From a virus: a stretch of DNA of 46,389 bases. The notes below the pieces were generated by a model. That model saw only the letters and a program-made list of their open reading frames with translations. It did no database searches and was not told the origin of the DNA. The DNA lies in the IMG/VR virus record IMGVR_UViG_3300037852_000077, positions 1 through 46,389 of that record. One strand, 5' to 3'. Shown here in pieces: positions 1 to 46,389 of the stretch. Within the stretch, counting starts at the first letter, position 1; every line of letters begins with the position of its first letter. Made by a program: the position numbers and the translations under genes.

Positions 1-843
1 GCTGGAAACTTTGCTGCAGGGTTGGCGAGCGGCGGGTTGCAATCACTCATCGGCATAGCCGGGCGGCCGGCGGCAGCAGCGCAGGCGCAGCGGCAAGCCG
101 ATATCGAGAACATGCTTCTCTTGCACACGTTGCGCGGAAAGCCGCAGGCGAGCATCGACTCGGCAACCGGAAAACCGACATGGGCTTTCGAGACTGGCGA
201 GACGATGGGGACGGCGGGCCCGGTTCCGCGGCCAGGAGCGCGAGGCACGGTCGAGACGAAAGAGGTTACTGACGAATCTGGGGACACACATCAGATCGAG
301 CGAGATCCGACACAAAAGGATTGGCAGCCTTCGATGATGGATGAACCTACGCCGGCGACGTCCTTCAACAAACAGGGCATCGACATGCCGGCAAGCACGC
401 TGCGTGTCCCGGTCGTCAGCAAGAAGCAGCCGAAAGAGCCTAAGACAGAGGTTGGTTGGGGCAGCACCGATCCGAACGCAGAGAAGGGCGACACCGAAGA
501 GATGATGCTGGCGCAACCAGGGAAGAAACCGGTTCATCTTGGAATCTTCCGGCCAACGGCAGGCAGAACGGAAAGCAAGGCGGAAGCGGAAAAGCGGCAA
601 GTGAGCCACTTAGCGGTTCTTGCTCTGCAGGATGCTCATGCGCGAGCGAAGCCTAACGCCAAACCGGAGGATATCGTCAACGATGCGACAGAGGATTTCC
701 GCAAGAAATCTAACCAGAGCCCTGTTTTGGCTGATAGAGCTAATGCAGTCTCCTCCGCAATCCGTAACATCGGGCGCAACGTCACGGACAAGAATCAACT
801 CGGAGAGATTTTGGAGAAGTTAACTGAGGGACAAGGGAAGTGA
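1..843 (+). CDS. Hydrophilic phage protein, 5' end outside window
   Basis: The reading frame is open from the first base, so the gene probably begins upstream; the first in-window start is a TTG at 22 with no clear ribosome site. About 280 residues are visible. They are rich in Lys, Glu, Ala and Pro, with no membrane segment and no domain I recognise; the C-terminal part (from about 560) looks helical. The gene ends three bases before the next start. Its position just ahead of the giant virion-type gene suggests a structural or ejected protein, but that is inference from context only. Confidence 0.7.
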   Translation, partial: AGNFAAGLASGGLQSLIGIAGRPAAAAQAQRQADIENMLLLHTLRGKPQASIDSATGKPTWAFETGETMGTAGPVPRPGARGTVETKEVTDESGDTHQIERDPTQKDWQPSMMDEPTPATSFNKQGIDMPASTLRVPVVSKKQPKEPKTEVGWGSTDPNAEKGDTEEMMLAQPGKKPVHLGIFRPTAGRTESKAEAEKRQVSHLAVLALQDAHARAKPNAKPEDIVNDATEDFRKKSNQSPVLADRANAVSSAIRNIGRNVTDKNQLGEILEKLTEGQGK

Positions 844-845
844 AA

Positions 846-1853
846 ATGCCCTTCTTCAGATCGGTGAAGCAGGTACGGCCCGCGCAAAAGCCGCGGGGAA
901 GCGTATCGCAGTTCATCACCGAGAACTTCCGCCATTTCAATGCTCGAGAACTCCGGGAAGCCGCCGAGGCCTACAAGCGGCTGGTCGATTCAGGCGGCAA
1001 GATGTTTGTAACCGTTGCCGGCGCAATGTCCACCGGAGAACTCGGAATCTCTCTGGCGAAGATGATTCGAGAGGAGAAGGTTCACGCCATTTGCTGCACG
1101 GGCGCCAACCTCGAGGAAGACATTTTCAACCTGGTAGCACACTCTAAATACAAGGTAATTGCAGGCTACCGGCAGTTGGACAACGACGACGAGAAGAGCA
1201 TCCATGACGCCGATATGTCGCGTGTGACCGACACGCTCATTCCGGACAAGGCGGCCATGGACACCGTTTCGAAAGCCATCTTCGATATCTGGAAGCGGGC
1301 CGACAAGGAGGGCGAACGGTCGTTCCCGCACGAATACGTCTACCAGTTGTTCCATGAGAAGACCTTAGACTTTGACGCCGACCCAGAAGACAGTTGGGTT
1401 CTCGCCGCGCACCAGAAGAACCTGCCGCTGTTTGTTCCAGGATGGGAGGATTCGACGCTAGGGAACATGCTCGCGGGGATGCGGATAAAGGGCGAGATCA
1501 CTAAGCCGATCGTGAAGGACGGCATCGATTACATGATGGCTCTGGCGAAGTGGTACGAAGCGGAAAGCGGCGGGAAGGGCGTAGGGTTCTTCCAGATCGG
1601 AGGTGGAATTTCCGGCGACTTCTCGATATGCGTGGTTCCACTGCTGAAACTGGACTTGAAAAAGACCGTCCCGTTCTGGGCCTACTTCTGCCAGATCAGT
1701 GATTCACTTGCCAGCTATGGAGGGTATTCCGGAGCGCCACCGAACGAAAAGATCACTTGGGCGAAGATCGACAAGAGCACGCCAACATTTATGATTCAAT
1801 CGGACGCTTCGATCGTTGCACCGCTTATTTTTGCCTACGTTCTCGAGGAATGA
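846..1853 (+). CDS. Deoxyhypusine synthase-family protein
   Basis: This 335-residue protein matches the deoxyhypusine synthase (DHS) fold along its length. Visible family marks are VTVAGAMSTGELG (about 57-69), CTGANLEED (84-92), the GFFQIGGGISGD glycine loop (about 247-258), SGAPPNEKITWAKI with Lys-307 at the position of the catalytic lysine, and SDASIVAPLI near the C-terminus, which fits the NAD-binding end. Eukaryotic DHS transfers the butylamine group of spermidine to eIF5A. No eIF5A-like gene is seen here, and the His found after the GGG loop in the eukaryotic enzyme is replaced by ISGDF. Bacterial homologues of this type may make polyamines instead. I chose ATG 846 over GTG 840 because AAGGG then sits at normal spacing. 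Confidence 0.88.
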   Translation: MPFFRSVKQVRPAQKPRGSVSQFITENFRHFNARELREAAEAYKRLVDSGGKMFVTVAGAMSTGELGISLAKMIREEKVHAICCTGANLEEDIFNLVAHSKYKVIAGYRQLDNDDEKSIHDADMSRVTDTLIPDKAAMDTVSKAIFDIWKRADKEGERSFPHEYVYQLFHEKTLDFDADPEDSWVLAAHQKNLPLFVPGWEDSTLGNMLAGMRIKGEITKPIVKDGIDYMMALAKWYEAESGGKGVGFFQIGGGISGDFSICVVPLLKLDLKKTVPFWAYFCQISDSLASYGGYSGAPPNEKITWAKIDKSTPTFMIQSDASIVAPLIFAYVLEE

Positions 1854-1854
1854 T

Positions 1855-4800
1855 GTGCCGCCGACCGACACCGAGACGACAGAAACTCAGACGCAAGACC
1901 CGCTAGATGAGTACCTCGCGCTAAGGGATAAGACTGCTAAAAAGAAGTCTCCGAAGGAAGACCCAATCGCAGCCTACTTAGCTGCGCGGGAAGCAGACAC
2001 TAAAGCCACCGACAAGCGATCGGCTGAAGTAGAAGCCAAAGCCGCAGCAACGCCGGCGGCGGTTCCCGTTGTTTCCCAGAAGATGGAGGAGTCTCCTGCC
2101 GGCAAGGGATTCGCAGCAGCAGAGACCGCAGGACAGAAGATATTCGGTGAGCAGCCGACCCCGGCAACGGTTGCAGCTCGAGGACCGTCATCTCTATTCC
2201 AGACGACTCCTCCTGCTCCCCCGCCTCTCCCTCCAGAAACAGTAACCGAGCCGGTCAAGAGCATGGAGCAGATCGGGCGGGAGTCTCCGTTTGGAAAAGG
2301 GACGGCGCCGGCAGAGCTTCCGAAAGATGTTGCCGACCTGAAAGCCTCGATCGAGGATTCCTCGACCAAGATCAAAGGCACGCAGAACAGGTATCCGAGC
2401 GGCATTCCGCAGGAAATCTACCCCTGGTACAAGGACGAGGTTGCCAATCACAACCAGATGGTGGCGAGGTTTAACGACGCCATCAAGAAGCTGCCGCCAA
2501 GCCAGCGAGCCGAACAGAAGCAAACCCCTCTAAGCACCGCGCCGTTAAGTCTTTCGCAGCAAGCAGATCGGGTTGGTAAGCCGATGGTCCCCTTGACCGG
2601 TCCGCAGAAGCCGATAGACCTGACGAAATACCCGCGGAACATCTTCACAAACGACTTGGCTATTCCCGAACAGACTCCCGAGCAGGTGAAAGCTCAGAAC
2701 GCAGCCGAGGACGCGCAGCGAGCGCAAGACGATGCGTTGTCTCGAGGGAGGCCGGTATCCAGGACAGGCGTTCGCGGACTGCCGGTAACAAAGAAAGAGC
2801 TTGATGACGAGAAAGCGGGGATGGATGAGATCACGCGGGCACTCACGACGGGTTCGCGCAAGCTGCCGATTCCAGCGTTCACCGGTTTTCAGAAAGGGAC
2901 AGGTTTGCCGACCGGCGCTAGGGTGTCCAGTGTTGGCGAACTCGAGGACCTGACCGACGAATATCTCAGCCGTCCGGAGATCCCGAAGACTCGAGCTCAA
3001 GCGATGGCCGCGGGCATAACCTCGGACGCGGTGAAAACGCTGAATGATATGTTCCTGTCCCCTGTGGGCATCGTGGCGACGGGGACCGGGCTAGTGGCGG
3101 CGAACGCGCTGGCGAAAGCTGGACAAGCAGGAAAGGAAGCTCTCGAGCTAGGCGCCGAGTACCAGGCGATGAAGCGGGCCGGCGCGACCGCTGCGGAGCT
3201 TCTGGTACAGGAGGGAAAAATCCATCAGGCCATGCTGTCAGTGGCTAAAGCGCAAGGCGTGCTAAAGACCGCTGCAAGAGCCGGGCAAGTCGGTGGCGCG
3301 GCATTCGGCGCACAGGGCGCGAACGGGGTAATCGATGGAATCAAGGAGCAAGACACTTCGAAGATTCTCGGCGGGTTAGGGCAGATCATACTTGCCGGCG
3401 CCGGCGAGGCTGCACTTCACCGGGCGGGCGGGCTCGAGTCTGCGGTCGGTGGATCCGTCGAAGCGGAAGCGCACCGGCGATACCAAGAATCGTATAAACC
3501 TCCAGGGGACGACGACGACGACGAGCCACCGGGCGGGGGACCTCCTCCGGACGTACACGCGAAGCTGCTCGAGGACGAGCTGCACCGGGCGAAGGCCGAA
3601 CATTCGGCCAAAATCCTGGAAGATGCGGCTGCAGAGACCAGAAAAGCGGCTGGAATCGACACAGAGCCACCAGGAGAGCCGGAAAAACCTGCAAAGCTCA
3701 AGGTGCCAGTACGCGCCAAAAAGCCCGCCCTGCCTGCCCCTGTTGAGCCAGTTGGCACAAAAGAAGAGCCGGAATCCTCAAGTGAGGGAGAAAAACAGGA
3801 AAAAGCGGTTATTCACACGTTCCCAGGCGAAGAAGGAACTCAGTACGAAGTAGCGAAGGTCGATGGAGGGTTTTCGGTTTCTCTGCGTGACACGGAAGCC
3901 GGCGAGGTATTTCCGTCGCACCGCATTTACAAGACTGAAGAACAAGCGGTAGCTGCAGCAAAGGGCTTCGGAGAAAAATCGACGGGCGAAGAGGCTAAAA
4001 GAAAAGCCGCTGAACCTGAAGCGAAGGAACCAGAACTTTCCGGCGAAGATGCCGTCACGGCCAAAATCTATCAGGATGCGATCGACCACGACAACGAACT
4101 CCTCGCAAACGAAAAGCTAACTTGGGAGAAGCGCGAGAGGATTGTCGAGCATCGAGACAACTATCAAAAGGACTTGGACAAGATTCAAGGGAGGCGGGTT
4201 GAGGATGTCGGACCTCCAGAGTCGAAGGGAGAGCGCCGAGCGATCGAACCGGAAGCGGAAGGGAGGTTAGAGGAAGCCAAGAGAAAGCGTAAAGCGAATC
4301 AAATTGAATTCGAGAAGAAGGCCGGGCAACCAGAGGAAGAAGCCGCGCCGATAAAGCCAGGCGACAAGATCAAGATGCGCGGTGGCATGAGGCGCCGAAG
4401 CATCATGTCAGGCCTGCCGTTAACGGACGAGCCTAGACACCAGCCTGAAGCCACAGAGGCGAGCGCACAGCCGACCCCACCGCCGAGCGACCGCTGGACC
4501 GCCGACCGCGGTGCGATGCCGGGAGAACCCGAGCTATTCCTGGACGTTCCGGAGGACGGCGACACCGAGAAGGCCAAGGCTGCGATCATTCAGCGCGATC
4601 GGAAAGCGGGCCGTGCCACATGGGAACTCGTTCACATGGAGGGCGGCAAGCCAAAGAGCGGAGGGATGTTCAGCACGCCGCAAGAAGCCGCAGCTCGCGC
4701 CGAGAAACTGTACTCGCCACCAGAAAAGGAAGAACAGCCAGAGCACGTCCACAAAGAAGGCGACCGCGTAACGTGGACGGGCCCAAAGGGCGAGAAACTC

Positions 4801-7800
4801 AGTGGACAGATTCGGTCGATCGAACCACATCAGAAAACTGGACCGGATGACCTGCGGAAGCCGTTAGCGTCGATCACCGTCGATCAGCAAGCAGTGATGC
4901 GGATTCCTGGACGCAAGGGCGGCGTGCCGATCGGGCGCGTCGAGATGGTCCCTCTCGAGAAACTCAGTCCTGAAGGCGCACCGGAGAAGGCCGAGGCTGC
5001 TACCGAATCTGAAAAGAAGCCGGTCGTTCCGTTCTCAAAGCCTCGCCAGGAGGACGAAAGAGAACGAGCAAGAGGAATCATTGAGGACTTCGTTGCTAAG
5101 TGGGATAGAGAATTCAAAGAGTGGCAAGAGAGCGGTGGACGTGGAGAACCTCCTCCAAAACCTTTCCAACTAGAGCATCCTCCGGAAGATATTGGCGTTT
5201 TCCAGTACATCAAGACGTTGCCAAAACACGTGCAGGAGTATGCCCGCAAGTTTTACAAAGCCTACAGAGATGAGGGAGTGGCGGCTGGACAGGAGGTTGA
5301 CCCGAGAGACTATGGGATATCTGGCGAAGAAGCGGAGGAACTCGACGGCATACTAAAGCAGCTCACCAAGCCAGGGAAAGCCGCGCCAGAGGAAGAGCCA
5401 CCGGAGACAGAACCGGAACCAGAGAAGGCTGCCGAACCTGAAAAAAAAGCGGTCGTTCCGTTCTCGAAGCCAGCAGAAGCGGAGGCGCCGGCTAAGTTTC
5501 AAGAAGGCGACTTAGTACGGCTGACTGACGAACCGCACAAAGCTGGAACACTCACACGTTTGAGCAAGACTGCGGCGGTAGTCAAACTCGAAAACGGAAA
5601 CACCGTCTATGTTCATCCAGACAGAATCGAACTGCGTGGGAAGCCAGCGGAGAAACAGAGGTACGTGGTTTCGAAGGCTGGAATGAAGCCGGGCATGTGG
5701 AAGATCATAGATACCACAGACGGCACTACAGTCCGTTCAGGGCTCGAGAGCAAGGCCGGCGCGGAAGCGATTGCTGCCGGCATGAAGTCTGAGGATCAAC
5801 ATATCTCAGGAGCAACGCCGTCAGGGGCAATCACTCCTCGCGTTCCACTATCAACGGTAAAGCCGCAAAACAGACCGCATATGGTTGTCCGTGAGGTACG
5901 CGACCGCGACGACAAATTGCTTGGATACGAGTATTTCCCATACGACGGAACGCCAGAGGACGCGCTTGCGAAAGCAGAGTTAGTCACCACGCAGATGTGG
6001 GAGAAGTACCCGGACGCCTCCAACATGGGCAGCCGTATTCTCGCAACAGGTAAAGACGGCAAACCGCTTTACGTTATGTCTCCCAATTTGCAACACGTCG
6101 CAGAGATGGGGACGCCGACAGCGAACTACATCCAGACTGGTGAAGGTGAACCGCCGGCTGAAATGAAGGCCAGTTACGAGGCAGCAAAGAAAGCAGGCGA
6201 TGAAGCCGCCGGTAAGGCTCTTTGGTGGAGAAAGCCTCTTCCGAAGCTAGACGCAGACACCGAATACAAACTCCTGAAATTGATACACCCGAAGGAGGGA
6301 CAGGTCGGAGCTGCCGAGCTAAGGAGAAGGTACAGAATTAACTACGGAGAGACGATAGATCAGGGCATTGTTGCTCAGTTCCTTAAAGAGCAAGAAGGAT
6401 TGACACAAACTGGCGCAGGTGCCAAACTCCCGACCAAGAGCTTTGCTCCGCAGGTAATCGCTGACTCAAGCGGAAAATGGAGCGGGAACGCAGTCAGCTT
6501 TCCTACGGAACAGGAAGCCCAGGATTACGTCAACGACCTTAAAAGCCGTTGGATGGCCGTCCGTGACACTCGCGTAGTTGAGCAGGACGTTCCGGCTACT
6601 CATTCCTTTGCGAATGGCAAGCTGGAAATAGTCAAACCGGAGGAAGCCGATGCCGCCACCGCCGATCAAGCCGCCGACCGAGAAGGAACTGGACGAGATA
6701 GTGGTTCAGCCGAGCCTGCTCGAGTCGGTGAAGAGCCATTGGAAGGAGAATCTCCCGCAGCTATATCGGGCGTACCAGAAGAACAGGACGCTGGAGGCGA
6801 AGGCGAAGAGGGCGGTGCAGGAGGCGAAGTATCTGGCGGCGAGCCTGGTGGCGCAGGGACAGGAATGGTCCGAGGCGTGGATGACAGCCTCGAGGGAGAA
6901 GATGTACCTGGAACCAGAGGAAAGCCAGGAAGAGCAGGAATCAGCAGAGTAAACCCGTCAGACGGTCCTCAAGGCAATTTCTACCACATCACAGAAGGCG
7001 ACCAGCTAGGGCAAGCCGGCCTGAAGCAGAAGTTCAAAGACAACGTAACGGCAATCAAACTATTGCAATCTCTCGAAGCCGATAACCGGCTGGCGACCAC
7101 CGCGGAGCAAGCCATTCTTGTGAAGTACGTAGGATGGGGCGGCCTATCGGCGGTCTTCAAACCATGGGAAGACCGGCAGTGGACGAAAGAATCCGAGCAG
7201 CTCAAGGAATTGCTTCCCGAGGACGAGTGGGAGGCGGCCAGCGGCAGCACGCAGTTTGCCCATTACACCTCGCTCGAAGTGATTCAAGGGATGTGGGGCG
7301 CACTCCAGCGCATGGGGTTTGCGGGCGGGCGCGTCCTGGAAGATGCTGCCGGGGTTGGACACTTCATTGGCGGTGCTCCGATCGAGGTGGCGGCTAGGTC
7401 GAAGTGGGCCGCGGTTGAGATCGACCCTCTCTCGGCACGCATCGCGCAGCAACTCTACCAGCCGGTCAAGGTCTTCAATAGCCCGTTTGAGAAGGTATCG
7501 TTCCCAAACAACTTCTTTGACGTGAACATTACGAACGTTCCATTCTCCACAACCTCGCCGGCAGACCCCAAGTACGACAAGTACGGGTTGAACCTGCACA
7601 ACTATTTCATCGTGCGCGGGCTAGACCTGCTACGTCCTGGCGGCGTGATGGCCGTTATCACGTCCCGCGGCACGATGGATTCCGGCAGCAAGCACCGCGA
7701 ACTGATGGCCGATCGCGCCGACCTCCTGGATGCGGTGCGCCTGCCCAAGACAGCGTTCAAAGGAAACGCAAACACCGAGGTTGTCACGGACATTTTGATA

Positions 7801-10800
7801 TTCCGGAAGCGGGCGCCGGGAGAGCCGAAAGGGGGCGAAGACTTTCAAAAAACCGTCCGTATGAAGATTGAGGCAGACGGAAGTACGAGCGTGGTTCCTG
7901 TTCGCGCAGAACGGGCCGACTTCTCTCTGAATGAATTTTTCCTGAAGCATCCGGAGAAGATTCTTGGGAAGCAGGGCAGAAGCGGGACGATGTACGGACC
8001 AGATCAATACTCCGTCGAACCTAACACCGCCACACCTCTCAAAGACCAGATAGCCGCGAACCTGAAGCCTCCAGAAGATTCTTTTAAGGAAGCCTCTAAA
8101 TCGCAGTCCTTGAGGCTTGAAGCCGTTCTGTCAGCGGAGCGCCAGGCCGAAATAAAAGCCAAACCGGATGCTTTTCACATTGAGGGCGACAAGCTCTACC
8201 AGAACACGGCAGAGAATCTGCTGACCATAACCTCGATCGGAGAAATTATTGCGACTCCGCGGGCAGAATGGGTATACGCGCTAAAGCCCGTCGACGTCAG
8301 TCCGCCAGTGTTTCGCAAGATCAAGAGTGCTCTTGGCGTGCGCGATGCTGTGCGATCGGTGATGCTGGCGGAAGCTGGTGGCAAGCCAAAGGAAGAGGTT
8401 GACGCGCTACGCAAGCAGCTCAACAAAACCTATGACAAGCACGTTGCCACCTATGGACCAACCGGCGATGTGTCGAACACTAAGCAGCTCATCAATGACC
8501 CCGACTATCCGCTGCTACTCTCTCTCGAGTCTTACGACCCGAAGACGAATACCTACGCAAAATCTGCCGATATTTTCACGAAGCCGACCGTGCGACCGGA
8601 GATGGAAGTTCATCCGGAGAATCCTCGAGACGCCATGCTGGTTTCAATGAACGAGCGGAACGGCATTGATATCCCATTCATGGCGAAATCGATCGGGCAG
8701 ACCGAGGATTACGTCATCAACGACCTGGTTGGACATGACCTCATCTACAAAAACCCTGAAGGCGGGTGGGAGGACGCACCGAGCTATCTATCAGGAAAAG
8801 TTAGATGGAAGCTCAAGGCGGCAGAGACCGCAGCAAAATTCGATCAGAGTTTACAGCGTAACATTGACGCGCTTAAAGCCGTTCAGCCTCGAGAAAAAGG
8901 ACCTAACGATATCACCGTGAAATTGGGCACCCCTTGGATGCCCGTAGCAGACATTGAGCAGTTCATCAGAGAAACGCTCGATATCGGATACCGGAATGTG
9001 TCGGTAAGACACCCCAAAGGCCTACCGCTTTGGACCGTTGAGCACGTAGACAGGCACACTTCGGTAACGAACAGCAACACCCACGGAATCCAGGATGAGG
9101 GAGGGACCGATATTCTGTGGGGCACGGAACTGGTTGAGCTTGCGCTGAATCAGAAGGATCCTCGCGTCTTTACCGGCAAGGGAGAGGACCGGGCATTTAG
9201 CCCAGAACTGACCGAGCGTGCTCGAGAAAAGATGGGAATACTTCAAGACAGATTCAAACAGTGGGTTTGGAAGGAAGAGCCGCGAACTACTCGCTTGATG
9301 AAGTATTACAACGAGAACATCAACAACGTCGCAGAGCGGAAATACGATGGCTCGCACCTGACGATTCCGAGCATGGCTATGGGGACGACCATGCGAGCGC
9401 ACGGAAAGAATGCCGTGTGGCGCATCCTACAGTCTCCCAACACGCTGTTGGCGCATGAAGTGGGCAGCGGCAAGACCATGATTCTGCTTGGAGCAGCTCT
9501 CGAGGCCAAGCGTCTCGGAAAGTGGAAGAAGCCGATGCTGGCGGCCCACAACGCTACCATGGAGCAATACCGGACTCTGATTCCGCAGGCATTCCCTACT
9601 GCTAAGGTTCTAGTGACCAGGCCAGAAGACTTTACGAGAGACAACCGGCGCCGGCTGCTTGCGCGGATAGCGACTGGCGATTGGGATGCGGTCATCATGG
9701 CTCATTCCCAGATACCGAAGCTGCCGGTATCGGAAACCGGCCTGCGTAAATTCATGGGAGACGAGATCGAACGTCTAAAGGGCTTCTTGCGGAAGGTGCA
9801 GATGGAAGAAGCCTCGGCGCGTGGTGGTGGGCCAGCACCGCGCAAGAAGAGCCAAACCGTGAAGCAGCTTGAAGCAGCAATCGACAAAGCCGAAGCTCGA
9901 ATGAATAAGAAGATCCATGAACATAGGTCAGATCCCACAGTGACATTCGAAGAGACCGGCATCGACGCGATTCTAGTGGACGAGTCTCAAGAGTTTAAGA
10001 ACTTGATGTATGCCACCAGAATGACCAGGGTGAAAGGCCTCGGAAACACCGATGGTAGCGATCGAGCATTCGACCTGTACGCGAAGATTCGCGTCATCCA
10101 GGGTATGAACAACGGCGGCGGGGTTGTCTTCGCCAGCGGAACGCCGGTCAGCAACACAATGGCGGAAATCTACAACCTTCAGCGGTATCTCTCTCAGGCC
10201 GACCTCGAGGAGATGGAGATAGATCACTTCGATAGTTGGGCTGCTCAATTCGGAGAACTGAGAACCGATTGGGAGACTTCTCCTAGCGACCCGACCAACA
10301 TTCAGGCCGTGACCAGGTTTGCCCGCCTGCAGAACGGCCAAGAACTCTACAACCACACAGCCCCTTTCATGGATGTGGTGTTCTCGAAAGACATTCCGGG
10401 GATTGTACTGCCCAAAAACAATGCACAGGAAATGGTGGTGCCGAGCTATAAGGAACTCGAGGACTACAACAAAGACATTACGGAGAGAGCGAAGGCCGTA
10501 AAAACCGGCCAAGTAGACCCCAAAGACGACAACATGCTCAAGATTACGAGCAATGGGAGTGCCGCGGCGATCGACATGCGGTTCGTTGATCCTGGCAGCG
10601 GCGTGAACCCCGCGTCGAAGCTCTACCATGTAGCTCTCGACGTTTACAAAAGCTGGAAAGCCTCCACGGCTATTAAGGGTGTGCAGCTAATTTGCCTAGA
10701 TCTTGGAGTACCCGGCACTAGGAACGTGATGGCCGGCGAGGAAAAGTTTGGAGCGTACAAGTGGTTGCGCGAGCACCTTATTTCTATGGGCATTCCGGGA

Positions 10801-13800
10801 GATGAAATTTCCTGGATTCAGAAGCACAACAAGCCGGAAGCCAAGCAGCAAATGATACGAGATACGAACTCGGGGAAGATTCGGGTACTGATTGGCTCGA
10901 CCGACAAGATGGGAGTCGGACTGAACGTCCAGGAACGACTTATCGGCGGCCATCACGTCGATATCAAATGGCGCCCAAGCGATGCCATCCAGCGAGAAGG
11001 GCGGTGGATACGCCAAGGAAACAAGAATTCGGAGGTGTTCACGAAGTATTGGACCGCGGCAAAGAGTCTCGATTCTTACAAGTACAGCACTCTGGCCGCA
11101 AAAATTTCGTTCATCAACGACTTTTTGAGAGGAGGAATAACAGCGTCAGACGTGGACGACATTAGCGGAGAGACTCTGACCTATGGACTCATAGCCGCAG
11201 CGACCACCGGCAAGACGGAAATCGTTGAATTGGCGAAAACTCAGGCCGAGATTCGCAAGCTAGAGCGTTCCCGGTATGCCGCAGCGACGGAGTTGGCCGG
11301 CACCAAACAGAAACTCGCGCACAGCAAGGCCAGGTTGATAGCGACGAACGAAGAGATTCAACAGGCCAAGACTGAAGTGGAATCCGCGCTGAAGCTCTAC
11401 GACCCTGAAAACTTTCAGATCACACTAAACGGCAAGCTCTACAGCGACAAGGAGGAAGCCACCAAGATTTTGCAAAAAGCCGTGTTAACGCTGAAAGACA
11501 AACACGTTGTAGGCACGCACATCATTGGCTCGTACTTGGGCGTGCCGATCACTTACTCTGCGGTTGGAGGAGAGAAAGGTTTCTATCAGTACGATGTCAA
11601 AACTCCTCGACGTATCGTGTCGATCGAGACCCACTTCGGGGGTGTAACCGCTGACCCCATCGCCAGCGTTGTTTACGGAGTAGTGCGAGCCCCGCAAAGT
11701 GACCTCGAGAGAGACATTTCAGAGAGGAATACCCTCAAGGCAGACATTCCCAAACTTGAGGAAGCGGAGAAGACGATCGAATTTCCGCCAGAGAAGGTCA
11801 AGAAACTCGAAGAACTGGTTAAGAAGGAGCGAGGGCTACTCCAGACGTTAGGGTTACTCGATAACGACAACCAAGCGGCGGGCGCAATCGCCAGCGGGAA
11901 CTCCGATGTAACTGTCACCGGGGCAGAAGGAGACAAAAAGGAGGAGGGAGAAGAAGACGAGGAGGGCGCAGTAGGCGCACCGGAAGGCGAACCCGAACCT
12001 CCCGACAAGCCAGAGCTTGGCGCCGGCAACAAGATTGCCACCCTAGAAGCTAAAGAAGCAGCCGAAAAGGATTTCCGTAAGAGGATGGGGGAATCACGCG
12101 CCGGCATCGATCCACACATGGTCAAGGACCTGGTGGTAATCGGTAGCTTCTATCTCGAGGCGGGCATCAGGGATTTCGCCAGTTGGGCCGACAAGATGCG
12201 GGCGCACTTCCGCAAGACCAGAGACCCCCAGAAGTTTGAACCGCACCTGCAGCCAATCTACGAGCAGGCGATCAAGGCCATCAACAAGCAGAAGCCGGGA
12301 TTCGCGGCCAACATCCGTCTTTCGAACCTCCGGACCTCGGACCAGGTAAAGGAACTGATTCGAGAGACCGCACGCTCCGCTGCCGGCCGAATCGAGGGGC
12401 AACGCCGCGGCGAGGTGCCGTTCGCGCAAACCAAGGCCATGGCTCGAGAGCTAATCCGCGAAGGGCACATGACCGAGAAGGACCTCATCGACATGAAGAA
12501 GGGGACGGCGCTAAACGATGCCGAGCTAAAGGCTGCCCGTTCCATCCTGGTGTCGGTGAGCGAGGACCGCGCCAAAGCTCTGGATGAATTCCGGAAGGAC
12601 GACAGCAAGGAGAACCTGCTCCGGGTTATGGAAGTGGTTGAACGTCAGCGGGCCGTCCAGGCTGCCGTCAGTGGCGCCACCGCGGAAGCTGGCCGAGCTC
12701 TGAACAGCATGAAGATAGCCGCCGAGGCGCTGAAGTCTCGATCGGCACGCGATAAGGCGCTGGACGAGCTAGGCGGGGACATTACCGAGGAGATGATTCG
12801 CAGGCTCGCGCAGATCCCGCCAGATGACTTCATCGCCATGAACAAGTTTGTCCGGGACCACACCAAGTTTACGACCATTGAGAAGCTGAATTCCTACTGG
12901 ATAGCGAACATCCTCTCCGGTTGGCAGACTCACGCTCGAGTCGCGTTCTCTAACATCGTGTGGGCGACCACGCAGCTAGGCATCCGTCCCCTCCGCGGGT
13001 TGATTGACGCGCCGGTATCGCGCCTGATGGGTACCGAGCGCAAATACTATGCCGGGGAAACCCTGCCGGCCATGGTTGGATGGTTTGAGGGGATTCCTGA
13101 AGGACTGCGGAAAGCCATCTTTATCATGCAGCACGGCTACAACCTTGACGACACCTCGGGCGAGATCGTTACCGACGTCAAGGCACCGCGGTATTACGAA
13201 TTCCCTGGCGGGCTGAAGAACCCGTTCAACTATCCGGGCCGGGCGCTAATGGCCGCGCACAACCTTTTCCGCGTGACGAGTCTCGAGAGCGAACTGGCTG
13301 CGATTGCAGCTCGAAAGGCAATCCGGAGCGGCGGCGTCAGTCCGACATTGGGCCAAAGCCGTTACCAAAAGCAATATGCCCGCGAGCGAGCGAATCCGGA
13401 AGTGGAAGACGTGGAAGCAGCACAGAAGTTTGCGCGGTACACCGCGTTCCTGGATAAGCCGGATAAGTTCTCTCAGTTGATGATTCGCATACGGGAATGG
13501 CGAGTGCCCGAGAACTACGCTGCGATCGGAGGAGTGAAGCCGCTGCGGTTTGTGGTGCCGTTCATCAATCTGCCTTGGAACGTCTTGAAGGCAGGCGTGG
13601 AGGTAACACCTGCAGGCGCACTCAAGTTCTTGTCGAAAGATGCCCGCAACCAGCCAGGCAAGGCAGCCGACATTATTTCGAAGGCGCTATTCGGTGCTGC
13701 CGTGATGGGTGCCGCGGCCATCCTGGCTATGAACGGGAAGCTAACCGGGCCTGCTCCAAAAGACCCAGGCAAGAGGGAGGAATTCTACCGGCTTGGGAAA

Positions 13801-14616
13801 AAGCCCTATGCCTTCCGAGTGGGCGACCGCTGGTATCCCTATCTGCGATGGTCCGGGCCGTTCGGGGTGGCGATTGCGGTGACGGCGGCGTGGTACGACA
13901 AATACGACGCTGATGGCACGATACCGAGCACCGAGCGGCTGACGAACGCAGCCTCGGCGGTCGGGCGGGCGACGTTCGACCAGTCCTATTTCGTCGGAAT
14001 CGCCAACATGCTCGATTCGATCAGGGAAGGGAAGGCATCCACAACGAAGTTCCTCGCGGACATAGCTACCGGCTTTGTGCCGTTCTCCGGGATGCAGCGC
14101 AACATCGTGCAGCAGACCGATATCCAGAGAATAGCTAAGTCGATTCCCGAGAAGGTTGCTTCCGGGATTCCTGTTCTTTCGAAGACTCTCTCACCGCAGC
14201 GCGATATCTTCGGCAGGACCAGCGAGCAAGGCATCACCGGGACCGCGAGTAAAGACCCCGTTGACCTCGAGCTGGAGAGAATCGGCATTCATCCTGAACC
14301 GCTGAAAGACAAGATCACCATAAAGCCGATCGAGTTTGAGCTTTCCCCGAAGGGCGAAGACTTCTACACCAGGACGACGGGCAGACTGCTTTACAAGATG
14401 CTTGCCGAGACGATGAAGAGCGAGGAATACACTGGTGCCACCGACTTTGTGAAGCAGAAGTACGTGGAACGCGAGGTTGGCAGAGTGCGCGAGGCCGGCA
14501 GGTTGGCGATGTTGGCGCAGTTGAAGAGCCATCCGGAGTACGCCGCCAGTCCGATGTTCAAGATCAAGGTTCCGTTCGCGCACAAGGCGCCGGTATCCGC
14601 GCCAGGGAGGCAGTAA
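1855..14616 (+). CDS. Giant polyvalent protein: N6-methylase plus SNF2 helicase
   Basis: One uninterrupted frame encodes about 4253 residues. GTG 1855 is preferred because GAGGA precedes it and it directly follows the DHS stop. In order: a Pro/Lys/Glu-rich N-terminus with a Gly/Ala-rich hydrophobic stretch (about 400-520); repeated small modules separated by charged linkers (to about 1700); an adenine-methylase domain with DAAGVGHF (about 1827) and NVPF (about 1893); an SNF2 helicase with Walker A HEVGSGKT (about 2534), DESQ (about 2709), SGTPVSNT (about 2761) and QREGRWIRQG (about 3046); then a helical C-terminal third with an Ala-rich hydrophobic segment (about 3938-3962). Methylase-helicase giants such as P1 DarB are packaged and injected to blunt restriction. 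That role is inferred here. The NVPF form is usual for this methylase group. Confidence 0.92.
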   Translation: MPPTDTETTETQTQDPLDEYLALRDKTAKKKSPKEDPIAAYLAAREADTKATDKRSAEVEAKAAATPAAVPVVSQKMEESPAGKGFAAAETAGQKIFGEQPTPATVAARGPSSLFQTTPPAPPPLPPETVTEPVKSMEQIGRESPFGKGTAPAELPKDVADLKASIEDSSTKIKGTQNRYPSGIPQEIYPWYKDEVANHNQMVARFNDAIKKLPPSQRAEQKQTPLSTAPLSLSQQADRVGKPMVPLTGPQKPIDLTKYPRNIFTNDLAIPEQTPEQVKAQNAAEDAQRAQDDALSRGRPVSRTGVRGLPVTKKELDDEKAGMDEITRALTTGSRKLPIPAFTGFQKGTGLPTGARVSSVGELEDLTDEYLSRPEIPKTRAQAMAAGITSDAVKTLNDMFLSPVGIVATGTGLVAANALAKAGQAGKEALELGAEYQAMKRAGATAAELLVQEGKIHQAMLSVAKAQGVLKTAARAGQVGGAAFGAQGANGVIDGIKEQDTSKILGGLGQIILAGAGEAALHRAGGLESAVGGSVEAEAHRRYQESYKPPGDDDDDEPPGGGPPPDVHAKLLEDELHRAKAEHSAKILEDAAAETRKAAGIDTEPPGEPEKPAKLKVPVRAKKPALPAPVEPVGTKEEPESSSEGEKQEKAVIHTFPGEEGTQYEVAKVDGGFSVSLRDTEAGEVFPSHRIYKTEEQAVAAAKGFGEKSTGEEAKRKAAEPEAKEPELSGEDAVTAKIYQDAIDHDNELLANEKLTWEKRERIVEHRDNYQKDLDKIQGRRVEDVGPPESKGERRAIEPEAEGRLEEAKRKRKANQIEFEKKAGQPEEEAAPIKPGDKIKMRGGMRRRSIMSGLPLTDEPRHQPEATEASAQPTPPPSDRWTADRGAMPGEPELFLDVPEDGDTEKAKAAIIQRDRKAGRATWELVHMEGGKPKSGGMFSTPQEAAARAEKLYSPPEKEEQPEHVHKEGDRVTWTGPKGEKLSGQIRSIEPHQKTGPDDLRKPLASITVDQQAVMRIPGRKGGVPIGRVEMVPLEKLSPEGAPEKAEAATESEKKPVVPFSKPRQEDERERARGIIEDFVAKWDREFKEWQESGGRGEPPPKPFQLEHPPEDIGVFQYIKTLPKHVQEYARKFYKAYRDEGVAAGQEVDPRDYGISGEEAEELDGILKQLTKPGKAAPEEEPPETEPEPEKAAEPEKKAVVPFSKPAEAEAPAKFQEGDLVRLTDEPHKAGTLTRLSKTAAVVKLENGNTVYVHPDRIELRGKPAEKQRYVVSKAGMKPGMWKIIDTTDGTTVRSGLESKAGAEAIAAGMKSEDQHISGATPSGAITPRVPLSTVKPQNRPHMVVREVRDRDDKLLGYEYFPYDGTPEDALAKAELVTTQMWEKYPDASNMGSRILATGKDGKPLYVMSPNLQHVAEMGTPTANYIQTGEGEPPAEMKASYEAAKKAGDEAAGKALWWRKPLPKLDADTEYKLLKLIHPKEGQVGAAELRRRYRINYGETIDQGIVAQFLKEQEGLTQTGAGAKLPTKSFAPQVIADSSGKWSGNAVSFPTEQEAQDYVNDLKSRWMAVRDTRVVEQDVPATHSFANGKLEIVKPEEADAATADQAADREGTGRDSGSAEPARVGEEPLEGESPAAISGVPEEQDAGGEGEEGGAGGEVSGGEPGGAGTGMVRGVDDSLEGEDVPGTRGKPGRAGISRVNPSDGPQGNFYHITEGDQLGQAGLKQKFKDNVTAIKLLQSLEADNRLATTAEQAILVKYVGWGGLSAVFKPWEDRQWTKESEQLKELLPEDEWEAASGSTQFAHYTSLEVIQGMWGALQRMGFAGGRVLEDAAGVGHFIGGAPIEVAARSKWAAVEIDPLSARIAQQLYQPVKVFNSPFEKVSFPNNFFDVNITNVPFSTTSPADPKYDKYGLNLHNYFIVRGLDLLRPGGVMAVITSRGTMDSGSKHRELMADRADLLDAVRLPKTAFKGNANTEVVTDILIFRKRAPGEPKGGEDFQKTVRMKIEADGSTSVVPVRAERADFSLNEFFLKHPEKILGKQGRSGTMYGPDQYSVEPNTATPLKDQIAANLKPPEDSFKEASKSQSLRLEAVLSAERQAEIKAKPDAFHIEGDKLYQNTAENLLTITSIGEIIATPRAEWVYALKPVDVSPPVFRKIKSALGVRDAVRSVMLAEAGGKPKEEVDALRKQLNKTYDKHVATYGPTGDVSNTKQLINDPDYPLLLSLESYDPKTNTYAKSADIFTKPTVRPEMEVHPENPRDAMLVSMNERNGIDIPFMAKSIGQTEDYVINDLVGHDLIYKNPEGGWEDAPSYLSGKVRWKLKAAETAAKFDQSLQRNIDALKAVQPREKGPNDITVKLGTPWMPVADIEQFIRETLDIGYRNVSVRHPKGLPLWTVEHVDRHTSVTNSNTHGIQDEGGTDILWGTELVELALNQKDPRVFTGKGEDRAFSPELTERAREKMGILQDRFKQWVWKEEPRTTRLMKYYNENINNVAERKYDGSHLTIPSMAMGTTMRAHGKNAVWRILQSPNTLLAHEVGSGKTMILLGAALEAKRLGKWKKPMLAAHNATMEQYRTLIPQAFPTAKVLVTRPEDFTRDNRRRLLARIATGDWDAVIMAHSQIPKLPVSETGLRKFMGDEIERLKGFLRKVQMEEASARGGGPAPRKKSQTVKQLEAAIDKAEARMNKKIHEHRSDPTVTFEETGIDAILVDESQEFKNLMYATRMTRVKGLGNTDGSDRAFDLYAKIRVIQGMNNGGGVVFASGTPVSNTMAEIYNLQRYLSQADLEEMEIDHFDSWAAQFGELRTDWETSPSDPTNIQAVTRFARLQNGQELYNHTAPFMDVVFSKDIPGIVLPKNNAQEMVVPSYKELEDYNKDITERAKAVKTGQVDPKDDNMLKITSNGSAAAIDMRFVDPGSGVNPASKLYHVALDVYKSWKASTAIKGVQLICLDLGVPGTRNVMAGEEKFGAYKWLREHLISMGIPGDEISWIQKHNKPEAKQQMIRDTNSGKIRVLIGSTDKMGVGLNVQERLIGGHHVDIKWRPSDAIQREGRWIRQGNKNSEVFTKYWTAAKSLDSYKYSTLAAKISFINDFLRGGITASDVDDISGETLTYGLIAAATTGKTEIVELAKTQAEIRKLERSRYAAATELAGTKQKLAHSKARLIATNEEIQQAKTEVESALKLYDPENFQITLNGKLYSDKEEATKILQKAVLTLKDKHVVGTHIIGSYLGVPITYSAVGGEKGFYQYDVKTPRRIVSIETHFGGVTADPIASVVYGVVRAPQSDLERDISERNTLKADIPKLEEAEKTIEFPPEKVKKLEELVKKERGLLQTLGLLDNDNQAAGAIASGNSDVTVTGAEGDKKEEGEEDEEGAVGAPEGEPEPPDKPELGAGNKIATLEAKEAAEKDFRKRMGESRAGIDPHMVKDLVVIGSFYLEAGIRDFASWADKMRAHFRKTRDPQKFEPHLQPIYEQAIKAINKQKPGFAANIRLSNLRTSDQVKELIRETARSAAGRIEGQRRGEVPFAQTKAMARELIREGHMTEKDLIDMKKGTALNDAELKAARSILVSVSEDRAKALDEFRKDDSKENLLRVMEVVERQRAVQAAVSGATAEAGRALNSMKIAAEALKSRSARDKALDELGGDITEEMIRRLAQIPPDDFIAMNKFVRDHTKFTTIEKLNSYWIANILSGWQTHARVAFSNIVWATTQLGIRPLRGLIDAPVSRLMGTERKYYAGETLPAMVGWFEGIPEGLRKAIFIMQHGYNLDDTSGEIVTDVKAPRYYEFPGGLKNPFNYPGRALMAAHNLFRVTSLESELAAIAARKAIRSGGVSPTLGQSRYQKQYARERANPEVEDVEAAQKFARYTAFLDKPDKFSQLMIRIREWRVPENYAAIGGVKPLRFVVPFINLPWNVLKAGVEVTPAGALKFLSKDARNQPGKAADIISKALFGAAVMGAAAILAMNGKLTGPAPKDPGKREEFYRLGKKPYAFRVGDRWYPYLRWSGPFGVAIAVTAAWYDKYDADGTIPSTERLTNAASAVGRATFDQSYFVGIANMLDSIREGKASTTKFLADIATGFVPFSGMQRNIVQQTDIQRIAKSIPEKVASGIPVLSKTLSPQRDIFGRTSEQGITGTASKDPVDLELERIGIHPEPLKDKITIKPIEFELSPKGEDFYTRTTGRLLYKMLAETMKSEEYTGATDFVKQKYVEREVGRVREAGRLAMLAQLKSHPEYAASPMFKIKVPFAHKAPVSAPGRQ

Positions 14617-14963
14617 TGTGTTTCGGTAGCGGCGGCTTTAGGACGTACCCAAACTCTGGCGGGTTGGGAGTGGAAGACAATCCCAATTTGAGCGTGCAGC
14701 CAAGCGTTAGCGCCCCTATCGCTGATGCCGGCCTGGGAGCAACGTCCCCACCGAAAGCTGCTCTGCCGCCGATCACGGCTACGCCGCTGCCGCCGACCCC
14801 TCCCGTAGCGCCAGCCCCTCCACCTACGCCAGTCCGACCCACCCCTCCGGGAATCACTCCGATGATGCAGTCCATTCTTGGGATTAAGGCGCCGGCCAAG
14901 GCGAACCCGGTCGGAGTCATCAACCCCAGGATGTTCTCTCCTACCATGTCTCAATCCCTTTAA
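14616..14963 (+). CDS. Small Pro-rich phage protein
   Basis: The ATG overlaps the giant gene's stop by one base (TAATG), with GGGAGG just upstream, so it is probably translationally coupled. The 115 residues begin MCFGSGG and contain long Pro/Ala/Thr-rich stretches (about residues 48-80), with no membrane segment. I do not recognise a domain. Coupling to the giant gene and position at the end of the block suggest a virion-associated or scaffold-like accessory protein; that is inference. A terminator follows about 100 bases downstream. Confidence 0.75.
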   Translation: MCFGSGGFRTYPNSGGLGVEDNPNLSVQPSVSAPIADAGLGATSPPKAALPPITATPLPPTPPVAPAPPPTPVRPTPPGITPMMQSILGIKAPAKANPVGVINPRMFSPTMSQSL

Positions 14964-15069
14964 GCACATCGCCGACGAATAGATCACTGGCGAACCGAGA
15001 ACCTTAGTACACTCGTCACAACTGCTAGAGTTTCCTTCTGTTGCTTTGCACAACCCTCGTATGGATAGG

Positions 15070-15100
15070 CTGCTCCTTTAGACGGGAGCAGTCTGTTTTA
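15070..15100 (+). terminator. Rho-independent terminator
   Basis: CTGCTCC (15070-15076) pairs perfectly with GGAGCAG (15085-15091) across an 8-base loop, followed by TCTGTTTTA. It separates the giant-gene block from the regulatory block. Confidence 0.8.
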
Positions 15101-15104
15101 TCCC

Positions 15105-15134
15105 TTGAAATCCCTGGCATGTTTTGGCACAATG
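15105..15134 (+). promoter_or_regulatory. Promoter-like site with TGGC tandem element
   Basis: TTGAAA (15105) and CACAAT (15128) are 17 bases apart, a sigma70-like arrangement just 6 bases before the XRE start codon. The same stretch carries TGGC at 15115 and TGGCACAATG at 15125, ten bases apart. This layout recurs before the genes at 22603 and 29352. The -10 box is imperfect, so either the sigma70 reading or a regulator-binding reading could be correct. Confidence 0.5.
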
Positions 15135-15139
15135 CAGCC

Positions 15140-15334
15140 ATGTCCAACAAGCTAAAAGAGACGGTGAAGAGTTTCCGGGTAGGACGCGGGTGGACTCAAA
15201 CGGAATTCGCGGAATTCGCCGGCGTGTCTCGCCGCACGATAGCGCGAGTGGAAGCCGACCTGCCGATCTCGGAACGTCTTGCCGGGCTCATCTCAGCGAA
15301 ACTAAACAGTAGAACTAAACTCGACAAAAGGTAA
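15140..15334 (+). CDS. XRE/Cro-type helix-turn-helix regulator
   Basis: ATG 15140 opens a 64-residue protein, the size of a minimal Cro-like repressor. The segment GWTQTEFAEFAGVSRRTIARVE is a standard XRE helix-turn-helix: GWTQTEFAEFA as the first helices and VSRRTIARVE as recognition helix. There is no ligand or peptidase domain. It is the first gene after a terminator and promoter and precedes a long run of co-oriented early-type genes, so it probably sets expression of that block. A longer reading from upstream TTG/ATG codons crosses the terminator and is unlikely. Confidence 0.85.
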   Translation: MSNKLKETVKSFRVGRGWTQTEFAEFAGVSRRTIARVEADLPISERLAGLISAKLNSRTKLDKR

Positions 15335-15351
15335 AAACAAGGAGAAATGCG

Positions 15352-16047
15352 ATGGCAAAGGCGAAGCCTGCACCAGAGACAGAACAAAAAGCGATAGTTC
15401 TACAATCAGGGCTCTCGATCGAGGACCTTGCTGTAGAACTTGGACCGTTCATGCAGAGCGTGGACGCGCAGCTCGACTCAGAAGATCCCGCCATGCAGGA
15501 GACTGCAACGCTGTTCTCGCGGGAACTGGTTGGCGCGATGCTGGAGAAGGGAGACATTCTTACCCATAGCGGGAGCAAACAAGCAAATCCGCTTGCCGTC
15601 CGCGACCGCGTGGCCGAGCTATACTTCGCGTTCTTGGACCTGGCAGCGCGGATCCGCAGAGGCGTGCAGCAGGCTGAACTTATGGCCCGCCGGCAGGAAC
15701 GCTTCGCAGAGATCATCCGGAGCAACATCGAGGCCTGGATGCTGACCTCCTGGAACGCGAAGAAGATCACCGGGAACTACCGGGAGTTTCGCATCAGCAA
15801 GAATCCCGACAAGGTAATGGTCATTGATGAAGCGCAGATTCCCGCGGAGTATTTCGATGACGTTCCCGCAACCAAGGTGCTCAACAAGACGCGGTTGGCC
15901 GAGGCGCTGAAAGCGCGTGAGGTCGTCAAGCAAGAAGTCATCAAGGACGAAAAGCTCACGCCAGAAGAGCGGGAACAGTCCCTAAAGCAAATCGCCATTC
16001 CCGGCGCTATCCTCGAGACTTCCAGGACCAGACTCGATATCAAGTAG
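15352..16047 (+). CDS. Gp157-like phage protein
   Basis: The start ATG follows AAGGAG. The 231-residue product is mostly helical with a likely coiled coil in the first 130 residues. The C-terminal half has the pattern of the siphovirus Gp157 family: an SWNAKK stretch, a short VMVIDEAQIPAEYF segment, then KTRLAEALKA and a closing IPGAILETSRTRLDIK. Gp157 genes sit in phage recombination or replication modules, and the Streptococcus thermophilus member was linked to phage resistance when carried by the host. Biochemical function is not established. The next long gene may also act in recombination, which would fit. Confidence 0.75.
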   Translation: MAKAKPAPETEQKAIVLQSGLSIEDLAVELGPFMQSVDAQLDSEDPAMQETATLFSRELVGAMLEKGDILTHSGSKQANPLAVRDRVAELYFAFLDLAARIRRGVQQAELMARRQERFAEIIRSNIEAWMLTSWNAKKITGNYREFRISKNPDKVMVIDEAQIPAEYFDDVPATKVLNKTRLAEALKAREVVKQEVIKDEKLTPEEREQSLKQIAIPGAILETSRTRLDIK

Positions 16048-16057
16048 GGAGACCGCG

Positions 16058-16243
16058 ATGAAGGTTCACAAGGTGCAGATCGACGCCGAACACAGCATCA
16101 AGCTGCTCGAGGGGAAGCCGGTAGCTATCCGGGTTCCTCCCGGCGTCGAAGTGCTGGAACTGAAGATCGTCCCTCAAGGCAAATACATGAGCGACTTTGC
16201 CGAGGTAATAGACCTGGTTTTTAACGGACGGAGGAAAGACTGA
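16058..16243 (+). CDS. Small hypothetical protein
   Basis: A 61-residue protein starting at ATG with AGGGAG 8 bases upstream; its stop overlaps the next start (TGATGG). The sequence VAIRVPPGVEVLELKIVP looks like beta strands. No motif or membrane segment is seen and I do not recognise it. Confidence 0.7.
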   Translation: MKVHKVQIDAEHSIKLLEGKPVAIRVPPGVEVLELKIVPQGKYMSDFAEVIDLVFNGRRKD

Positions 16244-16509
16244 TGGCCGAGCAGCTCTGTTCTGTTTGCTTCAAGCCGGTCGAGGAACACAACCATTCCT
16301 ATCTTGTGATGTTCGAGAAAGACGAAATACGGTACTGGAAGTGGGCCTGCGAGCACCACCCCTGCCCGGAGGCGATCGAGCTTCTTGGTTCCGCTAGTTG
16401 TGCGATGGCCTGGTTAGGGATTCACCCTGAAGATGCCGAGTGCATAAATCAGTTGTTCCTGCAGCGGATAGAAATGATGATGGGCAGGAGACGATCGGCC
16501 AATAATTAG
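16243..16509 (+). CDS. Small Cys/His-containing protein
   Basis: An 88-residue protein beginning at ATG 16243 after GGAGGAAAG. Near the N-terminus CSVCFKPVEEH and a later WACEHHPCPE provide paired Cys/His residues that could bind zinc. The C-terminal half is helical and ends in basic residues. Function unknown. It shares its start with the stop of the gene before it, so both are probably translated together. Confidence 0.75.
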   Translation: MAEQLCSVCFKPVEEHNHSYLVMFEKDEIRYWKWACEHHPCPEAIELLGSASCAMAWLGIHPEDAECINQLFLQRIEMMMGRRRSANN

Positions 16510-16538
16510 GCGTCCAAAGATTGGACAAAAGGAGTACC

Positions 16539-16877
16539 ATGCCAACCCACGAACCGGACGGCACGCGCTACATCGAAGCCAGCAACTATGAAGGCCATGT
16601 CTTCACCTGTCTGTGCGGCGAGAAGCGCGAGAACCTGGACGAACTGGAAGAGCACATAGCCGAAGAAACCACCAAGGAAGCTCTTCTAGCAGGAATCAAC
16701 GATTTGCGGAGTGAGGTGGAATACCTCAAGGAGAAATGCGATGAAGACGGCGGCAAAGAAGCGGAATCGAGTACGGAGCACGAAGAGAAGGGCGGCGGCA
16801 GTGAAGCGGTTGAAGCGCCGGCGGTCAACACCGAAACCTTCACTAGCCATTGTCCCGGTTGCGCCGAAGCCTCTTGA
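16539..16877 (+). CDS. Acidic small protein overlapping the next gene
   Basis: ATG 16539 follows AAAAGGAG; 112 residues. An N-terminal YIEASNYEGHVFTCLCGEK suggests a short metal-binding knuckle (CLCG), and CPGC occurs at the very end. The last third is strongly acidic. Its last 137 bases are shared, in another frame, with the start of the following gene, whose N-terminus is strongly basic. The N-terminal part and start are convincing; how far the overlap is used by both genes is uncertain. Confidence 0.6.
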   Translation: MPTHEPDGTRYIEASNYEGHVFTCLCGEKRENLDELEEHIAEETTKEALLAGINDLRSEVEYLKEKCDEDGGKEAESSTEHEEKGGGSEAVEAPAVNTETFTSHCPGCAEAS

Positions 16878-18219
16878 GGTTGATTTTCTCCGCAAGGAAG
16901 CTCTGGCGGCACCGTCGATCGAACAGACCATCCAGAAGCACAAGACCATCCGGCACTTCATCAAGAAGATGCTGAAGTCTGGAATAGACTACGACCAGAT
17001 CCCCGGAACTAACGGCAAGAGCCTGCTGCAACCTGGCGCCGAGAAGATTGCCGTGTGGCTGAAGGTGCGTCCCTACTTCGAAACCGTCGAGAACGACCTC
17101 GGCAACGGGCATATAGAAGTTGTCGTCCGCGGCCATATGCTGCCCACTTTGGTTTACGACCTCATTATGCAGGTAATCGAGAAGGGCGGCCAGAACATCG
17201 AGGCAGCGGTCAACGCCATCATCCGGGCGTCCGAGCTATCGAACGCGACCGCTTCCTGCTCGACCATGGAGACGAATTTCCGCTATCGGTGGGCCGACAT
17301 GCGGGACGAGGACGGTAATCCGATCTCTCCAAACAAGCTCGAGGCTGCCCGCAAGTCTGCGATCAACATGGGCCGTTGGCTGCCGGCGAAGATGGCGTTC
17401 GGCAAGATCGTGGCAATGACGCAGAAGGACAAGAAAGCCAAGATGCCCGCAGAATACTGGATCTGGCAGGAGCGCGTAGACAACCCCAACATCTACGACG
17501 AGCGCAACAAGGTACGCCAGATGGGCGAGAAGCGCGGGTTTGTGAAAGCTATAAAGCGCATGGGCGCCTTGTCTGAAGTCTTCCAGGAAGACCCCAACGA
17601 GTGGCCGGAAACGCTGGACGTGCCCGCCGAGAAGCCTGCCGAGGAACCGTTCAAGCCTGGGGTGGTGGAGAAGGATACTCCGCAAAACTCCCCAACTCTC
17701 CCCAACTCTCCGCAGAAGAAAGGTCACATCAACGTCATTTGGCAGGACAAGGACCTGGCTCGAGTGACCGGCGACGACACCAGGGCGATCGAGGGGCAGC
17801 TTACGAACCAGCTTATGGGCACCAAGCTGGCCGGGAAGCAGGAATTCATCCTTCAGGCGCCATATATCCCCTTGTTGTTCGAACTGTGCGCCCGGCCCGA
17901 GGTGAACATCCAGATTACCGAGACTCAGCCGGCAGAGCACAAGCCGCGGCCGGCATCGGCGTCCTGCGTCGAGGAGACCGGCCTAATCAAGAACGTGAAG
18001 AAAGGCGACGGTAAAGACCCGAAAGCCATCCAGGTGCTATTCAACGGCGCGTGGCTCTACTGCTACAGCAAGACGCTTTGGGGTTTCTTATTCGCTGGCG
18101 TGAACCAGCAAGCCACGCTGCTCATAAACCGGAAGGAAGGACGGGCGCCAACGATCGACGGAGCGCGGAAGATCGGGGCGACACCGTTCAAGGAAGACGG
18201 AAAGACTGTGGCCGCATGA
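16741..18219 (+). CDS. Phage DNA-metabolism protein, possible recombination role
   Basis: ATG 16741 is chosen because AAGGAGAAATGCG precedes it, the same context as the Gp157-like gene's start. The 492-residue product has a very basic N-terminus (about residues 5-32). A conserved-looking core follows: a helical HKTIRHFIKKMLKSGIDYDQ, then IPGTNGKSLLQPGAEKIA, then a strand-rich domain to about residue 300. A Pro/Glu linker and a second globular domain end the protein. The LQPGAEK segment recurs in uncharacterised phage proteins found near recombination genes. I suggest a DNA-binding or annealing role from that and from the Gp157 neighbour; this is weak. The next gene overlaps its stop by ATGA. 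Confidence 0.8.
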   Translation: MKTAAKKRNRVRSTKRRAAAVKRLKRRRSTPKPSLAIVPVAPKPLEVDFLRKEALAAPSIEQTIQKHKTIRHFIKKMLKSGIDYDQIPGTNGKSLLQPGAEKIAVWLKVRPYFETVENDLGNGHIEVVVRGHMLPTLVYDLIMQVIEKGGQNIEAAVNAIIRASELSNATASCSTMETNFRYRWADMRDEDGNPISPNKLEAARKSAINMGRWLPAKMAFGKIVAMTQKDKKAKMPAEYWIWQERVDNPNIYDERNKVRQMGEKRGFVKAIKRMGALSEVFQEDPNEWPETLDVPAEKPAEEPFKPGVVEKDTPQNSPTLPNSPQKKGHINVIWQDKDLARVTGDDTRAIEGQLTNQLMGTKLAGKQEFILQAPYIPLLFELCARPEVNIQITETQPAEHKPRPASASCVEETGLIKNVKKGDGKDPKAIQVLFNGAWLYCYSKTLWGFLFAGVNQQATLLINRKEGRAPTIDGARKIGATPFKEDGKTVAA

Positions 18220-18437
18220 CAGCCTATACCGATTGGAAACGCCGATGGGATGCGTTAAGCGATCGAGACCGCCAGATTTACAACTTGGCGAGGAAGGCCA
18301 CAAACGCGCTAGGCTTCGCTCTGCAAAATGCTCATAACGACGCCGCAGTAATCAGGTACGAAAAGCAGTCAGACGCGGCACTCGGCGAACTGTTCGAACT
18401 GCTATCCCCCTCCGTGTCGAAGGAGTCCAAGCCATGA
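18216..18437 (+). CDS. Small helical hypothetical protein
   Basis: The 73-residue frame starts at ATG 18216, overlapping the previous stop as ATGA, and ends overlapping the next start in the same way. It is predicted mostly helical with many Arg, Asp and Ala residues and no motif I recognise. It is the first of six small genes joined by four-base overlaps, so it is almost certainly part of one translated unit. Confidence 0.72.
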   Translation: MTAYTDWKRRWDALSDRDRQIYNLARKATNALGFALQNAHNDAAVIRYEKQSDAALGELFELLSPSVSKESKP

Positions 18438-18658
18438 CTAAGCCTTGGATGCTTCTCCTGCGGGCTCAGATTGCAGACCATCTTGCGGCGGTTGCTGACC
18501 TATTCGACCATGCCCACCGCAAACAAACCAGAATCACCATCGTAATCCGCACGCCTTGGCTAGAGGATGGCGGGGTGTTGGTGTCAGACGAGGAAGACCT
18601 GGATGCCGCGGTTGCGGAAATCCAGAGGTTGAAACCGAAGGAGGAGATTAGGGCATGA
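18434..18658 (+). CDS. Small hypothetical protein
   Basis: A 74-residue protein in the ATGA-linked chain. It starts with a helix, then a strand-like ITIVIRTPWLEDGGVLVSD and a final helix ending in charged residues. No known family recognised. Its size and alpha-beta-alpha pattern fit many phage accessory proteins of unknown role. Confidence 0.72.
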   Translation: MTKPWMLLLRAQIADHLAAVADLFDHAHRKQTRITIVIRTPWLEDGGVLVSDEEDLDAAVAEIQRLKPKEEIRA

Positions 18659-18894
18659 AGGTTCCTAAAATCCCAGAGGAAAAACTTCGTCTCCTGGTTC
18701 CGGTCATCACCGAAGCCGTTGTGTGGATGGCGGTGCTTGGGAACCTGCAACTGGCCTTACGCCATCCAGAGAACAACGGACCATCCTCGAGCTACGCCAA
18801 GCAATTCGGGAAGCAGATTCTCGAGAAGCTAGTCTCGGAGCAGGTTCTCACGCTCGAAGAGGGAAAACTTGCCTTCAAGGACTTCATGGCATGA
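18655..18894 (+). CDS. Small hypothetical protein
   Basis: A 79-residue helical protein starting at ATGA 18655. A hydrophobic middle (VITEAVVWMAVLGNLQLALRH) could be an amphipathic or buried helix rather than a membrane span, because it is broken by charged and polar residues. No catalytic motif is visible. It overlaps both neighbours by four bases. Confidence 0.72.
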   Translation: MKVPKIPEEKLRLLVPVITEAVVWMAVLGNLQLALRHPENNGPSSSYAKQFGKQILEKLVSEQVLTLEEGKLAFKDFMA

Positions 18895-19091
18895 GTGACC
18901 TAGAACTGCTCGTACTTACCGCAGCAATCATCCACGCGGGAGGGGACGGCGGTCCCCTCGACGCAGGCGGCGAAGCAAACGGATACTCTCCGGATGAAGC
19001 AGTCCGAAGAGCCGCAGCGATTATCGAAGCCGCGTCCTACCACATTATTGAGAAAGAGCGACATCGAAATTGGGGTGAGGAACAACGATGA
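18891..19091 (+). CDS. Small hypothetical protein
   Basis: A 66-residue protein beginning at ATG 18891 inside an ATGA overlap. It is helical with a Gly-rich loop (HAGGDGGPLDAGGEANGY) between two helices. I do not recognise a family. The C-terminus is charged, and it is translated as part of the same chain of overlapping genes. Confidence 0.7.
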   Translation: MSDLELLVLTAAIIHAGGDGGPLDAGGEANGYSPDEAVRRAAAIIEAASYHIIEKERHRNWGEEQR

Positions 19092-19390
19092 GTCAGCAAC
19101 AAACCTTGTTTCCAGAGAAGGAATTCGGAGCAGCACGTAGAACAGACCCCGAAACCAGCAAGGCAGCAGCGAAGTCCGTAGACGCCACAGACTTAGAGAG
19201 CCAGGTTTATGGGGCTCTATGGACGCCCCGGACAGCGCACGAAATAGCGGAGAAACTCGGCCTTCCTCTAAACACTGTCAGTCCACGAACAGCCCCTCTT
19301 CAGCGGAAGGGATTCATCAAGGATTCAGGGGCACGCCGGGAAGGCCCAAGCGGAAGGAAATCGATAGTGTGGGAGAGGGTGAAGCAATGA
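19088..19390 (+). CDS. Winged-helix DNA-binding protein
   Basis: A 100-residue protein. RRTDPETSKAAAK near residues 17-29 is a motif common in small phage proteins. Residues about 45-95 form a winged helix: HEIAEKLGLPLNTVSPRTAPLQ gives the helix-turn-helix and KGFIKDSG...SIVWERV gives the wing. It probably binds DNA as a transcription or replication regulator; the target is unknown. It starts in an ATGA overlap with the gene before and ends in one with the gene after. Confidence 0.8.
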   Translation: MSQQQTLFPEKEFGAARRTDPETSKAAAKSVDATDLESQVYGALWTPRTAHEIAEKLGLPLNTVSPRTAPLQRKGFIKDSGARREGPSGRKSIVWERVKQ

Positions 19391-19563
19391 AAGTCATCGC
19401 CTACTTCAAGGACGGCAGCAAGCGCGAAGTGCCAATTTCAGAGATAGACGAGCTTCTGCAAGTAGATCATCCAGGAGAAGCGATTGCACTCGCCAAGCAG
19501 CATTTCACCGCCGAAGAGCTTGAACGGGTGAGTAGTTGGGAAGTGGAGGAGGAATTCTTGTGA
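19387..19563 (+). CDS. Small hypothetical protein
   Basis: A 58-residue protein from ATG 19387 (ATGA overlap). An N-terminal beta hairpin (MKVIAYFKDGSKREVPIS) is followed by two acidic helices. No family recognised. The end overlaps the GTG start of the J-domain-like gene, so the two are coupled. Confidence 0.7.
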   Translation: MKVIAYFKDGSKREVPISEIDELLQVDHPGEAIALAKQHFTAEELERVSSWEVEEEFL

Positions 19564-20171
19564 AGAAGGAAGAAATCATCGTGACGCACGGCAAGCTGGA
19601 ATGGCCGGCGGGGACGCCGCGGACACGCATCAACGACCGCGACAGCAATCCTCAGTGGAAGAAAACCGCACTCTTCTACGAGCAAGCCATGCTCAAAGAG
19701 TTTGACCGCATGGGCGTGGTGTCCGTCAAGATCACCACAAACAACACCGTCCAAGACCCTGCCGTGGCTGTCTGGATCTCCCGGCAGAAGGAAGCGGACT
19801 ATTCCTGGCAGGATTTGCTTGGAATCAACGACCCATCGCCTACCAAGGACGAGATTGCCAAAGCCTACAGGGAAAAGGTCGTCCCGTACCACACTGGCGG
19901 GGATGTGAAACAAGGCGCCGACCTCGAGATGTTCCTCCTACTTACCAAAGCTCGCGATCGAGCTCTCGAGTGGATTCAAATGACGGAGGGGAGCCTCCAC
20001 AACTACGCCATTGCCTGCGATCGGTGGGCAGAGTCCAAGTGGAACCTGAACGCCATCAGGCTGACAGTGGGCGCCATGCGGCAGATGGAGCGGTGCGGAA
20101 CATCGGCCATGATGGAACGCGCATTTTCGGGGTTCGCGGCTATCACGGAGGGCGCAAATGCGGCTGCTTGA
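19560..20171 (+). CDS. J-domain-like protein with altered HPD motif
   Basis: Starting at GTG 19560 inside a GTGA overlap, 203 residues. After a strand-rich first 80 residues, SWQDLLGINDPSPTKDEIAKAYREKVVPYHTGGD and the following helix have the helix II/III spacing of a DnaJ J-domain. The invariant HPD turn reads HTGGD, so stimulation of Hsp70 ATPase in the normal way is doubtful. Phage J-like domains occur in replication or restructuring proteins. A host DnaK-binding or simple DNA-replication accessory role is possible; neither is shown. The final helices are unassigned. Confidence 0.65.
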   Translation: MKKEEIIVTHGKLEWPAGTPRTRINDRDSNPQWKKTALFYEQAMLKEFDRMGVVSVKITTNNTVQDPAVAVWISRQKEADYSWQDLLGINDPSPTKDEIAKAYREKVVPYHTGGDVKQGADLEMFLLLTKARDRALEWIQMTEGSLHNYAIACDRWAESKWNLNAIRLTVGAMRQMERCGTSAMMERAFSGFAAITEGANAAA

Positions 20172-20622
20172 GAACGGAAATGAAGATGAAGGAGTCCCCG
20201 TTTTGACCGAGAGGGATGAACTCATCCAGCAGATTGAGGACCTACAGCACCAGTTGGCCGAGGCCCGCAAGAAGGCTTTGGACCGTCAGGTAGTCCTGGT
20301 GGAAGTGCAAAACAAGCTGCTCCCGTTTTACAACCTCCTGCGTGCCATCTTCGGAGACCTGAAGGCGGCTGACCTGCAGACGGCGACCGAGCCGCTACGC
20401 TCTCACGACCATGCGCGGGAGAAGTGGGTTTCCTGGAAGCAGAAGATGCCCGGAAAGCCGGCAGAGTTTATTGACCTGCTTCTGCTCCATGGAGAAATGA
20501 CTGCCGCGCAACTGAAAGCGGCAGCCCACTGCTCGAGCGATACCGTCTACCAGGTCATCTACAAACTGAACGCCGCGCAACTAATCAACAAAAACGGCGG
20601 GCGCTTCTCCCTGAAAACGTAG
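20158..20622 (+). CDS. Coiled-coil protein with C-terminal winged helix
   Basis: ATG 20158 is preceded by GGAGG and overlaps the previous gene by 14 bases. Residues about 18-50 form a Glu/Gln/Lys-rich coiled coil (dimerisation). Residues about 102-152 are a winged helix: GEMTAAQLKAAAHCSSDTVYQVIYKLNAAQLI, then a short wing. A dimeric DNA-binding regulator fits. Family not identified. A shorter start at TTG 20203 is possible but lacks a good ribosome site. Confidence 0.75.
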   Translation: MRLLENGNEDEGVPVLTERDELIQQIEDLQHQLAEARKKALDRQVVLVEVQNKLLPFYNLLRAIFGDLKAADLQTATEPLRSHDHAREKWVSWKQKMPGKPAEFIDLLLLHGEMTAAQLKAAAHCSSDTVYQVIYKLNAAQLINKNGGRFSLKT

Positions 20623-20639
20623 TGAAAGGAGGCACGAAA

Positions 20640-20846
20640 ATGATTTTACGTAAACAACCGGTCCCAAATGCTATGCGCTGGATCATCGCTGCAGAGCAGA
20701 AGTATGGCATGTACTCGCCAAAGGCAAGCGCGGTTCGCAGGTATTTCATCGGCCAGTTATCACCAGAATTTAAGCAGGTTCCTGTTCCGCAAGAACTGAC
20801 TGACCTTGGCTATAGCTCTGAGAGAGAGACGGAAGATGCTGACTGA
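20640..20846 (+). CDS. Small hypothetical protein
   Basis: ATG 20640 is chosen over GTG 20622 because AAGGAGG lies at 20626-20632. The 68 residues include a helical core with Arg/Lys residues (AEQKYGMYSPKASAVRRYF) and an acidic tail. No recognised domain. It overlaps the LexA-like gene's start by 11 bases. Confidence 0.7.
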   Translation: MILRKQPVPNAMRWIIAAEQKYGMYSPKASAVRRYFIGQLSPEFKQVPVPQELTDLGYSSERETEDAD

Positions 20847-21144
20847 AGCGCAACGCGAAGTGTTCGACGCCGTGGTATTCCTCGCGGCCAAGGAACGGAA
20901 GAGCCCCACCTATAAACAGATTGGAGACAAGCTAGGTCTAAAGTCTCTGAGCACGGTCCACAAGCACATCAATACGCTCATCCGGAAGGGGTTTCTCCTG
21001 CGCCCGTCACCCTACGAGCTACAGATCGTGCCTGCAGCAGCCCGTAATGAGCGGGAATGGCAGACCTGCGACAAAGGCCATCCCCGAATCATGTTCCAGG
21101 TAGCGAACTGCCCTATTTGCATCGTCCGAGAGGTGTCAATTTGA
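20836..21144 (+). CDS. LexA-type helix-turn-helix protein
   Basis: A 102-residue protein. LTEAQREVFDAVVFLAAKERKSPTYKQIGDKLGLKSLSTVHKHINTLIRKGFL (residues about 2-54) closely follows the LexA DNA-binding winged helix, including the recognition helix STVHKHIN. The C-terminal half lacks the LexA self-cleavage domain and instead ends with a CPIC pair and an earlier C-x-K-GH that could hold zinc. It is a free-standing regulator that may read SOS-like operators; targets unknown. Confidence 0.82.
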   Translation: MLTEAQREVFDAVVFLAAKERKSPTYKQIGDKLGLKSLSTVHKHINTLIRKGFLLRPSPYELQIVPAAARNEREWQTCDKGHPRIMFQVANCPICIVREVSI

Positions 21145-21569
21145 GACCGCCATGCGATGAGTGCGCGTTCAGCAAGAAGGGCGCCGGAACAGAGCCGTAC
21201 AATGCTCTCCGGGCTCGCGTCTGTTCCCTCGGTCCGCTTCCGTTCGGCTGCCACCACGGGACCGACTGGCATGGTTCGAGCACCTGGTCGGCAGAGAAGA
21301 CCGCACAAACGCTCCGCACGGTAGGAATCTGCGAGGGTTGGCGATCGGAAGTCAGGCGACTCAATGCCAAGGGGTGGTTCGGCAAGTACCGCGTCATCCG
21401 GAGAGCGGTGGCGAAGCAGGCTCTCTTCTGCATCGAGGTGTTCAATTCCTCAGAGCCGGGCCCGGTCAAAAAGAAATACTTGCGTGCGCTGAAACGTATG
21501 GTCAAATTCTTGGCTGAGAAGGACATTGAACGTAAGAAGATCCCGCTAATCGACTTGTACTTGCCGTGA
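21141..21569 (+). CDS. Cys-rich phage protein
   Basis: A TTG start at 21141 (TTGA overlap, GAGAGG upstream) gives 142 residues. The N-terminus begins PPCDECAFSKK and continues with a second Cys and CHHG, a likely zinc site of the type found in small phage proteins whose N-terminus reads PCxxCPF. The C-terminal half is helical and basic. The function is unknown. An upstream ATG-less extension to 21057 would overlap the LexA-like gene and is unlikely. Confidence 0.7.
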   Translation: MRPPCDECAFSKKGAGTEPYNALRARVCSLGPLPFGCHHGTDWHGSSTWSAEKTAQTLRTVGICEGWRSEVRRLNAKGWFGKYRVIRRAVAKQALFCIEVFNSSEPGPVKKKYLRALKRMVKFLAEKDIERKKIPLIDLYLP

Positions 21570-21622
21570 CCGAGCCGGGATATCTCACGACGGGATGGGG
21601 CGGCTATCCGGAGGAGGAAATC

Positions 21623-21850
21623 ATGGTTTGGGTTGTCCAGTTCACTGCGGAAAATCCCCCGACGTACATCGCGGAAGGCGGTGGGTTGACCTACCAGTTT
21701 GCAAAGGCGAAGGATTTTGGATCGAAAGTAGCAGCCGAAGAGTGGGTAAATAACCACAAAATGCCGGCGACGTGGCAGGCTATCGGACACGCTACTCCTC
21801 CAGCGCCGGCTAAACTAGTTCGAGGGATGCCTCCTCCAAAAATGAAGTAG
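21623..21850 (+). CDS. Small hypothetical protein
   Basis: ATG 21623 with GGAGGAGG directly upstream gives 75 residues; a GTG at 21566 overlapping the previous stop would add 19 residues. The protein has N-terminal strands (VWVVQFTAENPPTYIAE), a helix and a Pro-rich tail. No family recognised. The strong ribosome site decides the start. Confidence 0.68.
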   Translation: MVWVVQFTAENPPTYIAEGGGLTYQFAKAKDFGSKVAAEEWVNNHKMPATWQAIGHATPPAPAKLVRGMPPPKMK

Positions 21851-21861
21851 GTGAGATAACA

Positions 21862-22059
21862 ATGCCCGATCTAATCCAAGACCTTATGCGCGAGATTCAC
21901 CGCGTCGAACAACTCTATCCGTCTTTCGAGGGGGAGGCTCTAGAGAGTGTGAAGCGCAGAGTGGCCTATGCCCAACACGGCCTGGCGATGAACGCAACCA
22001 GGGTAATGAAGGAAAGCCTCCTGGATCTTCAGGACATAATCGAAAAACCGAAACCGTAA
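21862..22059 (+). CDS. Small helical hypothetical protein
   Basis: A 65-residue, mostly helical protein with ATG 21862 preceded by GTGAGA. The heptad-like MREIHRVEQLYPSFEGEALESVKRRV suggests an amphipathic or coiled structure. No motif recognised. It sits near the end of the long early-type gene run. Confidence 0.68.
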   Translation: MPDLIQDLMREIHRVEQLYPSFEGEALESVKRRVAYAQHGLAMNATRVMKESLLDLQDIIEKPKP

Positions 22060-22081
22060 GTCGCATCCGGAGGGGAAACCA

Positions 22082-22288
22082 GTGAGTGAAATGGTAACCG
22101 TAAGTGTGTCCAAACTGAAGTTACTGAAGCTCTTTTACGCCGCTTTCACATCGCTGATGGATGGCCGGCAGCAAATGACCGATGCGGAACTCCTCGACAG
22201 GCTCGAAGGTTTGAGGAGATTGAGAAACGAGCGGGAGGCGCTTGAAGCGGAACTGCGGGAGGACCTGAAGTCTCGAGCGGCTTGTTAG
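22082..22288 (+). CDS. Small hypothetical protein, last gene of the run
   Basis: A GTG start at 22082 follows GGAGGGG; 68 residues. A short N-terminal strand region is followed by a long charged helix (LRRLRNEREALEAELREDLKSRA) that could form a coiled coil. It is the last gene before a 314-base spacer with promoter-like sites. Confidence 0.65.
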   Translation: MSEMVTVSVSKLKLLKLFYAAFTSLMDGRQQMTDAELLDRLEGLRRLRNEREALEAELREDLKSRAAC

Positions 22289-22384
22289 ACCCCCTGCGCC
22301 TGGCACCGAAGACTAGACCGTTTCCACACGCCATATTGGCAATGGGTTGCGCCGATCTTCCCCGCTTCCGCGAATCCTCGGCAC

Positions 22385-22413
22385 CAGTTACAGCAGGAGG
22401 AAGAGGTATAATC
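22385..22413 (+). promoter_or_regulatory. Promoter-like block 1 (GGTATAATC)
   Basis: CAGTTACAG at 22385 is followed by GGTATAATC, with TATAAT at 22407-22412. A second copy with identical spacing lies 64 bases downstream. The gap between the GTTRCA box and TATAAT is shorter than the usual sigma70 17-base spacer. Confidence 0.5.
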
Positions 22414-22448
22414 CTCCCAAAGCCCGCCATGGTCTGTTCATTTTGAGA

Positions 22449-22477
22449 CAGTTGCATGAACCTGGGACGGTATAATC
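22449..22477 (+). promoter_or_regulatory. Promoter-like block 2 (GGTATAATC)
   Basis: CAGTTGCAT at 22449 and TATAAT at 22471-22476 repeat the arrangement of the block at 22385. Transcription from it would begin about 22483, just before a nested hairpin. Confidence 0.5.
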
Positions 22478-22483
22478 GACCCT

Positions 22484-22539
22484 ATGAGCGCCACCGCATA
22501 ACGCTTGCCCCCTCCCCAAGCAATACTCTTCTGTGGCGC
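22484..22539 (+). other. Nested hairpin in leader RNA
   Basis: GCGCCAC (22488-22494) pairs with GTGGCGC (22533-22539), enclosing a second stem GCTTG/CAAGC (22503-22507 with 22517-22521). A five-codon reading ATG...TAA (22484-22501, MSATA) overlaps the 5' arm. It sits just downstream of TATAAT, so it may be a structured leader; no known RNA family recognised. Confidence 0.4.
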
Positions 22540-22560
22540 ATACTGGCACACTCTGATATA
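22534..22560 (+). promoter_or_regulatory. TGGC tandem element, copy 2
   Basis: TGGC at 22534 and TGGCACA at 22544 are spaced ten bases apart and followed by TCTGATATA. The copy at 29300 is nearly identical (ACTGGCACA, one mismatch, TCTGATAT). Likely a regulator site or phage-specific promoter. Confidence 0.55.
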
Positions 22561-22571
22561 GTTTTTTGCAA

Positions 22572-22910
22572 ATGAGCAACCCATCCGGAAACGGAAATAA
22601 ACATGCCCAGGACCATTCAGTGGAAGACCCCTCTCGAGATACAGGAGTACCTGTGGCTGGACAACGCGCTAGTGCGCCCGGAGGACCTGGCGACCGCGGA
22701 AATAATCGATTGGCGGCAGCCGGCCTTCCAGTCAACACCGGCTATGGATCTGATGTTCTCCCCGGAAAACCTGCTGTACTACCTGCGCCGGCCGTAAAAC
22801 ACATAGCTACATCCGATTGGCATACCTGTCTCTGCGCGAGCTGCACGGCGCACCGCGGACGGGCCAAGCTGGCTATCGGGGAATACTCTAAGAAGAAGAA
22901 TCAAAAATGA
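22572..22910 (+). CDS. Possible small protein in alternative frame
   Basis: ATG 22572 lies a few bases after the TGGC element with no ribosome site, giving 112 residues. The first two thirds overlap the 22603 gene in another frame and have less G/C in third positions, so they may be a shadow. The final third (HTCLCASCTAHRGRAKL, 22811-22910) has coding-like composition and paired cysteines, and no rival gene covers it. It may be a separate gene with an unusual start. Low certainty. Confidence 0.35.
   Translation: MSNPSGNGNKHAQDHSVEDPSRDTGVPVAGQRASAPGGPGDRGNNRLAAAGLPVNTGYGSDVLPGKPAVLPAPAVKHIATSDWHTCLCASCTAHRGRAKLAIGEYSKKKNQK
22603..22797 (+). CDS. Small hypothetical protein
   Basis: ATG 22603, 64 residues. 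Most codons end in G or C, like the rest of the window, which favours this frame over the overlapping one from 22572. The ribosome site is weak (GGAAA). The sequence has aromatic and hydrophobic residues (IQEYLWLDNALV, LMFSPENLLYYL) consistent with a small helical protein. It is the first gene after the promoter-rich spacer. No family recognised. Confidence 0.55.
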   Translation: MPRTIQWKTPLEIQEYLWLDNALVRPEDLATAEIIDWRQPAFQSTPAMDLMFSPENLLYYLRRP

Positions 22911-22926
22911 ACCCCCGGCAGGAACA

Positions 22927-23211
22927 ATGTTTTTCCGCATGTTAGTGGGCAGGATGATTTCCTACACTTGGGAGAAACCTGCTCCTTTTAGTAGCAAGCC
23001 ATGGGTGCCGCTGGTTCACGAACAAGGTATCCCCCTCAAGACCTGCAAGCACCATCCCAAGGTTGTTTTTGATGGACAGGAGTGCCCTGGTTGCCAAGCT
23101 GAGAAAGAGATTCCCACATCCCTATCTGTGGACGCTAGTTCGTTGAGTACACACGTCAAACATCGAACCATCCACAGTTTCCACAGGACTCACAACAACA
23201 AGAATACTTAA
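22927..23211 (+). CDS. Small Cys/His protein before candidate origin
   Basis: ATG 22927 follows CAGGAA; 94 residues. CKHHPKVVFDGQECPGCQ in the middle is a likely zinc-binding knuckle. The last 30 residues are Ser/Thr/His-rich and are encoded by the region of TGTGGA repeats, so the true functional end may be earlier than the stop. No enzyme motif is seen. Its location next to the candidate origin allows a DNA-binding role, but this is speculation. Confidence 0.55.
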   Translation: MFFRMLVGRMISYTWEKPAPFSSKPWVPLVHEQGIPLKTCKHHPKVVFDGQECPGCQAEKEIPTSLSVDASSLSTHVKHRTIHSFHRTHNNKNT

Positions 23212-23340
23212 GATAACCCTTGTTGTGATAGAGCCTTTTTACTGTGGAAAACTTAGAGGAAATGTGGAAAAGAGGATAGTTGATTGACTCAGTTTGGCAT
23301 TAGGAGTAACTTTCGAACCGTCCAAACTGTGGACTGAGGA
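23111..23340. other. Candidate replication origin: DnaA-box-like cluster
   Basis: Six TGTGGA/TCCACA sites occur within about 210 bases: + strand at 23127, 23243, 23263 and 23328, - strand at 23171 and 23180. Five read CTGTGGA. The ones at 23243 and 23263 read TGTGGAAAA, which fits the relaxed DnaA box TTWTNCACA on the other strand. The middle (about 23200-23240) is A/T-richer than its surroundings. The stretch 23212-23351 has no gene. No initiator gene was recognised beside it. Confidence 0.45.
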
Positions 23341-23351
23341 GAAAGGGGAAG

Positions 23352-24161
23352 ATGGCCGATACGATTCACTTCAAAGACCTGATAGCAGCCGGGCTTGCCG
23401 GCGCCAAGAGCAACACTCAATTTTACCTAAACGCAGAGAAGTACCGCCGAGCCGAGGCGTTCAAGAAGGACGGGTTTAAGACTTGGGAGGCCTGCCTGGC
23501 GAAGCTCATCAAGAAGATTCGGCGGTCTCGATCGGGAGTGATGGCGAAGATGGCGCAGGTACGCCTTCTCCTGGATACCAAGAAAGTCAGTTTCGCGCAG
23601 CTCGAGCAGATGGGTGACGCAAACGCGACGATGCTTTGCCGTGTTCATCGCGTCAAAGGGTTGAGTGCCGCATGGATAAAAAGAGCGTTAACGATGGACG
23701 TGGAGAAGTTCAAAGCGGCAGTCCTCAAGGCGGTGAAGCCGAGCGAGGAACCCAAGCGTCACTTGACCTTCGTGGTGGTGCAGAGCCTATTCGTGGAAGT
23801 GATGAGCATGATCGGCAGAATCCAGACGTTGGTAAAGCTGAACACCAAGGAGGGGGCGCTAGACTTCATAGTGGCCGATTATTTGACGAAGGACGACTCG
23901 GAAATTCTGCAGGCGGCGGGGGAGGGAAGCCAGCTAAGCGAAAGGTTGGAACGAGTCCGACAGCAAGAAGCCTCAAGCACTACAAAGGCGAAGGCTTCAC
24001 GACCGCGCAAGTCGAAAGATGGAAGCCAATCCCGCGTCTCAACAAGGCCACGGGGAAAACGGACCTCTTCCCGTATGGAGTCCGCGTCGACGTCTTCGGT
24101 TTCGGGGACCTCCTCATCTGCAAGCCAGGTTGGGGCATCGGCCTCGTCCAATGCTGCATAG
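23352..24161 (+). CDS. Unknown protein, N-terminal part of a probable frameshifted gene
   Basis: ATG 23352 follows GAGAAAGGGGAAG. The first about 190 residues are a helical, basic domain (LIKKIRRSRSGVMAKMAQVR, then FVVVQSLFVEVMSMIGRIQTLVKL) with coding-like codons. After about 23920 this frame turns into a Ser/Arg/Thr-rich low-complexity tail, while another frame begins to encode a nuclease-like domain. The tail is probably not the natural C-terminus. It is the first gene after the candidate origin, so a replication role for the N-terminal domain is possible but unsupported by any motif. Confidence 0.7.
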   Translation: MADTIHFKDLIAAGLAGAKSNTQFYLNAEKYRRAEAFKKDGFKTWEACLAKLIKKIRRSRSGVMAKMAQVRLLLDTKKVSFAQLEQMGDANATMLCRVHRVKGLSAAWIKRALTMDVEKFKAAVLKAVKPSEEPKRHLTFVVVQSLFVEVMSMIGRIQTLVKLNTKEGALDFIVADYLTKDDSEILQAAGEGSQLSERLERVRQQEASSTTKAKASRPRKSKDGSQSRVSTRPRGKRTSSRMESASTSSVSGTSSSASQVGASASSNAA

Positions 24162-24325
24162 GCGCACACCACGCCGCGAGGCGGGTGAAGATCAGAACGG
24201 AGTGCGTTTGGGAGTTTGACGAGTGGAGGGCAGCCGGCGGGCGCGTGTTAATCATGTCCTGGGACAAGCAAGGACCGCGGGGGCAGCGTAAGACCTGGAC
24301 CTTTTGGGAGGAAGAGCTTTTGTAG
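23921..24325 (+). CDS. Nuclease-like domain reached by -1 frameshift
   Basis: From about 23921 the -1 frame reads GGKPAKRKVG and then GFTTAQVERWKPIPR, VDVFGFGDLLICKPG, GLVQCCIGAHHAARRVKI and AAGGRVLIMSWDKQG. This matches a widespread phage group with a PD-(D/E)XK-like core (Asp in FGFGD, Gln in LVQ in place of Glu). Third positions are G/C-rich from about 23970 on. No start codon exists close upstream in this frame. The likely route is slippage at the G-run 23918-23922 from the gene at 23352, or a base missing from the sequence. The coordinates give the in-frame portion only. Confidence 0.6.
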   Translation, partial: GGKPAKRKVGTSPTARSLKHYKGEGFTTAQVERWKPIPRLNKATGKTDLFPYGVRVDVFGFGDLLICKPGWGIGLVQCCIGAHHAARRVKIRTECVWEFDEWRAAGGRVLIMSWDKQGPRGQRKTWTFWEEELL

Positions 24326-24422
24326 ACTTTGTGGGCGCCTGTGATGCTGACGCGCGACTCTGGCGACAGAGTGGAAGTTTTCGGCATGGGACGGGCGCCT
24401 TCCCTTTGAAAATGGAGGAGAG

Positions 24423-24710
24423 ATGCACTACATCGCAAACCCGGTAATAGCGGAAGCGTTCAAGATCAAGTCGATCGGCCCAATCAACACAGACGGTGGC
24501 CGGCAACTTATCTTAGACAACGAAAGTAGAGTGACAGCTACCGCGGAGATGATGGCCCGCATGAACCCCCAGATTGACGATTTTTGGGTTATTCAGAGCG
24601 ACGGGTACATCTACCTGAACCCACAGCACGTCTTTCTCCGGAAGTACAGCGAGGCTGTCCAGGGACCTGACGGAGAGTGGAAGCGAAGGGACAAGGCAAC
24701 CTCGGCATGA
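24423..24710 (+). CDS. Small phage protein
   Basis: ATG 24423 follows GGAGGAGAG; 95 residues. MHYIANPVIAEAFKI at the start, a short strand block, and a long middle (DDFWVIQSDGYIYLNPQHVFLRKY) suggest a small alpha-beta protein of a type common in phages near tail or modification genes. No function is known to me. It overlaps the next start as ATGA. Confidence 0.75.
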   Translation: MHYIANPVIAEAFKIKSIGPINTDGGRQLILDNESRVTATAEMMARMNPQIDDFWVIQSDGYIYLNPQHVFLRKYSEAVQGPDGEWKRRDKATSA

Positions 24711-25111
24711 ACGAACTCATCGCCAAAGGTGCGGACGGTCAAACCGTTCTAATCCTCGTTCTTGAACCGGGCAACATCAACCTGCTCCGCGAGGGCAGGC
24801 CGATCGACAAGCGCATCCACGACTATTTCCCGGACGGGATTCCTCGAAAGCTCGAGCTGGTAATCCATTACAGCGAGACGCCGCTTGCCGACAGCAAAGC
24901 ATTCGCCAAAATGTCGAAGATGACGTTTGACGAGCGCAGCTCCAAGAAGGTTCGCCCGCATTGTCCGGAGTGCAAATCCACGATCGAGCAGCTAGGTGTG
25001 TGGAGAAACGAATCTCGTATGGCGTTGACGTTCTGTTCTCAATGCGGTTGTATCTTCGGAATGGTCCCTACCGAGGTTGCCAATGCGCTTTCACTCCCAA
25101 AACCTGAGTGA
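24707..25111 (+). CDS. Protein with C-terminal zinc ribbon
   Basis: ATG 24707 in an ATGA overlap; 134 residues. The N-terminal 60 residues are strand-rich (TVLILVLEPGNINLLREG). The C-terminal part has CPEC (about 86-89) and CSQC (about 112-115), the two knuckles of a zinc ribbon. It may bind nucleic acid or a protein partner. No family name can be given. Confidence 0.75.
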   Translation: MNELIAKGADGQTVLILVLEPGNINLLREGRPIDKRIHDYFPDGIPRKLELVIHYSETPLADSKAFAKMSKMTFDERSSKKVRPHCPECKSTIEQLGVWRNESRMALTFCSQCGCIFGMVPTEVANALSLPKPE

Positions 25112-25850
25112 GAATCACGACGGCAGTACGCCGCGGAGTAAGTTCTGGAACGGGCGATGCTGGCTGCACTTCGAGACATTCACCATAGGCCTCGAGTGGA
25201 GCTTTCTGGTGTCTCGTCTGAGCATCGGTATCGGGCTCGCAGACTACGACCACGCGCTTTCTGGTCATTTCTGCATTGGCCGGGTGAATCTCTACTGGCA
25301 CCTTGAATACTTCCCTCTCTACCGCTGGCTCGAACACAAGATCAAGCGCCCGGACCAGAAGTACGGAAATGGCCGAACCATCGGGTTCTACTGGTTGGAC
25401 GGAAGCCTCTCAATCGACCTGTGGCACGACCCCATGGAGCACCGCCGCGCCGATCCCAAGTGGTGGCACTTCTACATCACTCCTCGAGACATTCTCTTCG
25501 GGCGACCGGTCTACTCGGAACGCGTCCTGAAGACCTCCCGCGTCGAGGTTCCCATGCCGGAAGCCGTCTATCCGGCTGAAGTGAAGATCGAGGAAGCTAC
25601 CTGGAAGCGCCCGCGCTGGCCTTGGCCGTTGCGCCGTATCCGCGCAAAGATCACTCCGGACACGCCGATACCATTCCCAGGCAAGGGCGAGAACTCCTGG
25701 GACTGCGGCGAGGACGCGACTCACTCAATGACCTGCAACGCGACGAACGAGCAGGAAGCGGTTGCCAAGCTGGTAGCCTCGGTCCTGAACGATCGGTACA
25801 GGCACGGCGGAAAAAACTGGCGGCCGGCGGCGGTGAAGCATGGCCGATGA
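25083..25850 (+). CDS. Trp/Tyr-rich phage protein
   Basis: ATG 25083 (GAGG upstream, 28-base overlap with the previous gene) gives 255 residues. The first 150 are unusually rich in Trp, His and Tyr (for example KWWHFY) in a strand-loop pattern, followed by a Pro/Arg linker and a short helical C-terminal domain starting near CGEDATHSMTC. No membrane segment or catalytic triad is obvious. Similar proteins exist in other phages, but I cannot name a function. Confidence 0.75.
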   Translation: MRFHSQNLSENHDGSTPRSKFWNGRCWLHFETFTIGLEWSFLVSRLSIGIGLADYDHALSGHFCIGRVNLYWHLEYFPLYRWLEHKIKRPDQKYGNGRTIGFYWLDGSLSIDLWHDPMEHRRADPKWWHFYITPRDILFGRPVYSERVLKTSRVEVPMPEAVYPAEVKIEEATWKRPRWPWPLRRIRAKITPDTPIPFPGKGENSWDCGEDATHSMTCNATNEQEAVAKLVASVLNDRYRHGGKNWRPAAVKHGR

Positions 25851-26178
25851 CAAGGAACACGTCCTATGGTCTCAAAGCGGTGTGAACAAGGCGGGCGAAC
25901 CGTTCATCCAGCTTCTACAGGACGATCAGCCAATCTGCCAATTCACACCGGAACAGGCGCGTAGTCATGCGCGAGACCTCCTAGAATGTACCGAAGCCGC
26001 CGAGCAGGATGCGTTTATGGTGTCCTTCATGCGGGAGAAGGTAGGCCTGGATCAGAAGGGCGCTATAGCGATGCTTGTAGACTTCCGCAAGTGGCGCGAG
26101 GAGCGAGGGAAGAATGGACCACCATCCGACCCGCGGGAATTTTTTCGCACAGACAAGCACGAAAAACCTGCCAAATGA
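25840..26178 (+). CDS. Small hypothetical protein
   Basis: ATG 25840, 112 residues, overlapping its upstream neighbour by 11 bases and the HNH gene's start by four. A short strand block (EPFIQLLQDDQPICQFT) is followed by helices with many Glu and Arg residues. No motif recognised. Confidence 0.72.
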   Translation: MADDKEHVLWSQSGVNKAGEPFIQLLQDDQPICQFTPEQARSHARDLLECTEAAEQDAFMVSFMREKVGLDQKGAIAMLVDFRKWREERGKNGPPSDPREFFRTDKHEKPAK

Positions 26179-26603
26179 AGCGAGCCTCTAGCCGCGCTGG
26201 CCGATGGTACTCGAGGAAGGTAAGATTTCGAGATCAGCGGACCAGAGCTATCGACCGATGCAAGGATGATGCTTGCCAGGTTTGCCACACAAACCTAAAA
26301 GTGCCCCTCTCGCCGGGTACTTTCGTCTGGAACCGCCACGTAGACCACGTAATCCCGGAACGATTCTGCCGGCGCTTCTTCAAAGGCGCCGACCCGCACA
26401 TTGACGAGAATCTCCTGGTTATCTGCATGGAGTGCCACGGGAAGAAGACCCAGGCAGAATCCTGGCTGTTTTCCGGGGACTGGCTGTCCTTTACCCGCGT
26501 CCTGAACATCATCGGTTACGACATTGAACTGGTTAAGACTGCCATGGGAGCTCTGAGTAACTCGGCAGCCGGGCGCAATTTAGAGAAGATCAGGAAGAAA
26601 TGA
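26175..26603 (+). CDS. HNH endonuclease
   Basis: ATG 26175 in an ATGA overlap; 142 residues. It has the HNH layout: CQVC knuckle (about 35-38), then RHVDHVIPE with the catalytic His, HIDENLLVICMECH with the Asn and the second CxxC-type pair, and a basic N-terminus. Free-standing HNH proteins of this size serve in phages as homing endonucleases or packaging-associated nicking enzymes. It sits last in its block, directly before a strong terminator. Confidence 0.85.
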   Translation: MKRASSRAGRWYSRKVRFRDQRTRAIDRCKDDACQVCHTNLKVPLSPGTFVWNRHVDHVIPERFCRRFFKGADPHIDENLLVICMECHGKKTQAESWLFSGDWLSFTRVLNIIGYDIELVKTAMGALSNSAAGRNLEKIRKK

Positions 26604-26654
26604 GGTATACTCCCTTCCAGATCAACAGAGTCATCCCAAGCATTTCTCCGTTCC

Positions 26655-26691
26655 GGGCCAGGGCTTCGCATCCTTGGCCCATTTTTCTTTT
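26655..26691 (+). terminator. Rho-independent terminator
   Basis: GGGCCAGGG (26655-26663) pairs with CCTTGGCCC (26672-26680), with one G-T wobble, around an 8-base loop, followed by ATTTTTCTTTT. It ends the block that includes the HNH gene. Confidence 0.85.
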
Positions 26692-26719
26692 GACATTACA
26701 GGGTTTTGCTCACTACGCT
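26690..26719 (+). promoter_or_regulatory. Sigma70-like promoter
   Basis: TTGACA at 26690-26695 is followed after 18 bases by TACGCT (26714). Its first 12 bases, TTGACATTACAG, nearly match TTGACATTGCAG at 46347. It overlaps the end of the terminator T-run and would drive the lipoprotein gene. Confidence 0.55.
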
Positions 26720-26772
26720 TCTATTCTGTGAAGTATTCCACCCACCGCACCGCTTCCAGCCGAGGTATCAAC

Positions 26773-27198
26773 ATGACATTCCGGTTGTTCTTATGCTCGC
26801 TGATGCTCCTTGCAGGGTGTGCCGATCCCTATGGAGCTTGCGAGAAAGGGGCTCTCGACGTCGGCAACGGCATTGCTGCCGGCATGAAGACGATCGACCA
26901 GCTACGCGCTTCCGGAGCTATCTCTATCCAGGAAGAAACGAACGTACTCGGCTATTTCGAGTTTGCCAACAAGGCTGATGGAGCTTTCGGCGCTTGTGCT
27001 CAGGCAGCGCACACGGCAGGCTCAAAATCAGGTTCCTACACCGCTTGCGTGCAGATTTTCCAGACGGCACTCGCCAGTCCGCAGCAACTCGCTTTGATTC
27101 ATGTCACAAATCCCACGTCGCAGCAGCAGATTGAGGCTGTAGTGTCCGGCCTAACCATAGGCGCAACGGCTATCCTCACAGCACTCGGGGGCAAGTAA
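26773..27198 (+). CDS. Small lipoprotein
   Basis: ATG 26773 (CGAGG upstream) gives 141 residues. The N-terminus MTFRLFLCSLMLLAGCADP is a lipoprotein signal peptide with lipobox LAGC, so the mature protein probably carries lipid on Cys-16. The rest is Ala/Gly/Ser-rich with several Cys residues, and the C-terminus is hydrophobic (VVSGLTIGATAILTAL). Phage lipoproteins include outer spanins and superinfection-exclusion proteins; nothing here decides between them. A longer start at 26674 lies inside the terminator and is rejected. Confidence 0.75.
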   Translation: MTFRLFLCSLMLLAGCADPYGACEKGALDVGNGIAAGMKTIDQLRASGAISIQEETNVLGYFEFANKADGAFGACAQAAHTAGSKSGSYTACVQIFQTALASPQQLALIHVTNPTSQQQIEAVVSGLTIGATAILTALGGK

Positions 27199-27387
27199 AT
27201 GGACCCTGTAGACGTTACTCTCGCACTCAGCCTGTTAAACACGCTTTTGGGTTTCATCGCTTCGGTCCGGGCGCAAGGCGGCGTGACGGATGATGCTCTG
27301 GCTGACCAGGTGCAAACCGTGACGAAGGGCAACGATACGGCCTATCAGGCTTTGATGGCGGCATTGACGCCAAGCAAGCCGGCGTGA
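27199..27387 (+). CDS. Small helical protein
   Basis: ATG 27199 starts right after the lipoprotein stop; 62 residues. The N-terminal 25 residues are moderately hydrophobic (VTLALSLLNTLLGFIASVRA), possibly an amphipathic or single membrane helix, and the rest is polar. Position between a lipoprotein and a one-span microprotein makes a lysis or envelope role possible. No endolysin is seen nearby, so this is weak. Confidence 0.65.
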   Translation: MDPVDVTLALSLLNTLLGFIASVRAQGGVTDDALADQVQTVTKGNDTAYQALMAALTPSKPA

Positions 27388-27470
27388 GTGAGTTTGTAGC
27401 TTTTGTCGGAGCGGTGGCTTTTTCGGTGTTGCTCATCGCCATACTCCGCAGGATGTTCGAAAGACGCTAA
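27384..27470 (+). CDS. 28-residue membrane microprotein
   Basis: GTG 27384 overlaps the previous stop as GTGA. The product is 28 residues: a short polar start, one hydrophobic span (FVAFVGAVAFSVLLIAIL) and a basic RRMFERR tail, so N-outside/C-inside topology is likely. It is followed by a proper ribosome site for the next gene. Size and layout fit small phage holin-like or membrane proteins; function unproven. Confidence 0.6.
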   Translation: MSEFVAFVGAVAFSVLLIAILRRMFERR

Positions 27471-27488
27471 CAAAAAGGAGAAACGCCA

Positions 27489-27833
27489 ATGTCCTCAGCT
27501 TCAGGTTCAAGTTCAGCTCAAAGCCGGCATGACGCGGAAGACGCAAAACAAGACGCAAAAGACGCAAAAGCGGCGGCGGCTGCCGTACTTGCGAAGGTCT
27601 ACCACGTTGAGTATCTCGTTCGCGGGCCGGCTATTCCCAAAGAAAAGCGCACGCATTTCACCGGTCCCGACCCTGTAACGCATGGGGTTGCTGTGGTTCT
27701 GGTGGAAGATCCACTGCAGATCAAGGGAGTGCTCGAGAAGCACTTCGGTCACGGCGAAGGAGAAACACTGGAGATCACCACGACCCGCGTACTCGCGGAG
27801 AATGTCCTGACGGCGGCTACAAAGGCTGGTTAA
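27489..27833 (+). CDS. Hypothetical protein with helical N-terminus
   Basis: ATG 27489 follows AAAAGGAGAAACG; 114 residues. The first 35 residues are Ser/Ala/Asp/Lys-rich with a repeated DAKxDAKDAK pattern that would form an extended helix. Residues 36-110 form an alpha-beta domain (VYHVEYLVRG ... VAVVLVEDPLQIKGVLEKHFG ... LEITTTRVL). No known family recognised. Confidence 0.72.
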   Translation: MSSASGSSSAQSRHDAEDAKQDAKDAKAAAAAVLAKVYHVEYLVRGPAIPKEKRTHFTGPDPVTHGVAVVLVEDPLQIKGVLEKHFGHGEGETLEITTTRVLAENVLTAATKAG

Positions 27834-27851
27834 GTGGGCGATTCAAAAGAC

Positions 27852-27878
27852 GTTATTATGCCTCCATAAGCTAGAATC
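27852..27878 (+). promoter_or_regulatory. Promoter-like GTTATTA...TAGAATC
   Basis: GTTATTA at 27852 and TAGAATC with the -10-like TAGAAT at 27872-27877 have the same spacing as the two blocks at 22385 and 22449. It precedes the gene at 27911. Confidence 0.4.
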
Positions 27879-27910
27879 AATACGTTGACTCTAGCAAGGT
27901 TGGGTTGAGA

Positions 27911-28102
27911 GTGCCGGAATTCCTCGAGCGGAAGTTAAAGGCGAAGGCGGCCAAGAAGGGACTCAAAGGCCGCCGAGCCGCTAGATACGTGTACGGCGGG
28001 CTCAATAACATGGGCGCCATGCACGGCAACAAGGAAACCGCGCACGGCAAGGCCATGCAGCGGAAGCATGAAGACCGGATTCGATCGTTTGGGGGTGTCT
28101 GA
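27911..28102 (+). CDS. Small basic protein
   Basis: A GTG at 27911 gives 63 residues starting MPEFLERKLKAKAAKKGL; a TTG two codons earlier (27905) is also possible. The protein is very basic with GLKGRRAARYVYGGLNNMG and a conserved-looking GNKETAHGKAMQRKHE tail, a pattern I have seen in short phage proteins placed near structural genes. Probably nucleic-acid binding. Its stop overlaps the next ATG. Confidence 0.68.
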   Translation: MPEFLERKLKAKAAKKGLKGRRAARYVYGGLNNMGAMHGNKETAHGKAMQRKHEDRIRSFGGV

Positions 28103-28611
28103 TGCTACTCAGGAACCGTTCACTGGCGCCGAGGAGTTTCCCTCCGAAGCGCGGATTCAAAGCCTTGAAGCTCGAGGACGACATTACCGGACGGGCCGAC
28201 GACGAGCCCGGCAACACCGGCAGCAGTACGTCTTCGATCTACCCGAGTGAGAAGCTCGCCACACCTGGGAAGAGCCAGGTGCCATTCTCACCGGAAGGAG
28301 GCGGCCGTATGTTGCGAACTCCGAAGTTTAAGGCGCGAGGCGCCGGCAGCAGCTTCGTATCCTCGAGCCGGATGGGGCAAGGCCAGGGGTTCCGGAAGGG
28401 CAAGGGGTTTGGTTCTGCTCCGCGCATCGACGCCGGCAGCGCGTCGTATGGGACTCACCGCGGCGGCGGGATACCGAAGACCAGGCAGCCCGGACCGGGC
28501 AAGAAGGTAGTTTCCGCGAAGATGCACCAAGGACAGGGGTTCAAGAAGGGCAAGCGCCCGCCTTCGCTGAACGCCCGCATTGCTTCTTTTGGTGGACTAG
28601 CCAGGATGTAA
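28102..28611 (+). CDS. Basic Gly-rich protein with repeated motif
   Basis: ATG 28102, 169 residues, high Arg/Lys/Gly/Ser. MGQGQGFRKGKGFGS (about residues 91-105) and MHQGQGFKKGKRPPS (about 141-155) are copies of one motif, each followed by a similar short block. A second in-frame ATG at 28309 has AAGGAGG at 28295 and would give a 100-residue product holding both repeats, so two nested proteins may be made. Charge and repeats suggest DNA or RNA binding; not a recognised family. Confidence 0.7.
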   Translation: MLLRNRSLAPRSFPPKRGFKALKLEDDITGRADDEPGNTGSSTSSIYPSEKLATPGKSQVPFSPEGGGRMLRTPKFKARGAGSSFVSSSRMGQGQGFRKGKGFGSAPRIDAGSASYGTHRGGGIPKTRQPGPGKKVVSAKMHQGQGFKKGKRPPSLNARIASFGGLARM

Positions 28612-28642
28612 CCTGATAGACTCCCGCGGCTAGGAGGTAGTT

Positions 28643-28948
28643 ATGGAACGGGATGCCCCAACTCAGATCGGACGCCACACACTTACTCAGTCAGGTGGCA
28701 TCGGCCCGGCGGTCGAGAGAGAAACCGCTCTGGATACCGTCAATAGTCACATCCACGCTTTGCGCGAGCTCCGCGCTCGTATTGCTGCGATAAACCAAGG
28801 GTTGCGCGGTCCATTGCCGAAAGAAGGCCAAGACCGACCCGCCCCTGAAGGAATCTCCGATCTTATGGCCGGGTTGAGTGAAGAGAATCTGCTCCTCAAG
28901 GCCTGTCACAACGAATTGAACGAGACCTGCGCCGTACTCGGCGTCTGA
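28643..28948 (+). CDS. Small helical hypothetical protein
   Basis: ATG 28643 follows TAGGAGG; 101 residues. After a polar start the protein is helical (TVNSHIHALRELRARIAAINQGLRG, then LMAGLSEENLLLKACHNELNETC). The pattern suggests a coiled or helical-bundle protein. No motif recognised. It is the last clear gene before a 400-base non-coding stretch. Confidence 0.72.
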   Translation: MERDAPTQIGRHTLTQSGGIGPAVERETALDTVNSHIHALRELRARIAAINQGLRGPLPKEGQDRPAPEGISDLMAGLSEENLLLKACHNELNETCAVLGV

Positions 28949-29059
28949 CGCCTTACCTGAGAGGAAAAAACCACGCCGGGGGGCTACGTGGATGAAATCC
29001 CCCCAAAGTTTCGGCGGTCCGAGGGAAGCCGCCAGCCAAAATACCACGTCAAAAAAAAT

Positions 29060-29110
29060 CCAAGCATTGAGCGTTGTTTGCTTTACCCAAGATTGATTGC
29101 CAATGCTTGG
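29060..29110. repeat. 10-base inverted repeat
   Basis: CCAAGCATTG (29060-29069) is the reverse complement of CAATGCTTGG (29101-29110). The right arm also forms TGCCAA-N3-TTGGCA (29098-29112), the layout of a small operator. Confidence 0.5.
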
Positions 29111-29299
29111 CATATCTATAGAGCCGTTCCTCGCAGTCGCCGGAGCAGTCGGGAAGGTGGAGGACGCGGCAAGAAACGGAGAGGGAAGACAAAGAGAGTG
29201 CGATGACCTACAGGGCGCCGTTTGTTCCCGCGGTGCTCCGAGAAGCGAGCTGCTGTACTCTTTGCCTTCCCCCTTGTTCTCCTCCTTCCTAAATTAGTT

Positions 29300-29326
29300 C
29301 TGGCTCACACTGGCACAATCTGATAT
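29300..29326 (+). promoter_or_regulatory. TGGC tandem element, copy 3
   Basis: TGGC at 29300 and TGGCACA at 29310, followed by ATCTGATATC, repeat the element at 22534 with one mismatch over the last 18 bases. It stands 26 bases before the gene at 29352. Confidence 0.55.
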
Positions 29327-29351
29327 CCTCCTTCCAAGGAGAAATGCTGCT

Positions 29352-29693
29352 ATGCGAACCAGTAGAGACGTGTTCAATGTTCATGGTGTTTTACTTCACG
29401 GCTTCGATTACGAAAACCAGGCATGGGTTGAGAACGGGAAATACCTCCGCTGCGGTCATCCGGATCCGATGGATTGCGGCTGCTTTGGCAGGTTGCACGA
29501 AGGCGAATCTGTGACTCCGCGAGTGGTGTCGATCGATGTCTTAAAATTCCCGCACGGAATTTCCTGTCCAGACTGCCGAGCAGCGAATCGGTGCAATCAA
29601 TGCGGCAAGAGTGCTACCAGGCGAGACCGCTGCACGAATGGCCGTTGTCCAGGTTGCTGCTTAATCCACTGCAAACACATGGAGCAAGTATGA
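29352..29693 (+). CDS. Cys-rich zinc-binding protein
   Basis: ATG 29352 follows AAGGAG; 113 residues. An N-terminal globular part carries CGHPDPMDCGCFG, and the C-terminal half has five further pairs or triples (CPDC, CNQC, RCPGCC and a CKH) suggesting two zinc ribbons. It heads a block preceded by the TGGC element. Nucleic-acid or protein binding is likely; no family named. Confidence 0.8.
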   Translation: MRTSRDVFNVHGVLLHGFDYENQAWVENGKYLRCGHPDPMDCGCFGRLHEGESVTPRVVSIDVLKFPHGISCPDCRAANRCNQCGKSATRRDRCTNGRCPGCCLIHCKHMEQV

Positions 29694-30079
29694 TCGACCC
29701 AATAACACCTAAAGAGATCGAAGCCTTGAGTGAGATGTTGGACCTCGCCATTGGAGATCAAGAGGACTATCTCAACCATGGCGACCCACTAATAGACTAC
29801 GGCGCGGAGTGGCCTGATACCGCGAAACACAAGGCAGAACGTTTTAGACTGGTTGCTGGTTTCCTAATGAGACTCGGATTGCGCGGCCAATGGCAACGTT
29901 TGGCAGACTTGGCACTCGAGATGGAAGCCAGCGGGCGGGTGTACGAAGCGAACAACAACGACAACCGACGCGACACTATGGAGTTTTCCGAAACTCCCGC
30001 AGGGTACGATGCCCGCGATCGGTGGGCGAAGCGTTACGACGAATTGAACGGTGCACCGGAAAGCGACAACGATCAGTGA
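29690..30079 (+). CDS. Acidic helical hypothetical protein
   Basis: ATG 29690 overlaps the previous stop (GGAGCAAG upstream); 129 residues, acidic, mostly helical (EIEALSEMLDLAIGDQEDYLN, KAERFRLVAGFLMRLG). No motif or membrane segment. A longer upstream reading would overlap the zinc protein in another frame and is unlikely. Confidence 0.72.
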   Translation: MIDPITPKEIEALSEMLDLAIGDQEDYLNHGDPLIDYGAEWPDTAKHKAERFRLVAGFLMRLGLRGQWQRLADLALEMEASGRVYEANNNDNRRDTMEFSETPAGYDARDRWAKRYDELNGAPESDNDQ

Positions 30080-30291
30080 GTGAGCACTTCACCAAGAACA
30101 CTCTAGGATGTACGGCGTGGTGCAAACGCTGCAGCGCGATGACGCAGCATCGCGTGGACTCTGGCCGGCGCGGTCCCTGCCTCGAGTGCATCAAGAAGCT
30201 GGAACTCAAGAACGAAGTGGAGAGAATCAGGAGAGGCCTCGCGGAAGAGCAGCGCCAGGACCGCGAGAGACAGAACCCGAGGTTGTTCTGA
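30076..30291 (+). CDS. Small zinc-ribbon protein
   Basis: GTG 30076 in a GTGA overlap; 71 residues. CKRC (about 16-20) and CLEC (about 36-39) are a two-knuckle zinc site, followed by a long charged helix rich in Arg, Glu and Gln. Probably binds nucleic acid. Its stop overlaps the next ATG. Confidence 0.75.
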   Translation: MSEHFTKNTLGCTAWCKRCSAMTQHRVDSGRRGPCLECIKKLELKNEVERIRRGLAEEQRQDRERQNPRLF

Positions 30292-30521
30292 TGAACAATC
30301 CATTCGACAGCCGTAAAAAAACCGTTGTTATCCGGACGAAAGCGGAAGCCGAAGCAGCGTTGCGCCAACACCGGAAAGAAGCTCATGGGACAGAAGACCT
30401 GGAAGAGTTTTTCGACTGTTCCGCTTGCGGAGTGTTGGAACGAAGGCTGTCACAAGCGTTAGACGTGTCTGGTCCGCACATGGAAGCCTACGACGACACG
30501 CCTTACTCTCCGGAGGAATGA
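30291..30521 (+). CDS. Small hypothetical protein
   Basis: ATG 30291 shares bases with the previous TGA; 76 residues. A basic N-terminus, a helical AEAEAALRQHRKE stretch and a CSAC pair near the middle are seen. The acidic C-terminus overlaps the next start. No family recognised. Confidence 0.7.
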   Translation: MNNPFDSRKKTVVIRTKAEAEAALRQHRKEAHGTEDLEEFFDCSACGVLERRLSQALDVSGPHMEAYDDTPYSPEE

Positions 30522-30706
30522 TGAAGACCTACATCGGGGACGGTGTTTATGCGAAGTGGGAAGAGATCGGCGCCCTTACGCTAACAACAGAGAACGGCGC
30601 CGGCGTGACAAACGTTATCGTCATCGAGCCAGAGGTTTGGGTTGCGCTGGTCGAGTACATGAAGCGTTCTGTCCCCCACATCGAAGGGAAACCGTGGGCC
30701 AGCTAA
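30521..30706 (+). CDS. Small conserved-type phage protein
   Basis: ATG 30521 is used because GGAGG at 30512 sits at better spacing than for the ATG at 30518. The 61 residues start MKTYIGDGVYAKWEE, then a strand block (LTLTTENGAGVTNVIVIEPEVW) and a helix. Proteins of this layout recur in many phages near tail or modification genes. Function unknown. Confidence 0.78.
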   Translation: MKTYIGDGVYAKWEEIGALTLTTENGAGVTNVIVIEPEVWVALVEYMKRSVPHIEGKPWAS

Positions 30707-31170
30707 TCGAGGCCTGGTTCGATGCGGTAACCGAGCCCGTCAACCCAGGTGGGCACGGCGCTTGGGGGATTCTCGTCAAGGTGGACGGCAAGAAGGTTCA
30801 CGAAGGCGCCGGCTACGTCGGGAACGGCCCACAAATCTCAAATAACGTCTCGGAGTATTCCGGTTTCAATGCCGCAGTAGACTGGATTCTGAACAAGAAC
30901 CTCCTCGGCGTGACGATCATCCGGGGAGACTCGAAGCTAGTCATCAAGCAACTGAGCGGCGAGTGGAAGATCAACGGTGGCCTGTATCTGCCCTATTACT
31001 ACAAAGCGAGTCATTTGCTGGCAGTCTTGAAGGAGCGCACCGGCAACAACGTGAGTCTGCAGTGGATCTCTCGCAACGATAACGGAGAGTGTGACAAGTT
31101 GAGCAAGAATGTGCTGCGGAGAATGGGTATCAAGTTTCGCCTGCAGCCAGAGGCGTCAAATGATAACTAG
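30694..31170 (+). CDS. RNase H-like protein
   Basis: GTG 30694 (AAGGGAAA upstream, 13-base overlap) gives 158 residues. It shows the RNase HI layout: an Asp in WFDAVTEP, Gly-rich GGHGAWGIL strand, Glu in NNVSEYSGF, Asp in RGDSKLVI and Asp in NGECDKLS, so all four metal-binding acidic residues appear present. RNase HI degrades RNA in RNA-DNA hybrids; in a phage it could remove primers. No polymerase or primase is visible in the window. Confidence 0.82.
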   Translation: MGQLIEAWFDAVTEPVNPGGHGAWGILVKVDGKKVHEGAGYVGNGPQISNNVSEYSGFNAAVDWILNKNLLGVTIIRGDSKLVIKQLSGEWKINGGLYLPYYYKASHLLAVLKERTGNNVSLQWISRNDNGECDKLSKNVLRRMGIKFRLQPEASNDN

Positions 31171-31444
31171 GGTTAGGGTTGCGCCGGTCGAGAGATGGTG
31201 TCAGCCGATGCTTGCCTTGCTTCAGAAGGCGAAAAACGATGACGTGGAACCATCCTCTGGGTTGCTCGTTGCCATTGAGACCAGTTCGATGCGAATTGGG
31301 CGAATGTGTGGAGGCCGGGAATGGCGCCTGGTTGTCGGATTTTGTGACGATATAATCGTGTCAGACGTTGAAACAGCGGAGAACATTCACCCTGGCGAAA
31401 CGACGAATGTTTGGGGTTGCGAGCACATGCTCGAGGTGGATTGA
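31160..31444 (+). CDS. Small hypothetical protein
   Basis: ATG 31160 (GAGGCG upstream) overlaps the RNase H gene by 11 bases; 94 residues, strand-rich, with several Cys and Trp residues. No motif recognised. A GTTGTCG...TATAATC sequence at 31331-31357 lies within it and may be a promoter for the next genes. Confidence 0.68.
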   Translation: MITRVRVAPVERWCQPMLALLQKAKNDDVEPSSGLLVAIETSSMRIGRMCGGREWRLVVGFCDDIIVSDVETAENIHPGETTNVWGCEHMLEVD

Positions 31445-31452
31445 GGTTCACA

Positions 31453-31824
31453 ATGACTCAAGCCGAGCGGCGTGAAATCGTGCTGTCTTACGTAAAAGAA
31501 ATTAAGGAGTGGAATACTCCAGCTTTCCCCACAGAGTTGACCGACGCAGTTCTCGGAGACCCGAGCTATATCTCCTTCAACATCGATGAAGGTCCATATT
31601 TTGGACAGATATTCCGCTGCCATAGGAATGTGCGGAAGGATTGGGTGGCTTCGGCGGCAGTCTACTGCTGCGGCGGCCGGCACATGGTTTCCGGGGGAGT
31701 GGTGCTCCACACCATGCGCGGGCTGTTGTCGTTCCCAGAGTTTCCCGCAGCCTGGCATATCGAGTATCAGCCACAGCACGGCCTATGGGACGAGATCACG
31801 ATTTGTCGGCTGATACCGGAGTAG
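31453..31824 (+). CDS. Hypothetical protein
   Basis: ATG 31453 (GAGG upstream), 123 residues, with a central CC pair and a strand-rich middle (FGQIFRCHRN, VASAAVYCCGG) then a helix and an aromatic C-terminus. No family recognised. The gene starts 9 bases after the previous stop. Confidence 0.7.
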   Translation: MTQAERREIVLSYVKEIKEWNTPAFPTELTDAVLGDPSYISFNIDEGPYFGQIFRCHRNVRKDWVASAAVYCCGGRHMVSGGVVLHTMRGLLSFPEFPAAWHIEYQPQHGLWDEITICRLIPE

Positions 31825-31827
31825 CTT

Positions 31828-32067
31828 ATGAATCCCTGTCCAAACTGCGGAGATCCCCTGGGGCATCACGGCCTGATGTGCCCGTTCAAGAAGGCGCAGC
31901 CGTGCGTTATCTGCGGAGAGATGACCGTGTGGGCTTGCTCAGACTGCCAGATCAGCCGGAAAGAGACCATTCACGTCTGCACGAAGCCGGCTTGCCGGAA
32001 CGCGCATGAGAGGGAAAGACAATGCAGACCGCCGTTGCTGTGGAAAGCGAGGCACTCATGCGTTTAG
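31828..32067 (+). CDS. Double zinc-ribbon protein
   Basis: ATG 31828, 79 residues. Four knuckles are seen: CPNC (4-7), CVIC (26-29), CSDC (37-40) and later single Cys residues, which suggests two compact zinc sites. The C-terminal 15 residues overlap the next gene in another frame. Probably a nucleic-acid or protein binder. Confidence 0.72.
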   Translation: MNPCPNCGDPLGHHGLMCPFKKAQPCVICGEMTVWACSDCQISRKETIHVCTKPACRNAHERERQCRPPLLWKARHSCV

Positions 32068-32270
32068 GCCAATCTACTCTGACACTCGAGGAGCGGATTA
32101 CGGAAGCGAAGCGTCACATAGCGACTCTCAAGCCGCACTTTGCCGAGATGACCGACAAAGACCTGGCTTTCGTCCAGTCTATCGATGACTCCCTGCTCCG
32201 GTATGGCGCCAAAGCCTCGATATCCCCCAATCAAATCTTCTGGCTGAGAGACCTGATTCTGAAGTATTGA
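32022..32270 (+). CDS. Small hypothetical protein
   Basis: ATG 32022 has GAGGG 5 bases before a short spacer and overlaps the zinc protein by 46 bases; a second ATG at 32058 is possible. The 82 residues are helical (EERITEAKRHIATLKPHFAEM, then SPNQIFWLRDLILKY). No motif recognised. Confidence 0.7.
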   Translation: MQTAVAVESEALMRLGQSTLTLEERITEAKRHIATLKPHFAEMTDKDLAFVQSIDDSLLRYGAKASISPNQIFWLRDLILKY

Positions 32271-32280
32271 GGAGGGAATT

Positions 32281-32469
32281 ATGAGAGTGGACCTGGAACA
32301 AGTCGCAAACGACGACCGCGATGTGTTTAGCATCATTGCTCAGTCCATCTTCACCCTAATTGGGATGGAACCGACCGACCAGGACTCCGCAACCCTGCTG
32401 CTCGTTTCCATCCGGAAGCAGTGTGAGCAGCGCGTAATAGCGATTGATGGGGCGCTGAAGGACGATTAA
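32281..32469 (+). CDS. Small hypothetical protein
   Basis: ATG 32281 follows GAGGAGGG; 62 residues. It is helical (VFSIIAQSIFTLIGMEP) with a mixed charged C-terminus and no clear membrane span. It is the last small gene before the packaging module. Confidence 0.7.
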   Translation: MRVDLEQVANDDRDVFSIIAQSIFTLIGMEPTDQDSATLLLVSIRKQCEQRVIAIDGALKDD

Positions 32470-32550
32470 GCCTCTGCTGTTATGGGGAGACATGCCAATT
32501 TGTGCTAAGATTCCACAGCTTTCAAAGTCGGAACCGCCCCGACAAGTGAA

Positions 32551-33066
32551 ATGAGAAAACAGCGTAACGCAGCAAAACCGAAGAAACGTAAGTGGGGAGC
32601 TAGAACCGGGACCGGTAAGAAGAAGCGGAAGCTATACACTCCTCGCACAAAGCAGTTAGCCGCGGTGCAGCTATTCGTCTCCGGAAGCAAGTACGCCGAG
32701 ATCAGCAGGAAGCTAGGCCTCGACCGCGAAACCGTTGTCCGCATCGTCACCCAAGAAGAAGTTCATGCCATGGTCGAGGGATTCCGGGAAGCCGTCCTCA
32801 AGATGGTTCCGAACGCCCTGGTAGCTCTGGCACGATTGATAGACATTGGAGACCGGACCGCGGTTATCGAGTGCCTGTACGGCGCCCGCGTCTTAATCGA
32901 TCGGCACGAAATTGCTCCCGAAGCCGAGGAACCTGTGCGAACCTACGACTCTACCAGGGTGCTGTTCTTCGGAAAATTCGGTAGGTGGCCGAGGGATGAG
33001 GAGTTAAAGGCGTTCGATAAGACGATTCCGACAAAGCCGATCGTCAAAGGAGAGTTTACGAATTGA
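32551..33066 (+). CDS. Candidate small terminase subunit
   Basis: ATG 32551, 171 residues. A basic N-terminus (RKQRNAAKPKKRKWG) leads to a helix-turn-helix: KQLAAVQLFVSGSKYAEISRKLGLDRETVVRIV, then a long helical domain. This fits small terminase subunits, which bind pac or cos DNA and hand it to the large subunit. Its position just before the methyltransferase and the terminase halves supports the call, although a plain DNA-binding protein remains possible. The ribosome site is weak. Confidence 0.68.
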   Translation: MRKQRNAAKPKKRKWGARTGTGKKKRKLYTPRTKQLAAVQLFVSGSKYAEISRKLGLDRETVVRIVTQEEVHAMVEGFREAVLKMVPNALVALARLIDIGDRTAVIECLYGARVLIDRHEIAPEAEEPVRTYDSTRVLFFGKFGRWPRDEELKAFDKTIPTKPIVKGEFTN

Positions 33067-34769
33067 TCCTTAGAGACCCTGATTTGGCAAAGGTTCTCGA
33101 GAAAGAGGCTTTTACGGTCGATCCATTCAAGCGAGATCCCCACGTCCTGGCCGAGCGGTGGACCGGCTGTTACGAATCCTCCCGCGGCGATATCTTCACC
33201 AAGGAGTCTAACCGGCATCCCGCGAAGATGGCAGTGGGGCTCTGCTACCGGATATTCCAGCACGGCGAGGAGATGGGTTACTGGAAGAAGGGCGACGTCA
33301 TCCTCGACCCGATGGCCGGGATTGGGACGACTCTCGTTGTGGGCGCCACACTTGGCTACCGCACGATCGGCGTGGAGCTAGAACGCCATTTCGTGGAGCT
33401 CTGCGAGCAGAATATCCAGTTCTCGGAGAACTTCTGGCACACCATGGGCTTCGCGGTAGTGATTCAGGGGGATGCGCGGTTCCTCCCGGAATGTGTGCTG
33501 TCTCCCGAGCTGACGAACGGGTTAGTTACTTCCCCGCCCTACGCCGACATGGGCATGGCCTCTGCTATTTGCGGCAAAGCCAGAAAGCTCTACCGGGATG
33601 GCAAGGTGGACGAGGCCTTGGCGGTCCTGCGGGAGCAAGAGGAGAAGGAGATTGCAGCGGGGTGGACGAGATCCCCGCGGAGCGAGGAGTTTCTGCTGAC
33701 GCAGTTGAAGAACGACGCAGAGTGGGCTAATGGCTACTCGGGCGCCGTTTCTAGTCCACCCTACGCCGACTCTGACCTAACCGTAGGAGGACATTTCCGG
33801 TCACGCCGCGAGCCGGAAGCTGCTGCAGTCAGTTCCAACGACCACGCCGGCTATAGCGGCATTGACTCGGAGAAGGAGAAGAAGCTCTCAGGCGTAAACG
33901 CGCAGCACAAGATCCCGCAGCGTTACGATGGCGTGGTGAACTCCCCTCCATTCCTTATGCCGGCGGGCGGCGGCAAGGGGATAGCAAAGACCGGCCATCG
34001 ATTCGACCCTGGCCTCGCCAACCGTCAGTACGTCCCCGAGCAATTCAGCAAGAACGGAGCACAGATCGGAAACCTCAAAGACCCGAAGGGGGATATCGAC
34101 GCGGTGCTCTCGAGCCCGCCGTACCAAGATCAAATGTCCGCAGCTCGAGCTAGAGGACGCGGACCTACCGGTGACAAACTCATTGCTCAAAAGAAGATCG
34201 AGCACAACAAGATGGGCGACGGGCCCGACCAGATCGGAAACCTCCACAGCAAGGACGGCGATTTAGACGCGGTTCTATCCTCCCCGCCGTATGCGACACG
34301 AATGGATGGTGGAGGAATTGCCAAGAAGGGGCAGTTCAAGCCATACACCAACGAACCATCGGACACTTGGCATACGCAGCGTAACCCGGCAAATATCGGT
34401 AACCTGATGGATGAGAAGCACCGCGACGGGCGCGAAAGCTACCTCTCGGCCATGCTGAAGGTGTACGAGCAGATGTATGCTGTTCTCAAACCTGCCGGCG
34501 TGGTGGCTCTCGTCACCAAGAACCCGGTAAAGGACAAGCAGATCCGGCGCCTTGACCTGGACACCATTGCTCTCATGGAACACGCCGGCTTCCTGCTGAT
34601 TGAGCACAAGTGCGCGATGCTCTGCGATGAGGTGCAGCACGGCCATCTATTCGGCGGGGATGAGATCAAGAGGCGGCAGCGCAAGAGCTTCTTTAAGCGG
34701 TTGTACGAGAAGAAGTTTCCGGAGCTTGCCGTCGATTTCGAGGACGTGACTTTTTATAGAAAGGTGTGA
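33063..34769 (+). CDS. DNA methyltransferase with five SPPY/F motifs
   Basis: TTG 33063 overlaps the previous stop (TTGA); 568 residues. Motif I is DPMAGIGTT (82-90), preceded by RHPAKM (51-56) and followed by TIGVELERHF, the SAM-binding half of an amino-methyltransferase. The catalytic motif IV occurs five times: TSPPY (156-160), SSPPY (230-234), NSPPF (293-297), SSPPY (350-354) and SSPPY (406-410). The last repeats share a unit reading IGNL..GD.DAVLSSPPY. Ordinary enzymes have one such motif. A SAM-dependent N4-C or N6-A DNA methylation role is likely; the use of the extra motifs is unknown. It sits between the two terminase subunits. Confidence 0.9.
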   Translation: MILRDPDLAKVLEKEAFTVDPFKRDPHVLAERWTGCYESSRGDIFTKESNRHPAKMAVGLCYRIFQHGEEMGYWKKGDVILDPMAGIGTTLVVGATLGYRTIGVELERHFVELCEQNIQFSENFWHTMGFAVVIQGDARFLPECVLSPELTNGLVTSPPYADMGMASAICGKARKLYRDGKVDEALAVLREQEEKEIAAGWTRSPRSEEFLLTQLKNDAEWANGYSGAVSSPPYADSDLTVGGHFRSRREPEAAAVSSNDHAGYSGIDSEKEKKLSGVNAQHKIPQRYDGVVNSPPFLMPAGGGKGIAKTGHRFDPGLANRQYVPEQFSKNGAQIGNLKDPKGDIDAVLSSPPYQDQMSAARARGRGPTGDKLIAQKKIEHNKMGDGPDQIGNLHSKDGDLDAVLSSPPYATRMDGGGIAKKGQFKPYTNEPSDTWHTQRNPANIGNLMDEKHRDGRESYLSAMLKVYEQMYAVLKPAGVVALVTKNPVKDKQIRRLDLDTIALMEHAGFLLIEHKCAMLCDEVQHGHLFGGDEIKRRQRKSFFKRLYEKKFPELAVDFEDVTFYRKV

Positions 34770-35188
34770 ATGCTTTGAGAGAGCAGCTAGTAGCACGAAT
34801 CACGGACTGTCTCGCCAAAGGTGGTCTATTTAACATGGAAGTTATGGAAGCTGGCAAGGTGCGTGACTTATTGATTGATTGTCGCACGGAGCTGGCGCCA
34901 GCAGAAAGCAGTTCAGCGATTGCTATGCTGAAATCTGCCATCGGAGACTGTGTTGACCAGCAGCCGCACGACGCTATTCGGGCGAAACTCTGGCAAGCGG
35001 TAGAGATTATTTATCGACTGCGGGCGCAGGCCGAGACAGCACTGAACCGTAAGCAGATAATGGAAATTTTGTACCACGGTCGCACGATGGTAAATTTCCA
35101 CCACGTCCCTGAAGTCACGCGAGCAATCGACTGGCTGAGTCAGGAGTTTGCAGACGCCCTCGCCGCCGACACTCGACTCGGAAGGTGA
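34766..35188 (+). CDS. Helical hypothetical protein
   Basis: GTG 34766 in a GTGA overlap (AGAAAGG upstream); 140 residues. Mostly helical with Cys in CLAKGGLF and DCVDQQ, and a C-terminal VTRAIDWLSQEFADAL helix. No motif recognised; it may be a chaperone or regulator coupled to the methyltransferase. Confidence 0.72.
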   Translation: MNALREQLVARITDCLAKGGLFNMEVMEAGKVRDLLIDCRTELAPAESSSAIAMLKSAIGDCVDQQPHDAIRAKLWQAVEIIYRLRAQAETALNRKQIMEILYHGRTMVNFHHVPEVTRAIDWLSQEFADALAADTRLGR

Positions 35189-35192
35189 GCGC

Positions 35193-35393
35193 GTGAGAGT
35201 TACCATCATCCTCCTGGTGATGTTGGGGCTGCTGCTCGTAATGCGGCGAGCGATCCGATTCTGGAGGTCTTTAGGCAATGCTCCGGTCACTCGCGCTTAC
35301 GACCCAATCCACAATCCGGGAGGATGGAGAACTCGCTCGAGGCCTAGCAACAGAGACGTTAAGGAGTGGGCGAAGAAACGGGGGTTGAAGTGA
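35193..35393 (+). CDS. Small membrane protein
   Basis: GTG 35193 (GGAAGGTGAG upstream) gives 66 residues. The N-terminus VTIILLVMLGLLLVM is a single membrane span followed by a basic cytoplasmic-type part (RRAIRFWRSLGN) ending in KKRGLK. Function unknown; it overlaps the next microprotein as GTGA. Confidence 0.68.
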   Translation: MRVTIILLVMLGLLLVMRRAIRFWRSLGNAPVTRAYDPIHNPGGWRTRSRPSNRDVKEWAKKRGLK

Positions 35394-35524
35394 GAGGCAC
35401 CCTCATCCTTCTGGCCTACGGCTGGATACTGGTCTGGTGTTTCGGTGTTGGGCCTATTTGGCTCGCGTGGCTGACCTGGCGCGTGAAAGGCGAGAGAAGA
35501 AAGGACGGGGGCCAGCATGGATGA
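35390..35524 (+). CDS. 44-residue Trp-rich membrane microprotein
   Basis: GTG 35390 overlaps the previous stop. The 44-residue product has a long hydrophobic, Trp-rich span (LILLAYGWILVWCFGVGPIW) and a basic tail. Its last codons fall in a 25-base repeat shared with 35831. Two membrane microproteins in tandem suggest an envelope or lysis function, but none is shown. Confidence 0.6.
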   Translation: MRGTLILLAYGWILVWCFGVGPIWLAWLTWRVKGERRKDGGQHG

Positions 35525-35525
35525 G
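35501..35525 (+). repeat. 25-base direct repeat, copy 1
   Basis: AAGGACGGGG followed by GCCAGCATGGATGAG is identical to 35831-35855. It contains a potential ribosome site and ATG. From this copy the ATG at 35517 opens only an 11-codon frame (MDELRALVKAS, to 35552), which looks like a decayed start of the gene now at 35847. Confidence 0.85.
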
Positions 35526-35565
35526 TTGAGAGCGTTGGTGAAGGCAAGCTAAGAGGAGATGCGTG

Positions 35566-35793
35566 ATGAATCACCTTTACGAAGTGGAGTTTGAGGTCAA
35601 GTACTCAGGAATCAGCGAATGGATAGGCGATGAGACGGTTCATGTGATTGCTAACGGAGATGGGATGAAGGCTATCGCCAAGGCTCGTAAGATTGCGCTG
35701 AAAAAGGAATTTATCGACGGAGACGGGTCGGAGCGATGGGCAACCAACGTTCGCGTGGTGGGTTTGAAGCAATTACAGCAAATCGACGCCTGA
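35566..35793 (+). CDS. Small hypothetical protein
   Basis: ATG 35566 is used, with GAGGAG upstream (a GTG sits just before at 35563); 75 residues of mixed strands and helices with no motif. It lies between the two 25-base repeats, so it may have been brought in by the recombination that made them. Confidence 0.68.
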   Translation: MNHLYEVEFEVKYSGISEWIGDETVHVIANGDGMKAIAKARKIALKKEFIDGDGSERWATNVRVVGLKQLQQIDA

Positions 35794-35830
35794 TCCGTGC
35801 GGTAGCCATGGCAGTTGACGCAGCAGTTAC

Positions 35831-35855
35831 AAGGACGGGGGCCAGCATGGATGAG
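35831..35855 (+). repeat. 25-base direct repeat, copy 2
   Basis: Identical to 35501-35525. Here it provides the ATG (35847) of an intact 160-residue gene. Confidence 0.85.
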
Positions 35856-36329
35856 CAAATTCGCAGGGATGAAGCACAAGTTATGTTTGATATTTTCGAG
35901 AACTGGCCTACTACGGCTTCTACTCGCAGAGCGATGCAACAGCACATCCTGGGGCTTCAAATTAAGCTAGATGCTGCCATTGCCGCCGCCCAGCCCGTCC
36001 CGGCAGAGGGGGCGCAGGCGGCACAATTTGCTCTAGAGCGCGACCGCACAAAGGTCGCTGAGTGTGTGACTAGGCTTAAGCACACGCTTGAGAATTATCA
36101 CTGGCTGATCGAAGGACGTGGAAGCTACGAATGGGACGATGACCGCTGGCATCAAGAGTTCAAAACAGTCTGCGAGTTACTGCAAAAAGACCTAGAACCG
36201 ATGGTCCGTATCGCAGCGGACTGGTCGAACTGCCCGACGAAGTGGGAAGACGTTCAGGCGGCCCGGGCCGCCCCTCCAGCTACGGCAGCGCCAGCGGGCT
36301 ATCCAAAGCCTACGAAGCCAGCGGAATGA
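35847..36329 (+). CDS. Helical hypothetical protein
   Basis: ATG 35847 inside the 25-base repeat gives 160 residues. Helical in most of its length with Trp/Tyr in YHWLIEGRGSYEWDDDRWH and an Ala/Pro-rich tail (AAPPATAAPAGYPKP). No domain recognised. It ends in an ATGA overlap with the terminase gene, so it may be an accessory packaging protein. Confidence 0.72.
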   Translation: MDEQIRRDEAQVMFDIFENWPTTASTRRAMQQHILGLQIKLDAAIAAAQPVPAEGAQAAQFALERDRTKVAECVTRLKHTLENYHWLIEGRGSYEWDDDRWHQEFKTVCELLQKDLEPMVRIAADWSNCPTKWEDVQAARAAPPATAAPAGYPKPTKPAE

Positions 36330-37045
36330 GCACCGCGACCATCAGCGCCTATCGCTTCGACCGGGATACCCTCCTCCGTAGGCAGGACCTCACGATCGAC
36401 TGTATGGCGCGTGGGATAGAGGGACCAGACGGCTACTGGATTCCCGGACCGTTGTTCTGGATGAACACACTAACGCAGACGTTCGACCCCCACTACCTCG
36501 ACAAAGGCTTGGCGTCCCCACACCGCACCTTCCCGCAGATGCCCTATATGTCTTGGCTGTTCTCGAGGCTGCTCACGGAGTCGATCGTCTTCATTCCAAA
36601 AAGCCGCGAGATGCTTCTCTCCTGGGCGGTCATCGGCTATTGCGTGTGGCGTTGCCAGATTTTCCCCGGTACACAGGTGCTCGTTCAGTCCCAAAAGCAC
36701 GATAAGGCGTGCGAGCTGGTCAAAGGAACGGAACCTCCGGGGTACGCCTACACTCTCTACGACCGGCAAGACTCTTGGCTGAAGAAGCGATACCCGCTGG
36801 CGATGCGAGCGGAAGACCTGCCGGCTGACAACGTGGTATGGGCGAACCATTCCGAGATTCAGGCGATCGGGAGAGGCGCCGACCAAGTTCGCCAGTACCA
36901 CCCCACCGTCTACGTGGTTGACGAGATGGCGTTCATGGAGGAAGCTGCGGCCAGCTTTGGGGCGGCTACGCCTGTAGCCAAGCAGATAATCTGCGTTAGC
37001 TCCGCTGGACCGGGTTTTTTCGGAGACATATGCAGCGAGGATTAG
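36326..37045 (+). CDS. terL: Large terminase, ATPase half (split)
   Basis: ATG 36326 in an ATGA overlap; 239 residues. It shows the packaging-motor ATPase: a Walker A-like PKSREMLLSW (91-100), strand and helix order as in large terminases, Walker B VYVVDE with the catalytic Glu (195-200), and the coupling motif VSSAGPG (224-230). It then stops at ICSED, without the nuclease domain. The nuclease half lies 1.6 kb downstream (38655). The first P-loop residues are unusual (no GKS/T), as in other phage terminases with a KSRxM form. Whether the two halves work as separate chains is not known. Confidence 0.85.
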   Translation: MSTATISAYRFDRDTLLRRQDLTIDCMARGIEGPDGYWIPGPLFWMNTLTQTFDPHYLDKGLASPHRTFPQMPYMSWLFSRLLTESIVFIPKSREMLLSWAVIGYCVWRCQIFPGTQVLVQSQKHDKACELVKGTEPPGYAYTLYDRQDSWLKKRYPLAMRAEDLPADNVVWANHSEIQAIGRGADQVRQYHPTVYVVDEMAFMEEAAASFGAATPVAKQIICVSSAGPGFFGDICSED

Positions 37046-37878
37046 TTCAGATCGAGCAGCCGGGACCGATCATTCGGGTGTTTCCGATCCGAACCAGCTA
37101 TACGCCAAACGATGAGTGGGCGTTCGTTGGCTTCCCAACCTTGTTTCCCCCTGGCACGCGCCAAACTCCTGTTCACGTCAGCGTGGTTTTCAAATGGTGC
37201 AGAGACCTGGCCGAGAAGATTGCTGCGTCCTGGCGCGATCATTACGACACCGTTCTAATCGGCGGGCCGGCCTACGGCGACTATGGCGACGACTTCACTC
37301 CAGGGATGTATATGAAGCACGGCTGCACCATCACAAGCCGCGGTTGCGTGAAGCATTGCGGTTGGTGCCCAGAGAAGGACCGTCCCCTCCGCGAGCTGGC
37401 CGTCAAACCAGGTTGGATAGTCCAGGATTCGAACCTCCTCGCGTGCTCTGAGCGCCACGTTCGCGCCGTCTTCGACATGCTCCGGGAGCAAGATCGATCG
37501 ATTACCTTCTCCGGAGGGCTCGACAAGCACTTCCTAAAGCCATGGCACAGGGAACTGTTCGACTCCATCAAGATCGAGGCTCTGTGGTTTGCCTGCGATA
37601 TCACCAGCGACCTGCCCTGGCTCGAGAAGGCTGCCGAGATATTGGAAGGAATTCCGACCGAGAAGCTCCGCTGCTACACGATGATCGGCTATGACGACGT
37701 GCCCGAGCCGTTAGATGTGGCCGAACATCGTATCGAGCGAGTCTTTGAACTGGGGTTCCTGCCGTTCTGCCAGCTATACAAGCCCGACGACTACGTGAAG
37801 ATTTACCCGCCAGAGTGGAAAGCCGTTCAACGCAAGTGGGCTAGGCCGGCAGCGTACCGACCTAGGAAGACGGCATGA
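37030..37878 (+). CDS. Radical SAM protein inside the terminase gene
   Basis: ATG 37030 (CGGAG upstream) overlaps the end of the ATPase half by 16 bases; 282 residues. The 4Fe-4S motif CVKHCGWC (C106, C110, C113) gives the CX3CX2C of radical SAM enzymes, preceded by ITSRG and followed by LRELA, DSNLLACS and FSGGLDKHFL. SAM-radical enzymes of this type are widespread in phages; the substrate is not known, and methylthiolation or RNA/DNA modification are possibilities. It is the first gene of the 1.6 kb insert in the terminase. Confidence 0.85.
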   Translation: MQRGLVQIEQPGPIIRVFPIRTSYTPNDEWAFVGFPTLFPPGTRQTPVHVSVVFKWCRDLAEKIAASWRDHYDTVLIGGPAYGDYGDDFTPGMYMKHGCTITSRGCVKHCGWCPEKDRPLRELAVKPGWIVQDSNLLACSERHVRAVFDMLREQDRSITFSGGLDKHFLKPWHRELFDSIKIEALWFACDITSDLPWLEKAAEILEGIPTEKLRCYTMIGYDDVPEPLDVAEHRIERVFELGFLPFCQLYKPDDYVKIYPPEWKAVQRKWARPAAYRPRKTA

Positions 37879-38189
37879 CTCCTCCCGCGGTCCTTATCGA
37901 GTGCCTCGACCAGTTCAAGAAGGATTGGTTCTCCAAGACCTGTCCCAACTGCGGTAATGACAAGTGGAAGAACTCACCATTCTGCCGGCGCTGTTCTATC
38001 CGCCTGCAGCGCAAGAACCTGATTGGAGGGTTCAAGACCTGGACCGGGCACAGCATGGCGGCGAACATCAGATTCTTCTGCAAGGATGGATACGTCTATC
38101 CGATTGAACGCTGGATAAGGTGGTACGACCGCTGCCGAGACTATCTGGGAGTGAGTGAACATGAGAGAAATTGCGCTGACGCAGGGTAA
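37875..38189 (+). CDS. Zinc-ribbon protein next to radical SAM gene
   Basis: ATG 37875 overlaps the radical SAM stop as ATGA; 104 residues. CPNCGNDKWKNSPFCRRC is a two-knuckle zinc ribbon near residues 23-40, followed by a basic helix and a Trp/Tyr-rich end (WIRWYDRCRDYLG). It may be an accessory or partner of the radical SAM enzyme; no family named. Confidence 0.75.
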   Translation: MTPPAVLIECLDQFKKDWFSKTCPNCGNDKWKNSPFCRRCSIRLQRKNLIGGFKTWTGHSMAANIRFFCKDGYVYPIERWIRWYDRCRDYLGVSEHERNCADAG

Positions 38190-38655
38190 GGTTGCTCTTG
38201 TAGACGACGAGGACTTTGAGCGGTTGTCTCAATTCAACTGGTGCGCTTATAAGAGCAAGAAAACTTGGTACGCCATGCGAGCAGTTAAGGTCGGCCACAA
38301 TGCCTACAGATGCTTGGACATGCACCGCGATATTCTTGGCCTTCAGTTTGGTGATGGGGTAAAGACTGACCACAGAGACGGAAACGGATTAAACAATCTT
38401 AGAGCCAACATACGCAGGTGTTCGAGCCTACAGAACCGCAGGAATTTTCCAGGATATTCGGATAGAAGGCGTTCCAACTTCAAGGGAGTTAGCTACGACA
38501 AAAACTGTCCCGGAAGACCTTGGAGAGTCCGGATACGGATAGGCACGATCAGGCATTACGTCGGGAGATTTGATGACGAACAGGCCGCCGCTGTGGCTTA
38601 TAACGAAGCTGCCACCATCCACTTTGGCGAGTTTGCTTGGCTCAACAAAGTCTAA
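38161..38655 (+). CDS. HNH-AP2 homing endonuclease
   Basis: ATG 38161 (GGGAG upstream) gives 164 residues and overlaps the previous gene by 29 bases. The HNH part has the HxxRD...TDHRDGNGLNNLRANIR layout (about 53-88). A C-terminal AP2-like DNA-binding domain follows (SNFKGVSYD, then RPWRVRIRI, HYVGRF, YNEAATIHFGEFAWLN). Proteins of this type cut an empty allele and promote their own spread. It is the last gene of the insert that splits the terminase, and its stop overlaps the nuclease-half start (TAATG). Confidence 0.88.
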   Translation: MREIALTQGKVALVDDEDFERLSQFNWCAYKSKKTWYAMRAVKVGHNAYRCLDMHRDILGLQFGDGVKTDHRDGNGLNNLRANIRRCSSLQNRRNFPGYSDRRRSNFKGVSYDKNCPGRPWRVRIRIGTIRHYVGRFDDEQAAAVAYNEAATIHFGEFAWLNKV

Positions 38656-39659
38656 TGAGCGATTACGTCACTCTAGACGATGTAAGGAAACCAATCGGGA
38701 AAATGCCTGGATTGCCGTATGGGTGCGATGAGTGGACCGAAACCGATCACGGATACAAGATTCTAAGAGTCCACTATTCGGCTGACAGGTCCAAAACTCC
38801 AGCATGGGCGGAACTACAGAAGAAGAAGAGCCCCTCCGAGAACACCTTCCGCAGAGAATTCGAGATCGACCACTACGCCGGCAGTGGCGCGGCCATGTAT
38901 CCGGAGTTTAGCCGCGGGTTGCATGTCGTCAGACCGTTTCCCATTCCGCACCTCTGGACTCGGTATATGTTCATCGACCCCCACAAACGCCGGCCGCACG
39001 CCTTCCTGTGGATGGCAGTGTCTCCGGATGGAGACCACTGGTACTACCGCGAGTATTGGCCGAGCCGCGTCTACGGCAAGAAGGGCGACACCCCGGAGGA
39101 CGACAAGCTCTACAAAGTGGACGAATACGTTCAGGCACTCAAATACATGGAAGGGCCGGATATCAAACACTTCTCTTCCGGAGGCTTCGCGGACAACCAG
39201 GGGCAGACCGAGAAGATCCGCATACGGGTAATGGACACGCACGGCAAAGCCATCTTCACCACCACGACCGCGGGGAAGGATGAACCGGAGACGTTCTGGG
39301 ACCGCTACGAGAAACTTGGCATACGTTGCGTCGAGGCCATCAAGGATGTTGGTTCGGGACGTGACACGGTGGGGATGCGCCTACGACCGCGCAAGGTCAT
39401 GCTTCCTTCAGGCGAAGCTGAAGAGGCAATCATTCATATATTCGACACACTTCCGGAGTTGATTCTCGAGTTGCGGTCGGTGCGCTGGCCGAGTTTGACT
39501 CCGGAGCAGGCAGAGAAGATGGATCCCACCGACAAGGTAATGCAGAAGCGATGCCACATGACAGACCTGATTCGGTACGGCGAGATGCTTGACCCCATTT
39601 ACGTTGGACCGGCGCAGGCGCGGAGTCTCAATCCTGTGCAAGAGGGCATCAGCTATTAG
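38655..39659 (+). CDS. terL: Large terminase, nuclease half (split)
   Basis: ATG 38655, 334 residues. It begins SDYVTLDDV and GYKILRVHYSAD, the linker usually found between the terminase ATPase and nuclease domains. The RNase H-like nuclease follows: FIDPHKRRPHA with the first metal Asp (108), a GFADNQGQTEKIRI block, and a later acidic/GRDTVG region. This half cuts the DNA concatemer during headful or cos packaging. It has no ribosome site of its own and relies on the TAATG overlap with the HNH-AP2 gene, so its expression depends on the insert. Confidence 0.85.
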   Translation: MSDYVTLDDVRKPIGKMPGLPYGCDEWTETDHGYKILRVHYSADRSKTPAWAELQKKKSPSENTFRREFEIDHYAGSGAAMYPEFSRGLHVVRPFPIPHLWTRYMFIDPHKRRPHAFLWMAVSPDGDHWYYREYWPSRVYGKKGDTPEDDKLYKVDEYVQALKYMEGPDIKHFSSGGFADNQGQTEKIRIRVMDTHGKAIFTTTTAGKDEPETFWDRYEKLGIRCVEAIKDVGSGRDTVGMRLRPRKVMLPSGEAEEAIIHIFDTLPELILELRSVRWPSLTPEQAEKMDPTDKVMQKRCHMTDLIRYGEMLDPIYVGPAQARSLNPVQEGISY

Positions 39660-39660
39660 A

Positions 39661-39691
39661 TTGACAATCCAGTGAGCCGGTAAGCTAGACT
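39661..39691 (+). promoter_or_regulatory. Sigma70-like promoter before portal gene
   Basis: TTGACA (39661) and TAGACT (39686) are 19 bases apart. The layout is shared with the site at 46347. Confidence 0.5.
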
Positions 39692-39712
39692 CTGGACGGT
39701 AGAGGAAACGGG

Positions 39713-39757
39713 ACCTCGGCATCCTTCGGTTGTCATCGGTCCGAAGGTTGCCGGGGT
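39713..39757 (+). other. Strong hairpin in portal gene leader
   Basis: ACCTCGGCA (39713-39721) pairs with TGCCGGGGT (39749-39757) with one wobble, and CCTTCGG (39723-39729) pairs with CCGAAGG (39741-39747); a single T-T mismatch separates the stems, and the loop is 11 bases. No T-run follows, so it is not a standard terminator. It lies 14 bases before the portal start, which lacks a clear ribosome site. Confidence 0.7.
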
Positions 39758-39770
39758 GCGAATCTAAATT

Positions 39771-42023
39771 ATGGCAATATCTGCCACGGCAAACCCCACC
39801 GAGAACAAATCCGCTGCAATCATCGGCACCGGCCAAAGCGTGATGACCGAGGCCGAGCGCAACAAGGTCGAGGAAACCCGCGAGAGAATCAAAGCAAGCG
39901 CGGCGTGGCTTCACGACAACTTTTGGGGTGAGTGGCAGGAAGCCTTCCGGTCCTACGAAGTAAAGACAGAAAAGCTCATCTATCCTCCTGGGCATCCTCA
40001 AGCTGGCAAAGAAGACAAGACGCGCACGAACATCGCCATGCCTGAGATGTTTGTCGGAATTCGGAAGAAAGCCGTCCGCAAAAGCCGCCGGCCGCCCAAC
40101 ATCAACGTTCGATCTTCCGATCAGCAGATAGGAGACTTCCTGTCTCACATGGCAACCGTCCAGTGGGACCGCGCCGGCGAGCAGAAGTTTCAACGGCGCC
40201 ACGTTCTTCAGGGAGACTTGTTCGGCATTTCGATCAAGCTCCATTACTACGACCAGGTAAGCCAGCAAAGGAGCTTGCGCTTCTCTACCGATAAGATTCT
40301 CAAAGAGCTTTACGTCAAGATCGATGAGAACGACAAGACGCGGAACAACTGGGTAATGGCCGATGAGGATGACAAGCGATCAGTCCGCGCTTCTCGGCTG
40401 AACGAGCAGGACCGGGCGAACGTGATGGCGAGTCTGGGACCGGAAGTGAGCCAGTCAAAGAACTTCACGCGGTTCGACGGGCCGGTATCGGAGTGGAAGT
40501 TTATCGGAGACTGGTACCCAGAGCCCGAGTTTGACGCCGTGCAGTCCTCGGCTTGGCATGTCTTCGAGGGCATCAAGGACGCGGAATGGCTGGCCTACAT
40601 GGCAAGCCAGAAATTCACCGACCCGGAGACCGGCAAGAGGCGTCCGATCATCGATCCGAAGTTTCTAGGCGAACTCGAGACCTATCGCCCGCTGGACACC
40701 ATGAACAAGAGCGAGGTATCGGGCGCCGAGCGCGACTTCAAGCAGACCCTTCGAGACGTCATCTTCAAAGCCCGGCCATCCTTCGAAGCGAGATTGATTC
40801 CTGGGCGCCGATACCTCATCCACCAGGACTACACCTTCCGCAAGGGGTTTTGCTGGATACGCTTCATCGGGAACGAGAAAGTGTTCTTAGGCGAGATGCC
40901 GCTACCATGGGACCTCGGCGGGCGCTATCCGATCAGCACCTATTGTCCGATGCCGTCCCTGCTGCAAGGGATTGGAGACTCGACGGCACGCAAAGGCCGG
41001 CACCTCTGGAAGCTCCACAACATCACCGTCTCGCAGCGCACCGACCTAATAACGAACGCTCTCAAGAAGCTGGTTGCGCTTCCCAAAGGCGCCGATATCC
41101 CTCCCGAGATCATGGATCTCGGCCTGTTCCGCGTCCTTTTCAGCGACAACTACCGGGAGATCATTGCGGCGTTCCAGGCTGCCGGCCCACAGGTTCCCGC
41201 GCAAGCGTTCGAGCAGGAAGCTGCAGTAATGCGAATGCTTCAAATGGTCGAGCCATCGATCATTGATTTCGGGGAGCAGAGCCAGGCTGTACCTAACACC
41301 GGAAAGACCGCAACCCTCGGCATCCTTCAGCAGCGATCGGCGGACGGCATCAGCGGGGACGAACTCGAATGCCTGAACGACTCGATTGCCGAGGAGACCG
41401 ATATCAAGCTGTCCATGTGGCAGCAAGTCTTGAACGAGCGCGAACTAGAAAGCCTGAGACAGAGTTTCCAGAAGAGTACGTTCTGGACGATCAGCACCGC
41501 GGGCGGGCCGGATAAGCCTCGCCTGATGTTTGACGACCCCCTCGAGCTGCAGGTTGATTTCGAAGTAGAACCCGAGATGGGGAGCACGCTGGCGCTGGAT
41601 GACGCCATCAAGAAGAACCAGGCGCAGGAGATTTACGATCGGGCAATCGCTGCCCCTACCGTTTGGAACGTCCAAGAGGCTGCTCTACGGTTGGCGCGTG
41701 CGTCCGGGGTGTCAGAGCCAGATAAGCTCATGGCACCCCCGCCGCCGCCACCGCCACCGCCACCGCCGCAAGAACCGAAGATTTCCGGCACGGTCAATGT
41801 CAAGGTCGAGGCCGACGTGGAAACGAGCCATGTCTTAATGTCCAAGGTGTTCGGCATTGCCCCGCCGTCTCCGCAAGACACGGAAGTAGCGCAGGCTCAC
41901 GAAAAGCTCGCGGAAGCCGCAGAGAGCGCGAAGCACGCCAGATTCCTCCTGGGAGAAGACCCGGACGAGGTTGCTGCCGCCCAAGGGAACAACGGCGCGG
42001 GTGGACCGCCGGCAGGCCCGTGA
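39771..42023 (+). CDS. Portal protein
   Basis: ATG 39771, 750 residues. The order is that of podovirus-type portals: an N-terminal helical part with ERNKVEETRERIKASAAWLHDNF, then TNIAMPEMFVGIRKKAVRKSRRPPNIN, a long middle with QRRHVLQGDLFGISIKLHYYD and further strand/helix segments, and a C-terminal region with a run of about 12 prolines (near 41735-41769) before a final helical tail. The portal forms the packaging and ejection channel at one vertex. Its position right after the terminase halves fits. The poly-Pro run is unusual but within one frame. Confidence 0.82.
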   Translation: MAISATANPTENKSAAIIGTGQSVMTEAERNKVEETRERIKASAAWLHDNFWGEWQEAFRSYEVKTEKLIYPPGHPQAGKEDKTRTNIAMPEMFVGIRKKAVRKSRRPPNINVRSSDQQIGDFLSHMATVQWDRAGEQKFQRRHVLQGDLFGISIKLHYYDQVSQQRSLRFSTDKILKELYVKIDENDKTRNNWVMADEDDKRSVRASRLNEQDRANVMASLGPEVSQSKNFTRFDGPVSEWKFIGDWYPEPEFDAVQSSAWHVFEGIKDAEWLAYMASQKFTDPETGKRRPIIDPKFLGELETYRPLDTMNKSEVSGAERDFKQTLRDVIFKARPSFEARLIPGRRYLIHQDYTFRKGFCWIRFIGNEKVFLGEMPLPWDLGGRYPISTYCPMPSLLQGIGDSTARKGRHLWKLHNITVSQRTDLITNALKKLVALPKGADIPPEIMDLGLFRVLFSDNYREIIAAFQAAGPQVPAQAFEQEAAVMRMLQMVEPSIIDFGEQSQAVPNTGKTATLGILQQRSADGISGDELECLNDSIAEETDIKLSMWQQVLNERELESLRQSFQKSTFWTISTAGGPDKPRLMFDDPLELQVDFEVEPEMGSTLALDDAIKKNQAQEIYDRAIAAPTVWNVQEAALRLARASGVSEPDKLMAPPPPPPPPPPPQEPKISGTVNVKVEADVETSHVLMSKVFGIAPPSPQDTEVAQAHEKLAEAAESAKHARFLLGEDPDEVAAAQGNNGAGGPPAGP

Positions 42024-42024
42024 G

Positions 42025-42258
42025 ATGGACTTCACCGAAACCGATCGGCTGGTTCTTGGCAGGCTGCTGGACGACCCTGAACTACTCTCCCTACTGAAAT
42101 CGATCGATTCTACTCGAGCAGAATTCTATTTGAGTGAATTGCTGCACGAAACCCAGGCCGACTCGCCTAACATGAACAAAATCATCCAGCTTGCTTCGAA
42201 GTTTGCTGAGAGGCGGGAAGGTGTCCAGAGATACGGTATCGAATCAAAGAACCGGTAG
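42025..42258 (+). CDS. Small helical protein after portal
   Basis: ATG 42025, two bases after the portal stop; 77 residues. Helical throughout (TDRLVLGRLLDDPELLSLLKSIDSTRAEFYLSELLHE) with an acidic-basic balance typical of small phage head or accessory proteins. Family not identified. Confidence 0.7.
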   Translation: MDFTETDRLVLGRLLDDPELLSLLKSIDSTRAEFYLSELLHETQADSPNMNKIIQLASKFAERREGVQRYGIESKNR

Positions 42259-42259
42259 C

Positions 42260-42475
42260 ATGGACAACGGATACCACGTAAGGATTTTCTTCAAACCAGA
42301 GGAAAACGGCGAGATCGAAGAAAAGCGATTTCGATGCTTACTGGCGCGTTCTCCGCAGGGCGCTATCACCAAAGCGTTCGAACTGAGCCGGAAGCGGAAT
42401 GGCGGGGAGCACTCCAATTATGGATGCAAAAAAATAACGATAGAAATTACCTGCCTTGGGCCCGTCGATCAGTAG
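42260..42475 (+). CDS. Small hypothetical protein with recoded tail
   Basis: ATG 42260, 71 residues, strand-rich (HVRIFFKPEENGEIEEKRFRCLL, ITIEIT) and ending CLGPVDQ. The last seven residues are encoded again at 42721-42744 with a different codon at six of the seven positions, all at third bases. That suggests the gene's 3' end was replaced when a homing element inserted between the two copies. Ribosome site is weak. Confidence 0.7.
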   Translation: MDNGYHVRIFFKPEENGEIEEKRFRCLLARSPQGAITKAFELSRKRNGGEHSNYGCKKITIEITCLGPVDQ

Positions 42476-42493
42476 TAGAATCTCGACCAATGA

Positions 42494-42715
42494 AAACCAT
42501 TTCCCTCTAGGAACAGCCGAAAACCTGTTGGGTGTGTTTCGCAATTCAAAGGGGTCTCCCATCAGCCAGGGCCTAGACCATGGAAAGCGGCAATCGCCAT
42601 AAACAGAAAACCCCTCTATCTTGGTAGTTTCAGCACCGAAGAAGCCGCTGCTCTCGCCTACAACGAAGCTGCACAACGCCACTTCGGAGAGTTTGCAAGA
42701 CTCAACGTTCTTTAG
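42494..42715 (+). pseudogene. Decayed HNH-AP2 homing endonuclease remnant
   Basis: In the frame starting at 42494 the sequence reads RKPVGCVSQFKGVSHQ, RPWKAAIAI, LYLGSFSTEEAAALA and YNEAAQRHFGEFARLNVL, closely matching the AP2 end of the gene at 38161 (SNFKGVSYD, RPWRVRIRI, HYVGRF, YNEAATIHFGEFAWLN). The HNH half, and any start codon, are missing: a TGA at 42491 closes the frame. It is a C-terminal relic flanked by two versions of the neighbouring gene's tail and by TAGTAGA at 42473 and 42713. Confidence 0.85.
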
Positions 42716-42752
42716 TAGAGTGCCTCGGTCCGGTTGACCAATAGGAGGACTT

Positions 42753-42965
42753 ATGGCGGGAGCAGGGCAGAAAATGAAGCCGCACGAAGAGCGAGTCGTG
42801 AAAGAGAAAGAGGAATTGGACGAGAAGCTCTCGAAGCTGAGGCTGTTTTTCACCTCGGAGACGTTTGGCGAAGTCAACGCGAACGAGCAAGCACGGCTGA
42901 AGCGGCAAGAAGAGGCTATGAACACGTACTCCGAAATTCTTGGAGAGCGCATCGCAGCGTTTTGA
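42753..42965 (+). CDS. Small helical phage protein
   Basis: ATG 42753 follows TAGGAGG; 70 residues. The pattern HEERVVKEKEELDEKLSKL, then F-x-SETF...ANEQARLKRQEEAMNTY and SEILGERIAAF fits a widespread family of short helical phage proteins (some are annotated as crAss001_48-related). Function unknown. It begins right after the copied gene tail. Confidence 0.72.
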   Translation: MAGAGQKMKPHEERVVKEKEELDEKLSKLRLFFTSETFGEVNANEQARLKRQEEAMNTYSEILGERIAAF

Positions 42966-43086
42966 AACTCACTTGGCCGTATGGGTGTGCGGAGAGATTC
43001 CGTGACCGAGAACCGCGTGGATAACTCGATGAAACAAAGGCTGAGTGAGAAGTGAAAGGACGAGATTGAACACTGGCCGAATGGTA

Positions 43087-43103
43087 CGCGGGGAGACCCC
43101 GCG
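43087..43103. other. Perfect hairpin in non-coding gap
   Basis: CGCGGGG-AGA-CCCCGCG forms a 7-base-pair stem with a three-base loop in the 200-base gap before the gene at 43167. No T-run follows. Apart from this and a doubtful 17-codon frame near 43002, the gap (42966-43166) shows nothing I can support. Confidence 0.6.
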
Positions 43104-43166
43104 GCAAGTCGGGCTCTTTTGCGAGGGCCAAAGGCTGGGAAACAAAGGTCAGTGAAGTAAAGTCTT

Positions 43167-43352
43167 ATGACAGGACCAACCTCTACCACACACGTAGCCA
43201 CGTGCGCCATTTGTCGTATGGACTTCTACAAGCAGGCGACCAGCTACCGCCTAATCTGCCGCAAGTGTGAATTAGCTGCGATCAAGGACAAAGCAAAAGA
43301 CGATAGGGTTCCTGCCGGCCCGGCTGCCGCCCTTGGAAAGCAGCCGACGTGA
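43167..43352 (+). CDS. Small zinc-knuckle protein
   Basis: ATG 43167, 61 residues. CAIC (13-16) and CRKC (about 31-34) form a zinc ribbon; the tail is Ala/Pro-rich. It is coupled to the glycosyltransferase gene by a GTGA overlap. The ribosome site is weak, and no family can be named. Confidence 0.68.
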   Translation: MTGPTSTTHVATCAICRMDFYKQATSYRLICRKCELAAIKDKAKDDRVPAGPAAALGKQPT

Positions 43353-44485
43353 AGGTATGCCTGATTTGGTGCGGAAGCATGACGGCGGCCTGGTCGGTCG
43401 GAGACGGGCTCGCAAACGCCTTAAATAAAGCCGGCAACCATGTTCTCCGAATTCCTCGCGGCAGGCGCGAATGTCCCCTCGTAACAGTGGAAGCTCTGAA
43501 CCTGGCCGATGTGATTATCGTCAGCGGTCCGGAGCACATCTTGCGGTCCCAGGTGAAAGGAGAATTGCCGACACCCTACGCCTTCTCGGACCGGGAAGTG
43601 TCGCTCTACGAGTGGAAGAACGAAGTGAAGCCTCCGAAAATCTTCATGTACCACGAAACAAACCGGCGCGAGGACCAGAACTTCGGCTTCGAGGACTATC
43701 TTCAGTACGGTGACTACCACTTCTTTCCGGCCATTCAGGATGCCGAGACGTTCGATCAAGAGCATTTTGCGAAAGGTCGATCGTTCTGGCTGCCGTTCGG
43801 CGTGGATACCGACGTGTTCAAGCCGCTGAAGTGCCCGCATTGCGACTACGGGTTAGGAACGATTCTCGGGGTGCGCGAACCAAAGAGCGGCGAGACGATG
43901 TTCCAGGCACAAACGAACTACTGCAAGGTTTGTCTTGGCTCGAGGACGGCACCGAGTCCCAAGGATATCGATGTGGGCTTCATCGGACTGATTTACCCGA
44001 AACGGCACCTGTACCTCGAGAGCCTTGCGCGGCACGTCAAGGACGGCGATCCCATTCCGATGACTGGCAATGTCCAGGTTTTGGACATAGACGGGCTGGC
44101 GTACCACGATCAGGCCATGCGGCTGGCGATGAACTACCGGAGGATCAAGGTGTTCCTGAACCTGCCGGCGTACTCCGAGCTGATAACGACCAAGGTTGTC
44201 GAGGTAATGGCGTGCGGGAGTTTCATGCTCACGCCGATGCTCGAGGGCGCAGCCGAACCTAACTGCATATTCGTGCATGGGAAGGAATTGGCCTACTACC
44301 GGCCTTCGAATCTGCCGTTCCTGGTTCAGACCTGGCGGGAGTTTGTCGATCGAGACCAGCTTCGGGAGAGCATTGCGACCGCGGGCATGATGCGCGTGCG
44401 GGAAACGCTGAGTCTCAAGAAGCAGATAGCGGAGATTTTCTACAAGACCATCATTGAGAGAGCGAAGACGGCGACCATCCAGTGA
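43349..44485 (+). CDS. Glycosyltransferase, GT-B/CgeB-like
   Basis: GTG 43349 in a GTGA overlap; 378 residues. The N-terminal half is a Rossmann-like domain (KVCLIWCGSMTAAWSVGDGLANALN). A second domain starts at DIDVGFIGLIYPKRHLYLESL and continues with AYHDQAMRLAMNYRRIKVFLNL, then TKVVEVMACGSFMLTP in the position of the nucleotide-sugar site, as in CgeB-like glycosyltransferases. An extra zinc knuckle (CPHC... CKVC) is inserted between the domains. Substrate and acceptor are unknown; the neighbouring epimerase and methyltransferase suggest a sugar-modification set. Confidence 0.82.
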   Translation: MKVCLIWCGSMTAAWSVGDGLANALNKAGNHVLRIPRGRRECPLVTVEALNLADVIIVSGPEHILRSQVKGELPTPYAFSDREVSLYEWKNEVKPPKIFMYHETNRREDQNFGFEDYLQYGDYHFFPAIQDAETFDQEHFAKGRSFWLPFGVDTDVFKPLKCPHCDYGLGTILGVREPKSGETMFQAQTNYCKVCLGSRTAPSPKDIDVGFIGLIYPKRHLYLESLARHVKDGDPIPMTGNVQVLDIDGLAYHDQAMRLAMNYRRIKVFLNLPAYSELITTKVVEVMACGSFMLTPMLEGAAEPNCIFVHGKELAYYRPSNLPFLVQTWREFVDRDQLRESIATAGMMRVRETLSLKKQIAEIFYKTIIERAKTATIQ

Positions 44486-44502
44486 TGTACGAGGGGGGTT
44501 CG

Positions 44503-44616
44503 ATGAAGAAGCAATTGCCTTGGGCCGAGCGCACAGCCAAGCCGCACCGCGACGATGCTCTGTACCGCAGGACCGTCAAACGGGTACCTCGCAAGGTTAG
44601 AAAGGAAAAACGATGA
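44503..44616 (+). CDS. 37-residue basic microprotein
   Basis: ATG 44503 (GGGGGG upstream) gives 37 residues with high Arg/Lys content (KPHRDDALYRRTVKRVPRKVRKEKR), coupled to the epimerase gene by a TGA overlap with its ATG. Possibly nucleic-acid binding; existence rests only on spacing and a ribosome-site-like sequence. Confidence 0.5.
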   Translation: MKKQLPWAERTAKPHRDDALYRRTVKRVPRKVRKEKR

Positions 44617-45524
44617 GAACGGCACTTGTTACCGGAGGCGCCGGCTTCCTGGGACGAGTTTTGATTCCGCGGTTGCTCGAGGCGGGTTATGAGGTTCATT
44701 CGGTGGATCCGGAGTATGGTGTCCATGGACTTAACACGGACCTTGGTTGCGGGCACGTCGTGCACCTGTACGCCGAACGCTTCGAAACCTTCCAGATCAA
44801 GGCCAAACGCTACGACCTGGTGTTCCACCTAGCGTCCTACCTCACCAAGTACGATATCGAGCAGCGCAATAAGATGGGCATGGAGGCCTTCCGGGATATT
44901 GACCTGGACCTACAGATGGCTCAATACCTCGAGAATCTCCCACCGCGGGAGCGCGTTGTCTGGTTATCCTCTTGCGCGACAGACGCTGAGGGCGTGGAAG
45001 TGTACGCCTTCAACAAGTACGTCTCGGAACGCTTTGCTCGTTGGCTAGGAAAGCGGGAGCGCGTTCCAATATCGATTCTCAAGCCGTATGCCGGCTACGG
45101 GCCCGGCCAAAGCCTGAGTTATCCGATGACTGCGATCATCCACCGAGCTCTACGGCTAGAAGACCCGCTGTACGTTTGGGGAAGCAAGAAGACCGTGCGA
45201 GACTGGATTTACGTGGACGACATAGTAGACGCGATATTGATGGCCGCAGACGGGATTTTCCCGAAGGGTGGCGCTATTCCGATCGGGACCGGAGTGCCTA
45301 CATCTTTCGGTGAACTGGCGATGCAGATAGCCTTGCAATGCGGGTATTCCCCGCAGATCACTGCCGACCTCGAGAAGCCAATCGGTTCTGAGCATCGTGT
45401 CGCAACGACTGCCGTTGCCGAGAGCTTCGGTTTCAAGGCCAAGGTGACGCTGGCCGAGGGACTTGCGCGGTGCATTGCCGTAGCTAAGGAGAAAAGCGCA
45501 ACCTTCCGCGGAGTAGGAGTGTGA
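44613..45524 (+). CDS. NAD-dependent epimerase/dehydratase
   Basis: ATG 44613, AAAGGAAAAACG upstream; 303 residues. It has TGGAGFLG for NAD (7-14), a Ser-Ser before the active site (WLSSCATD) and YAFNK, the Tyr-x3-Lys catalytic pair (about 131-135), then a substrate domain with RDWIYVDDIVDAIL. These are short-chain sugar-nucleotide epimerases or dehydratases; the precise sugar cannot be read. It pairs with the glycosyltransferase before and the methyltransferase after. Confidence 0.88.
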   Translation: MRTALVTGGAGFLGRVLIPRLLEAGYEVHSVDPEYGVHGLNTDLGCGHVVHLYAERFETFQIKAKRYDLVFHLASYLTKYDIEQRNKMGMEAFRDIDLDLQMAQYLENLPPRERVVWLSSCATDAEGVEVYAFNKYVSERFARWLGKRERVPISILKPYAGYGPGQSLSYPMTAIIHRALRLEDPLYVWGSKKTVRDWIYVDDIVDAILMAADGIFPKGGAIPIGTGVPTSFGELAMQIALQCGYSPQITADLEKPIGSEHRVATTAVAESFGFKAKVTLAEGLARCIAVAKEKSATFRGVGV

Positions 45525-46153
45525 TACGCCTGCACGAACTCGATCGACCTGCCGTCCTAAACAGGCAAGCTATGGCGCCGGCCCGCGTCTACGTCAACGA
45601 CCCCACCCAGAACAATCGCATTCGCCACGCTCGAGAAGAGGTAAAGCGGATTCTCCTGATGCTGAAGAGCGATTACGTCTCGACCGCCCACACCTTCAGG
45701 ACCATCGTGGAGCTTGGCGCGAACTCCTGCGATATCTCCGGACAGTTTTCCATGGGACACCGCGTCCACGTTTGGGAGATCAGTCCGACCTGCATTGAGT
45801 ACATCACCAGGAACTTCCCATGGGTGAAGGTCCACGCCGAAGACCTGGAGGACGCGCAGACGATGCCGGCAGACGTGCTAATTCTGTGCGAAGTGCTCGA
45901 ACACCTGACAGATCCGGACGCACTCGTAAAAAAATGGCTTCCAGAGGCTCGCTACGCGCTTATCTCGTCCCCCTTGGAGGGAGACCTCACCGGAGATTTG
46001 AGCGGAGGAGAGCATGTCTGGAGCTTCAAGGAGCAGGACTTCCAGAACTTCGCCAAGATCGGCGGGCATGAAGTGCAACGGCAGTTTGATTTCCAGATGG
46101 GGCAGTACCGAATCAAGATGATGTGTACCAAGCGCAAGGAGGGCAGTCCATGA
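45521..46153 (+). CDS. Class I SAM-dependent methyltransferase
   Basis: GTG 45521 (GTGA overlap), 210 residues. VELGANSCDISGQF is the SAM-binding motif I, DLEDAQTMPADVLILCEVLEHL gives motifs II-IV, and a C-terminal substrate domain follows with SSPLEGD and an aromatic end. It differs from the DNA methyltransferase at 33063 and fits small-molecule or sugar methyltransferases. It overlaps the epimerase stop by four bases. Confidence 0.83.
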   Translation: MIRLHELDRPAVLNRQAMAPARVYVNDPTQNNRIRHAREEVKRILLMLKSDYVSTAHTFRTIVELGANSCDISGQFSMGHRVHVWEISPTCIEYITRNFPWVKVHAEDLEDAQTMPADVLILCEVLEHLTDPDALVKKWLPEARYALISSPLEGDLTGDLSGGEHVWSFKEQDFQNFAKIGGHEVQRQFDFQMGQYRIKMMCTKRKEGSP

Positions 46154-46323
46154 AGAACACCGCATACGAGATAGCCGAAGACGCCTGCAAGAAGCAGCTC
46201 GAGGCCATTCATGGCACCGTCGAGGAAGGGATGACGGTTCACGGTACTCTAACCTTTGCGAAGTGGGCTGAAGCGGTCGAATCGGCTTTGGAGTCGGTAT
46301 GCCGCGAGATGGAAAAGGATTAG
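46150..46323 (+). CDS. Small hypothetical protein
   Basis: ATG 46150 (AAGGAGG upstream), 57 residues, helical, no motif. Last gene in the window, overlapping the methyltransferase stop by four bases. Confidence 0.7.
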   Translation: MKNTAYEIAEDACKKQLEAIHGTVEEGMTVHGTLTFAKWAEAVESALESVCREMEKD

Positions 46324-46346
46324 ATCACACCCCCCTACGCAACGTG

Positions 46347-46377
46347 TTGACATTGCAGACAGTTCGGCTGCTATGCT
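46347..46377 (+). promoter_or_regulatory. Sigma70-like promoter
   Basis: TTGACA (46347) and TATGCT (46372) are 19 bases apart. TTGACATTGCAG nearly matches TTGACATTACAG at 26690. It probably serves a gene starting beyond the window end. Confidence 0.55.
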
Positions 46378-46389
46378 TGCTGCCGTGAA

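Follow-up and report, generated by a model that had tools for sequence, protein, structure and literature searches.

A large terminase encoded by two genes, with a site of changing cargo between its motor and nuclease halves

In the phage DNA analysed here, the ATPase and nuclease domains of the large terminase (TerL) lie in two open reading frames with three complete genes between them. Was a whole terminase broken by an insertion, or was it already in two parts when these genes arrived? The window, i.e. the whole stretch of 46,389 nt that was analysed (positions 1 to 46,389 of record IMGVR_UViG_3300037852_000077), carries five tightly packed reading frames, all on the + strand, between 36326 and 39659; the contigs of its relatives are metagenomic.

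36326..37045, + strand: TerL ATPase half, 239 aa, its stop codon directly after motif III (SSAGPGFFGDICSED, then the stop)
37030..37878, + strand: radical SAM protein, 282 aa (phrog_9298 radical SAM, E 3e-14)
37875..38189, + strand: Cys-rich zinc-ribbon-like protein, 104 aa (weak Pfam zinc-ribbon matches, all below cut-off)
38155..38655, + strand: free-standing HNH endonuclease with a C-terminal AP2-like domain, 166 aa (phrog_99, E 3e-24)
38655..39659, + strand: TerL nuclease half, 334 aa, RNase H-type (AlphaFold fold matches)

A preliminary description of this DNA had proposed a terminase broken by one 1.6-kb insert. The five frames do lie where it placed them, with an ATPase half ending in ICSED and a nuclease half starting M-SDYVTLDD, and its account of two terminase pieces separated by three complete genes stands; its equation of these three genes with one insert does not. 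The genes are interlocked: the ATPase and radical SAM genes share 16 nt, the zinc-ribbon gene begins on the ATGA that holds the radical SAM stop and is itself overlapped by the HNH gene, and the HNH stop and the ATG of the nuclease half share a TAATG. An in-frame GTG is also found upstream of the ATPase half, at 36242.

The identity of the two halves is clearer in their relatives than in the window, where Pfam and NCBIfam gave no match to either. The ATPase half matches phrog_5989 (terminase large subunit) with E 6e-4 and, weakly, T4 gp17; the ATPase halves of relatives match phrog_5989 and phrog_2 much better (e.g. L044, 1e-20), and also Terminase_6N. It has the elements of an N-terminal packaging ATPase, namely a Walker B (VVDE), a motif III (SSAGPG) and a deviant, glycine-free Walker A (PKSREMLLSW), whose KSR-type motif recurs in most relatives. 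A profile scan with this half reached mainly unrelated fused terminases. The nuclease half, searched as a single sequence, had no match, the short PHROGs terminase families included; its profile weakly matches the phage D6E terminase, and the nuclease halves of relatives match phrog_5653 (7e-22). An AlphaFold model (mean pLDDT 71) matches phage D6E TerL (E 7e-10) and the P22 nuclease domain (E 6e-7), as expected of a C-terminal RNase H-fold nuclease, and D107 and D303 are conserved in alignments. Among isolated phages, the ATPase half had no match and the nuclease half partial matches only.

Between the window and relative L007, dN/dS is 0.18 for the ATPase half and 0.08 for the nuclease half, values that are approximate as dS is near saturation; both halves are evidently under purifying selection. 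A near-identical record, G004 (61,249 bp), bears a 97-bp terminal direct repeat and is thus probably a complete circular assembly. It contains one ATPase match and one nuclease match only, and no intact TerL was seen elsewhere in it. From the low dN/dS of both halves and these single matches, the split pair is most likely the working terminase.

How old is the split? In place of both domains in one polypeptide, separate motor and nuclease halves were found in the window and in 54 contigs, many of them brought in by profile scans (near-copies removed; L156 and the fused L212 left out of the count), 34 of them with genes between the halves and 20 with the halves adjacent or overlapping. The group consists mostly of soil phages and also includes MAG contigs assigned to Bacillota, Synergistaceae and Eremiobacterota. 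Among the 34 cargo-bearing contigs the interval measures 700 nt to 5.4 kb, and in the clade holding the window it contains 1.2-5.4 kb of changing cargo. Thus, L007 has the same two genes 4.4 kb apart (ATPase 65%, nuclease 79% identical to those of the window) and L009 has them 3.9 kb apart (48% and 54%), in both cases around different cargo. At the other extreme, adjacent halves overlap by ATGA in L052, L209, L210, L211, L214 and L215, and by TAATG in L160 and L213; such overlaps of 1-4 nt leave room for neither an insert nor an intron. Since the halves are separate across the clade and in distant relatives, often with nothing between them, the three genes of the window are not the cause of the split. 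The preliminary description had offered, as grounds for abandoning its reading, relatives in which the halves are always separate genes without an insert: about 20 contigs are of this kind, but "always" does not apply, as others carry cargo.

A tree of the nuclease halves places 31 cargo-bearing rows and a single adjacent one, L041, in the window's clade (SH-aLRT 92); most adjacent types fall outside it. On this tree the split or fused state must have changed at least three times, the deep order being unsure and the branches long, so that one or several origins, or refusions, are possible. The relatives with an uninterrupted terminase that the preliminary description had suggested seeking do exist, and two could be aligned across the break. 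Fused L156 reads SSAGPGWFAEQCQSATDVYKRDLPKG...VHYSADP and fused L212 reads STANPGFFYSATTKAKEQARSE...RVHYSADP, where the ATPase gene of the window ends in SSAGPGFFGDICSED and its nuclease gene begins MSDYVTLDD...VHYSADR. This comparison puts the break in the interdomain linker, right after motif III. Judged from the sequences of these relatives, the division of TerL into two genes is old and lies in this linker.

Could the interval instead be a group I or II intron with internal genes, whose splicing rejoins the terminase? Spliced terL genes are documented (PMC10448857, PMC11878797, PMC3322345), and intron RNAs may be too diverged for Rfam. However, no Rfam match that would indicate a ribozyme structure spanning the insert was obtained in the window up to E 5, nor in ten relatives at gathering score; the overlapping, densely packed genes leave little space for a ribozyme, and where relatives have halves overlapping by 1-4 nt there is no place for an intron at all. 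We therefore consider splicing highly improbable, in keeping with the earlier remark that neither intron nor intein is needed; no sign of either was seen.

The border sequences were examined for traces of insertion. The words that the preliminary description took as marks of insertion, AGCGA at 37034 and AGCGAT at 38658, are both present; as a target-site duplication or scar we rejected them, as they are conserved neither in an allele of the locus that lacks the HNH gene nor in relatives. Relatives whose cargo is quite different have an ATPase gene that stops at this very point (after CSEE in L007 and after ECSQ in L173), and at the nuclease start the HNH-less allele reads GATGAGCAC, not AGCGAT. 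This allele has its own ATG (L008 2214), so the nuclease half does not, as had been claimed, depend on the insert for a start codon. GGATTAGTTCAGATC, which directly follows the left AGCGA, has the look of radical SAM coding sequence into which the ATPase stop codon happens to fall: (L)LVQI/GLVQL is encoded at the N-termini of L011 and L017, two radical SAM relatives, as well.

These observations bear on the simplest account of the locus, in which one recent mobile element of 1.6 kb, bringing all three genes, broke an intact terminase in the window phage. For it speak the AGCGA at both borders, the in-frame join as C-S-D-Y and the existence of fused relatives. Yet relatives are split with other cargo or with none, the L007 interval holds a zinc-ribbon homologue without a radical SAM gene, the HNH gene can be missing while the radical SAM and zinc-ribbon genes remain, and AGCGAT is then missing as well. 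The HNH-less allele and the cargo-free split relatives refute this account, and we hold it to be extremely unlikely. Sequence comparison instead indicates that the large terminase was already two genes before the cargo arrived, and was not a whole gene broken by one 1.6-kb insert.

The radical SAM gene had been called unexpected as cargo and, for this place, we agree. Its cluster motif CX3CX2C (C106, C110, C113) is invariant in 15 radical SAM sequences, relatives included. In a fold search with its AlphaFold model (pLDDT 83), the best PDB matches were the radical SAM enzymes MgmA, AprD4 and HemN; they are weak (top E 4e-3), none falls under E 0.001, and no function is indicated. The motif, the phrog_9298 match and these weak fold matches together correspond to what defines the superfamily, CX3CX2C with a partial TIM barrel. 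Relatives of the protein (58-79% identical) are encoded mostly among early or replication-type genes of other soil phages, with neighbours that, judged by eye, are DnaB-, RusA- and RuvC-like. Among the contigs with such relatives only L024 contains terminase halves, and there the gene lies outside the interval. We therefore rejected the radical SAM protein as a terminase partner; it is, as far as its relatives tell, an ordinary accessory gene in an odd location. Homologues of the zinc-ribbon protein were found inside the L007 interval, beside the nuclease gene in L006, and in G004 and L004. Both L008/G004 and L004, whose contig starts inside the radical SAM gene, have the radical SAM and zinc-ribbon genes and no HNH gene. 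By these alleles, the interval of the window was filled in at least two steps, with the radical SAM and zinc-ribbon genes on the one hand and the HNH-AP2 endonuclease separately.

The identification of a homing-type endonuclease between the halves is borne out by the HNH-AP2 reading frame and its phrog_99 match; the protein matches 69 phage records, with up to 46% identity to Bacillus phage HNH endonucleases. Its gene is present in the window and in L003 and absent from the near-identical L008/G004 and L004, i.e. it occupies one site in some near-identical genomes and is missing from it in others, the distribution of a homing endonuclease. HNH-bearing alleles come from two metagenomes (window, L003) and HNH-less alleles likewise from two (L004, L008), which makes an assembly error unlikely. 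Two further features of the window concern this gene.

37929..38820, no strand: putative co-conversion tract, the HNH gene and flanks that differ from the otherwise identical L008/G004
42508..42757, + strand: decayed HNH-AP2 remnant, 50% identical to the HNH C-terminus

At the site of the remnant, G004 has a few codons only, ATGAAAACCATTTCCCTCACACAAGGG (reads MKTISLTQG). The alternative that the HNH protein is a packaging cofactor, like HK97 gp74 or the Skunavirus HNH protein beside terL, draws on its position between the terminase genes and on the packaging HNH proteins known beside terminases (PMC10448857, PMC12724721). Such a companion would be conserved, whereas this one is dispensable, being missing in near-identical G004 and L004, and was not seen in the L007 or L009 intervals; its AP2-like C-terminus, its phrog_99 affinity and the decayed copy elsewhere in the genome also argue for a homing endonuclease. 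A cofactor role is thus unlikely.

Over 36300-37928, and again from about 38820 onwards for more than 1.5 kb, identity between the window and G004 is 100%. Between these points they differ by about 22% over the ~230 bp left of the HNH gene and by about 30% over the ~165 bp right of it (scored against L008/G004 in 50-bp windows: 100% at 36300-37900 and 38850-40400, about 78% and 70% in the flanks). Both the left and the right flank were also seen in L004. Of the two alleles, the HNH-less one has a flank only a little nearer to L007 (41 vs 37 of 62 residues), a difference that hardly polarises the HNH event. A short diverged tract centred on the HNH gene is what would be expected of double-strand-break repair from a diverged donor, i.e. 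of the co-conversion reviewed for intronless homing (PMC2988022), and falls short of proof. The two genomes are mosaic elsewhere, with 93% identity over 1-14826 and a methylase near 34.2 kb that also has diverged flanks; the tract could therefore be ordinary recombination, in which the HNH segment was swapped between homologous sequences without endonuclease action. Against this speak the small size of the tract, with the HNH gene at its centre, and the 100% identical flanks of other indels in the same genome pair (18556-19194; 29568-29949). We regard ordinary mosaicism as possible, if somewhat unlikely. The HNH gene is probably a recent arrival. Intronless homing is the most likely route of its entry, with diverged DNA on either side copied along; that homing produced the tract, and in which direction, is what we infer.

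Taken together, it is very probable that TerL in these phages is a two-gene protein, split long ago in its linker, that the interval is a cargo site with turnover, and that the HNH gene came most likely by homing. The ATPase motor and the RNase H nuclease would be made as separate proteins from what is apparently one translationally coupled string of genes, and the two proteins would have to come together on the portal for DNA to be packaged and cut. Since the domains would no longer need contiguity, the spot between them may tolerate insertions, and in the window's clade it has become a cargo site with gene turnover. The free-standing HNH-AP2 endonuclease would have entered the already split locus by intronless homing, carrying its diverged flanks along.

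In a sister clade (L042, L074, L167-L204), many of the proteins encoded in the interval share a C-terminal FYGE tag, [F/Y/L][F/Y]G[E/D/G], which mostly follows a basic stretch. Counted by a fixed regular expression, chosen after the tag was first seen, it ends 56 of 194 interval proteins, 5 of 448 other co-directional reading frames of the same loci and 1 of 831 in unrelated terminase loci (Fisher p 2e-26 and 1e-42, both overstated since related contigs are not independent). With their last 15 residues removed, the tagged proteins fall into 16 single-linkage families, among them DUF6496 and, below cut-off, DUF3008. Over entire contigs, the tagged proteins cluster in the interval, several genomes having one further small tagged protein elsewhere; the tag is absent from the intervals of the window, G004, L007 and L009. 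Possibly the interval is reserved for proteins that accompany packaging. The tag ([FY][FY]G[E/D/G]), common to several small basic proteins that are not related to each other, could then direct them to the packaging motor or into the head, and would be the C-terminal equivalent of the N-terminal capsid targeting sequence of T4. We consider this rather doubtful, and the tag as a sorting signal is a guess.

Split nrdA, split gene 43 and intronless homing provide precedents (PMC2988022). As in these, an essential phage enzyme consists of two polypeptides, and a homing endonuclease gene lies between the two that encode them; here, however, the enzyme is the large terminase, its halves are separate across many lineages and several cargo genes occur. 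That an endonuclease may have invaded an already split gene was raised for gene 43 in the same review. Unlike the Aeh1 nrdA type, where insertion of the endonuclease splits the gene, the HNH gene does not split TerL: near-identical genomes with and without it exist, and the split is found without HNH in G004 and without any cargo in relatives. The T4 endonucleases SegF, SegG and MobE (PMC2988022) resemble the present case in presence and absence, insertion between genes, TAATG-type overlap and diverged flanks; here the enzyme is of the HNH-AP2 type, and cutting and biased inheritance are putative. In ICP1 (PMC10448857), SIOphi/Bastillevirinae (PMC11878797) and Campylobacter phage IBB_35 (PMC3322345), terL is interrupted by introns or inteins and thus is likewise a target of homing elements, but one rejoined by splicing; in the present case the search for a splicing element was negative, and even overlapping halves are separate genes. 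Four PHROGs terminase families are short (phrog_5653, 199 positions; phrog_7579, 239; phrog_10250, 228; phrog_6672, 145) and match one half each of the relatives' split terminases, so that domain-sized terminase proteins are already catalogued, without comment on a split or on interval cargo. In the open-access papers searched, we met no account of a TerL that is encoded by two genes throughout a lineage and has cargo between them.

Tailed phages are commonly recognised and classified by TerL, a hallmark gene that is taken to encode a single chain, and phages with a lineage-wide two-gene TerL may consequently be misread or missed. The split terminase is a natural system in which to ask whether motor and nuclease need a tether. 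The sister genomes with and without the HNH gene would be direct evidence for what has been suggested for other phage enzymes, the invasion by a homing endonuclease of an essential gene that was split beforehand, and the interval between the TerL halves offers a new place to seek accessory genes.

A C-terminal tag of the form FYGE, FFGE or FYGG is common to small proteins of many families whose genes lie within the interval between the terminase ATPase and nuclease halves. The tag was carried by 56 of 194 interval proteins and was rare outside the interval (5/448); in control loci the frequency was 1/831. Four sister-clade loci serve as named examples, and further loci exist. Intervals with tagged small proteins:
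L042 5721-6839
L074 7889-9383
L173 5184-6802
L201 5707-6978

The interval of L048, which is one contig with L024, contains a short ORF (6778-6953) that looks like the beginning of a DNA methylase (SPPYWGLRKYAG) and may be a decayed cargo gene.

In most split members of this terminase group the Walker A motif lacks glycine, reading KSR(E/Q/T)M(M/L)xSW. L156, a contig of an Acidobacteriota MAG, encodes a fused terminase, whose N-terminus bears an IS66/IS3-type helix-turn-helix, and a second ORF that is nuclease-only.
Window 36599-36628, glycine-free Walker A (also in relatives)
L156 2431-4635 and 7758-8957, fused terminase and nuclease-only second ORF

The near-identical relative G004 (L163-L166; 61,249 bp, with a 97-bp terminal repeat) is probably a complete genome; its segment 9706-25147, about 15.4 kb, is missing from the window. 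Two further window features differ in G004:
42508-42757, remnant of a second HNH-AP2 endonuclease gene, flanked by structural-region genes
33063-34769, DNA methylase in which an SPP[YF] motif occurs about five times

Of the remnant, G004 retains the first codons alone (MKTISLTQG). Since G004 lacks the methylase repeat region near window 34248-34438 and the flanks have diverged there, the comparison suggests a copy-number change.
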